A DNA stretch of 64,000 nt from Siphonodentalium dalli (lineage: Eukaryota; Mollusca; Scaphopoda; Gadilida; Siphonodentaliidae). Shown one piece after another: positions 1 to 64,000 of the stretch; position 1 is the stretch's first letter; every line of letters begins with the position of its first letter. The notes below the pieces were generated by a model, which saw only the letters and a list, made by a program, of their open reading frames with translations, was not told the DNA's origin and did not search any database. The stretch is from NCBI GenBank assembly GCA_032622095.1, contig CP136066.1, forward strand, positions 92,155,319 to 92,219,318, read 5' to 3'. A program made the position numbers and the translations under genes.

Positions 1-1283
1 TAATATACAAATGTATACTGTATGGGAAACATCAGAGGTTTACAAAGTGATAAAAACAGTTGATTTGTTCTTTATTCTTGTGGTTATATACACATATTCT
101 AAAAATAAATGTCCTTTACAACGTGGATCAATGAAATGCGGTTGTTGCATTTAAAATGCATTGAGGGTGCATTGTGTCACGCCACTTTGTAAACGCCTTA
201 ACTACTGCATTTAAATTAAATGCACTGCATTGGGAATAATCACAGTCGCATTGAAATTACTGATCATTGCGCCGAAAAAGTATACTAGTACTAGTATGAA
301 CACCCAAATAACGATACGATAGTGTATAGTGTATTTTGCTATTTTAGTTTTAATTTTGTTTATTTAAATTCACATCTGAATAATTCTGTGTTATTTCCCC
401 ACTCCTGGTGTACATGTATGTTCGGAATCGGACATTCATGATGTAGTTTTCCATTCAAAATGGAATAAACATAAATAAACACTGTTGACATTAATTGTTT
501 TATAATCAGAATCATGATTCTCATTTTGATTCTAGTTTTGATTCTTGATTCCTTGTAGAAAGTGAAAGACTAACATTTTGATTATTGCAAAAAATCTGAT
601 GGATTTTAAGGCCTGCATCAAGACATTTGTTTGTGAATAAATCAAGGTAAATGTGTCAAAATATGGACGCATTTACAAATGCGTAGCTCCAAAATCGCAA
701 AGTAGATTCGAACATGTGGTCGCTTTTACAAGAAATTTGTGAGCATGCTCTGTACATGTACATACATGTAAGTGACTTGACCAACTACATGAGGAGTCGA
801 GGGACACAATCAATGAGGATGTTTGTACTAAAAAATATTTTTTTACGCAAGCAACGAACACATGGCAAATTTCTTAATTTATATTATGAGCCAACAAGAC
901 AGATCGTACATCGCTGTTATATGACAATATACATGACTGTGGCCATCATAATGGTCGACAGGCATGACGCCAACAAAAACCAATCTGTCAGGCCAATATA
1001 AAGAAGTCACGACTTATTGCTGGTGGAACCTATTAAAGGCATCGTTCCATTTCGTTAATAACAACTTACATGTACATGTAACATTCACCTCCACATCTTT
1101 ACTCTTGGGCTCCAAATAAACATGCATGCACGTTTGTTATTTTTCTTCGGAAATCCCCCCTTGCACAGTGCTTATTTGGGTCTGCATGTTTATTCATATT
1201 TTGAAGCTATGAAAATTTAAATCAGCACAAATTCAAGATTTCTATATGATTCTGATGTAAAAATGATGGGCTTTACTTTTGCA
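1..1283. other. non-coding stretch, no gene recognised
   Basis: AT-rich sequence with ACATGTAC-type runs, GATTC-rich low-complexity sequence near 506-552 and short direct repeats of GCATTTAAA/TGCATTG around 130-250. The short open frames show no recognisable domain or splice context. Nothing further is supported. Confidence 0.6.
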
Positions 1284-1683
1284 TGTACTCTTGAGTGCCT
1301 AATAAAAGTACAGGGTGGAATAATAGTACAGGTTGGAAAATGTCGCGTAACTGAATAATAGAACATGTACAGGGCGGAATAAACGTACAGACTGGAACTA
1401 TTAGTACCATACATCCCAACAAAACGCACCATCTGACTGGTTTACTGATGCCATGTGACAGAAATAGTTGTGATGGATAGCCAGGTCTGTGAATCTACAG
1501 TGTGCTGATCACTGTCAACAATCAGAGTTCATTTATCTATGAATAACACAATTTAAGATTGGTGAATTATTTCTTTTGGTTAATTTAATAAACGTACAGG
1601 ACCAAATAACGATCGTACAGGTGGGAATTTTACCTCGATTTTAATAATCGTATATGTATGTTTATTAGGCACTCAAGAGTACA
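1284..1683. mobile_element. 400-bp TIR element (MITE-like)
   Basis: The two ends are exact inverted copies over about 23 bp; the left end begins TGTACTCTTGAGTGCCTAAT and the right end is its reverse complement. The interior has no coding frame but repeats a GTACAGG(G/T)(C/T)GGAA-type motif near both ends (1310-1395 and 1595-1627), a subterminal-repeat pattern common in non-autonomous DNA transposons. No unambiguous target duplication is visible beyond AT/TA, so no superfamily is assigned. Confidence 0.7.
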
Positions 1684-1690
1684 TATTATA

Positions 1691-1839
1691 CAGTTGTCGC
1701 CCGTTGTCGAGGGAGACATTGAGATTTGTCACCCGCTCGAGAACGGAATGTCTCCCGAGGAGCGAAGCTCCGGTGGAGACATTCCGTTCTCGAGCGGGTG
1801 ACAAATATCAATGTCTCCCGAGAAGAAGGGCAACAACTG
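1691..1839. repeat. foldback (inverted repeat), about 66-bp arms
   Basis: CAGTTGTCGCCCG at the left pairs with the CAACAACTG end at the right. Both arms contain GAGACATT, TTGTCACCCGCTCGAG and GAACGGAATGTCTCC in opposite orientation, around a short loop near 1757-1775. A diverged half-copy occurs at 37664-37712. The open frames on both strands here are a by-product of the palindrome. Confidence 0.85.
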
Positions 1840-3148
1840 TTTTGTTATCCGATTATACCACAGAAAATATCCTTGCCATCCACACGCACGATGTTGCACT
1901 GAGTCACGAGTGCTTTCTTTCCCGATTATGTATATTTTCAGTAACTTCTTATCGTCCCATAGGATTTCTGTTCCATAAACGATAGTCAAGCTGTTAAGCG
2001 TTTGGTAATCCGCGTTTATTTACGATTATTTTGGTGGTCAAATCGTCAATATCGGTCCATGCAATGTGAACCAATAAGCCACATAGGTATGTTCTCGTCT
2101 TCTGAAATGTGGCATATTCAACGTCGTCTTGTGTGCGCAATTTACTCGCGATGTGAATTTCATAACGGTCTTCCCAGAAAGCTATTGGGAAGTTGTCAAT
2201 TTCATTAATGTACATTCATACATGTACGTGTCAGTGCTCATGGCGATCCTCACATAAAATAATTCTATGATCACATTGCAGACATCGCGGAGGTTAGCGT
2301 ACAGTACCATTCATTCGCGACAAACGGATGCATTACGCTGTCTACCAGCGAACATTTATAACCAACCAACCTCAAGGGATCCTACCTTTCAATCTTGCAT
2401 CATAATGTCGACATGAACAAACTGAATCACCGAGTTGTTTCGATGTAAAAAGTAAATAATAACGCTTGTCCGATAAAAGTATCAACTTAAAAGTTCGAAT
2501 ATTAGTGTTCACTAAATATATGCAAATTAGCAAACACCACAACTGGTGTGTTTTGCGAATCCGTGGGGTATATAAGATCTATGATTTTTTAGTACGTCGT
2601 AGTGATGTGAAATAGGTGAGTTACTGCAGTGTGTGTTTGGAGATACTCTTGCAATATAACACCAGGCGGACGACAAAAACAATGTATCCCGGGGTCAGCG
2701 GGCGACAGTGCTGGTTTATCTCAACATTATGCATAGTTTGATATGTGGAGTCAAGACGTGTGTCTTGCTTCGCGATGTACGATCATGCCAGAGACAACAA
2801 CTATTAACATTGTTAAAGAAAACACAAATGAGTACTGCGCACGGGTGTGACATCCGGGAGTGTGTTGGAAAGATATGTCTCAACCAGGGAGGGGGCCTGG
2901 AACAAATCCAGGATACAAGGCTGAGTGTTTTGTTTAAATTTTTGGGACCCACCACCCAGAGGACGCAAGTTAATTTTCTGTATGAGACAAAAGTAAATAT
3001 TGGAATTGGGACTCCCTTCCCTTGATTAATGCTCCATCTGGGTTCAGTTAACGAGCCTGAACAGTTTTATTAATTCATTTTGGTATTCATAACTCGGAAA
3101 ATGAATACATCATGTAGGTATTATTTGAAAAAGAGAGAAGACAAAGTC
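1840..3148. other. non-coding stretch with dispersed-repeat tail
   Basis: No recognised gene. A stretch near 2936-3060 (GGGACCCACCACCC, then ACTCCCTTCCCTTGATTAATGC) resembles sequence near 4770-4810 and near 10495-10570, so it belongs to a dispersed repeat family. A TATA-like GTATATAAG lies at about 2567 but no coding sequence follows that I can support. Confidence 0.5.
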
Positions 3149-3336
3149 ATGTTTATGACTGGCCTAAAATTTCCTGATAGCCGTCAGTTTGACAAACGCG
3201 TATAACTACTAACTGGTCAGGCATGTTGATGATGAACCTCTCGCGGGTAGGTGATTAGTGCTATACATTATTGGTGTGACCATATAAAATGCATGTATTT
3301 TTCATGCAGAAATTACATACAAGTATGTATCCACCC
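3149..3336. mobile_element. right-end fragment of a Harbinger-like element
   Basis: This matches the right end of the full element at 26798-28148: both contain CATGTTTATGACTGGCCT, then GGTGATTA, then TATTGGTGTG and a terminal GTATCCACCC. Here CCACCC is followed by TTA, compatible with the TWA target of PIF/Harbinger elements. No left terminus beginning GGGTGGATAC was found upstream, so the copy looks truncated. Confidence 0.6.
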
Positions 3337-3499
3337 TTAGGTAGACAGGTGGCCGTGTATTTTTACGGTTGAGTTCCTTTTTGACCATCATGTGACCTTT
3401 CCGTGTCATTTCAGAATTGACAACGGACCTAGTTAGACAGTATAGGTTATCATCTTTCTAATGATGTGTAACACTTAGCTCTACCCTGATTTTTTAACG

Positions 3500-4035
3500 A
3501 ACTCATTGTTAAGGACCTATAAATGAAATGGCTCCCTGACAATACCTCCAATCCGACCACCGCTGTCGACACGGCCCTGTATTCATGACATAAATCAACT
3601 TACCAATTCGTAATATAGATATATGTCCATGCACGCAAACCGACCAGACCACCAGTAAATTACGTAGCCCGTTCGCAACAGGCACCATCATTAAAGACCA
3701 CAGACGTATGTCGTTTATAAATGGGGACACTGGCGAAGTTAGTATAACACCACTCCTATAGTCTCGATCGCATGCTTGATATTAAACTGAACCGTGAGCA
3801 TCATCTCAATGATAAATGGAGTAGTGCATCTGCCGTAGTAAGTCTCGACAGTCATGTGCGTTCCGTTTTCAATATATTGATATATCAGCATGTATGTGTT
3901 AAAACAATGTGCACCCATTACAGCCCGATAACCGATGAGGTAGAAGACAACGAAAGAGGTCTTATTGTATGCATGCACCATGTTGTGGAATTCAAGGTTA
4001 CGCTGATATAACATCATATTTGAAGGAAATATCAA
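3500..4035 (-). other. diverged duplicated segment, exon-like end
   Basis: On the minus strand this is related to the segment at about 14470-14800. Both read GAACGG(A/G)ACG, then GGAGTGGTGT, AACTTC, AACGA(C/T)ATACG, TTTAATGATGG, TTTACTGGTG, CTGGTCGGT and ACGAATTGGTAAGTT. Each ends with a 5' splice-site-like GGTAAGTT. Substitutions are scattered and neither copy keeps one open frame throughout. The 3.5-kb copy has ACGTAA where the other has ACGTAT, which adds a stop in one frame. I do not recognise a protein family. This could be a relic exon pair or a dispersed repeat. Confidence 0.4.
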
Positions 4036-5130
4036 TTTGATTTTGACAAAAAGATTCGGTGCTTTTGACCTGAGAAATTGTGAGTTTTAGAAAACTATAT
4101 AAGCTAGATATTTCTATTTAACCTAGATGGTTATCCAATATGTTGCTTTCGTTCTTGGCATGTCTTGGAGTTGCGGCCATTTTGAGAGCCATTTCATGGC
4201 CGCGATTGTATTATTTTCTGTCCGCGTCACTCTATTCGCTCCCGTAATTTCACACAAACTGATATAACAGCGTCATTCCTGTGCCACAATATATCGTATA
4301 ATGACTTATTTCGAGAACTGGTGTAATATAGACCACAATTTGGACGCCATACTGGATAACAAAGTTACCCCATAGTGGATGTTGGCTATGTTGTTCCGTG
4401 GAAATTTGCGCATGTTTGACACCATAATCGCCATATTACCAATCACTAATATAAAAGAGTATTAAATTATGTATGTATGTCTGTCTGTTCGGATTGTTTT
4501 CCCAGAACCCTGGACCGATGTCAACCAAATTTAGTGTGGTGACTCGTGGCACCCTGCCGGGGGTTATAACAGCGTTAGCAAAGGAGCGGACTTAATTTAG
4601 CATCACCGTGTGTCTCCCATGGCCAGCTCTGCGTTGGGTGCTCAATGGTTGTTCAGATTATATACACAATGAAGATGAGGATATGTGAAATTCAACATAT
4701 TTTGCCAGATAAACCGGGAGCGGACACAGGAAAAAGGATAAAAGATTGAATTGGTTTGTTCTTTATGTTTTGGGACCCACTACCACGGGAACCCAAGTTA
4801 TTTTCCTTTACAATCTCGGACATCCAACCATCCAACACAAGTTTTTTTCCAAGGGCAATTGGGCAAACACACCCCAAAGTTTGATGAAAAATAACAGGAT
4901 AATGCAAGCAGAGGGTTTGAAATGTTTTAAATAACCATCCGGGTGAAATGCCGACCAGGCAAGATTAATGAAAAATAAAAATAAATGAAGAAATCGTATT
5001 GTGACTGGGGCTCCAGCTGTTGTATCCTAAATGGTCGCCCAATCTCTATTAGTTATATAATTTTCCATCTGCAGTTTGTTCCATTAACCAATAACTAGTA
5101 ATTGAAGACCACACTGATAAAATACATGTA
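4036..5130. other. non-coding stretch with dispersed repeats
   Basis: No gene recognised. It contains TATGTATGTATGTCTGTCTG at about 4467, followed by repeat-like text to about 4930, including GGGACCCACTACCACGGG, which is also found in diverged form near 2940. Confidence 0.45.
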
Positions 5131-5132
5131 GA

Positions 5133-7960
5133 AATAGATTAGAATAGAATAGAATTTATTAGCAAGAACATCCATATATAAGGACAGGTTGCTAGGAATA
5201 CATAATGAATACACAATAAAATAGAAAACATGGCGAAAAGTAGTACTAAAGAGTTCAAATAATAATACAAATGATAATTCACACCGCGGCAATCTGCCAC
5301 GGAATGATTGTTTAATTGCTTAAAGTAGTGCTACGACTGTAAATACAAGATCCCATTTATTGCCAGAGGCCACTGGTATCCAATAACCGTAAGCCAATTA
5401 GGTGTTAATGCAATACTCAGGTCTCAATGCAAAGAACCTCAAGATCAGATTACAAACACCTGCACAAATTTCAGGACAATCGTTGGTCATAATCACTTTA
5501 AATTTCTCTAGTGGGCAAAGTTGATCAAAATGATGGTGTACAGAAATAATCATTGATATTAAATCATGTATAAGGCCCGCATAAAGCGAGCAGTCCATCA
5601 GAAAGTGAAATTCATCTTCTATAGAGCCACGTTTACAAAATAGGCATATTCTTTTCTCTACATCTACAGGGGGGGGGGGGGGGGAATTGCGTGTCTGCCT
5701 TTTTCTATGAGCAATGGGTGATTACTAATCCGAGAGCGAGCGAATGCGGTTCTATCCTCTATTGTGCAAGTGTGAATAAGGTAAGGTTCGATATTGTAGT
5801 CATGTTTAAAAAGTCGATATGTTCTCAGTTTATTTCTTCCCGTAGGTGAGGCTTCGTCGCTGAGGCTTCTATGGAAGTAAGAAACATGGTTCGCCTTCGT
5901 AGTTATTTTGAATTTCCTTAATGTTGGACTCATGTTCCCTGTGTTGCGCGGTATGTACAGTCCTGTCGCCTTTAGTGATGCAAAGGGGGACTTACAGACG
6001 GACCATGCTCGCTGTCCTTCGACCGCTTCGTTTAATAATTTGCTGTCGTTGCGGGACGATAACTTTAAGGCATACGACGCCATTCGACCAATCACATCAG
6101 TGTATATTGGATATATACCTAATTCCGCACGCACAGCGTTATTCGACGCATTTCGCCCTTCATGTAGTATTTGTTTACCAAATTTAACCTGAAGCTTTTC
6201 ACATGGCATACGTTCGTGATTTAACGGTGTTATTTGAACGCCCCATAATTCACTGTAATACAGGATAATTGGTTTGATGAGTTTATCGTAAAGTTTTATA
6301 TATGTGCGCAAGGGGGGGGGGGGTGCTTTATCGTTGCACATGCCTATTAATGCAAATAAGGCTTTGCGAGCTTTAGCGCTCATATTGCATATAGCTTGTA
6401 TGAATGTTCCATTACTGGTATAATTTATTCTAAGATAAGTGTATTCCTTCTGTATTCCTTCACAATTCCAATTTTAGTTTTCTCGATGTAAAATTTTGGA
6501 TTAATAGAACAATGTCTTGATCGAAATATTACACATTTAGTTTTGTCCTCATTGATTTTGAGATAATTAGTCTGCATATATGCGTTTAGTTTATCTAAAC
6601 AAAGCTGTAACCCAGCCGGACAATCAGATAATAAAACAAATCGTCGGCAAATAACAAATGATTTACCTGGCTATTGCCAATTTGCACAGGGCAGCATGTA
6701 TCATTGAAAAGTGTCCAAACATCATCTATAAATATTTTAAATAACGTAGGTGACAGTATAAACCTTTGGCGTACATCAATGTTTGACAAATACGGAGACC
6801 TCAGTCCTTTACACGTTCTCACAGAATAATAACTTGAAGCATACAATGATTTCAAAATTGTATGTAAGCGTCCAGTTATTCCTATAGATGCAAGTTTATG
6901 AAAAAGAAGAGTTCTATTAACGGTATCAAATGCTTTACGAAAGTCAACGAATGCACAGTATACAGGTTTTCCAACGTTTTTTGTATTTTTGTATCACCGA
7001 ATGAAGAACAAACGCGCTGTCTATTGTACTTTTGCATTTACTAAACCCAAATTGGTTGTCGCTTATGCTGCAGTTTGCCTCCAGAAAAGCGGTTTAGACG
7101 GCAATTTATTATTTTATTGAACAGCTTTCCAAGGAATGACCTTAATGCTATTTCACGATAGTTAATAGGATCAGTATTATCACCTTTCTTGTACAATAAA
7201 TGTAATACAGACCTACTCCATTATTTCGGATAGTGACCGGACTGTAGAATCATATTAACAATTTTAAGAGTATCGTCGAGCATTATTGGCATAGTAATTA
7301 ACGTAAGCTTAATCAGTTCATTGCAGATTTGATCTGGGCCTACAGCTTTGCCATTTTTTAGAGTACGTGCAGCAGTTATAACCTCTTCGGTAGATATATG
7401 CTCATTGTTTATTGGTATCTCTCAAAATCCATTAGAAGTGGACTCAATGTCTATTCGGTTTTCTGAATTGGACGGACAAAACAGTTGTTAAAAAAAGTCC
7501 ACAGACTTATCAGGGTCGAGCCTATTATCAGAATGGGGTTCTTGTCGTAGTTGGGCTATAACATTCCAATATTTCCTGGGATCATCACTTTCCATTTGTT
7601 CTAAACTGGCGTGAACGTCTGTATAAAAAAAATCCTTTTCTTTTTTATTTCTTGCTTATATGCTTTTTTCATAGTATGATAATTTAGTCTTAAAGTGGCT
7701 TCGAATGGATTATTCTTCATTTGACGGATTGTTCCATCTATAGACTCTGCTTTAATTCCTTGCATCTATTATCAAACCATTTCCTCTTACGCGGTTGTGA
7801 TTTTCGGTTGTTATGCTTCCGCTTGCAAGCGTGCATATTAACACCAGTTAATATTTCCGTGAAATCCATTGCTGCTATGGTTACACCTGATTGATCATTA
7901 GAAGTTTATTGTATTCTATAATTTCCCAATTTATCGTTGAAAGCTTGGCAGGTCACATAG
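5133..7960 (-). mobile_element. degenerate non-LTR retrotransposon (LINE copy 1)
   Basis: The minus strand carries a decayed LINE second ORF. The 3' end is followed by an ATTCT microsatellite tail at about 5134-5155, preceded by CTAATAAA, rather than poly(A). Going upstream, the pieces are a zinc-knuckle-like C-terminus, the reverse-transcriptase thumb and palm with LLFADDL, and the RT N-terminal motifs. The 5' region and endonuclease domain are not recognisable, so the copy appears 5'-truncated. Stops and frameshifts make it inactive. The same family recurs at 11783-12605. Clade (CR1, Jockey or L2-like) is not resolved. Confidence 0.85.
5398..7450 (-). pseudogene. reverse transcriptase ORF2 pseudogene
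   Basis: Reading the minus strand from 7450 down: LKNGKAVGPDQI and then SGHYP..W and KKGDNTDPINYR (RT fingers), NQFGFSK, AFVDFRKAFDTVN (palm motif A), RFILSPTLFKIFIDD (motif B), LLFADDL (catalytic motif C), then DKTKCVIF. The longest open piece (6383-5664) covers the connection/C-terminal region with TGKNKLRTYRLFK. Near 5600-5650 a C-x2-C...H...C pattern (CLFCKRG, FHFLMDC) resembles the C-terminal knuckle of many LINE ORF2 proteins. Multiple stops (for example after SGHYPK) and frameshifts show it is dead. Two G-homopolymers (about 5671-5684 and 6312-6323) lie inside it. Confidence 0.85.
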
Positions 7961-8797
7961 TCGATTGCTTTCTGTCAACTCATATCATTCCATATGAATC
8001 AGAGTGTTTTATTGTTGTATGATTGTGTATTTCGTACTGGTTTTGGGGAGCGATCTGTCGTTATATTTAAAATGTGTGACCAGTTGGCAGTGATCAGAAT
8101 ATTCAGTAGGAAGTTTAACACAAAATTAGTTTACGGACGAAAGAAACGGTTCAGACAAAATCACATAATCAACAACACTGGAACCGTTATACTGATAGCT
8201 AGTTTCTGCCATGTATGCTTTGCAAATGACAGAATCACATGGGCGTGTAATGCACTCTCAACCTTGCAGACCTTCAACCCTCATATGCCGTACACATACG
8301 TCGTATTTACCCCCACCCCACAGAGACCTCATGGACCAGACCTACTAGTATGTATGTTTCTGCTTTGCGTCATTGTAGTATACATGATACACATGTACAT
8401 GTATACTACTATACGACCTATACAGAGTAGGCACGTATATAGGGTCGGCGCATATGATCATGCAGCGTGGGTTTGGAGTGAGCACTGGGGCGAATTGCAA
8501 GTACATGTGGCAGAAACAGTAATCTCAAAATAAAATGTTATCTCAAAGATGAATACTTGTTTTGTAATAACTAGCATCTTATCTTAAATTACTCAGCGTT
8601 TCATCTTATCGGTAGGTAAGTAATCCAAAGTCCCATCTACCCAATAATGATCATCATAAAATAATACAGGAATTATGTTTATCTTTCAATATTCTTATCA
8701 ATTAAAGATGCATAATCCGAATTAACGCTCGCAAATTACTATTTCCTTGGCTTCGGAGGGGGGTAAAAATATTTGATTCGAGTCGATGAACCCACCC
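7961..8797. other. non-coding stretch
   Basis: A 179-codon open frame at 7994-8533 (+) shows no recognised domain. Its composition and Met/Tyr/His-rich tail reflect ACATGTAC repeats. No gene is supported. Confidence 0.5.
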
Positions 8798-8805
8798 ATC
8801 CAAGC

Positions 8806-9999
8806 CAGGGTTGGGGCGATTACATGTCAATGTAATCGATTACGATTACAATTACTTTTGACTTACATGATTACGATTACGATTACTGATTACATTTTTT
8901 CCAATGTAATCGATTACGATTACAATTACTTTAGTAAATGTAATCGATTACTTTTTGATTACATCTGATTACAATTGTTAGTTTCCAACCATTGTGATCG
9001 CATAGGAATAAATAATGAAATAATTCAAATTAACATATCAAATTTGATTGAATAAAGACATCACTGCATAACATGGAAACAAGAAACGACTGAAACAATA
9101 GAAAGATGAAAGCAATAAAATAAACATATAAACTTTTTTACATTTACATGTATTGGAAAGGTTTCATCATGAAGTTATGCACCAATTTATTGGGAATACA
9201 TTATGTTTTATGTGTATTTATTTATGTAAATATATTTTAATATATTTTAAATGTTCTTACATGCATTCAAACTAACGCATAATATTTATGAAAATATCAC
9301 CAGAAACAATTATAAATTATTTGCATGTTCTGTTAGATTCAATACCCAACACAATGAAGATAACACTAATATTTATTTGATGATCATCCATTGTTAATCC
9401 TGATGAGGATTAAATGAGGCTTAACTCCATGAGTGCAGTAAATGACAAACCAGCTAATTAGGTCTACCGATGTACATCACACCTGCTTTGTTCAGTTAAT
9501 TAGCCCTATTGTACCAGTGTGACTCTACAGCCATTGCCTGCAGCAGTCCCAATTCAATTTATTCATAATTGAAGTTGGCTAGCCTATTTATTCATATTTG
9601 AACATTTCATTGTCTGTATCACAAGTTTAGTGCCATTCATGTTGTATTAAACAAGTGTGTGTAATCTGTGTCCACTGCCAGAATATACATACACACTGTA
9701 CCACTAACATAACACATGACATAATTGTACTAACTTTATAATATGTTGTTGGTATCTTTGCACACTCCACAGTATGAGACTATGAGTATCCAATAGCCAT
9801 CCATATGGATATTTTAGTAAAAGTAATCAAAAAGTAATCAAAATGTAATCATGATTACAGGTACATTTGAAAGTAATCGATTACGATTACGATTACTTGT
9901 AATCAAGAAATGTCATGATTACTGATTACAGACGATTACTCCAAATTTTGTAATCGATTACTTTGATTACGATTACTGATTACGATTACCCCAACCCTG
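8806..9999. mobile_element. hAT-type non-autonomous element with intact ends
   Basis: The termini are CAGGGTTGGGG and CCCCAACCCTG, matching the hAT terminal pattern that starts CAG-G. The element is flanked by a perfect 8-bp duplication ATCCAAGC at 8798-8805 and 10000-10007, the size expected of hAT insertion. Inside each end are dense copies of GTAATCGATTACGATTAC in both orientations (8818-8960 and 9825-9988), probably transposase-binding subterminal repeats. The 1.19-kb body is AT-rich with no transposase. The exact target duplication suggests a fairly recent insertion. Confidence 0.92.
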
Positions 10000-10007
10000 A
10001 TCCAAGC

Positions 10008-11782
10008 TCAGAGTGATCAGATATCGATTTTTGAAATCTATTATTTTTCACCACCGATACTTTTAGTGGCCCAGTAAAAGTCGACGAGAAGTCATCGCGG
10101 CCCAAGTTCGGATGAAGATGGATAATTTAAGTGGCTTTTTTGTGTCAGATATTTGACAAACCGGCAAAATTGCGCTGAACAAAAGTTTGACAAATAACAG
10201 GTTTTGGGCAATTTTATACTATAGTTGACTGGTTAGCATTATTTTTGGTCAATTAATCGATTCTGATAACTGAGGAGGCATTTAAAAAAAAATTGTTGTT
10301 GTTGGAATCTGATGATATGATATGTGATATAAGCACCAGTAGAATTAAACTAGCTGACGTTGGCATCGCAGCGATAAATGAATGTCAAAAACAACAATGA
10401 GAACTGATGGAAAATCTTTTATTTTTTCAATTCAAATTTGTCCTCGTAAGAAGCGAGACCCATCCATGATATCGGGTTATAAAAAAACAATTATTTGGTA
10501 AATATTGAAATTGGATACCCCTTCTCTTTATTGAAGCTCTATATTGGTCCAGTTTATAAGCCTGTACATTTAAAACCATTTATATATCATAATTATTTAT
10601 CTTTAAACATGGATTTGGAAAAACAGTTACATGGCATTGGAAAAATATGCTACCGGCGCTAAAATCCCACCACCCACCCGGACCTTATATCTTGAAATAT
10701 GTTCTTGCCCCCCCCCCCCCCCCCCCTGGATAAATCAGAGAAATTGTCTATTTAAAATGTCCGGAAAGTTTTGACTGGATTTACGCAAAACGCCCGTCTT
10801 CCCCTTAGGATTCGCGTCAATCGGTGAATTAATTCAAATCATAGTTTAATTTGTTTCTATATTCTTGGTACACTTTAATGAGCCGATAGCCAATTATCTT
10901 CATGTCTCATACTTCTTATTTAATTCACGCCATTGTCAAAGACATCGTGCGTTGGATCTATATTAAACAATGCTTGTCTTTATGAACACACCCCGTCCTA
11001 TTGCACCACTTCGTATATCGGAATAGAAGATTCCTATCATTTTGTCCTTGTTCCGGGATAATTGGCAGTCGTTATTAAATGTATTAACCCTTTCTTTACT
11101 AAATGGATGCCCCCTTCCATGTTTAAAAGTACACAATGTAATGGTCTATTATTCATTTGGGGGATGTTCATGAAGGTTTAATATACGCAGACGACAGAAA
11201 ATAAAAGTTCAGATGGATGCATATCAAATGGTGGGAAATGTTCAGTTAATGCTCCAACAAACTCCCCATGGTCCATGTTGAACTTAGTATCTGAACATTT
11301 GCTAAGAGAACTGACTCGTCAATGAGTATTTATATTAATAAAGGGTTAAACTGATCAGGAACACTGCCATTCACACTAACTGAAATATACGGACGTCATG
11401 AACGCGTCGGATGAGTTTTGAGCAGAACACACGTCTGTTCAGAACACGTACGTATTCTATTTGGTGTCCAATCGAAACTACAATTTAAGAGCAGAAGGAT
11501 TATTATACACTGGTTCAACAAACGACAGATAGTCTGAACATTTCCCAAGGGAACTACTCGTCACTGAGTATTTAGAAACAGTGGGTTCTTTGGAAAACAA
11601 ATGCAGACACGAGGTCCAGGCAATGTTTTTCGGACCTCAATGTACCCACCACCACCCCCATACTTGCAAACCACTCCCATATTTGACACTTTTGTATCCT
11701 GTTTTACTTATTTTGTTATAAGGAATACCATCCCAAATGTATTCATTGTTCACTATTGTTTCCAATCCGTTCCACTATCTAG
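10008..11782. other. non-coding stretch
   Basis: No gene recognised. A short piece at about 10097-10185 (CGGATGAAGATGGATA..., TTTGACAAACCGGC) recurs at about 20607-20695. A C-homopolymer lies at about 10710-10727. Parts of 10495-10570 resemble 2995-3060. Confidence 0.5.
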
Positions 11783-11918
11783 ATAGATAGATAGATTTAT
11801 TCAGCAAAAGACGCCCCATTATAGGGACAGGTTGCCATGTAAAATAATATTAACAGTGTATCATGTGACATCATACAATATATTGACATTACATACATTG
11901 AATAATAGTGATAATATC

Positions 11919-11978
<60 letters not shown>

Positions 11979-12605
11979 TTAATTGCGTATATTCTTATCT
12001 GTAGAGTGAGTTATGTTACATGATTCAGCACATGTAATTTGTCTAGTTTAACTGTGATCAGGCCTCGAATAACCGCTTGACTACGTTGCAGATTTGGGAG
12101 CATATTTGAGCTGTGTCATTGGCTAATATATGTGTGAGTTGGTCCAATCTACTCATCAATCGAAAATTGATAAAATTGTCATCCATAATTTTAATGAGTT
12201 CATTCCGTATAGGAAGAAATGTTGGACAATCAATTAGGAAATGCCTCTCATCGTCGATGGCTTCGTCATTACACAAAACACAAGAGAATGATTACTTGTT
12301 CTTAGACGTGTAAATGCTGAGCGGTCAGCTAGCGACGCTGTATTTAAAGGATAAGGTTCTACGACAATATCTCTTTTAAAAAGTCGATATGTTCTTAATT
12401 TATTTTTACCAGTTTTTGAAACACCATCGCGCATACTTGTTCTGAAGTTTTCAGTGTGATTTTCACGAAGCTGGCGTTTAAATGACTTTAGAAGCTTGTT
12501 AATTAGAGGCTTGTTGTTAGTAATGTCGGAGGGTATAGTCAAGCCAAATGACTCCAGACTTTTGAATATCGAATTCCCAGCTACCCAGCTGCGCTGTTCG
12601 CGCAT
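11783..12605 (-). mobile_element. 3' fragment of LINE copy 2, same family as 5133-7960
   Basis: The minus strand encodes the C-terminal region of the same ORF2: TGKNKLRTYRLFKRD, then RSAFTRLRTSNH, then a knuckle-like DERHFLIDCPTF and ICSQICNVVKRLFEA, in two overlapping frames separated by a shift near 12250. The 3' end reads CTGAATAAATC followed by an ATCT tail at about 11783-11796. The RT catalytic core is absent, so this is a strongly 5'-truncated dead copy. A long TA repeat sits in its 3' non-coding part. Confidence 0.85.
11922..11976. repeat. (TA)n microsatellite
   Basis: An uninterrupted run of TA dinucleotides of about 50 bp in the 3' untranslated part of the LINE fragment. Open frames of alternating Ile/Tyr here are artefacts. 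Confidence 0.95.
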
Positions 12606-13373
12606 TGCATCATTTAATATCTATGTTACAAGTCACTAAAAATAGGTGCCATCCCATAATACCATTTAGTCTCCATCATTAGTATTGACCATTGATCAAA
12701 ATAAATGGCGGGAAACATTTCTATTCCAATCTGCCGCAATCATATTAATATATGTACTTTATTCTGTGAAAAAAAACTAATCATAAATCTGCCTAAACAC
12801 CAAATCAACCCCAATATAACTTTGAGCGTGTTCTGTGGTTATTGTTGAACAATCCTGCTTGTGTTAAAGCCAGGTGAATTCCAGGTCCGTTCGCTGGCTG
12901 CTTGTGAAAGGATATTGTATTTGTGTATTGTGTAGCAATGTGGTGACTGATCGGAGGTCCAGAGACAGTCAGTTTGCTAAAAACTATGGTTTGATGTCTG
13001 GAAGGACGAGGTGGCACTACATAATTTCAATCATTGATTTGACAAGTGGAGGATCCGACTAGAGATATTGGGGTTAGAATATGTGGAACTTCCGACATGA
13101 TACAAGTTTGTTCACTCTTATATTCATTGAATCAATTTCTCGCAAAATAATTCACAACTTATTGCAATGGCCGGATGAACATCGTCCACATATGATTTGT
13201 CAGACATTTTCAGTCCGTGATGATTTTTCAAATCGATCGCTTCGCACATGTTGACATGAAGGACAATAGCTCCGACATTTGGCAGAGCTAAGGGTCTGAT
13301 TCTTGATATGATGCAAATGTGATTACATTTTTATGATAGCACGTAGTAATATAAGATATATATAGAGGGTCAC
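12606..13373. other. non-coding stretch
   Basis: No gene, RNA or repeat recognised beyond low-complexity AT sequence. Confidence 0.45.
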
Positions 13374-13506
13374 CAACGAGTTATGTTGGGATATAAGATT
13401 TAATGAAACGAGTTTTATAAATTTGATTCGCAACGAGTCGTAGACGAGTTGTGAATCAAATTTATCAAACGAGTTTATATATCTTATATCCCAACATAAC
13501 GAGTTG
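13374..13506. repeat. foldback with almost no loop
   Basis: The left arm starts CAACGAGTTATGTTGGGATA and the right arm ends with the reverse complement, TATCCCAACATAACGAGTTG. The arms are about 66 bp each, meet at the CGAGTCGTAGACGAG centre, and differ at a few positions. It would extrude as a cruciform or hairpin. No coding role. Confidence 0.85.
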
Positions 13507-13982
13507 AAGATCTTTAATATCACATGAAAAAACTAGAGCTTTATGCCCATTGAAAAAACCAAAATCATCAAAAGAAGCTGAAAAATGAATGCAAAATGCA
13601 TACATGCACGCCGTTGGCTGAGACGTTTCACAACCTCACACGGCAGCTCTGACTGGCGACGAAAAATATTGGCTCCCAATTTTCTCTTTGTTTTTGTGCC
13701 TTTTTTCGTTAGTGCAACGACGTTGAACAAGAATTTAACTTTAATGAACAAAGCAATAATTTTTGCAATGCCTGGTGTTGGTCTCATGCGCGGCTTTTCG
13801 ATATAGTATTAATCCGCGCGGTAATTGTGTTGGCGCGATGCCAAGTATCCCGCGAATCACGCGCCTCTTCGTCACTATACGATATAAGATATGAGATATA
13901 AGGAAATATGTAATGGATTTTTAATGATATAATAGGGGTTTCATGTGATATATACATGTAGTGCCATCGGAACCCCCACTCC

Positions 13983-13983
<1 letters not shown>

Positions 13984-14013
<30 letters not shown>
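13984..14013. repeat. (GA)n microsatellite
   Basis: About 15 perfect GA units following GGAACCCCCACTCCGAAA. Confidence 0.95.
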
Positions 14014-14016
<3 letters not shown>

Positions 14017-14469
14017 ACGTATCAACAACGTTAACGCAACACATTCTCTTCTGAAATAACTACCCGAACATATAAGAAAGGATTTGACCGAGATATAACA
14101 ACCGAGATTCAATCGACACGTGATATTGCCCCAGTGTCTCGAATGACGTGGCCAGATTGTCGCCGTTCCATATTGAAATTTTCAACTGCATCCTTTATGG
14201 TTGGAAATGTCCAACTAATGTCATTTTGTCCAAATATTTTACCGAAGGTATTAAAATATTCCAATTACAAACATCATAGTTCACAATAAATAATGGTTCG
14301 AATATCAAACTGTCTGAAATTTCCAACTTCGAACTATTGCCAAAGTGGAGGTGAGACACCCCTACAACAACCCACCGGACGTATGTACGATGCGTCCCCA
14401 GTTATCAAACAGCTCAAGATTATTATAATATGATTGAACATTGTAGTATGAATGTATTTCATGACACTT

Positions 14470-14800
14470 AGCTAACTTACCAATTCGTAATAAAGATATA
14501 TGTTCGTGTACACATACCGACCAGAGCACCAGTAAAATACGTAGTCCATTCGCAATCGGCGCCATCATTAAATTTCACAGTCGTATATCGTTCATCAATG
14601 GAGAAACGGGAGAAGTTAGTTTGACACCACTCCTATATAGTCCCCGTCGCATGGTCGATAATGAGCTTAATCATTCGTTCCATTGATTAATTTAGTAAGG
14701 CATCTTCACAGGGTGTAATCACTTGCAACCATGCGGTTCGGTGCCACATTACCTTCTCGATATAGTGATACGTCCCGTTCTCGGGTGTGTTGTTCTACGC
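14470..14800 (-). other. second copy of the diverged duplicated segment
   Basis: Diverged relative of 3500-4035 in the same orientation; see that entry. In one frame it reads YTTVKFNDGADCEWTTYF followed by TGALVGMCTRTYIFITNW and ends at a splice-donor-like GAATTGGTAAGTT. That frame is closed upstream by stops. Family unknown. Confidence 0.4.
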
Positions 14801-14804
14801 TGTC

Positions 14805-15381
14805 GAATTTCAAAACAAAATGGAGCGCATTTGAAGTAATTCTATTAACTACCCATATCACCAAGCAGACCATATATGCTTATTGCTATTGATATTAGGT
14901 CTCGTTTTTGTATGAGAAAACACTTAGTGTCGCACCAAACCGCACCTCTACGATACGTATGTTCGAACACTGGAACAAATATCATTAGTTTCTTTTGTCG
15001 GCGTCACCGCAAAAGTTATCGCTTTTTCTCGTGGTAATGTTGGTTATGTCTAAGAATGAGGATCATGAGAATTGATGAAAAATGTCATGTGAATTTCAAA
15101 ACAAAATGGAGCGCACTTTAAAGTAATTCTATTATTTATTCACGTCATCAAGCAGACTAGATATGCACTCTTAATGTTATAACTACATATGGTGCTCAAG
15201 TCTCGTGTTATGAGAAAAGTGTCGCACCAAACCGCACCTTTACGAAAGTTCTGTTCGAACACTGGAAAAAATGTCATTAGTTTCTTTTGTCGGCGTCACG
15301 GCGAAAGTTGTCTCCTTTCTCTAGTTGTACTGTTGGTTGGGTCCAAGCAAAATGAGGGTCATGAGAATTGATGTAATGTGA
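14805..15381. repeat. tandem duplication, two copies of about 286 bp
   Basis: GAATTTCAAAACAAAATGGA occurs at 14805 and 15091. Both copies continue through AAGCAGAC, GTCGCACCAAACCGCACC, GTTCGAACACTGGAA, TTAGTTTCTTTTGTCGGCGT and end near ATGAGAATTGATG. The copies differ by scattered substitutions and short indels, so this is an old local duplication. No coding role seen. Confidence 0.85.
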
Positions 15382-15406
15382 CTTTGGATCTCAATTACAC
15401 ACAGCA

Positions 15407-15620
15407 AGCTGCCTGTCCCAAATACCACCTAGAAATACCACACCCCTCACCGTCATGGGTGGGTGGCCCGCCCCAAATACCCCATAAAAACACACACCCC
15501 TCACCTCGGGGTACCACCCCGTGGGTGTGAAATGTGGTATAGATCAAGGGTAGGCCGCCCGCCCTCAAATACCACATAGACGCACCCCTCACCAGGTGGT
15601 ACCACGCCGAGGGGTAAATA
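15407..15620. repeat. C-rich degenerate repeats
   Basis: AAATACCACxTAGA / CACACCCCTCACC recurs three times (near 15420, 15475 and 15567), with interspersed GTGGTACCACCCCG-like palindromes. The overlapping open frames reflect this composition only. Confidence 0.6.
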
Positions 15621-16540
15621 TATACCAGCATAAGATATAGGGAAAAGTCTATTGAAGTCATTCATACCATCTTCGAATGTGCTAAGCGAAATCGGTAACA
15701 AGACAAAACAACAATAGCGCAGGGGTGCATGTCGTTGTGGACCTGTCCAATCGGGGGTGTGGGTATGAGAACGAGGGATGGTTCGCCAAATATATTCCGC
15801 ACGTGAGATAAGAAGTATATTGCATACTGTACAATCCGATTAATATATAAATGACATGGGTGTTGTGATTTAGACAACTGGCACTTAACAACGGCAGGTC
15901 TTCTGGTGTAGATATGACGTGTCGAAATGTAATAAAGCGTACAAAATAGTTACTTCTCCACAAGATGGCACAAATGATTGATAATTTTGGAGGCTACATA
16001 TATCGCATTCATGTTGCCTGTCAAAACGGTCCTTGTTGAGGAAATAGTTTAATAGAAACTACATATGATTACAGACATATGGGAGATTCTAATGCTGGGC
16101 ACCAATTTGTTAAATATTCGCACGTTTATTACTGATCAAATATTCATTCTAAAGATGCGAAACGAAGCACATATTGTAAGGCGAGTTCACGTTTTGCTGC
16201 ATCTCATTATGTGCATTATTTGACGCTAGTTATTGAAAGCGGTGATGATGACATCGACGAGAATTAACCGATCTCTGTGTTATCATGACCGTCTTCTTTG
16301 CTGTCTGCTTTAATTAAAACAATGACAAATTTTGTCATCCAATTCCTCAAGAAAACCATGCGGTGAGCAGTTATGCCTCTTACATGTATCTGACATATCC
16401 AATATACGAACTCCGAAAGTTATGTTTTTGTTCACATATTAACCAGAAATGTACATGTAGGTAGCATAAATTCCATCTCGAGCCGACACCTATGTCCAAT
16501 TTTGCCAACTTTAATTAGTATCTACCTTTTTTTTTAATTT
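15621..16540. other. non-coding stretch
   Basis: No gene or element recognised. It directly precedes the left breakpoint of the 1.81-kb tandem duplication. Confidence 0.45.
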
Positions 16541-16707
16541 GGCATAGGTGATTAATGTGACACCAATGGAAGAATCATCAATCAGTTGAATGAAAGGAAG
16601 GAAAAGTATTACCCCCTCTCTGTACCTAATTGTTTTACAGATGGCCTTTCATCATTGTACATCATACTCACGTCAATGTGGACGATATTACGGTATCATA
16701 ACTGACA

Positions 16708-16952
16708 GAGCGCGATCTGCGAAACCTTATTGATAAACGTTATGATTACAGTTTAAAGTGGAGGTTCCCTTTTTCGCACGAAAATATTACGGTTGTTTTC
16801 ATCAATACTTCTCGCAAACCAGCGGGTATCATAGAAGATAGAGCTTTTGTATTGGGGCCTCGTTCAATAGCTGAAACAAATCAAGTTACTCATCTGGGCA
16901 CACTTCAGGACTCGCGTATCCCGAATATTGAACGTTCTTCTCAAAATACTTA
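16708..16952 (+). pseudogene. LINE reverse-transcriptase thumb fragment (copy 1)
   Basis: An open stretch without a start reads DLRNLIDKRYDYSLKWRFPF, then VVFINTSRK, FVLGPRSI and VTHLGT. The order KWRF.F / V.VF / LG...I / THLG matches the segment just after the RT catalytic core in LINE ORF2 proteins. It stops at a TAA after about 80 codons. The catalytic core is not upstream in the same frame. An identical copy lies 1813 bp downstream (18521-18765). Confidence 0.65.
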
Positions 16953-17124
16953 AGCAGATGTTTGTGCAGTATATCATCGTGTTTTGCCAATTCAATATGA
17001 AAAAGCGTCCGATTGCGTTCTCGAAAAAATATTATATGATATAATCACAACTAATATGTGCATAAATACTATATCATATACTTCTAAATATTAACTAATA
17101 TAACTTGATGAAATCGTATCTAGA

Positions 17125-17555
17125 ATGTAGACAACAACAGGTTCGGAACTACAAGATGTAACAGCAGGTGTGCCGCAAGGCTCAGTATTATGCCCACTTC
17201 TGTTTTTAATTTATATCAATGATATAACCGAAAATATACGGTGCAACATTCGTCTATTTGCTGATGACACTTCTCTACTTCTTCTCTAAGACCCCACCAT
17301 GGCCGCAAATCTAATCAACGATGACTTCGAAACTCTCATGTGTTGGGCATCAGAATGGCTTGTAAAATTCAATCCCCTGAAAACGGAATCTCCCTTAATC
17401 TCCAGGAAAGAAACACCAGTATATCATCCACATTTGACCATGGGAACCGCGACAATTGTTGAGGTTGACAGCCATAAACATCTGGGACTTACTTTCGACA
17501 ACATGGGCTCTTTGGGGTATCCACATCAGATCCATCTCATATGGTATATATGCTA
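17125..17555 (+). pseudogene. LINE reverse-transcriptase core fragment (copy 1)
   Basis: In the plus frame: [20 protein letters not shown] (RT motif B region), [19 protein letters not shown] (catalytic motif C), a stop, then ETLMCWASEWLVKFNPLKTE and HKHLGLTFDNMGS. The order is that of CR1/Jockey-type RT palm and thumb. A stop splits the frame just after the catalytic motif, and the C-terminal part shifts frame near 17510. This piece differs in family and orientation from the 5-7 kb LINE. Confidence 0.85.
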
Positions 17556-17579
17556 TGGTAGAAATTCATACCAACCATT

Positions 17580-17722
17580 GGTATCAACATGTCTACAGAA
17601 AATCTGGCAGCATTTTAATTTGCAGAAAGACACCGTGTCCTATGAAAGCGAAGTGCAAACTTTGCCCAACTAAAATATCCAGTTCCAAAAAAGTTACCTC
17701 CAATTTTGTGACACATCTGAAG
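17580..17722 (+). pseudogene. hAT transposase BED-finger exon (copy 1)
   Basis: The frame reads KIWQHFNLQKD (BED-domain W..F start), then after a frameshift AKCKLCPTKISSSKK and TSNFVTHLK. The exon ends at a consensus donor, CTGAAG|GTAAGT. Joining to the acceptor at 18098 gives THLKLKHQDVYEF, which completes the BED C-x2-C...H-x4-H metal site across the splice. BED fingers are typical N-terminal DNA-binding domains of hAT transposases. The frameshift inside the domain means this copy cannot encode a normal protein. Confidence 0.75.
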
Positions 17723-18098
17723 GTAAGTTTCCGTTTCTATGTATTAGTTTTGTTTAATTCCATTGACATATAACTTCAGTCATATGGTGGTATTTGTATA
17801 TGCATTGTTTCTTGTCCCTTCTAATTTGCAACTGAATGACAAAGCGGGACAAATATCTGCCTCAATAATCACCCAATTAGCACTGTCTAGTGGAGGCATT
17901 GTGTTATCAGTAAACTGGTGGCCACAAAGGCTAATTAAGTTTATGACTCTAATTAACAATCAGAGTGTTGATTATTTCAGTGTCCTTTACAATTGGCCAG
18001 GCTGTGTGTCTGACTTACTGAGATAGCCTTATTCCCTTAATAATTAAATGATGGATACATGTGTGTTACTAAAATACTCTATTATTTTAATTTTATAG

Positions 18099-18353
18099 CT
18101 AAAGCATCAAGATGTATATGAATTCACAGTCACACAAGCGCCATCAGCAAGTGTTCAACAGTCTAGGATCTTTCAGTATGCTAAAACATCGGTCAAGAAT
18201 GCCAAATCATTGAAGTTAGTTAGCAAAGTTCATAAATCTCTGATATCATTCCAATTTCTAGAAGATCAACTCCGACTACAAGCTGCCAATGCAACACGCT
18301 GGAATTGCCAGCTATATATCATGATTCGCTCAGTTCTACGAACACCTATACTG
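18099..18353 (+). pseudogene. hAT transposase internal-deletion exon (copy 1, truncated)
   Basis: The exon starts after TTTTATAG. It reads LKHQDVYEFTVTQAP, RIFQYAKTSVKNAK, KVHKSLISFQFLEDQLR and LQAANATRWN. The ATRWN stretch is a typical hAT transposase motif. In intact hAT proteins several hundred residues lie between the BED finger and this motif; here they are about 75 apart, so the catalytic middle has been deleted. Copy 1 is cut by the duplication junction. Confidence 0.75.
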
Positions 18354-18937
18354 GGCATAGGTGATTAATGTGACACCAATGGAAGAATCATCAATCAGTT
18401 GAATGAAAGGAAGGAAAAGTATTACCCCCTCTCTGTACCTAATTGTTTTACAGATGGCCTTTCATCATTGTACATCATACTCACGTCAATGTGGACGATA
18501 TTACGGTATCATAACTGACAGAGCGCGATCTGCGAAACCTTATTGATAAACGTTATGATTACAGTTTAAAGTGGAGGTTCCCTTTTTCGCACGAAAATAT
18601 TACGGTTGTTTTCATCAATACTTCTCGCAAACCAGCGGGTATCATAGAAGATAGAGCTTTTGTATTGGGGCCTCGTTCAATAGCTGAAACAAATCAAGTT
18701 ACTCATCTGGGCACACTTCAGGACTCCCGTATCCCGAATATTGAACGTTCTTCTCAAAATACTTAAGCAGATGTTTGTGCAGTATATCATCGTGTTTTGC
18801 CAATTCAATATGAAAAAGCGTCCGATTGCGTTCTCGAAAAAATATTATATGATATAATCACAACTAATATGTGCATAAATACTATATCATATACTTCTAA
18901 ATATTAACTAATATAACTTGATGAAATCGTATCTAGA

Positions 18938-19435
18938 ATGTAGACAACAACAGGTTCGGAACTACAAGATGTAACAGCAGGTGTGCCGCAAGGCTCAGTA
19001 TTAGGCCCACTTCTGTTTTTAATTTATATCAATGATATAACCGAAAATATACGGTGCAACATTCGTCTATTTGCTGATGACACTTCTCTACTTCTTCTCT
19101 AAGACCCCACCATGGCCGCAAATCTAATCAACGATGACTTCGAAACTCTCATGTGTTGGGCATCAGAATGGCTTGTAAAATTCAATCCCCTGAAAACGGA
19201 ATCTCCCTTAATCTCCAGGAAAGAAACACCAGTATATCATCCACATTTGACCATGGGAACCGCGACAATTGTTGAGGTTGACAGCCATAAACATCTGGGA
19301 CTTACTTTCGACAACATGGGCTCTTTGGGGTATCCACATCAGATCCATCTCATATGGTATATATGCTATGGTAGAAATTCATACCAACCATTGGTATCAA
19401 CATGTCTACAGAAAATCTGGCAGCATTTTAATTTG
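18938..19435 (+). pseudogene. LINE reverse-transcriptase core fragment (copy 2)
   Basis: Essentially identical to 17125-17555, but with the motif-B Gly codon intact (GSVLGPLLF instead of GSVLCPLLF). The same in-frame stop follows [11 protein letters not shown]. It ends where the inverted 50-bp segment has replaced the start of the BED exon. Confidence 0.85.
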
Positions 19436-19485
19436 CTGAGTCCAGTATAGGTGTTCGTAGAACTGAGCGAATCATGATATATAGC

Positions 19486-19558
19486 GAAGTGCAAACTTTG
19501 CCCAACTAAAATATCCAGTTCCAAAAAAGTTACCTCCAATTTTGTGACACATCTGAAG
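19486..19558 (+). pseudogene. hAT BED-finger exon remnant (copy 2)
   Basis: Retains AKCKLCPTKISSSKK through THLK and the GTAAGT donor, but the upstream W..F part of the BED domain is separated from it by the 50-bp inverted insertion at 19436-19485. It therefore lost its normal 5' part by a mechanism different from the frameshift in copy 1. Confidence 0.7.
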
Positions 19559-19934
19559 GTAAGTTTCCGTTTCTATGTATTAGTTTTGTTTAATTCCATT
19601 GACATATAACTTCAGTCATATGGTGGTATTTGTATATGCATTGTTTCTTGTCCCTTCTAATTTGCAACTGAATGACAAAGCGGGACAAATATCTGCCTCA
19701 ATAATCACCCAATTAGCACTGTCTAGTGGAGGCATTGTGTTATCAGTAAACTGGTGGCCACAAAGGCTAATTAAGTTTATGACTCTAATTAACAATCAGA
19801 GTGTTGATTATTTCAGTGTCCTTTACAATTGGCCAGGCTGTGTGTCTGACTTACTGAGATAGCCTTATTCCCTTAATAATTAAATGATGGATACATGTGT
19901 GTTACTAAAATACTCTATTATTTTAATTTTATAG

Positions 19935-20290
19935 CTAAAGCATCAAGATGTATATGAATTCACAGTCACACAAGCGCCATCAGCAAGTGTTCAACAGTCT
20001 AGGATCTTTCAGTATGCTAAAACATCGGTCAAGAATGCCAAATCATTGAAGTTAGTTAGCAAAGTTCATAAATCTCTGATATCATTCCAATTTCTAGAAG
20101 ATCAACTCCGACTACAAGCTGCCAATGCAACACGCTGGAATCGCCAGCTATATATCATGATTCGCTCAGTTCTACGAACACCTATACTGGACTCAGTACA
20201 TTGGCTGCTCTGTACCAAGTGTGCTCCACCGTGTATTTTATCTTGCTTGTATTGCATTTATGTTTTGTTATCAAATAAAGTTTATATAAT
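19935..20290 (+). pseudogene. hAT transposase internal-deletion exon (copy 2)
   Basis: Same as 18099-18353 but extends past the duplication junction: after ATRWNRQLYIMIRSVLRTP it reads ILDSVHWLLCTKC and continues to about 20393 in an open frame through TA-rich sequence. An AATAAA at about 20265-20275 could be the old polyadenylation signal. The catalytic central region is deleted. Confidence 0.7.
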
Positions 20291-20312
20291 AAAAAGTGTT
20301 CCTACTTCAATT

Positions 20313-20476
20313 ATGTGCAGAATTGTAATTGTAATTGTAATTGAGTTACATTTCAAAGTAATTGTAATTGCAATTAATTACTTTGTGAAATAGTTGTAAT
20401 GGGAATTGTAATTGTAATTGAATTTTTTTGAAGTAATTGTAATTAATTACATTCACAAGTAATTGCCCCAAGCCTG
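20313..20476 (+). mobile_element. hAT 3' terminus with subterminal AATTGTAATTG repeats
   Basis: Dense AATTGTAATTG copies in both orientations lead to a terminal CCCCAAGCCTG at 20466-20476. This parallels the subterminal-repeat and TIR layout of the intact element at 8806-9999 (CCCCAACCCTG). It lies just downstream of the hAT transposase remnant on the same strand, so it is probably the right end of that element. No matching left terminus (CAGGCTTGGGG) was seen, so the target duplication cannot be tested. Confidence 0.7.
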
Positions 20477-21100
20477 CCCAACATGAGGTGATATAAATCC
20501 CACTTGACGCATTCGTGAAAATAGTCCACTACATACTCACTCCTGCTCTTTGTTAAATATCACAAATCTAAACTCCATACCTATCAGATCATTCATACAT
20601 ATGCGCCTCGGACCAAATTGCGGATGAAGATGGATAGTCTAAAATCAAGTGTCGTTGGGTGTTAGATCTTTGACAAACCGGCCAAATTTTGTGTGCAATG
20701 CCATGCATATAATATGTATACTGTCATACTGCTTATATTCTAATGGTTTCCTGTAATTCTCACAATTCTTATAAATTCGTGATGAATAAATCGTCAAACA
20801 AGTACACATCTGCAGTGAGACAATAGCTTCAAACCATTCATTACTCCAGCGAATAGATATCCTTTGCATAATGGGGAACTTTAAATTGTGTTCTCATTCA
20901 CCCTATTGTATCAAACGCAAATTTCAGCAAAAGTCCTGTCATTGACCAACCGAGAACACCGCGTCTATTCAGCACTCATCTGGTGATGCCGATAAAAGAA
21001 AGTTTTGAAGTTTTTGAACACACGTCCTTCTGGTAACTCAAACAATCAAAACTGGCATTAACGTCCAAGAAGTATATGCATCTCTACTTCATAATTACTT

Positions 21101-21389
21101 CTATAACCGTGTCACTTCAACGTGGTTCTGTGGTTCATCAGATGCAATGCTAGAAACACTGGGCATGTCTTTGGGTTGCAAGCAGGGCCGTGTACAACTG
21201 TAACCTCTGAGTACTTCAATCACAAGAAACACACCGGCAACGGCAGAGACAGAAGCATACAGTACGAATAATCCGGCAATATATTCCATGCCAAGGCTAG
21301 CTGTTGGAGTCTGCTTTTCACATTTTGAAATGGGCCGCCATTTTCGAATCACTTGGGCGAACAGTCCAGATTCCAGCATTTTGGCTACA
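21101..21389 (-). CDS. iGluR terminal exon: end of S2, M4 and C-tail
   Basis: The acceptor is CATTTCTATTACAG|TGTAGCC. After one base that completes the split codon, it reads VAKMLESGLFAQVIRKW and ISKCEKQ (second Cys of the S2 disulfide). The transmembrane M4 follows: SLGMEYIAGLFVLYASV continuing through AGVFLVIEVLRG. The cytoplasmic tail is only about 38 residues and ends EVTRL before a TAG stop. The final T-R-L fits a class I PDZ ligand (S/T-x-hydrophobic). The exon lies 11 kb from the previous one but agrees with it in phase and alignment. Confidence 0.93.
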
Positions 21390-21859
21390 CTGTAATAGAA
21401 ATGATATTCATGAAAAAGAAAAAAACTTCGCCGCCATATTTTATCCAAGTTAAAACTGAGGATTCCCATGGCACTATTTCTCATGTTCCTGGGACAAACG
21501 TGTTTTACCCAGTTCACTGTTCATTACCCGGTGGCCTGGCGTCATGGCTTATCAAAGTTCTATATATTTGCAAGTACGCACATCAGAGTTTCTGGTTTAA
21601 AATTATAATAAATCCGATCTAGGTGAGTGGTATAGCTTAGAAGCTCACATAATGTACTAAAATAATGGGAAATATGATATAATAAAAATACCTACGTGCT
21701 CTTGTAAATGAAGGTCTCAACGACATTGTAGCTCAACTTGGGCGAGGTAAATTCATTTGTTACATTCAATGGAGTGATTAGGATTGCGCGAAGTTGAAAT
21801 GTCTAAGTAATCATATATGCTAACATAAAGAGAAATATATATAGTAAAATCCTTGAAAG

Positions 21860-22705
21860 CCTGGCGGCCTTTTTTCCAATGAATTTCAAAATAATTTAAC
21901 AGCTCTCATCTAGTGGTCACCGCGAATATCAATATTAAGTTTGGTGACGATCAGATGAAGGATGTGGTCTGTACGGTTTGCCAAAGGATTAAGTCATGCT
22001 AAAAGTATAAACCATAATAGCTGTCGACGGCCATGTTTATCGTAAAACATTTTTCAAATTCGATAGCTCCCATCTAGATGTGATTCTTAAAGTGCCTGAT
22101 ATTTTCAAAACAAGTCTTCAACAAATGCGGGATGCAGGGTGTGCCCTTGATCTAGTGGTCACCTCGAAGATCTATATCAAGTGTGGTGATGATCGGATTA
22201 GGGATGTGTCTTGTTGAGTGCGACGAAGGATTTATTCATAGAAAGAGTAAAATCCGAGATGGCCGCTTTCCGCCATGTTTTTCACAACAAGCTGACGGCT
22301 TCCATCTGGAGGTCACCCCGAAGTCCCATGTGAAGTTTGTTGATGATCAGATGAGAAAAGTGATATTTAAGAGTGTTCTAAAGAGTTTAGTCATATAAAG
22401 AGTAATATCCAAGATGGCCGCTGACATCCATGTTTTTTAACAGAAATCGGAAAACATTATAGGCTGCCATCTAGAGATCAATCGGAAGGTCTGCATGAAG
22501 AAGTAGTGCAGATCGGATGAGGAATGTGGTAACTACGGTATGCCAAATTGTTTAGTCACTCAAAGAATAAAATCAAAAATGGCTGCCGACGGCCATATTT
22601 TACATGGTATATTGTTCAAATTAGAAAGTTCCCATCTAGATGTGATTCTAAACATGTCTGTAAATTTTCAAAACAATTCTCCAATAAATTCAGGGTGCAC
22701 CGATG
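21860..22705. repeat. degenerate 'AAGATGGCCGC' repeat cluster, about 4 units
   Basis: Units of roughly 160 bp share AAAATCCAAGATGGCCGCxxxC, CCATGTTTTTxxACA, GxTxCCATCTAGAxGTxAxx and TTTGxTGATGATCxGATxA. Copies begin near 21860, 22010, 22240, 22400 and 22565. Shorter relatives lie at 31680-31830 and 48115-48175. It sits in the last receptor intron. Open frames over it are not genes. Confidence 0.75.
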
Positions 22706-24390
22706 GATTTGTTGGACGTTGTCCCAGACTACATGACCATAGTTCATCAAAGGGAGAATATAAATATTAAACATAATTTTAAGTGTTTTGCGGTTGACTT
22801 TAAACTTGAGTTTACGTAGCTGCGATAGGCAACTTGCGACTATGTTACAAATCTCCGTGATATGTGAGTCCCAACTAAGATTTGATTGAATGGAGACCCA
22901 AATATGTTTATGACTAGTGTCTTGTTCTATATGATATTCGTCTAGTTTCAAATCTAGGTTATTGGTGTTTGGTTTTTGGTTGCATTACATGTCACCAACC
23001 ATTGTCTCGACCACTCAGACACTCTATCGATATAATCTGCTAAACTATCTGATGTGAGCTGCAGTGAACTCCGTTTAGTAAAAAAGCAGGTATCGTCCGC
23101 ATAAATACGTGTGCATGAATCAATTGTTTTGGTTATATCATTAATATAGACAAGAAACAAAAAGGACCCAAAATTACCCTTGTGGGACTCCTGCAGGTAT
23201 CAGCTCAAAATTAGAAAAGGAACTTCCAACAACAACTCGCTGGCTACGGTTACTAAGATAATTTTCCAACCAAGCAAGTAACGGACCACTAATTCCATTC
23301 TGTTCAAGTTTGAAAATCAACCCCCTATGCCAGACTAGCTCGAATGCCTTTGGTATGTCACAGAATACAGCGCAAGTATTTAACTTCTCGACGAGCGCCA
23401 GGCTAAGGGAGTGATATATTTGAAGTAGTTGATAAGTTATGCTATGGTCAGGAGTGAAACCAGATTGAAACTGGTAAATCAATTTGTTTTCATAGAAATG
23501 TTTGGAGAGATATTTCAGTACCACTTTCTCGAAAACTTTACTCAAACAAGGTAACAGGGATATTGGGCGGTAGTTGCTGGTGGAAGTGCGATCATTCTTT
23601 TTAAAGATTGGCACCACATTCGCCCTTTTCCATATAGCAGGGAATACACTGGATTTGAGGGATTTTTGGAACAGTATTTTAAGGGGGTTTTCTATAGCGA
23701 GGGTGACACCTTGGATCATTTTTACTGTAATTTCGTCGTACCCTGACGCTTTGTTTGGGTTTATTGATTTAATCGTCGTGAGGATATCTTGGGTGTTGAT
23801 TTTGAACTCAGTTAATGTAGCTTTGCATGCTTTAACAAATGGGGAGATCACAAGAGAAATCATCAAGGCTCGAATTGGCAATGGACGTTTCGTTCAAAAA
23901 AGTCGCTTTATCAGCCTTTTCAAAGGACATTTCTCCATCTGGGTGTTTGTGCGATGTAATTTCTGTATTGGGTTTCGGACCCATTAAGTCCTTAACACTT
24001 CGCCAGAAGTACCTGGGGAGGATGAAATATGAAATTACGTTGCAAAATTTATTCGTGATGTCTTTTTTTGGCTTATTCTATTTTATTGTTAACTGTGTTT
24101 CTTATTATTTTGTATTTTTTTCAATCCATCTCTTTAGCAGACTTTGTTTGCTTTTTTGTGGACTCTGTCGCGTCGTCTGATGAGTGAATGTATTTCAGTT
24201 GTAAACCAGTGCTTATCTCTCGGGTGGATCAGGACACGTGTTGTCGGAATTGTTCGATCCATTATATATTGAAATTTACATGTAAACATTTCAGTCGGAT
24301 GGTCAACATCAGTTGTATTTTCCAATTCTTTGAGCCAATTTGGAACAGAAATAAGTTCTCGTGCTTTGTGAAAGTCGCTCTTATTGTAAT
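22706..24390 (-). pseudogene. LINE linker and reverse-transcriptase remnant
   Basis: Resumes just after the insertion with HYNKSDFHKARELI, then HWFTTEIHSLIRRRDRVHKK (endonuclease-RT linker). RT follows: SINPNKASGYDEITVKM, VPIFKKNDRTSTSNYRPISL, GFTPDHSITYQLL, VFCDIPKAFELVWH (motif A), IPAGVPQG, a frameshift near 23170, then FLVYINDI and YADDTCFF (motif C), WSRQWLVTCN, and LPLMNYGHVVWD at the C-terminus. The Asp in motif A and the ADD in motif C are present, but the frame is broken. Confidence 0.88.
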
Positions 24391-25772
24391 GGACCTATCC
24401 GTAGGTACCGCCCCAATTTCAATTATAGCCAATGAGCCAATAGCTTAAACCCGGAAGCGACATACGCCTGCATAGTGATATGAATCGCACCACAAGCGGG
24501 TCCCTAACTACAATTGTAAGCTATAGGGAATTTACGATCACGAGAGCAAAATATGTCTTAAAAAGCTACAATGGTGTTGATATGTGCATGGGGAACATGT
24601 CCGGTTGACGAACGATATTTATACATGTTTTAGTTCGGTTTCCTAAATAAAATAGTAACTAAGACATCTCTTTACGCTGGATTAAACAATGCCAACGACC
24701 ACACTCGGATCCTAGTGTTATTTAAATTTCAATAGTTATATATAACATATTTCAGACTAAAACGTGGAAATAGTAGTCGGTGATGCGTTATGAATATTAA
24801 TTGTGCCGCGAGTATGTGTTTTATGTGAAGTGTTTTTCGTTATAAATGTACACATTTGTTGCTGTTATAACATCGTGGTAATATTGAGTTCGAATGTCTG
24901 CTATTCACACTAACCTGTATGATCTCGTGCGAACGTCTTACTGAATCCATTTAATTGAGAATCTAAAGCTTCCCCCGACAATGTACGTGTAAATGAGAAT
25001 CAACAGATGTTTTCCATGAGAATTACACGAAATTTCACACATTGCACGTGCTTCGCGGTGTATACACACAACCTTCACCGAACAAGTTCACTTTGTGCCA
25101 CTGTTGCCTCGACATGGCAACATGTAACTGACTCCATGATAGTCGGCGTTTTCTTTAATGTACTTTATTTACGGCAAAATAGGATGTGGAATTTTAAAAG
25201 GCCATTATTTGATAATCCTTTTCATCCGGCCTGATTTCACCAGGGTTCATTCAGGACGCTCGTGGTATGGTAAACTGATAAGGTTATATTTATTTCGACA
25301 AAAGAGGGATGATAGATTAATTACCACATGTACACCTCCGTTTGGTTTATTTCATCAAGATGTGAACCATTAGCATAGCTTCGATATTAAATTTTCTATT
25401 TGATATTGAAGTTTCATAATGGCTGCATTTACACCGTATGATTCATCGTATATGCCTAAACATCTAGCTTTGTTGTTTATCGGAAGTGGCCTAACATCAC
25501 ACCTGTTTTTTTTTTTTTAAAACTGGTTCTATTTTTGTTTATATCTAACGACAGTCACTTTTACATGTTGCATATATACACACAAAGGTATCTTGAAAAT
25601 CGTGATATTCAGAACGAAGCTATATTATCGTGTTACATGGCGTTTAACAACACAGTCCTTTCTCATCGGAAGCTATTTTAGCACTGAATAGATAGCGGAA
25701 TTGAGATGGCTTGTGGTGCGTAGTAACAGTAACCATGCAGTCTACAGGTGGGCGGGACGTGCGGATAGGTCC
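24391..25772. mobile_element. 1.38-kb TIR element inserted into the LINE
   Basis: The termini read GGACCTATCCG..GGT.CCGCCC and the inverted equivalent (GGCGGGACGTGCGGATAGGTCC at the right end, in part). The flanks are AT on both sides. Removing the element with one AT joins the two LINE halves in frame across the expected endonuclease-linker sequence, which supports these as the true borders. No transposase was recognised inside; the two open frames at 25007-25373 (+) have no known domain. Superfamily unknown, given the apparent 2-bp AT duplication. Confidence 0.8.
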
Positions 25773-26471
25773 ATTGTGAACTGTCCGATATGAAATTCTA
25801 GTCTCGCCTGTTACATATTTAATGAAGACAGCAACTGCGTAGTGAAATATCATTTCAGGGAATATTGTCACTAATTATAATAGGGTCTAATAGAGTACTG
25901 GTTTGAGGTAACCATGGTTGGTGTTTTGATAACGTTGTTTAATTGGTAGGCAGAAGTCAGTTCAATTATGTATGATGAAGGGTCTAAAACATTTGAATTG
26001 AAGTCACCTATAATAATTATAGGTAGGTTTGTATCTAAAGCGGCATCTACAGCAATGTCGAGAATTTCACAGTACACACAGTCACAAAATTGCTCAGAAC
26101 GATAGGACACGCAGAGGGTAACAGGAGATCTTGGACCTCAAGGCAAACGACATAACGGATGTATCTAATTCCAAAAAATATTTCCGATCGACAGCTATAT
26201 GATCAGAAAAATAGACTGCGATACCCCCGCCATAATTAGATCCGTCATTTGGGTCCTGATGCCAATTCAATCTGATTTTATCTGTTGTGAAAATTGAGTC
26301 AATATCGGTTAAAGAGATAATGTCGTATTCGCTAATAATATCAGTTATTTTCTCAAGTTTATGTCTAATACCGCGAATGTTCAAATGAAAAATTGATAAT
26401 GAATCCGAGTCTGTTCAACTGATCCACTTATAATTAGAATAACAGTTAACAGAGGGATAATCCGTATTCAT
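25773..26471 (-). pseudogene. LINE endonuclease domain remnant
   Basis: From the ATG at 26471: SIFHLNIRGIRHKLEKI and DIISLTDI (the APE-type endonuclease start, usually ..LTET), NYGGGIAVYFSDHIAV, then after a deletion or frameshift NLPIIIIGDFNSNVLD (GDFN motif) and VIKTPT. Near 25800 it continues VFIKYVTGETRISYRTVHN and stops at the TIR insertion. APE-type endonuclease plus RT is the CR1/Jockey/L2-like layout. Confidence 0.8.
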
Positions 26472-26797
26472 TTTTTATCAAAACTCGGGATTTTGAGAAA
26501 TGGCGTCGATTTTCTGGTTCCACGACACTTTGTATCAATAACTGCGTGTTTCCCTATCGATTCACGCCACATGGTAATTTCAGAGAAACTAAGTCATAAA
26601 ATTAATTCAGTGCACATTCATGAATCGACAGGGAACTAACATCATTATGTGTACGTGCCAAGCATCAAAGCACAACTCGCAGTTGTGTTGCATGTTCAGA
26701 ACTATGAGAGGAGAGGGTCATGAAAATATAAAACACAAACGTGAAAAAATAGAGCTTAAGTGTGTGCTCCATGAGTAATTTACACTGTTCGGGCTAA

Positions 26798-28148
26798 GGG
26801 TGGATACACACATGCATGTAATCTCTGTAAATATCGTGTATTTGGCGTTTTACATGGATCATACACATCGTGTAATATGTGTCCGCTGACAACCCAACCA
26901 TTGCGACTGTGTTTGACCACAGTGAGTTAAACTCTGAACCGCTGAAGAGCCGTTGACTGGGACGAAGTCATCAGGCCGCTTAAAATAATTATTCGCGCGA
27001 TAACTCAAATGGTCGACGTTCTGTTTAAATCATTGTCAGTCTTCTATTGATGTTAATACCAGTGATGGCCTCTTCCCCAACGCAGGGGGCTATGACACCC
27101 AACATGCACGGGGAGCTATATTATCCCAGAAGCTACCGAATTCACCATTGCATATTTCCTCGACAGGGGGTGTGCATGCAGCACCCTGAGTCCTGACACC
27201 CTGCTTTATAAATATCGTAGTCATATCTGTCGTGTCTGTTTTCTACGAGTGATTAATCTAATATGCAGCAATTTATGCTATTCATATAATTATGAATATA
27301 TTATACATCTTTAAATTTGAATGCATGGTGTTGCTGTTTGTCTTCATTCGGCGAAAAGGTTGCCTAGCTACGAGTTCCCAACTACGTCACCTTTCTTCTA
27401 TTGTGTTATACAGTTATACATGTATGCGCAAAATTTACAACTATGGAATATTTAAGAAAAACATTATATTGTAATTCTTGCCCAGATAATCCCGACTGAT
27501 ACATTCAATTAACTCCCTTAGTTATTGGAAGCTTTCGAGGACCAGCCCCTCCCCAATCATGGATTATGGTCGAAAATGTTATAATTCAAGCTTGTGACAG
27601 TTAGGAGCTTGTTCAACCTTTGGCTTGAGAAACATATATATAAATGGGGGGGGGTGTCACTCTTTTTTATTTCAACGCTGTACCTGCATTATTTTTTGGC
27701 GCTATAATGAATATTTGCAATCCCAATTGAATTAATGTTATCACATGAGCTCGCTCTCAAATTATCAGAGAAATCTCAACAAGCCGGTATCATCCTATAA
27801 AAGAATTCTGCATATTTTATTTTTGTTTTGGATGACCCTGTTTCCAAGAAATGACAGAAATATATAAAATCGACCGGCTCTAATCCACTTTTCGAAATGA
27901 ATTATAACTCGTGAAAAACAGCAACATATATCAGACAAGAATTACTCATTTCGGCATCCATGAAAGAAGACATGTTTATGACTGGCCTGAAATTTCTTGA
28001 TGGCAGTTTGTTTGATAATGGCTTATAACTACTCACTGGTGAAATTGACCTCTCGCGCGCAGGTGATTAATTTTGTCAATTATTGGTGTGGCCATGTAAA
28101 ATACATGTATTTTACATACAGACATTACATGCATGTGTGTATCCACCC
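26798..28148. mobile_element. PIF/Harbinger-like non-autonomous element
   Basis: The left end GGGTGGATACACACATGC and the right end GCATGTGTGTATCCACCC are inverted copies over about 31 bp. Both sides are flanked by TAA (26795-26797 and 28149-28151), matching the TWA target duplication of PIF/Harbinger transposons. The 1.35-kb interior has no transposase. A truncated relative lies at 3149-3336. Confidence 0.82.
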
Positions 28149-28151
28149 TAA

Positions 28152-29188
28152 AGCTCGAGTATTTTAAATAGATTAGGTAGTTCTCAGCAAAATTAAAACG
28201 ATTTTCATCTTGTGGCGTATTCAATAATACTCCGTCCCTTTAAAGTTTACGACAGTAAATAGTGGAATGATCCAGTAGGGAGGTAAGGGTCTTGCTTCTA
28301 CCAAGTATCCGCTAATATTGATGAGGTAAAATAATAAGATGTAGATGAATTATGATATAAAGATGACATATATGGTGAAAACGTGATATACAGTCAATAG
28401 TAGCAACTAACGGTATGATAACACTATCATTCATAGAATTATTCGCGTTCGTAATAATCGACTCGTCCAAACAAATCGATATTTTATTGAGAGCCTGCGC
28501 ACTGATGACAACCAAACCATGTGGGCTTTTGGCGGTAACCTTCTCGGGTATGTCTAAAAATGTTCGTGTTGGTTTGTCTATCAAATGAGAGTATGTTTAT
28601 CAATGTATTTTGAATTCTAGATTCTTTAATTCCGTTATCTATTAAATTGCTGTTTATAAAGGGATATCTAGAGTGGTTTCAAATTCAAGGGGATATACTA
28701 AGCTTAATGAAATATTTATAAATGGAATTTGTTTGGATAGAGTCGTCCGAAACAATAACAATTTCTTACTCTTTTACTAGTTGGCCTTGGAAGGAGAAAC
28801 AATAAAAATTAAATACAAAAATATATATAATAATAAAATTGTGTCTGTGTCTCAACTCAACCGAACCTTTATTGGCATGGTATGCAAGAGTGAATTTGTT
28901 AATCCTTTATTTCTTTATTTAAAAAAAATAAATTGTATATAATTATTTTTAATTTTATTTTTAATGGGTCTAATTACAATAAAATAGATGACTGGGAATG
29001 ATTCCTAAACTAAAACAGGTTTGTATATTGGATTTAAGATGGGTGCTATTATACATACATCGATGCCACTAGAGCAAAGTTATCTGTAAAATACTACTAC
29101 TAGTATTAGTGTTTTAGTCAGGTCAAAATGAGTTGCATGTATCAGGATAGGGGTAGATACTAGTACATGGATAGATACGTTAGGCAAA
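28152..29188. other. non-coding intron sequence
   Basis: AT-rich and within the last receptor intron. A 90-codon minus frame at 28584-28312 has no recognisable domain. No feature supported. Confidence 0.5.
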
Positions 29189-29189
29189 T

Positions 29190-30165
29190 TCAGTGAAACA
29201 AAGATAATAAGTAGCTAAATTAAACTCTTTGGTAACTCATCAATAAACCATAAATTATTCTGGTCTTTACTTCCAGAATCATATATTAAAAGTAGTCCAG
29301 TCTGTATTCTGTATACACATTTGCTGACTAAACAGGAACATATGCTATTTAATTATATGTAATTATATCCGAGTTTCTGCTCATGTAACTTGGTGGGATA
29401 GACAGGCAAATAACTTTATTTAATTATATTCTTTATTTTTTCTTATCCCTTTTTTGTTATTTATTTATTTATTTTTGTGTGTTCATCATTATTGTTTATT
29501 AATTTATATATATAAGAACAATGTTGGATCAATTCAGATTATGATTGTTATACTGTTGCTGTAAAGCTGGTAATCTACTGGTAAAAGTGTGGGGACTCAG
29601 CCTTCGTAGGTGGGGTGAGCAGAAACATAGGTAAATTAACAAAGATCAAGTCATTGGCTCAGTCAGCCAAATATGAGGAAAATTCAATGAAAAAAAGATT
29701 ATAAGTAGATCAATTAAACTCTTTTGTAACTCATCAATAAACCATAGTAAATTATTCTGGTCTTTGCTTCCAGAATCAAATATTAAAAGTAGTCCATTCA
29801 GTATAATGTATACACATATGCTGACTTAATAAGAACATATGCTATGTAATATATGTAATTCTATCTGAGTATCTGCTCATGTAACTTCTTTGGTGTGGGT
29901 AAGCAGGCACATAATTTTATGCAATTCTCTTCTTTTTGTCTGCTTGTTTGTTTTATTTCCTTTTCACTTTTTTGTTTTATTTATTTATTTTTGAGTGTTC
30001 ATCATTATTGTTTATTAAGTTGTATATATAAGAACACTGTTGAATCAATTGCAGGTTATGAATCTTATAATGTTGCTGTAAAGCAGGCAATCTACTTGTA
30101 AAAGGGTGGGGACTTAGCCTTTAGTAAGTGGGGTGAGCAGAAACACAGTACATTAACAAAGATCG
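29190..30165. repeat. tandem duplication, two copies of about 494 bp
   Basis: AAACTCTTT(T/G)GTAACTCATC starts at 29222 and again at 29716. Both copies continue through TTCCAGAATCA, AAAAGTAGTCCA, GAACATATGCTAT, TCTGCTCATGTAACTT, TTTATTTATTTATTT, TCATCATTATTGTTTATTAA and GGTGGGGTGAGCAGAAACA. Diverged by scattered substitutions and indels. It lies just downstream of the LINE ORF1 remnant on the same strand and could be its 3' sequence, which is inference. Confidence 0.85.
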
Positions 30166-30339
30166 GGTTAGATATCATCTAATCTTAAAATTACAAAAAC
30201 TGACTAGGATGCTGTATAACCAGTAAAGTGTTTGCTGCATAAATACACATGAAACAGAATACTGTGGATAAGTTCAATTCTGTATGTGCCTCTGTCAGGT
30301 CTATCTGTAGCCTGGTCAAGTTGTTGTAATAGCGTTGGC

Positions 30340-31441
30340 TTATGTTAACCACGTGACTTTCGACATCTCCCGAACTTTGAATAGTACCTTGCAGTTATCC
30401 GTCCAATATGAGTGAATTGTTCCGTCTTTCTTGGCACTACTTAGCTCACGCACCAAACCCTGCCTCTTCATGGTTATATCTTCAAATATCAAGACCTTCG
30501 TATTAACCTTCAATTTCTTTTTTGATTTATAGATCAGATCTTTGATATCCCAGTCATTAAACCTGGCAATGACATTACAAAATCTGTTGCGAGGGCCTTG
30601 TGCATGATGATGATGAGGAATCTGTTCCCATATTTTCATCACTGGATCTATGATCATATTTAGGTTCCATGGCTGGACCAAGTGGATGACAGCGAGCTAT
30701 GTCGATGGGTTGAATGTCTATTTCAAGGTAGTCATTAATTAATTTGGTCAGCAATCTTTTTGTTGGCATCTTTCTTGATCTTTCGTATCATTAGAAACCG
30801 GAAAGTTAATCAATCTTAGACTTAGCTCTCTGCCGTGAGATTCTGAATCTTCCAGATTATCATTTGCCTGTGCAAGCGATGCCTCATTTTCATCAATTCT
30901 CTGTTTTAACAGAACATTAGTACATTTCAGAGTGTTGATGTCACTGTTCAGATTAGCTATGTGTGTTTGTATTTTTCATCGAAGATTCGATTGCTGTTTT
31001 CAATGCAGTTTCGATGGTTTTTGGAATTGTTTTTAGAGAATCCTGTATTACTTGTTGGATACCCTTATTAACAAGTTCGATAATCTTCGCTTCCAAGTTA
31101 TTGATAATACTCTTTTGGATTTTAGGTAGGAGTGCACCCCCCCCCACGACATCAGGAATTGTTTTGCTGTTTGCCTTTGCTGATTTACGTGTTTTTGGTT
31201 TTTGAGGTTGTGACTGCGTGAATGTTATGCTGGGGTTAATCTCATATTCATCAATATAATATAGAGACGTACCAATGTCCATTGATGTCCTTTTCATCGA
31301 ATGAAATTTTTTGTCGAGAGGAGAGACTTCCTTTCTCTTCATCAGGTTTTTGTTTCCGATATTGTCGTAGACCGGTTTTGGCGTGGTTGATGACCTTTGG
31401 GTTGTAGCGGCTGATCCGGGAACACCGGACCGAGTAGTCAT
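30340..31441 (-). pseudogene. LINE ORF1 protein remnant (L1-ORF1p-like)
   Basis: Starting at the ATG at 31441 the protein has a basic, disordered N-terminus (MKRKEVSPLDKK, QKPKTRKSAKANSK), then a helical part (NNLEAKIIELVNKGIQQ). After a frameshift near 30955 comes a probable coiled coil (LKQRIDENEASLAQAND), then ELSLRLINFP, then after another shift DIQPIDIARCHPLGP. Finally there is RNRFCNVIARFNDWDIK, KVLIFEDITMKRQGLVREL and a stop after KVTWLT. Coiled coil, RRM-like R..NF / A.CH.LGP and C-terminal R..I.RF order matches L1-type ORF1 RNA-binding proteins. Two frameshifts make it inactive. No ORF2 follows. Confidence 0.75.
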
Positions 31442-31669
31442 GACTATAGTGTATTCGCCTGGTCAGGTGGCGATTCACTTTAGCACGAAAATAGGTGAGA
31501 TTAAAATAATTTCGTCAGTTGGCCTGGGTTTATATTATTGGGATGGAATTTTAACAATTAGCTGTGACCGCTAGATGATAATTACAATCTTGAACCTGAC
31601 TGATTATACATTTTATTTATAGACGGTATCTTTTAGCCGAATTTAGTCCGTGGTAGCATGTAGCTTGTT

Positions 31670-31880
31670 CCAAAGGATTTAGTCAAACGAGTAAATCCAA
31701 GATGGTCACTGGCGGTCATGTTTTTTCAACGAAAGTTTTAAAACAACTATCCAATAAATGCGGGCTGCAGATTGTGCCGATAGGTTCAAATTTGAAATCC
31801 AATATGGCTGCAGGTGGCCATGTTATTTAAAGAATTTCGGGGGTAAAAATCCCTGACGTAAATTGTTAACGGACGCACGG
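31670..31880. repeat. dispersed copy of the AAGATGGCC repeat family
   Basis: AAATCCAAGATGGTCACTGGCGG with GTCATGTTTTTTCAAC, and AATCCAATATGGCTGCAGGTGGC with CATGTTATTT: two units related to 21860-22705. Confidence 0.65.
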
Positions 31881-32378
31881 ACATACATACGAACGGACGG
31901 AGGGACGATGGACGCCAACACATGACAATAGCTCAAACTTTACTTATTTAATCTAAAAATGAATCATACTAACATTATTTAAATAAGCAGACATTTCTTT
32001 TTGTAAAAGGAAATAAGATTTTTCGGTAAATCTGACGACCCCTAGCTCCGCCTAAAATGTCGGAGCTATATTCGTACCCATAAGAATGTGCGAAGCGCTT
32101 GATTTGAATTATCACATTGGACAGAAAACGTCTAACAACGGATATATCTACGATTTACTCCAATTTCCCCGTGTTCGTAACTGTTTACCAGAGTTTGCCC
32201 GAACTAAACAAATTGTCACTTCGAAACTTATTTTCCCTTTTAGAACGATTTTTCAAAACTCTTTGTAAAAGCCAACATGATTTACACATCACATGTCACC
32301 TAAATAATCACGTAGTGATAGTCTGATCTGGTGAATTGTCACCCACATTGTGATAATTACAACACGTGTTATATTTAC

Positions 32379-32632
32379 TTTCGACTAAATTCTTGCTTAT
32401 ATGGCGATCCGTGTCGAACAAAGAATGCAAGTGGAGCAGAGTTGAAAGTCTTCTCAGCTACGACAACGTCATCACACTCGACTGCGGCGTAATAATTTAG
32501 TTGACTTCTGTCCAGAAAAAAGGCATATTTCCCAGTCCGAGCAAGGCGAACGCCATCATCGTTGTTCTTCGCAAACACACCACTCTCCTTTATTTGGTCC
32601 CATATCCTTTTGTAGACTTCGCCGTCTGACTT
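32379..32632 (-). CDS. iGluR exon: central S2 with ligand-pocket acid
   Basis: The acceptor is TTATCCTTCAG|AAG and the donor CGAAA|GTAAAT. The 254-bp exon reads KSDGEVYKRIWDQIKESG, then DGVRLARTGKYAFFLD, RSQLNYYAAVECDD and VRHGSPYKQEFSR. In FLDRSQ, Asp stands where GluA2 has the ligand-amine-binding Glu705; GluN1, GluN3 and GluD receptors, which bind glycine or D-serine, also have Asp there. The Cys of VECDD aligns with the first Cys of the conserved S2 disulfide. HGSPY resembles GluD and NMDA-type sequences. The exon ends two bases into a codon that the terminal exon completes as Asn. Confidence 0.93.
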
Positions 32633-34416
32633 CTGAAGGATAACACAAAAAGATAACAAGTTATTTTAACAGTAAATACTGGTGTCTGCCAACACGACTG
32701 TGATATTGTAGCGATGCCTTTCTGCTAACCTTCCTTTTATCCATTGAGAAGATGTGTCACTGAATCATGTTTAGATCATAAGATCAACACATAGCCATGT
32801 TCAAATTGTTATCTCAACAATGATATAATGAATATGAAAGCTTTATCTGGCGGACTATTGTGGGTTTCACACAACAGTGACTTGGTCGAATAAAGCGACG
32901 TGCGATTTTCAAACATCGCGCCAAGTTTTGACCATTGAGCAAGGTCGCTTTTACTGTGACTGCTCCGCACGACTAATGTGTTAAAAGAGCATTCGGTTCG
33001 GATGTCCAGAGATCAGTATGCCCACCCTGATATACGCACGAATTTGTTGCAGCTGGGTTTGCTTCCTTGCCGGAGGATGGTAGTGACAAAGGTACCACAT
33101 GCCTTTGTCCGAGATACTAATTGCTGTAAAGTACATTACAACTAATTCACGGTATAATGCGCAATATAACTGGATCGAATATTAGTATTAATAATGCGAC
33201 AATATATTCAGTAAAGTAAGGATCAGCGGTCCAAATTATATATATATATCCACCGACCCTCCACTTGTCATTTTAAAAATTCAGTATCGTAGTATAATTT
33301 CACTGCCTTCAGTCATACTATACCTTCTGCATTGTTTTGTAAATTTGTGCCATGACACACATTTCTCTTAGTTGTTATAATATTAGTAGACCATGCACGC
33401 TCTTTCGAAATTCTCTGTAGTCTTTAATGGTCATTGCTTCCACCATTTTCTGAACTCTTTCTATAATTCTACTATTAAAAAAATAATTTTTAGAGACTTT
33501 CTAGCAATGTTCCACTAACATATATATCGTCACACGATAATTATACTGTCCTAAGCACCATTTTCCAAAATTTCGAGTATGATATACCGTATGAATCGGC
33601 AAGACATAAACTTCATAACTACGACCACATGCGCGGGACATATGTCTGGGAATATAAATAACACCAATATGTCGCATGCATGTGATATAATGACTTGCTG
33701 TATATACTATATAGGGTTATTTTATTTATTTATTGTGTGTGTTATTTATTTTTTTCCAATTGTTTCAATTGTTGATGCATGCATTTGTTTTTAGGTGTAA
33801 CCCTTGCATAATGTCATATTTTAACTTTGTGTTATTTGTAAATATTGTAAGCCACTCTCCACACGTGGAGGTCAATAAATAAATAAATCAGGGGTACATA
33901 GGCATTCTACAGATCAGTACTATACTGTGACGTTTACGCACATACATGTATAACACGATTCCCAGACCCAATAGTCTTGTTTGGAAATCGAGCTGTCTCA
34001 ATCACGTGGTCACGTGACGTGTACACAAAATGAGAAACACGGCACTATTCTATCTCCGAAGATGAACCAAGCATTCCTAACATAGTGCACTGTTGATCTC
34101 AGTGTTAACCCTTTCATGGCGGGAGATGCACTGGCGCAACATTAAATACCCTGTGCCAATGCATTCTCTCATATATGCGAGTCGACCATAGGTCCCCTCC
34201 CATATATAAGAGAATGCATTCGCCTATCATTTTTTAAAAACAGTTTATATCTCGGGCGACGATTTTCACATCTAACGCCTTTGTCCTGTTTTGAACATAT
34301 ATGTATATGTGATAAGTTGTACAGAAAGTATACCGAATTACATAAACCGATATTGTTCATTGCAATTTTGATATGATAGGTCTAAATATTGCATTCATTC
34401 TAAAACTATGACTCAC
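32633..34416. other. receptor intron (1.8 kb)
   Basis: Non-coding. It contains TA/TTTA-rich sequence, a (AATA)n end near 33870-33890 after a short GTGGAGGTC, which resembles a LINE-like 3' tail on the plus strand, and the dispersed repeat at 34107-34230. Confidence 0.6.
34107..34230. repeat. dispersed 'CCCTTTCATGGCGGGAG' repeat, copy 1
   Basis: Shares AACCCTTTCATG.xGGGAG, GCACTGGxGCA.CATTAAA and TATATAAGAGAATGCA with the longer copy at 45254-45515 and the copy at 52118-52246. Nearly palindromic around TATAT. It lies in a receptor intron. Confidence 0.75.
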
Positions 34417-34634
34417 CGAGAACAGGTCTTTCAAGTTGGTCCCTTGTTTAATAAGTGGTTTTATCTTGTTCTGGTTAGCCAAGTCATCGATGCTGTTGAT
34501 GTGGTTGTTTGGAACCGCTACTGTTAGAAATGCTGCAAGATTAGCTGTATAAGCTGACAACATCAGAATCGTGAACAACCACCATGTTCCGACAATCAGC
34601 CTGCTATACACGGTAATATGTCGCTGTTCATAAC
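34417..34634 (-). CDS. iGluR exon: M3 gate and start of S2
   Basis: The acceptor is ACACCTACAG|GTTATG and the donor TTCTCG|GTGAGT. The 218-bp exon completes the split Gly and reads YEQRHITVYSRLIVGTWW, then LFTILMLSAYTANLAAF and LTVAVP. AYTANLAAF is the M3 gating signature SYTANLAAF with the first Ser replaced by Ala. S2 begins INSIDDLANQNKIKP and KQGTNLKDLFS. The residue at the place of GluA2 T655 (GST) is Leu or Asn depending on the gap, so the second-lobe contact is altered. The preceding intron sequence is open for about 190 codons in this frame, but that is a coincidence. Confidence 0.95.
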
Positions 34635-35581
34635 CTGTAGGTGTTAATGTCGGAACAATCATGTCTAGAGCATGTACACATGTCAAATGCATTAACTGAG
34701 GGTGTTGCGAGCGGCGCATCGCCAGTAATTTGTTCTGTTTGGTGTTTAATTGAATCAGGGACGTGTACAGTGGGTCTTCGTTGGGGTGTCCACTTGAAAT
34801 TTACAACTGCACCCCCCCCCCCCCCCAACCAGACCAAACTCCCATGATCGCGAAATTTAATTTGCACGACACTACCCCACAATCCCTCACTTGCGTTGAA
34901 ACTATCCAACAGGTACCTCCAACTTTCAAAGTGTTGGTAACTTCCAACTGGACACCCCCTCAGGCTGGAAATGTGGCATGTTAGATTCCAAATGATACCG
35001 TGGCGTTCAAACATCAAATAAAATTCAAAACCCCGATCGAGGTTCATCATGTTACATGGACTCCCTTGCATAGTGAAAAATGATATAATCCTAATTATAT
35101 TACTCTTAGTAGCACAGAAACTTGATCGTGTTTTTGTACTTAAGTCAAGGTTTAATACCTCGTATTTCAGGATTTCCCTGACCTGTTCCCTGCACGTGGA
35201 GTAACATTTTTCTGAATGTCTAAAATAATCGGCCAAATTTCTTAATTTGTGTGTAATAATATTAAAGTAAACATTATAAATCAAACATCATAAACATGTC
35301 TGGGTGAACAACCTATCGATCTATAATAGACAGGTCGGGCTCAAATAGACTGATCGGTCTTTCACAGCCAGCATGCATATGGGATAAGGGGAGCAAACCT
35401 TTGCGATAAATCCCAAAACAACTTTGCAATAAATCACAAACATCTCAGAACATGTAGTACAGTACGTAAATAGTGTGCGATAAGCAAATACTCAACAATG
35501 GGAAGACCCCACTAATGAACTTTGGTTAATTAAAACTAACACCATGTTGTTTGCAACATGCCATTATAGCGCTCACAAAAT

Positions 35582-35755
35582 TTTGGTGTTGAATGGGTCA
35601 CCGCGAATCACTCTCCCAAAAATCAAAATCGCCACTGTGTTTTGCTTATCGTACTCTCTATATGCTGTACCGGTATACAAACAAATGCTGAGCTCACATA
35701 ACGAGAGTTTTGTGGATAATATCGCATTCATATTCTCATTATACCGGTACTATTA
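35582..35755. repeat. dispersed repeat, copy A
   Basis: Related to 43551-43727: both read TGTTGAATGGGTCACC, GAATC.CTC, GTGTTTTGC, TATACAAACAAA, TTTTGTGGATAAT, CGCATTCATAT and TACTATTA. Confidence 0.75.
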
Positions 35756-36451
35756 TGTTATTTCATGCGAGCTTTTCAAGTACGAGTAATAGTAATTTCG
35801 ACCAATCTGAATCATACGAATCGGGGCTCTCATTTTAAGACAGAAGAACAAAGGAACACAGGTGTCATAAATTTATGTAAAAGTCAAACATTTTAATTGG
35901 CATACCTGTTTTGGTCTGAAGTTGTCCAGGCACAGGTGTGAAATTGTCCAGTCACTCACATGTGCACTTCATTTCTTGATTCATACTAGTAGATGTACAT
36001 CACATTCGGATACATGCACATGTATGACAACGATATACTCAGTAACAGATAGTTCGATTGAAACATTCAAGACAGTTATATAGCAAACTCCGTAACAACA
36101 TGATCCATCAGTCGATGTATACAGCTGTTCTCTAATTAGTCGACCCCTTAATGAGTTTGACCACTATTTTATCACGGCCCACTGTGGTACCCCGTATTCG
36201 CGGTTAGACCGCATTATTAATGTGTTGTTATATGAATTTTATTTAGTTTGTTAATTGATACTGCAATCGCGAATGTCGGTCAGTGAACAACTTGCTGTAT
36301 AAACCGTAAACAATTGATTCATTCGAATATCAGTATTGTTTTTTCTATAGTTAACTCCGCCCTCAAAATAAGCTGTTGCAAAAGGCGATGCCGTAGAAAA
36401 TGTCATAGAAGCCAATATAGAATGTATGGCCAGTGTAATACTATTCGGGCC

Positions 36452-36652
36452 ACTTCCTAATGGCGCTTCTGGTGTGTACCGAAAGCGACAAAATGTGCAA
36501 CATTAGTTGTGCACCAAAAGCGACATACTATCGCATGTTTTGTCTATTTTTGGCGATCACCTTAACGTGACATGTTGTTGTTAAATGTTGGTCGTGCAAC
36601 TAATGTCGCCCATGTTGTCGCTTTCGGTGAGTTCGAAGTGCCATAAGGATTT
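36452..36652. repeat. foldback containing ACCGAAAGCGACA ends
   Basis: TAATGGCGCTTC followed by GTACCGAAAGCGACAAAATG at the left is inverted at the right as CATGTTGTCGCTTTCGGTGA with AAGTGCCATAAG. The arms are about 60-70 bp, imperfect, with a 70-bp centre. Confidence 0.75.
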
Positions 36653-37663
36653 CATGCATTTATAAAGGAATATCGTATAAGAAAAATGTCAATCGCGGCG
36701 ATACTGATCGACCGTGGTTGAATGGCGGTACAACTGCGGCCATTAGCAGCCTACAACCTTACAACCAGCCATGCACACATGTACATCACAAATAAATCAG
36801 TAGGCCTATCAGTTCATCGCAGACTCCGAAGAAACATTCAAAAACAATGTTCAGCAGACTCCCTAACTGGACGATGATTTTGCAACCCGGTTCTCGACTC
36901 GTAGACATGACCACACATATGTTTCGACGAAAACAGATGAATATGATGTATCATGAGTGACTGATCAGTGTCCACATGTCAGTCCGCGATAATTAATTCA
37001 GAAGAAGAGAATATCTTCACATCAATTCCAACTGAACTTTCTCAGCTTACATTGTTGTTGATATTGTCCTGTACTAATCACTAGTGGTTGACATCAAAGC
37101 TTTTGAGAATTATTCTCGTGTCAGTAACAAGTCAGCAAGACAGTGTAACAGCATTGGCTTGGAATGTTGTGAACAGTGACAGTCGAATTAACAACTCGAA
37201 AGTTTCAAAATTGACCGGTTTTTGTAGTTTAACAGCTTCTCCGATTCACATTCAGACTCAAATCAAACAGTGTTGACAGACATTATTCCAGAACATCTAC
37301 AGTACAAGAAGTAACTATTTGATCCAATTTCGCCAAATGTGGCCAAAATAAAAACTATTTGTCATTTCATTTTTGACGGCTTCGCCGGGTTGTTTATAGC
37401 AACCAAATTCTAGGCCACATTAAAACTTCAAAAGTGGGACTTGCACTTTGAGAGAGGGAACTGACGGATTGGAGAGGAGATATCTGCGAACGATACCATT
37501 TGATATGTAGCAACCGTATGCTCGTATTTTACTGGCCCAGGTGTTGCGATGTTAGTCCGCCTGGGCTTAGCGTTCATTTATTTTACATGGGTACGACTGT
37601 TGTGTCCCAGTTATATTCCCCACTGTGACACATACGTGCAACATCGAATCGGTCCCAAAGGCC

Positions 37664-37712
37664 ATCGAGTGGGTGACAAATCTCCATGTCTTACTCAAAC
37701 GCGGGCGACAAC
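37664..37712. repeat. half-copy of the 1691-1839 foldback
   Basis: GGGTGACAAATCTCCATGTC followed by CGGGCGACAACTG resembles one arm of the foldback at 1691-1839. Confidence 0.55.
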
Positions 37713-39020
37713 TGTATAATTGTAACCGATACTCAGTTAATATAGCTCATTGTTGCTCATCATGTTACACAATATAATCGTTGCCTTTGAAACGATAAAT
37801 GAACATCAATGATGTCAGCATGCTGTTTTCAATTCATGTTTTCTAATGTTTTAATGAAATGTCGAATACACAATACCTGAGACAAGATTGTAAACATTTA
37901 ACACAGTTTTCTGGTAAGCGACACAATGATGTTATATGACGATCAAATGCCTGAATCATCACATAATCAGGTAAAATGGAGAACGATTTTCGACAGCAAT
38001 GCATTATATTGGGCATCAATTGCTCGTTGTGAATGTTAATTGGTATGGATACCTCCTTCTAAAAATGTACAATTGGCAAGAGCCACTCAGCCTATATGGT
38101 TCAAGTTGAGAGAAGATTAATTCAGAACTGTAGGGTCCTGCGAATATAATATTCGAGATTGATTCGATGTTGACATCGGTCTTCTGATTCGAGATCGACA
38201 CCTATTCGATCCGCTGACTCACATATTTTCGAATCGGCATGCTTTGGAGCCATTTTCTCGTATTGTGACCACTTATCGCAGGACAGGGTGTCCACGGTTA
38301 AACAAAACGTAAGCAGAATGATGTCAATGTTGATTATTTGAGCTGTATGACATTCAGAATATATGTGCCGAATTGTGTGCTCCGTAACCCGTGATCATAT
38401 TTACATGTACGTCTGCATATGCCACCGTATGACTAATTGATGGCATTTTCCACACACCCGGTGTTACCCTTGAAACACTGGCACAGAATGTTTATGAACC
38501 ACAGACTAGGCAGACTCTTATGTTAGAAGCTCATTTCTAAACAGGTATCATATGCACAACAGTTGACCTTTGTAAGGACACGCTAGAATACACGAACAGA
38601 AAAATGTAATACACAAGAATAAAACTACGAGCACGGAGGCAATACAACATAGCACAGTAATTTAATCAGAAGCACTATGAAGAGGCGTTAGTATCCAATT
38701 GATTGCGTCCGGTCAACTTAACAGCCGATCTTGAACCAACGTAGCACCGAAGTGAATATGAGTTAAGACTTACTCAAATGCCATACAATAAATGCCTAAC
38801 GTGATACAACCGCAATACATGCAGTACCAACATTAGTCAAGCACCAACCCTCACTGGATGAACCTGCGGTAATCCGGCTGCCACACAAGGGATGTCTACC
38901 TCCCGTCGTGGGGAAATCGGACTATTCTAACCCGGGCGCCCAATATAACGAGAATATATTATGCAATTTTTGGTGTGTAATTCTGAATCATATTATAATT
39001 TATTTGCAATGTACATGTAC

Positions 39021-39357
39021 CTTGTTCCGTAAAATAGGAGAACACCAGCCACATGTTATCGGCAAAGCAGCTTTCCCTTCCAAGCCCCTCATGGCCAGCA
39101 CACTCGTCTTTTATTGCTCGCCTTCCGATATACAAAACTGCAGTCAGAGATAGGCCGATGCAAACCATACTGACTCCTATTATGCACCACACTGACCAAG
39201 ATAGGGGATAGAAGAGCCGGAACATCTTATCAGCTGAGTAATGCTGGTCAGTAAATCTCATTATCCCAGTGCCTTCGTCTGAAAACGGCTTAACGAAATC
39301 TATCGCCTTCTCCCTGATTTCAGTCACAGTGATTGGTCCGATAGCTAAATCTGCCTC
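39021..39357 (-). CDS. iGluR exon: end of S1, M1 and pore loop
   Basis: The acceptor is TTGTTTAAAG|GAG and the donor CAAG|GTACAT. The exon begins EADLAIGPITVTEIREKAID. The P-x-T-x4-R pattern corresponds to the GluA2 ligand residues P478, T480 and R485 and is intact, so binding of an amino-acid alpha-carboxylate is expected. FYPLSWSVWCIIGVS through LTAVLYIGR forms M1. NMWLVFSYFTEQG is the pore loop, and its residue at the Q/R selectivity site aligns as Glu (FTEQG versus the usual FMQQG). The exon is 337 bp and ends one base into a Gly codon that is completed by the next exon. Confidence 0.93.
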
Positions 39358-40607
39358 CTTTAAACAACAGAAGATACACATAACATGTCAAGACATATGG
39401 AAATTTACGTGTCAATGAAAAAGCTAACTCTGTGTTTCTAAAACTACTACAACAAATGGTATTTATAGTCAGTGAGCCCGTGAGGCCGTGATCATAAATA
39501 CATATGCCCTTTTACAAGACTTTTGCTGCACTTATGTAACAGCTTATTGTGTGCCTGTGAACTAGTTAAACAAATCAACCTATCCTGCTTGAAGAACTGT
39601 ACTATAATGTACAATAGTACACTTTTTATCTACAGCATGAGCATATTGAAGCGACACCGTAGTCGGTTAGGCCACGGAGACAATATACCACACATCATGA
39701 CACCTGCTACTAAGGATAAGCCTTAACGAAAAATAAATAGACATTTCCGCTGATACATTAGTACGACCAAGTCAACGACCACTGTTCGCGCGCAACCCCT
39801 CTGCGGAGCCTTTCGATTGACTGATACCCGTTTATAACTAATACATAACCCGTGCATGGGGTAGGTATGTTTCACTTCTGAGTTTCATCTTTTAATAAAT
39901 TAAAGGGCACCCATTTCAGTATAACCCGCAATAAGCATCAATTATTCAGTAAAAAAAGTACACCTGTGTAAAGTTCACGATTCCAATGAGTATGACTTGA
40001 CACCAAAATTGACTGACGTGGAAGAAGAAATTTATAACTGTTCATGTTCTCCATTAAATATCAATAGCTGGCAATATATCTCGTCAATGCAGACCAAAGA
40101 ACAAATAAATAATAATCATTATTTAGCAGATTCAAATGTCGAAACAATAAATCGAATTTCGATTCGCTATGTAATGTGTGAGTCATGAGAATTATTCATA
40201 ATTTGTCCATGTAACAAAAGTCACGGAGGCCTTACAAATAAACAGGTATCAACATATAAAATTCCTAGCTTTCATCCCATGGAATTTAATACCTACCCGA
40301 TAACGATGCTGGAACAGAAGGTTTATGCTTACATATCAATGATTAAGATTCACTCCAATACAAAATTCTAGCACATTTTAACTAATTCAATCCACATCGA
40401 TATTCGCATCTGTCTCATACTGCACCAAAGACAGATATTAACAATTCATGACCCCGTTCGATGTGATATTAGAAAAATAAAACACCACAGAGCATATATA
40501 ACAGGAGACTTCACCACCGACATAATACATGTTTAACGTACATGCTATGACGTTTCACTGGAGGATTCGTGCCCACGATAATATACAGTATTTTTCTTAT
40601 GACTCAC

Positions 40608-40698
40608 CCCTCTCAATATCATACCGACCATTCCTGTCCATGTACCATCCTGTTTCTTTGCGCCAAACTCACCGTCCACTGAGTCAATGATGTTGTAA
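40608..40698 (-). CDS. iGluR exon: S1 ligand-binding segment
   Basis: The acceptor ATATTTTCCAG-like context ends in TTCAG before 40698 and the donor is GGG|GTGAGT after 40608. The exon is 91 bp: one base completes a split codon, then 30 codons read YNIIDSVDGEFGAKKQDG followed by TWTGMVGMILRG. This is the conserved S1 stretch of the form YNL.V.DGKYG...W.GMVGEL that forms the top lobe of the glutamate/glycine-binding clamshell. It is the most upstream exon I can identify and is too short to have been flagged by length. The preceding exon must end with two bases of a codon. Confidence 0.85.
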
Positions 40699-41500
40699 CT
40701 GAATATTTTCCATAAATAATTAATAGTCGTGATATGGTTTGTTTGAATAATTAGGGTTATACGTCATTTTAGCCATTAGGCCGCATTTTAAAATTGAAAA
40801 ATATTAAGCGAATCAACTGTCTATATTTGTAACCGTGAAGTTGAACATTAGAACAAAATATATACAAATAAATCACACAAATCAGAGCGAGAGTGTTCGA
40901 TTGTGGTCAGAACCATTATGAAACTGACAATTGTGCAAATACATATTAAGCAGAATATCAGAACAGTTAGAACTACTGCTTTGAGAAGAGCAAACCTAAA
41001 AACATGATGAAATGTAATCAGCAAAGATGAATAATTTAATGTATCTAGGGCTCCATATCGAAATATGTGAAGTAGCTGACAATCTCGCCTCCTGGATGAT
41101 TGATAACGATATTTATAATATCTGATGAATCCAGTGTGAGTCTTAATCAATTCACCAAGTTGACATTCGGGTGGTTGACTCAGTAGGTGATCTCTCTCCC
41201 AACGGTCAGCTCCCTCCACTCACATATATGGGTGTCCCCTTCTCTCAAAGTTGATCCTTTCTCGATCTCGAAGCATTGTATCGACCTTGAAAACTCAAGC
41301 ATCAACATATGTTTCTGAGAGTCAAAAAAAATGACAGACCTTGGAGATTTTTGTTTTGGAACAATATGGTCAACGTATATAGATTGTTTCTCAACGACAA
41401 AAGCGGTATCCATTACCTGCGCTACATGTTCTGGCAGAGGAATAATACACTGCCAAAAATATTTTCTCAATTCAGGAAAAAAAATAATCTTGAAATGAGA
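40699..41500. other. upstream of the identified receptor exons; no exon confirmed
   Basis: This is where the preceding S1 exon might be expected. Minus-strand frames at 41219-40848 and 41470-41180 are open, but they show no iGluR motif and no phase-compatible donor before an S1 sequence that I could recognise. Confidence 0.45.
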
Positions 41501-41960
41501 TATTATCTTGGGAGAATAGCTAGAAAAATAAGCAAAACATATTTTCTAGGTCAAGAAATGAAAGGATGGGAAAATTTCTTGTCTGAGAAAATTTCTTTAA
41601 GAAAACACAGTAATCTTAGTAAGAAAATCCTAGTAAAAAAATCTTAGTATAGATTTTTTTTCTTAATGTAGGAAAGATTGTTTTTCTCGCATAAGTTTAT
41701 TTTTCTTGAAATAAGATAAGTTTAAGATACTGCGATTATCTTGGGAGAATAGCTAGAAATTTAAGAAAGCTATACAATTAATCTAGAACAAGAAATTATA
41801 TTTTCTATAGTTAGAAATATCGTCAAGATATTTTTTCTTAAGTGATGCCAATTTTTTCTAGAATGAGATTTTCTCAAGCAGGAAAATAAATCTAAGTAAG
41901 GAAAACAAGTTTTCTTAACTAGGAATATTTTCCCCAATTAGGAAAGATACATTAGAAAAC
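41500..41960. repeat. A/T-rich repeat with GATTATCTTGGGAGAATAGC copies
   Basis: TTATCTTGGGAGAATAGCTA occurs at about 41508 and 41735, each followed by TTCTAG/TCTAGAAC.AGAAAT sequence. The rest is TTTTCTTA(A)xTAGGAAA-like. Two tandem units of about 228 bp, diverged. Confidence 0.65.
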
Positions 41961-42109
41961 AATTCTTAATTAAGAAAAACATTTAATTTTAAATTAATAT
42001 ATAATTTCAATTGTGTTTTAAAATATACAATTGACATTTATTCTGAATATAAAAACTTCTTTGTAAATATCATTGTTAAATGTATAATAGAGACAATAAG
42101 GGGGCTTAA

Positions 42110-42604
42110 AGGCACGGGAGGCCTTAGTTGTCGAAAATATTCATATTTGTTTCAATCACCGTAAACAGCAAAAACATTAAAACGCATACAGTTTGGTTCA
42201 TATATACCATGACCATCGCGTAAACAGCATGCTATCATAAAGACCTACTATATTTTACCTAAAGCAGGAGCCTGATTGTGTTACAGAAGGCAGCACAGTG
42301 TTACTGGCTAATCACACACAAATCATATAAATGCTCTTTATTCGTTCCATATCAAAATTCAGCAACAATGAACGCTCTTTATGTTTACCATCATAATATA
42401 AACAAACACCAGGAAAGTACCTTTTTATGCTTTTGTTTACATAAGAATGGTCAAACATATGACAATAACATACTGTTTATGCGATATTTCTTGTTTGTAT
42501 ACGGACAAAGTCTGTCTACATTTTAATATTCTTTCTGTTTGTGGCGGTTTTTGACCGGTGGAAATATTTTCACAGCATACCCACCGCCAAGGCCTCCCGT
42601 ACCT
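42110..42604. mobile_element. piggyBac-like MITE with TTAA target
   Basis: Flanked by TTAA at 42106-42109 and 42605-42608, the hallmark of piggyBac-type insertion. The termini AGGCACGGGAGGCCTT and AAGGCCTCCCGTACCT are inverted copies with one mismatch. The interior (495 bp total) has no transposase. It could also belong to another TTAA-targeting group. Confidence 0.78.
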
Positions 42605-43254
42605 TTAAACTTTAAATATACAATCAACAATTTCTCGTTACAGTTATGGTTTTCTAAAATTGCAAGTGGCCAAACAAGATACTGTGTACATTCGCGAAAT
42701 GAAACTACAAAGTACCTGTATCTTGTTCTGCCTCTTAAAATTGTAAAAACCTATATATGCAACAAAAAATATATTGATTGCTAATAATTACATCCCGACA
42801 CATGATTTTCAATATATTTATAGAAAGAGTTACCTCAAATCTGTCGGTTGCAAAAAAAATATATAACAATTTCTGTTATTTGAGTATCCAGTTCAAACGA
42901 TAGGAAAAAAATCATCACACATGACAAAACAAGCACTGTGTGTGCCTTAATAAACATCGTAACCCTGTATTTTTAAATGCACATATTCTAGGACGGGTGA
43001 TGTGTAATAAACACAGAAAGACACTTGTATTAATGGATTTGTTGATACGGCACTTGTGCCATTGAGGAAAGATAGAACTCTAGGGTGTGCTGTTCATTCC
43101 GTCATTGTGCGCTAGCACTCGTGTCATATCAACAAACCCATAAACAAAATTGTGTAATTCTGTGTATATACAGCATGGTTTCAATAGCTGTTTCATGAAT
43201 CATGCAGATTGCAGGTTTACTGTTCAGGTACTAGCCCAAGTCTTTTCGGTATGC

Positions 43255-43515
43255 AACAGCTTGAGATGTCGAATACAGTAATGCCCCCGAGTATAATCGA
43301 CTCCTTAAACACAGTAGAATTATGGGTAACTTTTCAGGATTTAGTCGGAAATATGGCTTGTTGCCATTCATCGGAAAGCTCTCTGAGAGCTTTCCGATGA
43401 ATGGCAACAAGCCATATTTCCGACTAAATCCTGAAAAGTTACCCATAATTCTGCTGTGGTTAAGGAGTTGATTACTTAGAGCATTACTGCAGTTGAAACT
43501 GTTTTGGATCGACTC
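43255..43515. repeat. long near-perfect foldback centred at 43384
   Basis: From 43321 to 43383 and 43385 to 43447 the two arms are exact inverted copies with a single T at the centre (GAAAGCTCTC-T-GAGAGCTTTC). Beyond that the arms continue to about 43255 and 43515 with increasing mismatches (ACTCCTTAA.CACAG.AGAATT). The inner arms have not diverged at all, which suggests a very recent origin, arm conversion, or an assembly/cloning artefact. Confidence 0.92.
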
Positions 43516-43550
43516 CTGTCCGGCTACTCTTCTATAACCTCTCAAGATTT

Positions 43551-43727
43551 TGAAGTGTTGAATGGGTCACCATGAATCGCTCAATTAAACAATCGCAACG
43601 GTGTTGAGTGTTTTGCTCATCGCTCACTATTTACTGCTGTATATAAACAAACGATTGACTCACACAAAGTGTGTTTTGTGGATAATAACGCATTCATATG
43701 AACATTATCCTATACTATTAGTATATT
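43551..43727. repeat. dispersed repeat, copy B
   Basis: Diverged relative of 35582-35755, starting immediately after the foldback at 43255-43515. Confidence 0.75.
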
Positions 43728-45253
43728 CTTGGGAAACTTTTTGTAAATGTTATTTATAAATTATAACCTATAACGAAGGCCATCCATTCCTTTAAGTTCC
43801 AAAGATATAAGGAGAATCACTGCATTTTAATTGCATACCGCATCCATCGTGGTGCTGTTTTGTGTTCAAGTGACAACCTTACCATGGTGTTGGAAATTAC
43901 TGCAGTGTAATACCACAGCATTACCTGGGTAACACCACGTTAGAGATGGTCAATTACTTTAAGTATATGCAGGTTTGAAATCATCACGCTTGGGAAAGGT
44001 TGCCCTCTATGTTCTTATAAAAAGCGTCACTTTGACCTAATCTGAAGAAATACTGGTAGTGCTACAATCAAGATAACTTCAGCCCACAATTCTGGGCGTA
44101 AACTCCATTAGAGAAGAGCATCGGGGTGGGACTCGGTCAAAAACAGCATCAACCCAACCGATACCACAAGGTGTGGACCGGGAAAACTTGGTCTAAACAG
44201 GTACTAATGCATGCATGTATTACAAGTATTAAAGGGTACACTAAATCCAGCCATTTATGAGACCATCTCCTTTTATACTCAACAGAATATATGCAACAAA
44301 TGAATGAATTTGGCCCATGGATAAGTGCAACACTTGTGTGTTCTATGAACAGTGCAAACAACATGGTATTTATAATGAAAATGAATTATTGGCTGGAGTC
44401 ATAAATTCATTTTGATTATAATTTATACATGTTGTTTGCATATAGTCTGCTGTTTATAAAAGGAGATGCTCTGTAAAACACTGCAATATGGAACTTAAAG
44501 AGCTTTGATCTATCTTCTACTGGAAACAACTGTTAAATTTATTAAGACTTTATCAAGTCTTTTCACAGTATAGACTACATGTTAGTATAGCACTAGTACT
44601 CACTATTATTTCCAGACTTTTTGTGATAAAAATGCAGATAAAAGTGCAGAATTACATGTACATATACTTGTTTTAAATTGATGCATTAAGTGCATGAGCG
44701 GCTTTAGAGTTCTTTGAAGTGCGGTCATGCAAAATAACATAAAAGTTTGAAAAAAGGTACATGTACATACTACTATGATTATAGCGGTATGAAGTGTCTG
44801 GAGCACCTTTGATGGATAAAAGCGAATGTAAAACAGGCCTTAAAATTTTGCAAGAATCAAACTATAGCATTTCTACATCAAATCAGCTGCTTTTTACCAG
44901 ACTCAAACTAAGAATCATGATACTGACTCTCATCATACTAAAATCCCTACACAATAATCTAATGGTGCGCAGGTATTTCATTGAGTGTTTCAAATTATTT
45001 TAAAGGGACCCAAGGCACTCACAGTGAGTAAATATGCCAAAACATATAACATACAACAGTTCGTAAAAACATCACCGCTAAGAAAAACATGAATAACTGG
45101 TTGATATATTAATTATTGAAAGTTTTCCAATAACGAAATTTCTCCTGTTGGAACCATTGTAACAAAACTGTTACAGTGATTTGTCAAAGATTTTATTACC
45201 GGTAGTCTAAATATTATTTTCAGAATATTTTTCAATGCTTTGGCATTGCAATG
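43728..45253. other. non-coding stretch
   Basis: No gene or RNA recognised. An imperfect inverted pair (ACAACATGGTATTTATAATG and CATTTTGATTATAATTTATACATG, about 44360-44432) is visible. Confidence 0.45.
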
Positions 45254-45515
45254 TTTAACCCTTTCATGATGGGAGCTGCGCTGGTGCAGCATTAAAGATC
45301 ATGTACCAGTGAATTCTTGTATATATACAAGTCTCACATAGCGAGCCTCACATGTATAAGAGAATGCACTGGATTACAAGGTCACGGTAAATATTGTTAG
45401 GCCATGTTTTCTCTAATATATGTGAGGCTCCATTTTGGAGACTCGCAAATATAAGAGAATGCATTGGCACAGGGTTTTAGCAAAATTTCAGGAATCTCCA
45501 GTAATGGAAGGTTTT
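45254..45515. mobile_element. dispersed MITE-like repeat, longest copy (copy 2)
   Basis: Starts AACCCTTTCATGATGGGAGC. Its end CTCCAGTAATGGAAGG is roughly the inverted equivalent. Internally TATAAGAGAATGCA(C/T)TGG occurs twice. Related shorter copies lie at 34107-34230 and 52118-52246. No coding capacity. Confidence 0.7.
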
Positions 45516-47019
45516 AGTTTTTATTAAACTTTGGCATCTTATTGGACTTATTCAACATTGGTTGGTAATGTCACTGTAACAGTGATGTTTGTCATAATTG
45601 CTAGCATGCAATGCCATTCTTTCGTATAAATTAAATAACTCACAGAATATCGAAAGACCAGATGTGAGTATAATATAAATTTATCACCCCATTTTATGCA
45701 GGGATACAAAAAATAAACATACATGTAACATATGTTATGCTTTAAAGTCAACATGGATAATTAAAGGTAAACAGTCTGATTGATGGTCTCCATATCATAA
45801 GATTCCAAGAACAACATTTCTTAATCAATTAATTACCAAAACATAATGCTAACTACTGTCAACTCTAGTGTAACATTTTGTTCATCGCAACTTGGTATCA
45901 AGATTATGTCAGTCGACTCAGTCGGCTCTTTGTATATTTTCTAGGCCGGGAAATATTCAAGGTGGTGAAAAATAACAGATTTCAAAAATTTATATTTTAT
46001 AACTCAGAACTTTAAAGGGTTTGTTCCTCGACTCGATTCAATTATTTTTACCCCTGAAGCCAAATAAATGGTAATTGAGGAGCGTGAACTCGGATTATCT
46101 ATATTTAAATGTACATGTATTGTATGGTACATGTATAAGCCACTTTAAGCTCTTGTACAGATTACTTGGTGTACAGCAGGTTGACAAAGATAAAGGAACA
46201 TTAGAATATTTTGATTCTGTTATGGATTTTAAGGCCTACATACTGCAATCATTTGTCACTTAAAAGTTCATATCCTTCAGATAAGCTCAGAAACAAGGCT
46301 TAAGACTGTTCCATGGGCACTGTTGTGGTTTGTCAAAGTTTGTGTGGAGATTTGACACTGGTACACCTCCAAATTCTGGTCAATGTTGTATGAAATATAA
46401 AACAGTTTATGCATACGCTGGATGCCATTGTGCACATTTTCTGAGACTCGGTGACGCATACAAGTACATGTATGTTGTAGTACTCTAATTGAATTCACTT
46501 GCCAAGATTTTCACCTCATAAGTCTGATAAAATGTAGAGGTCACTGATCAGTCTCCACCAAGGAATGAATGCATACATATATGTGTCATTATTTTCCTTG
46601 GATGAACACATTGAACGTCATTTGGTTATAAATTAAAGCCTCCATTTCGCTGCAGTGTGCACTAGTTACCAGGTATGCAATACTATGCATGGTACCGGAT
46701 TCAGTGCATACCATCCGTAGGTATACATATAGTACTGTGGTTCATGTGTATAGCCAGGAGACTCAGGATTTACTGTCACACATCAACAACACACATTGTG
46801 GCATGCATGGACGAATACCGATAACATATACAGTACATGTATCCAGTACATGTACACCGAATAACATTTGAAATCCTTCCTCGTCCAGTCTTGGGCAGAA
46901 TTAATAATATTGGTATTAAGGGTCACCATGCAGTGTCTGCAAGAAGCACTCAGGAAACATGATTCTATGATTGGTTATCAGATATCAGGCCTTGATTGAA
47001 ATTTTGATGTCTCAATCCA
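45516..47019. other. non-coding stretch
   Basis: AT-rich with many ACATGTA runs. Short open frames have no domains. Nothing further supported. Confidence 0.45.
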
Positions 47020-47400
47020 GTCAAGCAGCTCCTCCTGTCTGAAAAAAAGATTTGAATGCTTGTAATGACGTCAGAAAAGAGGAAAGACTGATCATATACA
47101 TATTATTAAGATACATCATCCCCTCCCCCATGAATGACTAAAATAAAATTTCACTCATTTGATATACCGGTATGTTTAATACTTGAACAAACAAAAATAA
47201 AAAACAAACTTAAATCTCATAAAACATTTATTTTCTGGCCATTTCAGGGTCAAACGATATTAAATGAGTGAATTTTCTTTTAGTCATACATGGGGGAAAA
47301 CGCCCAGGGTGTGCGAGTGAGATATCTGAAGACATTCGCAAATAGCACTCCCCCATGGGGGAAGATATACATGTATATCCAGACAGGAGGAGATGACATG
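47020..47400. repeat. imperfect foldback, about 370 bp
   Basis: CAGCTCCTCCTGTCTG (about 47027) is inverted at about 47379 (CAGACAGGAGGAGATG). Also CCCCCATGAATGACTAAAAT with TTTCACTCATTT (47125-47160) is inverted at 47258-47295 (AATGAGTGAATTTTCTTTTA...CATGGGGGA). The middle of the arms has diverged. Confidence 0.65.
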
Positions 47401-48884
47401 TTACACCGGTACATGTACTAAATGCTACCAAAAACATTCCAGATACATGTATAGGTACCGGTACCGTATATCATATTGGTCTTGTAAATATCATATATTT
47501 GTAAATGTTTTAAGAAGGCAATTTAAACAGTTTGGGGGGGGATTTAAACAGTTTGGGGGGGGGGGCAAATTGGCATTCCAAATACTAATTAACACTTGAA
47601 AGCCTGACATGTGGCACCCCAAATGTCAATATAACATTTGATTTTATCATCTTTACTTGAATTAGGTGAGTTCACAAATACTCTATTTCCATGCATATAC
47701 TAGTAAACACAATTATACATAATCATTGGGGAATTGAAAAAATTATACTGTATAATATACAAGCATATGTATACTAGAAGATAGCGGCACAAACTAGTAC
47801 TTCTGCATGTCAAATATCACACATACCAGTATATACCACTTACTAGTATACTGCGAATTGACTTCTTTAAAAATATTGGCCATCATATCAGGGAGGGGGC
47901 GGGGAATTTCCGGGCACGTATGCCGGGGTGGATGGGTGATTGATGGGACCAACAAACATTCTTTTCCGCAACTAAAATGTTTTTATCCTGCAAGTCGTTT
48001 GACTGTTTTTGCAATGAGTTTGGCTTAAAACACATACAATAAGAGAAATACAGATAACATAAATGACAAATTTCATGATGATCAGACAAACAGTATAGCT
48101 TGTAGCTCATGTTAATGGATTCAATTTTGAAATCCAAGATGGCCACCGGCAGCCATGTTTTTTTTGCTGAATGACCCCAAAATGAGTCATTCCTATTTAC
48201 ATGTCAACATCCAAAACAATTAGTATGCGCATAAATTCATATACAGCTGTTTACAGTGAATCTCCCCCCCCCCGGGCCCCCCCCCCCGCAAATCTGTTTT
48301 ATTGTCAAAAGGGCGGGGTGGATGTTTGGACGCGGGGGTGGGTGGGTCCCAACAAGGGTCGAAAGGAAAATATCAGCATACGTGCCTGAACATTTTTTCC
48401 GACCCCCTCCTCCCCCGATCATATGGCCATTTTCGTCCATTTTTCCAACTATACTTTCTATAGGACATGGGAATGCTTGATAGAAAAGTTGTATTGTTAT
48501 ATACAACTACCGTAGTAGGGGGTTAAATGTAGCACACCATGAAATTTGAAGTTGCTGACATTGTTTCTGGTGTCAATTTATAAACTCCACCCACCGCCTG
48601 TTGTCAGGCCGCATTGATTGGCATTACACAAACAGGCATGGAAATACAGGTTGTATTAATTTTCAACTTTTGGTGTGATATCTTTTGGTGTATCATAACT
48701 ACACGGTACTGTAGTTCCACAACAGTGACCGTGGCTAATGAATCTGGCAATATCTGTAATTGGAAGAAATATATGCTGCATATATATACATGTATGTGAT
48801 ATGGATACATGTATTTTCATAATTTGCAAACATATTTATAAACAAAGTGTAAAGTTCATTCTTCCAACAATGTGAGCGTCCTCG
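47401..48884. other. non-coding stretch with homopolymers and a repeat relic
   Basis: Contains direct repeats ATTTAAACAGTTTGGGGGGG (about 47520 and 47544) and C/G homopolymers at about 48265-48287. A copy of the AAGATGGCC repeat (48115-48175: AAATCCAAGATGGCCACCGG, AGCCATGTTTTTTTTG) is also present. No gene supported. Confidence 0.5.
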
Positions 48885-49156
48885 GCAATTCAGATGACCA
48901 TGATTCAATCGTACATGTAAGTGGAGGAATCGGGCCTGACAAAATCATGGATAGTTTGTTGACACGATTACGATGTCATCGCAGATGAGTATATTATCGG
49001 CGGTTAACCATGTGATTAATTACCCTATGTGTTTTCCATTTACTTTATACGATTTTTAAGTACACACACGTTCTGATTCAGTCACAAGTGGAAATAACCA
49101 AGGATACGCCACAAGTTCGCATCTAAAATCAAACAGTGCTTGGTTACGTAGCGTTT

Positions 49157-49367
49157 TTCCGAAGACCCATAACTCCGAAGGTCCGATTCTCCGAAGGTCC
49201 GATTCTCTGATTGTCCGAAAGCCCATAACTCCGAAGTCCCGATTCTCCGAAATCCCATAACTCCGAAGACCCATAACTCCGAAAGCCCATAACTCCGAAG
49301 GCCTATAACTCCAAACGCCCATAACTCCGAATGTTTATAACTCCGAAGGTCCGATTCTCCGAAGATC
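49157..49367. repeat. tandem array of 16-bp units, orientation 1
   Basis: About 13 units alternating ATAACTCCGAAGGCCC and GATTCTCCGAAGGTCC types. The overlapping minus frames (repeats of SELWAFG/RRIGPSE) are artefacts of the array. Confidence 0.93.
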
Positions 49368-49404
49368 ATGTTTTATCGCTTATTAAATAGTGTACAGTCT
49401 AGTG

Positions 49405-49677
49405 GCGGGGTCAATGGGGCCCTAGGGAAGACCGCCCCCAAAAAACATGTCAAATGTCATGTAAACGTCAGGAAATCCCTCCTATGCATTCAAATATTCA
49501 CAGTGTTCCTGCCCAGGGGAGCCCCCGGACCAACGATTGGGGGCGACCCCTCCCATGTATGCGCTCCCCAAATCAGGCCTTCGTGATATGCTTTCGGCAT
49601 ATCATATGCATGATATATCCCCCACATATGCTAATTAATGTGCACCCCTAAATGGGAAACCCTGGCTCCGCCACTGG
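49405..49677. repeat. CAGTGGCG-type TIR element, inner copy 1
   Basis: AGTGGCGGGGTCAATGGGG at the left is answered by CCCTGGCTCCGCCACTGG at the right, a short inverted terminus seen in many small animal elements. The body is G/C-rich with no ORF of note. Confidence 0.6.
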
Positions 49678-49835
49678 TGTGCACCGGGTATATTATAAAG
49701 AAACGCTGCAAGAATGTCAGAGTAGCCTAACATGCACAGGGTGACAGGGGCGACAAGTTCTTCCCCGTTCACCCCTGTACATTTTACTCTGGCATCTCAT
49801 GGGCCAACGTAACGTTATAGTATCTGGTGTATAGT

Positions 49836-50031
49836 CAGTGGCGGGCCAGGATTCCTATTTAGGTGGGGGCAGTAGGAAAAGTTTGAATATTTTGATGCCC
49901 CATGAACGATTTCCGGGCGTTTACATGACATTGGACATGTTTTGGTAGGGGCCCATATTGTCTGAAATAGCAAGTAGAGGTTTAATGGGGGCAGTGGGAA
50001 TTTTGGGACCCCCTTGGCTTCGCCACTGGAC
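49836..50031. repeat. CAGTGGCG-type TIR element, inner copy 2
   Basis: CAGTGGCGGGCCAGG at the left and CCTTGGCTTCGCCACTG at the right; about 196 bp. The ends fit a hAT-like CAG-G start, but no 8-bp flanking duplication was seen. Confidence 0.6.
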
Positions 50032-50072
50032 TGTACACTATTTAGTAAACGATAATACCCCGATAAAACAAA

Positions 50073-50470
50073 ATCTTCGGAGAATCGGACCTTCGGAGAA
50101 TCGGACCTTCGGAGTTATGGGCCGTCGGAGAATCGGGCCTTCGGAGTTATAGGTCTTCGGAGAATCGGCCCTTCATAGTTATAGGTCTTCGGAGAATCGG
50201 CCCTTCGGAGTTATGGGCCGTCGGAGAATCGGGCCTTCGGAGTTATAGGTCTTCGGAGAATCGGCCCTTCATAGTTATAGGTCTTCGGAGAATCGGCCCT
50301 TCGGAGTTATGGGCTTTCGGAGAATCGGATCTTCGGAGTTATGGGCCGTTGGAGAATCGGGTCTTCGGAGTTATGGGCCGTCGGAGAATCAGGTCTTCGG
50401 AGTTGTGGGCCGTCGGAGAATCGGGTCTTCGGAGTTGTGGGCCTTCGTAGTAATAGGTCTTCGGAAAACC
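50073..50470. repeat. tandem array of 16-bp units, orientation 2
   Basis: About 24 units of GGGCCTTCGGAGTTAT and CGGTCTTCGGAGAATC types, in inverse orientation to 49157-49367. A larger repeat is visible inside: ATAGTTATAGGTCTTCGGAG recurs at about 50167 and 50272. Mixed with TTCGGAGTTGTGGGCC variants at the right. Confidence 0.93.
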
Positions 50471-50611
50471 GGTCTGACACCCAGTGCTTGATATTACTTT
50501 TTATCACGCGCGATCATGTCATGAGCATACTTAGTAAAACTACCGGTTACTACATACAACGAAATCTTTCCACTTACGATTGAATCGTGATCATCAGAAC
50601 ATTCACTTAGT

Positions 50612-51000
50612 GAGCGTTCAGACGACCATGATTCAATCGTAATTGGAAACTTTTCCGTCGTAGGAAGTAACCGCTAATCGGACTGCGCATGCTCACATCA
50701 AAATCATAGGTCAAAAATACTATCAAGCACTGTTTGATTTTAGATGCAAAATAGCAGCAAAATTGTGGCGTATCCTAGGTTTGATACCACCACTTGTGAC
50801 GCAAAATTCGCAGTCGTGTGTACGTAAAAATTGTAGCTGGAAATGACAAGGGTAGTCAATCACATGCTTTAGGATGTTCAACCTACGGTATAATCATGTA
50901 CGACAACATCGCAATTGTGTGAACAAACTATCCACGATCACGTCGGGCCCGATTCCTCCACTTACGATTGAATCGTGGTCGTCTGAACGTACACTTAGTG
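50612..51000. mobile_element. palindromic element II, adjacent short copy
   Basis: Starts with AGCGTTCAGACGACCATGAT and ends with the inverse ATCGTGGTCGTCTGAACGT (50972-50990). Its right half (AAACAGTGCTTG / GATACGCCAC region inverted, 50725-50775) matches the left half of element I (49095-49140). Lacks the internal arrays. Elements I and II abut around CACTTAGTG (about 50606-50614). Confidence 0.7.
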
Positions 51001-51975
51001 TTGAATTGGCCACACAATAACTTGAGTGTGAATGCCATGGGCATTTTAATATTATCAGGTTCACATTTGTTCAAAATAATGCTATGAAGAAGTACCTTTA
51101 TATACAATTGTCTTTCAACTTCAAGTTATATTTTCAATAAACGTGACCATTTTGTTTTCCAACTACCGGTATTGTCATATTAATCTCGACCGATAATACA
51201 CAGAAATTATGGCTTTATGCCAGAATTAGATTTTGCAGAGTAAAGTCTAAAGATTCCCATTCACGCAATACTTTTTTTTTATATAGCATAGAAATTAAGC
51301 ACAAATTAGAACTTAATAAAAACCGTTTTTGCAAAGTTTCCCAGTTTTGCGAATATTGTTGAGTGGTACATTGATATACGAATGATCAATGCGTATAATC
51401 ATAGTCCATCAGATGTTACTATTTTAACATGATAAATCATAACATATGGCAACCCGATCATCGTTTTCTAAAATTTCGTACATATTTCACCCACAGTAAA
51501 ATTCACGATCATTTCATTTCAAAAACATGGATAAATCACGGAATTGTAATCGTAGTTCAATTAAGTATATCACTCGTAACAACTTGTTCGTAAAGAGAAA
51601 ACACTTCAACAGTTTACATATTAAGTTCACTTACCTGTATCAAGCGAAGAGTTTATTTCCGACATTGAAAATAATTTGTTGTCAAAATGGACGAACAAGC
51701 CGACCGCGTGAGTTGACGAGACACACTAAAACTTGTAGTCCCAGTCCGAGTCCAGTAAAACGTGTAGTTGGGATTATCAATTTCGTCCATCCCAGAGATC
51801 TAGTATATTTTATAAAAGAGACATTTTCTGCACAGATCTATACCATTTGCATGGTCATAAAAGGTATCTAGTGATTACTCATATGGTGGGCCTATATAGA
51901 CTTGAGTGATGTGTTTTGGCCTGTGCCATTTAAAATTAATTCAGGGGGTGGGGGGGGGAAATCAATGCATATTAA
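51001..51975. other. non-coding stretch
   Basis: A 114-codon plus frame at 51527-51871 has no recognisable domain and no splice context. Nothing else supported. Confidence 0.45.
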
Positions 51976-52094
51976 TTTTTATTTGCGATTAAGCGCAAAT
52001 GATTTACGCTTAAATATAAATATTTGCGCTTAAGCCCAAATGATAGAGGTTATTTGCACTTAAGCGCAAATATTTGTGCCCAAGCGTAAATAAA
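51976..52094. repeat. cluster of TTTGCGCTTAAGCGCAAA palindromes
   Basis: Six half- or full palindromes of the form TTTGCGCTTAAGCGCAAAT occur within 120 bp (near 51981, 52000, 52022, 52051, 52066 and 52080), some degenerate. They would form alternative hairpins or cruciforms. Confidence 0.8.
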
Positions 52095-52117
52095 TAATAA
52101 ATGTGAAAAGGGCCTCC

Positions 52118-52246
52118 CATATATGACCATTGCGGGAATTGCGCTGGTGCTGCATTAAAGACCATGTGCTAGAGCATTCACTTATATATGTGAGTCATCC
52201 ATATGGAGCCTCGCATCATATATAAGAGAATGCACTGGCTTACAAG
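52118..52246. repeat. dispersed MITE-like repeat, copy 3, at the satellite edge
   Basis: GACCATTGCGGGAATTGCGC, GGTGCTGCATTAAAGACCATG and ATATAAGAGAATGCACTGGC match copies at 34107 and 45254. The satellite array begins within a few bases of its end, so it marks the array boundary. Confidence 0.75.
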
Positions 52247-55200
52247 GCTTGCCAATAAACTAAACATTTCTCAGGTTATTGCATGCACTTTTAATACACA
52301 GGGCAAGGTAGATTACATCATTTGATAGATATTCTAGAATTTCTAGTTTGTGAAAACTAACTTAAAGCCATATTTTATGCACCCTGTCTAGCCGACTGAA
52401 CTATGAACTATAGACATGTTATTATTTTTATTATCAGAGACATACCTTCTGCCAAGATATAGCCTTATACATTATAAACATGCAAATAGTTGCTTCATTT
52501 GGGCTAACTTCCATCATTTAGCGAGTCAAATCTGAGGAAATTCTCTTAGTTTGAAAGTTGTAGCATGCCTGGCCCGCTGAATTGATGTCACAAACATCAA
52601 ATGTTAGTACTTCTTGTCAGATGGACATTTCTGCCAATAAACTAAACATTTCTCATTGCAATTGTATGCATTTTAATACACAGAGCAAGGTAGATTACAT
52701 TATTTGATGGATATTTTACTTAAAATAGTCTGTGGAAACAACCTAAATGCCATATTGTATGCATCCATGTATAGAAAAATGAAATACAACTATGGATATT
52801 TTATTGTTTTTTTTCATCAGAGACATTCATTCTGCTAAGATATAGCCTTATACATGTTACAAACATGCTAATAGTGGCTTCATTGGGCTTTTTTTCATCA
52901 TTTGGACAGTTAAATCTGAAGAAATTGCCTTAGTTCGAAGTTTATAAGATCACAGTGCCCCATGAAATGGTGTCTAAAATCTCAAATGTTAGTACTTCTT
53001 TATCAGATGGATATCTCTGCCAATATATTAATCAATTCTCATGATCATTGCATGGATTTTAATGTACAGGGCAAGGTAGATTACATTATATTTTGGATAT
53101 TTTACTTTAAATATTTTGTGGAAACTACCTAAAAGCCATATTGTATGCATCCATGTATAGCCAAATGAAATACAACTATGGATATTTTATTGTTTATTTC
53201 ATCAGAGACATGTATTCTGTTCAGATATAGCCTTATGTATGTTATAAACATGCCAATAATGGCATCATTTAGGCTTTTTTTCCATAATTTAGAGGGTCAA
53301 AGCTGAATAAATTCCCTTATTTCAAATTTGTAAGATGCCAAGCCAGCTGAAATGGTGTATCAAACCTCAAATGGCAGTATTTCTTATCAGATGGACATCT
53401 CTACCAATAAATGAAACATTTTTCATGGTCATTGCATGCATTTTAATATACAGGACAAGGTAGAAAACATCATTTGATGGATATTTTACTTAAAATAGTC
53501 TGTGGAAACAACCTAAAAGCCATGTTGTATGCATCCCTGTATAGCCAAAACAAATTAAACTATGGATATTTTATTGTTGATTTCATCAGAGACATGTATT
53601 CTGTTGAGATATAGCCTTATATATGTTATAAACATGCACATAGTGGCTTCATTTGGGCTTGCTTCCATAATTTAGAGAGCCAAACCTGAAGAGATTCCCT
53701 TATTTTAAATTTGTAAGATGCCAAGCCAGCTGAAATGGTGTATCAAACCTTAAATGGCAGTATTTCTTATCAGATGGACATCTCTCCCAATAAATTAAAC
53801 ATTTCTCATGGTCACTGCATGCATTATGATATATAGGGCAAGGCAGAAAACATTATTTGATGGATATCTTACTTAAAATAGTCTGTGGAAACTACATAAA
53901 AGCAATATTGTATGCATCCCTCTATAGCCAAATGCAATTAAACTATGGATATTTTATTGTGTATTTTATCAGATAAATGTATTCTGTTGAGATATAGCCT
54001 TATACATGTCATTAATATGCAAATAGTGGCTTCATTTGTGCTTTCTTCCATTATTTAGAGAGTCAAATCTGAAGAAATTCCCTTAGTTTGATATTTATGA
54101 TCCCATAATCCCATGAAATGGTATTTAAAACCTCAAATGTCAGTATTTCCTATCAGATGGACATATCAACTAATAAATTAAACATTTCCCATGGTCATTA
54201 CATGCATTTTAATATACAAGGCAATGTAGAAAACATCATTTGATGGATATTTTACTTAAAATAGTCTGTGGAAACTACATAAAAGCAATATTGTATGCAT
54301 CCCTGTATAGCCAAATCAAATTAAACTCTGGAGATTGTTTTGTTTATTTCATCTGAGACATGTATTCTGTTCAGATATAGCCTTATGTATGTTATAAACA
54401 TGCCAATAATGGCATCATTTAGGCTTTTTTTCCATAATTTAGAGGGTCAAAGCTGAATAAATTCCCTTATTTCAAATTTGTAAGATGCCAAGCCAGCTGA
54501 AATGGTGTATCAAACCTCAAATGGCAGTATTTCTTATCAGATGGACATCTCTACCAATAAATGAAACATTTTTCATGGTCACTGCATGCATTTTAATATA
54601 CAGGACAAGGTAGAAAACATCATTTGATGGATATTTTACTTAAAATAGTCTGTGGAAACAACCTAAAAGCCATGTTGTATGCATCCCCGTATAGCCAAAA
54701 CAAATTAAACTATGGATATTTTATTGTTGATTTCATCAGAGACATGTATTCTGTTGAGATATAGCCTTATGTGTGTTATAAACATGCCAATAATGGCATC
54801 ATTTAGGCTTTTTTTCCATAATTTAGAGGGTCAAAGCTGAATAAATTCCCTTATTTCAAATTTGTAAGATGCCAAGCCAGCTGAAATGGTGTATCAAACC
54901 TCAAATGGCAGTATTTCTTATCAGATGGACATCTCTACCAATAAATGAAACATTTTTCATGGTCATTGAATGCATTTTAATATACAGGACAAGGTAGAAA
55001 ACATCATTTGATGGATATTTTACTTAAAATAGTCTGTGGAAACAACCTAAAAGCCATGTTGTATGCATCCCTGTATAGCCAAAACAAATTAAACTATGGA
55101 TATTTTATTGTTAATTTCATCAGAGACATGTATTCTGTTGAGATATAGCCTTATGTATGTTATAAACATGCCAATAATGGCATCATTTAGGCTTTTTTTC

Positions 55201-58200
55201 CATAATTTAGAGGGTCAAAGCTGAATAAATTCCCTTATTTCAAATTTGTAAGATGCCAAGCCAGCTGAAATGGTGTATCAAACCTCAAATGGCAGTATTA
55301 CTTATCAGATGGACATCTCTACCAATAAATGAAACATTTTTCATGGTCATTGCATGCATTTTAATATACAGGACAAGGTAGAAAACATCATTTGATGGAT
55401 ATTTTACTTAAAATAGTCTGTGGAAACAACCTAAAAGCCATGTTGTATGCATCCCTGTATAGCCAAAACAAATTAAACTATGGATATTTTATTGTTGATT
55501 TCATCAGAGACATGTATTCTGTTAAGATATAGCCTTATATATGTTATAAACATGCAAATAGTGGCTTCATTTGGGCTTGCTTCCATAATTTAGAGAGCCA
55601 AACCTGAAGAGATTCCCTTATTTTAAATTTGTAAGATGCCAAGCCAGCTGAAATGGTGTATCAAACCTTAAATGGCAGTATTTCTTATCAGATGGACATC
55701 TCTCCCAATAAATTAAACATTTCTCATGGTCACTGCATGCATTATGATATATAGGGCAAGGTAGAAAACATTATTTGATGGATATCTTACTTAAAATAGT
55801 CTGTGGAAACTACATAAAAGCAATATTGTATGCATCCCTCTATAGCCAAATGCAATTAAACTATGGATATTTTATTGTGTATTTTATCAGAGACATGTAT
55901 TCTGTTGAGATATAGCTTATACATGTCATTAATATGCAAATAGTGGCTTCATTTGGGCTTTCTTCCATTATTTAGAGAGTCAAATCTGAAGAAATTCCCT
56001 TAGTTTGATATTTATGATCCCATAATCCCATGAAATGGTATTTAAAACCTCAAATGTCAGTATTTCCTATCAGATGGACATATCAACTAATAAATTAAAC
56101 ATTTCCCATGGTCATTACATGCATTTTAATATACAAGGCAATGTAGAAAACATCATTTGATGGATATTTTACTTAAAATAGTCTGTGGAAACTACATAAA
56201 AGCAATATTGTATGCATCCCTGTATAGCCAAATCAAATTAAACTATGGAGATTGTTTTGTTTATTTCATCTGAGACATGTATTCTGTTCAGATATAGCCT
56301 TATGTATGTTATAAACATGCCAATAATGGCATCATTTAGGCTTTTTTTCCATAATTTAGAGGGTCAAAGCTGAATAAATTCCCTTATTTCAAATTTGTAA
56401 GATGCCAAGCCAGCTGAAATGGTGTATCAAACCTCAAATGGCAGTATTTCTTATCAGATGGACATCTCTACCAATAAATGAAACATTTTTCATGGTCATT
56501 GCATGCATTTTAATATACAGGACAAGGTAGAAAACATCATTTGATGGATATTTTACTTAAAATAGTCTGTGGAAACAACCTAAAAGCCATGTTGTATGCA
56601 TCCCTGTATAGCCAAAACAAATTAAACTATGGATATTTTATTGTTGATTTCATCAGAGACATGTATTCTGTTGAGATATAGCCTTATGTATGTTATAAAC
56701 ATGCCAATAATGGCATCATTTAGGCTTTTTTTCCATAATTTAGAGGGTCAAAGCTGAATAAATTCCCTTATTTCAAATTTGTAAGATGCCAAGCCAGCTG
56801 AAATGGTGTATCAAACCTCAAATGGCAGTATTACTTATCAGATGGACATCTCTACCAATAAATGAAACATTTTTCATGGTCATTGCATGCATTTTAATAT
56901 ACAGGACAAGGTAGAAAACATCATTTGATGGATATTTTACTTAAAATAGTCTGTGGAAACAACCTAAAAGCCATGTTGTATGCATCCCTGTATAGCCAAA
57001 ACAAATTAAACTATGGATATTTTATTGTTGATTTCATCAGAGACATGTATTCTGTTGAGATATAGCCTTATATATGTTATAAACATGCAAATAGTGGCTT
57101 CATTTGGGCTTGCTTCCATAATTTAGAGAGCCAAACCTGAAGAGATTCCCTTATTTTAAATTTGTAAGATGCCAAGCCAGCTGAAATGGTGTATCAAACC
57201 TTAAATGGCAGTATTTCTTATCAGATGGACATCTCTCCCAATAAATTAAACATTTCTCATGGTCACTGCATGCATTATGATATATAGGGCAAGATAGAAA
57301 ACATTATTTGATGGATATCTTACTTAAAATAGTCTGTGGAAACTACATAAAAGCAATATTGTATGCATCCCTCTATAGCCAAATGCAATTAAACTATGGA
57401 TATTTTATTGTGTATTTTATCAGAGACATGTATTCTGTTGAGATATAGCCTTATACATGTCATTAATATGCAAATAGTGGCTTCATTTGTGCTTTCTTCC
57501 ATTATTTAGAGAGTCAAATCTGAAGAAATTCCCTTAGTTTGATATTTATGATCCCATAATCCCATGAAATGGTATTTAAAACCTCAAATGTCAGTATTTC
57601 CTATCAGATGGACATATCAACTAATAAATTAAACATTTCCCATGGTCATTACATGCATTTTAATATACAAGGCAATGTAGAAAACATCATTTGATGGATA
57701 TTTTACTTAAAATAGTCTGTGGAAACTACATAAAAGCAATATTGTATGCATCCCTGTATAGCCAAATCAAATTAAACTATGGAGATTGTTTTGTTTATTT
57801 CATCTGAGACATGTATTCTGTTCAGATATAGCCTTATGTATGTTATAAACATGCCAATAATGGCATCATTTAGGCTTTTTTTCCATAATTTAGAGGGTCA
57901 AAGCTGAATAAATTCCCTTATTTCAAATTTGTAAGATGCCAAGCCAGCTGAAATGGTGTATCAAACCTCAAATGGCAGTATTTATTATCAGATGGACATC
58001 TCTACCAATAAATGAAACATTTTTCATGGTCATTGCATGCATTTTAATATACAGGACAAGGTAGAAAACATCATTTGATGGATATTTTACTTAAAATAGT
58101 CTGTGGAAACAACCTAAAAGCCATGTTGTATGCATCCCTGTATAGCCAAAACAAATTAAACTATGGATATTTTATTGTTGATTTCATCAGAGACATGTAT

Positions 58201-61200
58201 TCTGTTGAGATATAGCCTTATATATGTTATATACATGCAAATAGTGGCTTCATTTGGGCTTGCTTCCATAATTTAGAGAGCCAAACCTGAAGAGATTCCC
58301 TTATTTTAAATTTGTAAGATGCCAAGCCAGCTGAAATGGTGTATCAAACCTTAAATGGCAGTATTTCTTATCAGATGGACATCTCTCCCAATAAATTAAA
58401 CATTTCTCATGGTCACTGCATGCATTATGATATATAGGGCAAGGTAGAAAACATTATTTGATGGATATCTTACTTAAAATAGTCTGTGGAAACTACATAA
58501 AAGCAATATTGTATGCATCCCTCTATAGCCAAATGCAATTAAACTATGGATATTTTATTGTGTATTTTATCAGAGACATGTATTCTGTTGAGATATAGCC
58601 TTATACATGTCATTAATATGCAAATAGTGGCTTCATTTGGGCTTTCTTCCATTATTTAGAGAGTCAAATCTGAAGAAATTCCCTTAGTTTGATATTTATG
58701 ATCCCATAATCCCATGAAATGGTATTTAAAACCTCAAATGTCAGTATTTCCTATCAGATGGACATATCAACTAATAAATTAAATATTTCCCATGGTCATT
58801 ACATGCATTTTAATATACAAGGCAATGTAGAAAACATCATTTGATGGATATTTTACTTAAAATAGTCTGTGGAAACTACATAAAAGCAATATTGTATGCA
58901 TCCCTGTATAGCCAAATCAAATTAAACTATGGAGATTGTTTTGTTTATTTCATCTGAGACATGTATTCTGTTCAGATATAGCCTTATGTATGTTATAAAC
59001 ATGCCAATAATGGCATCATTTAGGCTTTTTTTCCATAATTTAGAGGGTCAAAGCTGAATAAATTCCCTTATTTCAAATTTGTAAGATGCCAAGCCAGCTG
59101 AAATGGTGTATCAAACCTCAAATGGCAGTATTTCTTATCAGATGGACATCTCTACCAATAAATGAAACATTTTTCATGGTCACTGCATGCATTTTAATAT
59201 ACAGGACAAGGTAGAAAACATCATTTGATGGATATTTTACTTAAAATAGTCTGTGGAAACAACCTAAAAGCCATGTTGTATGCATCCCTGTATAGCCAAA
59301 ACAAATTAAACTATGGATATTTTATTGTTGATTTCATCAGAGACATGTATTCTGTTGAGATATAGCCTTATGTATGTTATAAACATGCCAATAATGGCAT
59401 CATTTAGGCTTTTTTTCCATAATTTAGAGGGTCAAAGCTGAATAAATTCCCTTATTTCAAATTTGTAAGAAGCCAAGCCAGCTGAAATGGTGTATCAAAC
59501 CTCAAATGGCAGTATTTCTTATCAGATGGACATCTCTACCAATAAATGAAACATTTTTCATGGTCATTGAATGCATTTTAATATACAGGACAAGGTAGAA
59601 AACATCATTTGATGGATATTTTACTTAAAATAGTCTGTGGAAACAACCTAAAAGCCATGTTGTATGCATCCCTGTATAGCCAAAACAAATTAAACTATGG
59701 ATATTTTATTGTTGATTTCATCAGAGACATGTATTCTGTTGAGATATAGCCTTATATATGTTATAAACATGCAAATAGTGGCTTCATTTGGGCTTGCTTC
59801 CATAATTTAGAGAGCCAAACCTGAAGAGATTCCCTTATTTTAAATTTGTAAGATGCCAAGCCAGCTGAAATGGTGTATCAAACCTTAAATGGCAGTATTT
59901 CTTATCAGATGGACATCTCTCCCAATAAATTAAACATTTCTCATGGTCACTGCATGCATTATGATATATAGGGCAAGGTAGAAAACATTATTTGATGGAT
60001 ATCTTACTTAAAATTGTCTGTGGAAACTACATAAAAGCAATATTGTATGCATCCCTCTATAGCCAAATGCAATTAAACTATGGATATTTTATTGTGTATT
60101 TTATCAGAGACATGTATTCTGTTGAGATATAGCCTTATACATGTCATTAATATGCAAATAGTGGCTTCATTTGTGCTTTCTTCCATTATTTAGAGAGTCA
60201 AATCTGAAGAAATTCCCTTAGTTTGATATTTATGATCCCATAATCCCATGAAATGGTATTTAAAACCTCAAATGTCAGTATTTCCTATCAGATGGACATA
60301 TCAACTAATAAATTAAACATTTCCCATGGTCATTACATGCATTTTAATATACAAGGCAATGTAGAAAACATCATTTGATGGATATTTTACTTAAAATAGT
60401 CTGTGGAAACTACATAAAAGCAATATTGTATGCATCCCTGTATAGCCAAATCAAATTAAACTATGGAGATTGTTTTGTTTATTTCATCTGAGACATGTAT
60501 TCTGTTCAGATATAGCCTTATGTATGTTATAAACATGCCAATAATGGCATCATTTAGGCTTTTTTTCCATAATTTAGAGGGTCAAAGCTGAATAAATTCC
60601 CTTATTTCAAATTTGTAAGATGCCAAGCCAGCTGAAATGGTGTATCAAACCTCAAATGGCAGTATTACTTATCAGATGGACATCTCTACCAATAAATGAA
60701 ACATTTTTCATGGTCATTGCATGCATTTTAATATACAGGACAAGGTAGAAAACATCATTTGATGGATATTTTACTTAAAATAGTCTGTGGAAACAACCTA
60801 AAAGCCATGTTGTATGCATCCCTGTATAGCCAAAACAAATTAAACTATGGATATTTTATTGTTGATTTCATCAGAGACATGTATTCTGTTGAGATATAGC
60901 CTTATATATGTTATAAACATGCAAATAGTGGCTTCATTTGGGCTTGCTTCCATAATTTAGAGAGCCAAACCTGAAGAGATTCCCTTATTTTAAATTTGTA
61001 AGATGCCAAGCCAGCTGAAATGGTGTATCAAACCTTAAATGGCAGTATTTCTTATCAGATGGACATCTCTCCCAATAAATTAAACATTTCTCATGGTCAC
61101 TGCATGCATTATGATATATAGGGCAAGGTAGAAAACATTATTTGATGGATATCTTACTTAAAATAGTCTGTGGAAACTACATAAAAGCAATATTGTATGC

Positions 61201-64000
61201 ATCCCTCTATAGCCAAATGCAATTAAACTATGGATATTTTATTGTGTATTTTATCAGAGACATGTATTCTGTTGAGATATAGCCTTATACATGTCATTAA
61301 TATGCAAATAGTGGCTTCATTTGGGCTTTCTTCCATTATTTAGAGAGTCAAATCTGAAGAAATTCCCTTAGTTTGATATTTATGATCCCATAATCCCATG
61401 AAATGGTATTTAAAACCTCAAATGTCAGTATTTCCTATCAGATGGACATATCAACTAATAAATTAAATATTTCCCATGGTCATTACATGCATTTTAATAT
61501 ACAAGGCAATGTAGAAAACATCATTTGATGGATATTTTACTTAAAATAGTCTGTGGAAACTACATAAAAGCAATATTGTATGCATCCCTGTATAGCCAAA
61601 TCAAATTAAACTATGGAGATTGTTTTGTTTATTTCATCTGAGACATGTATTCTGTTCAGATATAGCCTTATGTATGTTATAAACATGCCAATAATGGCAT
61701 CATTTAGGCTTTTTTTCCATAATTTAGAGGGTCAAAGCTGAATAAATTCCCTTATTTCAAATTTGTAAGATGCCAAGCCAGCTGAAATGGTGTATCAAAC
61801 CTCAAATGGCAGTATTTCTTATCAGATGGACATCTCTACCAATAAATGAAACATTTTTCATGGTCACTGCATGCATTTTAATATACAGGACAAGGTAGAA
61901 AACATCATTTGATGGATATTTTACTTAAAATAGTCTGTGGAAACAACCTAAAAGCCATGTTGTATGCATCCCTGTATAGCCAAAACAAATTAAACTATGG
62001 ATATTTTATTGTTGATTTCATCAGAGACATGTATTCTGTTGAGATATAGCCTTATGTATGTTATAAACATGCCAATAATGGCATCATTTAGGCTTTTTTT
62101 CCATAATTTAGAGGGTCAAAGCTGAATAAATTCCCTTATTTCAAATTTGTAAGATGCCAAGCCAGCTGAAATGGTGTATCAAACCTCAAATGGCAGTATT
62201 TCTTATCAGATGGACATCTCTACCAATAAATGAAACATTTTTCATGGTCATTGAATGCATTTTAATATACAGGACAAGGTAGAAAACATCATTTGATGGA
62301 TATTTTACTTAAAATAGTCTGTGGAAACAACCTAAAAGCCATGTTGTATGCATCCCTGTATAGCCAAAACAAATTAAACTATGGATATTTTATTGTTAAT
62401 TTCATCAGAGACATGTATTCTGTTGAGATATAGCCTTATGTATGTTATAAACATGCCAATAATGGCATCATTTAGGCTTTTTTTCCATAATTTAGAGGGT
62501 CAAAGCTGAATAAATTCCCTTATTTCAAATTTGTAAGATGCCAAGCCAGCTGAAATGGTGTATCAAACCTCAAATGGCAGTATTACTTATCAGATGGACA
62601 TCTCTACCAATAAATGAAACATTTTTCATGGTCATTGCATGCATTTTAATATACAGGACAAGGTAGAAAACATCATTTGATGGATATTTTACTTAAAATA
62701 GTCTGTGGAAACTACATAAAAGCAATATTGTATGCATCCCTGTATAGCCAAATCAAATTAAACTATGGAGATTGTTTTGTTTATTTCATCTGAGACATGT
62801 ATTCTGTTCAGATATAGCCTTATGTATGTTATAATCATGCCAATAATGGCATCATTTAGGCTTTTTTTCCATAATTTAGAGGGTCAAAGCTGAATAAATT
62901 CCCTTATTTCAAATTTGTAAGATGCCAAGCCAGCTGAAATGGTGTATCAAACCTCAAATGGCAGTATTTATTATCAGATGGACATCTCTACCAATAAATG
63001 AAACATTTTTCATGGTCATTGCATGCATTTTAATATACAGGACAAGGTAGAAAACATCATTTGATGGATATTTTACTTAAAATAGTCTGTGGAAACAACC
63101 TAAAAGCCATGTTGTATGCATCCCTGTATAGCCAAAACAAATTAAACTATGGATATTTTATTGTTGATTTCATCAGAGACATGTATTCTGTTGAGATATA
63201 GCCTTATATATGTTATAAACATGCAAATAGTGGCTTCATTTGGGCTTGCTTCCATAATTTAGAGAGCCAAACCTGAAGAGATTCCCTTATTTTAAATTTG
63301 TAAGATGCCAAGCCAGCTGAAATGGTGTATCAAACCTTAAATGGCAGTATTTCTTATCAGATGGACATCTCTCCCAATAAATTAAACATTTCTCATGGTC
63401 ACTGCATGCATTATGATATATAGGGCAAGGTAGAAAACATTATTTGATGGATATCTTACTTAAAATAGTCTGTGGAAACTACATAAAAGCAATATTGTAT
63501 GCATCCCTCTATAGCCAAATGCAATCGAACTATGGATATTTCATTGTGCATTTTATCAGAAACATGTATTCTGTTGAGATATAGCCTTATACATGTTATT
63601 AACGTGCAAATAGTGGCTTCATTTGGGCTTTCTTCCATAATTTAGAGAGTCAAATCTGAAGAAATTCCCTTAGTTTGATATTTATGATCCCATAATCCCA
63701 TGAAATGGTATTTTAAACCTCAAATGTCAGTATTTCTTATCAGATGGACATATCAACTAATGAATTAAACATTTCCCATGGTCATTACATGCATTTTAAT
63801 ATACAAGGCTATGTAGAAAACATCATTTGATGGATATTTTACTTAAAATAGTCTGTGGAAACTACATAAAAGCAATATTGTATGCATCTCTCTATAGCCA
63901 AATGCAATCGAACTATGGATATTTCATTGTGCATTTTATCAGAAACATGTATTCTGTTGAGATATAGCCTTATACATGTTATTAACGTGCAAATAGTGGC
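52247..64000. repeat. 384-bp satellite array with higher-order repeats
   Basis: About 30 head-to-tail monomers of 382-385 bp, all non-coding, running past the window end. Using GATATAGCCTTA as register, monomers start at 52456, 52839, 53224, 53607, 53991, 54374 and so on to 63961. The first two are strongly diverged. From 53224 three main types recur: A (ATGCCAATAATGGCATCATT), B (TATATATGTTATA with GGGCTTGCTTCC) and C (ACATGTCATTAATATGC with TTTGATATTTATGATCCC). Their order is ABC, AAABC, AABC, ABC, AABC, ABC, AAAABC', C'. Same-type copies are nearly identical while types differ clearly, which defines a higher-order repeat. Confidence 0.95.

Follow-up and report, generated by a model that had tools for sequence, protein, structure and literature searches.

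A satellite with higher-order repeats as probable cargo of a dispersed inverted-end DNA transposon in Siphonodentalium dalli

A tandem array in a 64,000-nucleotide (nt) stretch of the Siphonodentalium dalli genome (the window) is best explained as an internal component of a large inverted-end DNA transposon, in which whole monomers have been gained and lost by homologous unequal exchange within the array; we put the probability of this reading at about 0.88. Most likely, the array is not a centromere satellite but the repeat cargo of a mobile element with hundreds of copies, and it probably has no host function. We further lean towards a single dispersed transposon family with one satellite in hundreds of bounded arrays, where varied higher-order repeats arose repeatedly and were then copied by transposition.

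In primate alpha-satellite, diverged monomer types repeat as near-identical multi-monomer units, and the present array shares this organization. Work on the origins of higher-order repeats usually relies on the huge arrays of centromeres, in which the first steps have been overwritten. The arrays described here differ from alpha-satellite in that they are non-centromeric by the tests made, hold at most tens of monomers and are borne by a mobile element. A preliminary description of the window had suggested a centromeric or heterochromatic satellite built from A, B and C monomers; we find instead that the array belongs to the interior of a dispersed, inverted-end transposon.

Architecture of the array

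The array comprises 32 head-to-tail monomers of ~384 bp between positions 52252 and 64471, the latter 471 bp past the window end (a second estimate places it 4 bp earlier); 31 monomers are full-length and the terminal one spans ~330 bp (Table 1). Monomer spacing is 382–386 bp along the whole array, with a period of 384, bearing out the 382–385 bp of the preliminary description, which had placed the array start at 52247. Clustering, which that description had proposed as a check, separated types p, q, d and s, together with distinct edge monomers, in the order E F G d s p q q d s p q d s p d s p q d s p d s p q q p d s t U. Among monomers 4–30, mean identity within a type is 98.9% for p (n = 7), 99.2% for q (n = 6), 99.7% for d (n = 7) and 98.7% for s (n = 7), with a range of ~96–100% and a lowest single pair of 96.3%, whereas the means between types are 83–95%, in agreement with the near-identity within types and divergence between them claimed earlier. 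The types of the window array differ and its multi-monomer units are near-identical, the organization of a higher-order satellite repeat.

Table 1 Features of the window copy and its array (window positions; those beyond 64000 lie outside the window)
Feature	Position	Strand	Remarks
Transposon copy	41448..64000, on to 65382 beyond the window	+	23,935 bp in total; genome C6:92196766-92220700
Left terminal inverted repeat, CACTGCCAAAAATA...	41448..41496	+	exact word at 41446-41461
Right terminal inverted repeat, end	65371-65382 (L001:1371-1382)		outside the window, 1382 bp past its edge
Target-site duplication TA, left	41446..41447	+	
Target-site duplication TA, right	65383-65384 (L001:1383-1384)		outside the window
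Element middle, subfamily-specific	43420..52251	+	65-90% to a 13-kb copy where alignable; 95-98% to the copy at C1:92.44 Mb; no protein domain detected
Left edge monomers E, F, G	52252..53403	+	diverged from other monomers; E and F, 52252-53019
Higher-order part, monomers 4-30	53404..63756	+	d s / p q q d s / p q d s / p d s / p q d s / p d s / p q q p d s
Nested 7-monomer higher-order period, monomers 9-26	55322..62222	+	unit d s p q d s p, ~2.68 kb; run of 11 monomers at a shift of seven
Right edge	63757..64000	+	monomer t (63757-64141), then partial last monomer U (to 64471, beyond the window)

The block list of A, B and C monomers given earlier holds from monomer 3 (53020) to monomer 31 with A read as p or q, B as d and C as s, except that the 'A' of its first block is the edge monomer G, which is preceded by two further diverged edge monomers, E and F. 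The finer division into A1–A4 dissolves on typing: the A1 motif was found in seven s and three q monomers, one of the three A2 motif matches falls in a d monomer, and the A3 motif is present in three q monomers and one p. A1–A4 are thus variants shared between types and do not define classes.

When the array is compared with itself at a shift of seven monomers, 11 consecutive monomers match in type, with 99.69% identity; the longest type-matched run in 5,000 free shuffles was nine. The excess identity at this shift has a permutation p of 0.0004, and when only the order of the six blocks was shuffled, 9 of 180 orders did equally well. Typing, identities and these shift-7 tests together support the gain and loss of whole monomers expected from unequal exchange, as had been proposed. 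The ancestral A1-A2-A3-B-C unit posited with it finds no support: the window's own subfamily contains d-s-p units without q (L010 and L011), the other subfamily (c2–c5 and L027–L035) carries p-q-q(-q)-s without d, and the q–d junction of the window array has no match above 97% among 39 scored candidates.

The array length used here is that given by the assembly, and it is twice that of the next longest of the 37 typed arrays. The window array is also the longest among nine copies in which both edges were matched, with 12.4 kb between edge matches against 3.1–6.4 kb. An excess of this kind might point to an assembly artefact of a shorter array, affecting its length or block order, but neither the window nor the next piece contains an N, the spacing stays in register, variants tell the units apart, and repetition of a six-monomer block is seen in a second copy as well (C1:92.45 Mb, 16 monomers). 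We regard such an artefact as quite improbable.

Enclosure by a transposon

The element that contains the array has inverted ends of the form CACTG...CAGTG with a 2-bp target duplication, and its inverted repeat spans ~49 bp at 80% identity in a 13-kb copy. Known copies are 13–24 kb long, and the window array sits ~0.9 kb inside the right end. The 2-bp flanks are identical on both sides in all five copies read at both ends (four TA, one TG), and the right flanks of 12 copies comprise seven TA, four TG and one CA. Four other copies (c2–c5) terminate at the same terminal repeats as the window copy. No alignment continues outside the terminal repeats of c2–c5, except for three short matches (0.5 kb at 72% and 119 bp at 87% to the left of c2 and c4, and 80 bp to the right of c4), which look like other repeats. 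For six more arrays with right ends read, homology breaks off no more than a few bases from the terminal repeat, and does so in 15 of 15 pairs. Element ends enclose the array at independent sites, as seen in c2–c5 and the window copy and, for right ends only, in the six more. An origin of the monomer elsewhere in the element was rejected, as the majority monomer sequence of the window array has only weak matches to the rest of the element (best E 0.16).

Distribution in the genome

Across the genome there are 667 occurrences of the terminal word (control, 1) and 2,072 of the monomer word (control, 0), with monomers totalling ~1 Mb by estimate; such a genome-wide count had also been proposed earlier. 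The 100 monomer-word matches listed form 27 short, scattered clusters over 143 Mb of contig C1, none with more than 5.4 kb between its outer matches. Of 17 termini on part of C1, 15 have an array no more than 30 kb away with the side and strand expected, and none has one on the wrong side or strand; one of the two termini without an array falls beyond the range of the monomer matches listed. Rough first-look candidate counts are similar for the left end (547), the array (512–531) and the right tail (470). Several of these genome searches, that for the q–d junction included, did not list the window's own array, and long arrays may thus have been missed.

A centromeric or pericentromeric satellite with higher-order repeats, in or beside which the transposon lies by chance, would share the monomer types and higher-order units that resemble alpha-satellite organization. 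Against this stand the shortness of the 36 other typed arrays (5–16 monomers each, versus 32 in the window array), the spread of the best-scored monomer matches over all nine contigs (in a search that did not list the window's own array and may therefore miss long arrays), the termination of arrays inside the same element and the low estimated total. The CENP-B-box core is also absent from the majority sequence of the window monomers, and ionotropic glutamate receptor exons lie 2–7 kb left of the element. The matches listed show no abundant long arrays gathered at a single site on each chromosome, although centromeres may be unassembled or withheld. On its dispersion, its enclosure by the element and its low total, we reject a centromeric satellite, to which we give hardly any credence. 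TTAGGG, CCCTAA and CCTAA were not found in the first 600 bases of C1.

Among the matches listed, none to the amino-terminal domain family PF01094 lies near the element, which may therefore lie in an intron or outside the gene; its placement inside a glutamate receptor gene is unsupported.

Classification of the element

CACTA/EnSpm (CMC) transposons have CACTA or CACTG termini and a short target duplication of 2–3 bp. The present element shares the CACTG termini and a 2-bp duplication (five of five copies) and, judged by its ends only, looks CACTA/EnSpm-like, but differs in that no transposase was found for its family. Tc1/mariner is disfavoured, as the TG and CA right flanks depart from TA-only insertion. 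Helitrons are not known to have inverted ends with a target duplication.

The element looks non-autonomous. No credible Pfam domain was found in the 18 open reading frames (ORFs) tested from two copies, namely the full set of nine that reach 95 aa within the part of the window copy left of the array or at its edge, and the full set of nine that reach 90 aa in a single 13-kb copy (one in two pieces). A Bombesin match of one ORF (E 0.013, below the curated cut-off and within a minisatellite) was dismissed. PF02992 (Tnp2-type transposase) has 78 matches in the genome; none of the 41 on C1–C3 lies within 60 kb of the 85 exact termini listed (nearest, 60.6 kb). The ends of two transposase-bearing families were not readable within 9-kb pieces.

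Variation among arrays

The 37 typed arrays were chosen from the best-scoring matches, not at random, and none was dropped: the set retains strongly diverged L039, the L012-like arrays, which contain unnamed types, and those with odd spacing (L013–L021, L029, L033, L038 and L046), and the nine monomers of L016, read without its right edge, are a minimum. The array sits close to the right end of the copies read and is usually bounded by the same edge monomers, and block patterns vary by copy. E-F-G also starts nine other typed arrays (L010–L015, L018, L020 and L021), and U is the final unit in 34 of 37. In nine of the 37, blocks of more than one monomer are repeated, and these blocks are of several kinds. 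L040 and L041, both p-s-p-s arrays, agree to 99.6% and have different right flanks; because near-identical arrays with repeated blocks lie beside unrelated right flanks, transposition probably copies such arrays.

The retention of the same edge monomers in most typed arrays could also reflect usefulness of the array to the element, for example in transposase binding or end spacing, with its expansion selected, and the authors of the Tetris study proposed a like role for the repeats of that transposon (PMC4079207). None of four terminal words tested was found in the majority monomer, however, it matches other parts of the element only weakly, and the array lies ~0.9 kb inside the right end, so that a selected role appears unlikely.

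Discussion

Under the cargo reading that we prefer, the family would be mobilized by a transposase from another element. In the intervals between transposition events, whole monomers or groups of them may be added or removed within the array by misaligned homologous exchange or gene conversion, processes that may also set up multi-monomer units in some copies, and later transposition would carry the altered array to new sites. In the window copy, the array would have been enlarged in this way to its present size, with units of three to six monomers and a nested seven-monomer unit.

Tandem arrays inside transposons are already known. Tetris of Drosophila virilis is described as a non-autonomous foldback DNA transposon with internal TIR-220 arrays of variable monomer number, up to 66 copies, for which unequal crossing-over was proposed and a complete transposase-bearing element was not found (PMC4079207). 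The present element likewise carries an internal array of variable monomer number with no transposase found, but the ~220-bp Tetris repeats sit within long terminal repeats, whereas the present array is internal near one end and has recurring edge monomers and higher-order units; the term 'higher-order' is absent from the main text of the Tetris paper (PMC4079207). Helentron/HINE elements of Crassostrea gigas are, like the present family, dispersed mobile elements with short satellite-like arrays, which are central and, per review, reach ~90 monomers within elements of this type; they differ in being rolling-circle elements with monomers mostly of 160–180 bp (PMC7492417, PMC10048060), and the term 'higher-order' is absent from PMC7492417. 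miDNA4 of Xenopus, a Tc1/mariner MITE, is also a DNA transposon that holds an internal satellite of variable copy number (PMC12628747); the present copies differ from this MITE in their length of 13–24 kb and in a target dinucleotide that is not always TA. In the literature searched, we found no report of recurrent higher-order repeats inside one transposon family.

Alpha-satellite-like organization in a satellite need not mean that it is centromeric. The present family offers many copies at independent sites for side-by-side comparison, with arrays that are short, have recurring ends and differ in unit type, so that predictions from unequal exchange and from centromere selection can be tested against each other by counting. 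If higher-order repeats were indeed born recurrently in one family, its copies would be replicate natural experiments on the origin of higher-order repeats outside centromeres, free of centromere selection.

Array organization

Tandem Repeats Finder placed 30.6 copies of a 384-bp period from position 52252 to the end of the window. The array crosses into the adjoining contig piece (L001) and ends at window coordinate 64471; it comprises 31 full monomers and a partial final one of about 330 bp. The near-constant spacing noted in the preliminary description was borne out, with monomer starts 382–386 bp apart. Monomers were clustered by distance in three sets (the window with four other transposon copies; 181 monomers from 17 arrays; and 322 monomers from 37 arrays) at a threshold of 5%, or 4% and more for the first set. 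The resulting monomer order in the window is E F G d s p q q d s p q d s p d s p q d s p d s p q q p d s t U, in which E, F and G are left edge monomers, p, q, d and s core types, and t and U right edge monomers. Because p, q and d start to merge at thresholds of 7–10% while s remains separate, the first three are close relatives; mean between-type identities in the window are 83–85% for s against p, q or d, 91.0% for p–d, 94.6% for p–q and 95.4% for q–d. The A/B/C blocks previously described agree with this order from the third monomer onward, with A corresponding to p or q, B to d and C to s, and with E and F preceding them. The motifs proposed for subtypes A1–A4 lie where they had been placed or a few bases away, but do not mark classes: A1 is present in seven s and three q monomers, one A2 match falls in a d monomer, and A3 is carried by three q monomers and one p.

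At a shift of seven monomers, monomers 9–19 match monomers 16–26 in type and are 99.69% identical, and the longest shift-7 type run in 5,000 free shuffles was 9. Block order alone is weak evidence, since 9 of 180 orders of the six blocks yielded a run of at least 11. Type-matched identity at this shift was higher than when monomers were shuffled within their types (p = 0.0004 in 20,000 shuffles), from which we infer that recent changes to the array probably include multi-monomer duplications.

The enclosing transposon

In the pieces around four array matches, the four copies are alike between one left and one right point, and their flanks beyond are unlike except for two short diverged matches (left of copies c2 and c4) and an 80-bp match right of c4. 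The element ends are inverted (left, CACTGCCAAAAATA; right, TTTTTGGCAGTG). These four copies span about 13 kb each, with some 0.9 kb separating the array from the right end, and the window copy spans 23,935 bp. Over its first 2 kb, the window copy shares 98.6% identity with a 13-kb copy. Because its middle diverges from that copy (65–90% identity where alignable) yet matches the copy at C1:92.44 Mb (95–98% over 43190–52251, the extent of the piece compared, and 95% in the right tail), the alignments indicate that the family has at least two subfamilies.

The target duplication is 2 bp (TA in four of five copies and TG in the fifth) and, together with the CACTG-type ends, agrees with the traits of CACTA/EnSpm elements. 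The right flanks of 12 copies (seven TA, four TG, one CA) argue against a Tc1/mariner assignment. No credible Pfam domain was found in any of 18 open reading frames. Nine lie in the window copy, on the left side of its array, and have at least 95 amino acids (two span the left end of the copy); the other nine, of 90 amino acids or more, come from a single 13-kb copy. The genome holds 78 matches to Tnp2-type transposases (PF02992), none of which, on contigs C1–C3, lies less than 60 kb from any listed exact terminus. A group of twelve PF02992 matches, all containing a single in-frame TAG, lies within about 5 Mb; other families are spread out.

Further repeats and coding sequences lie in and around the element (see the table). 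The best arms of the minisatellite pair are 181 nt long and 77% complementary, so that a large foldback is possible, and similar repeats occur in the C1:92.44 Mb copy. A commoner repeat may account for part of the segment overlapping the array start, since that segment has six times as many first-look candidates as the array.

Features of the window copy, its surroundings and arrays with an immediately repeated block
Feature	Position or array	Details
Left end of window copy	41446–41461	exact; beside TA
Right end of window copy	L001:1371–1382	beside TA
Reverse transcriptase-like piece	23174–23881, minus strand	RVT_1, E 2.5e-16; left of element
Reverse transcriptase-like piece	L001:4655–5515, minus strand	E 0.00055 (under cut-off); right of element
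Ionotropic glutamate receptor-like exons	34360–34800 and 38962–39387, minus strand	Lig_chan, Lig_chan-Glu_bd; 2–7 kb left of transposon
Two 16/32-bp minisatellites	49158–49373 and 50027–50514	opposite orientation; within element
Palindromic 20–21-bp unit	51980–52044	three imperfect copies; just before array
Segment overlapping array start	52060–52260	3,188 first-look candidates
PF02992 matches with in-frame TAG	C7:18.86–23.97 Mb	twelve
Repeated block	window	
Repeated block	L010	d s p d s t twice
Repeated block	L011	d s p
Repeated block	L013	s t
Repeated block	L016	F and an unnamed type; odd spacing
Repeated block	L019	p, unnamed type, s, t
Repeated block	L040, L041, L043	p s

Genome-wide distribution

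When part of the array was searched against the 2.23-Gb genome, the best-scored matches fell on all nine contigs as short clusters. A left-terminal 20-base word occurs 667 times (reversed control, 1) and a 24-base monomer word 2,072 times (control, 0), each with at most one mismatch. As 257 of 322 typed monomers, a set that is not random, contain the latter, we estimate a genome total of about 2,600 monomers, or about 1 Mb (0.045%). The first 100 monomer-word matches form 27 clusters on C1, each of at most 5.4 kb. Of 17 exact termini along the same stretch, 15 have a cluster no more than 30 kb away with the side and strand expected, and no terminus has one on the wrong side or strand; of the remaining two, one falls beyond the stretch covered by the listed matches. 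The array queries missed the window's own array, probably through a blind spot for long arrays, although other queries listed its edges; long arrays elsewhere may therefore have been overlooked. The window array is the longest of the 37 typed, which is not a claim for the genome, and also of nine copies with both edges listed (12.4 kb versus 3.1–6.4 kb between edge matches).

Variation and origin of the higher-order repeats

The remaining 36 typed arrays contain 5 to 16 monomers (a lower bound for L016, whose right edge was not covered), and the partial U monomer is the last unit in 34 of the 37. An immediately repeated block of at least two monomer types is present in nine of these 37, which are best-scoring matches found partly with a block-junction query, so that the fraction is not a frequency. 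Three arrays with a repeated p s block are closely alike: L040 and L041 are 99.6% identical over 4.07 kb, and L043 is 97.5% alike to L040. Their alignments end a few bases from the terminal repeat, with no continuing match in the right flanks, the flanks compared, which indicates that arrays with higher-order blocks were copied to new places together with the element. Among 39 scored candidates, no match to the window array's q–d junction exceeded 97%. This array may combine the monomer sets of both subfamilies; alternatively, it may retain an older state.

Homologous unequal exchange or gene conversion within an array would add or remove whole monomers. The constant register, whole-monomer differences, near-identical like monomers and recurring edge monomers in this one assembly suggest that such internal events shaped the window array. 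Some other typed arrays show out-of-register breaks (odd spacings), and therefore other kinds of event occur as well.

Published work establishes that transposons carry tandem arrays and that these expand into satellites, as in Tetris of Drosophila virilis (PMC4079207), Helentrons of the Pacific oyster (PMC7492417), whose arrays reach about 90 monomers (PMC10048060), miDNA4 of Xenopus (PMC12628747) and further tabulated cases (PMC9659126). It also describes higher-order repeats in other invertebrate satellites, such as those of morabine grasshoppers (PMC7754599). A literature search of partial coverage returned no account of higher-order repeats originating in the arrays of one transposon family, and their birth within such a family, as the present arrays suggest, may be novel.
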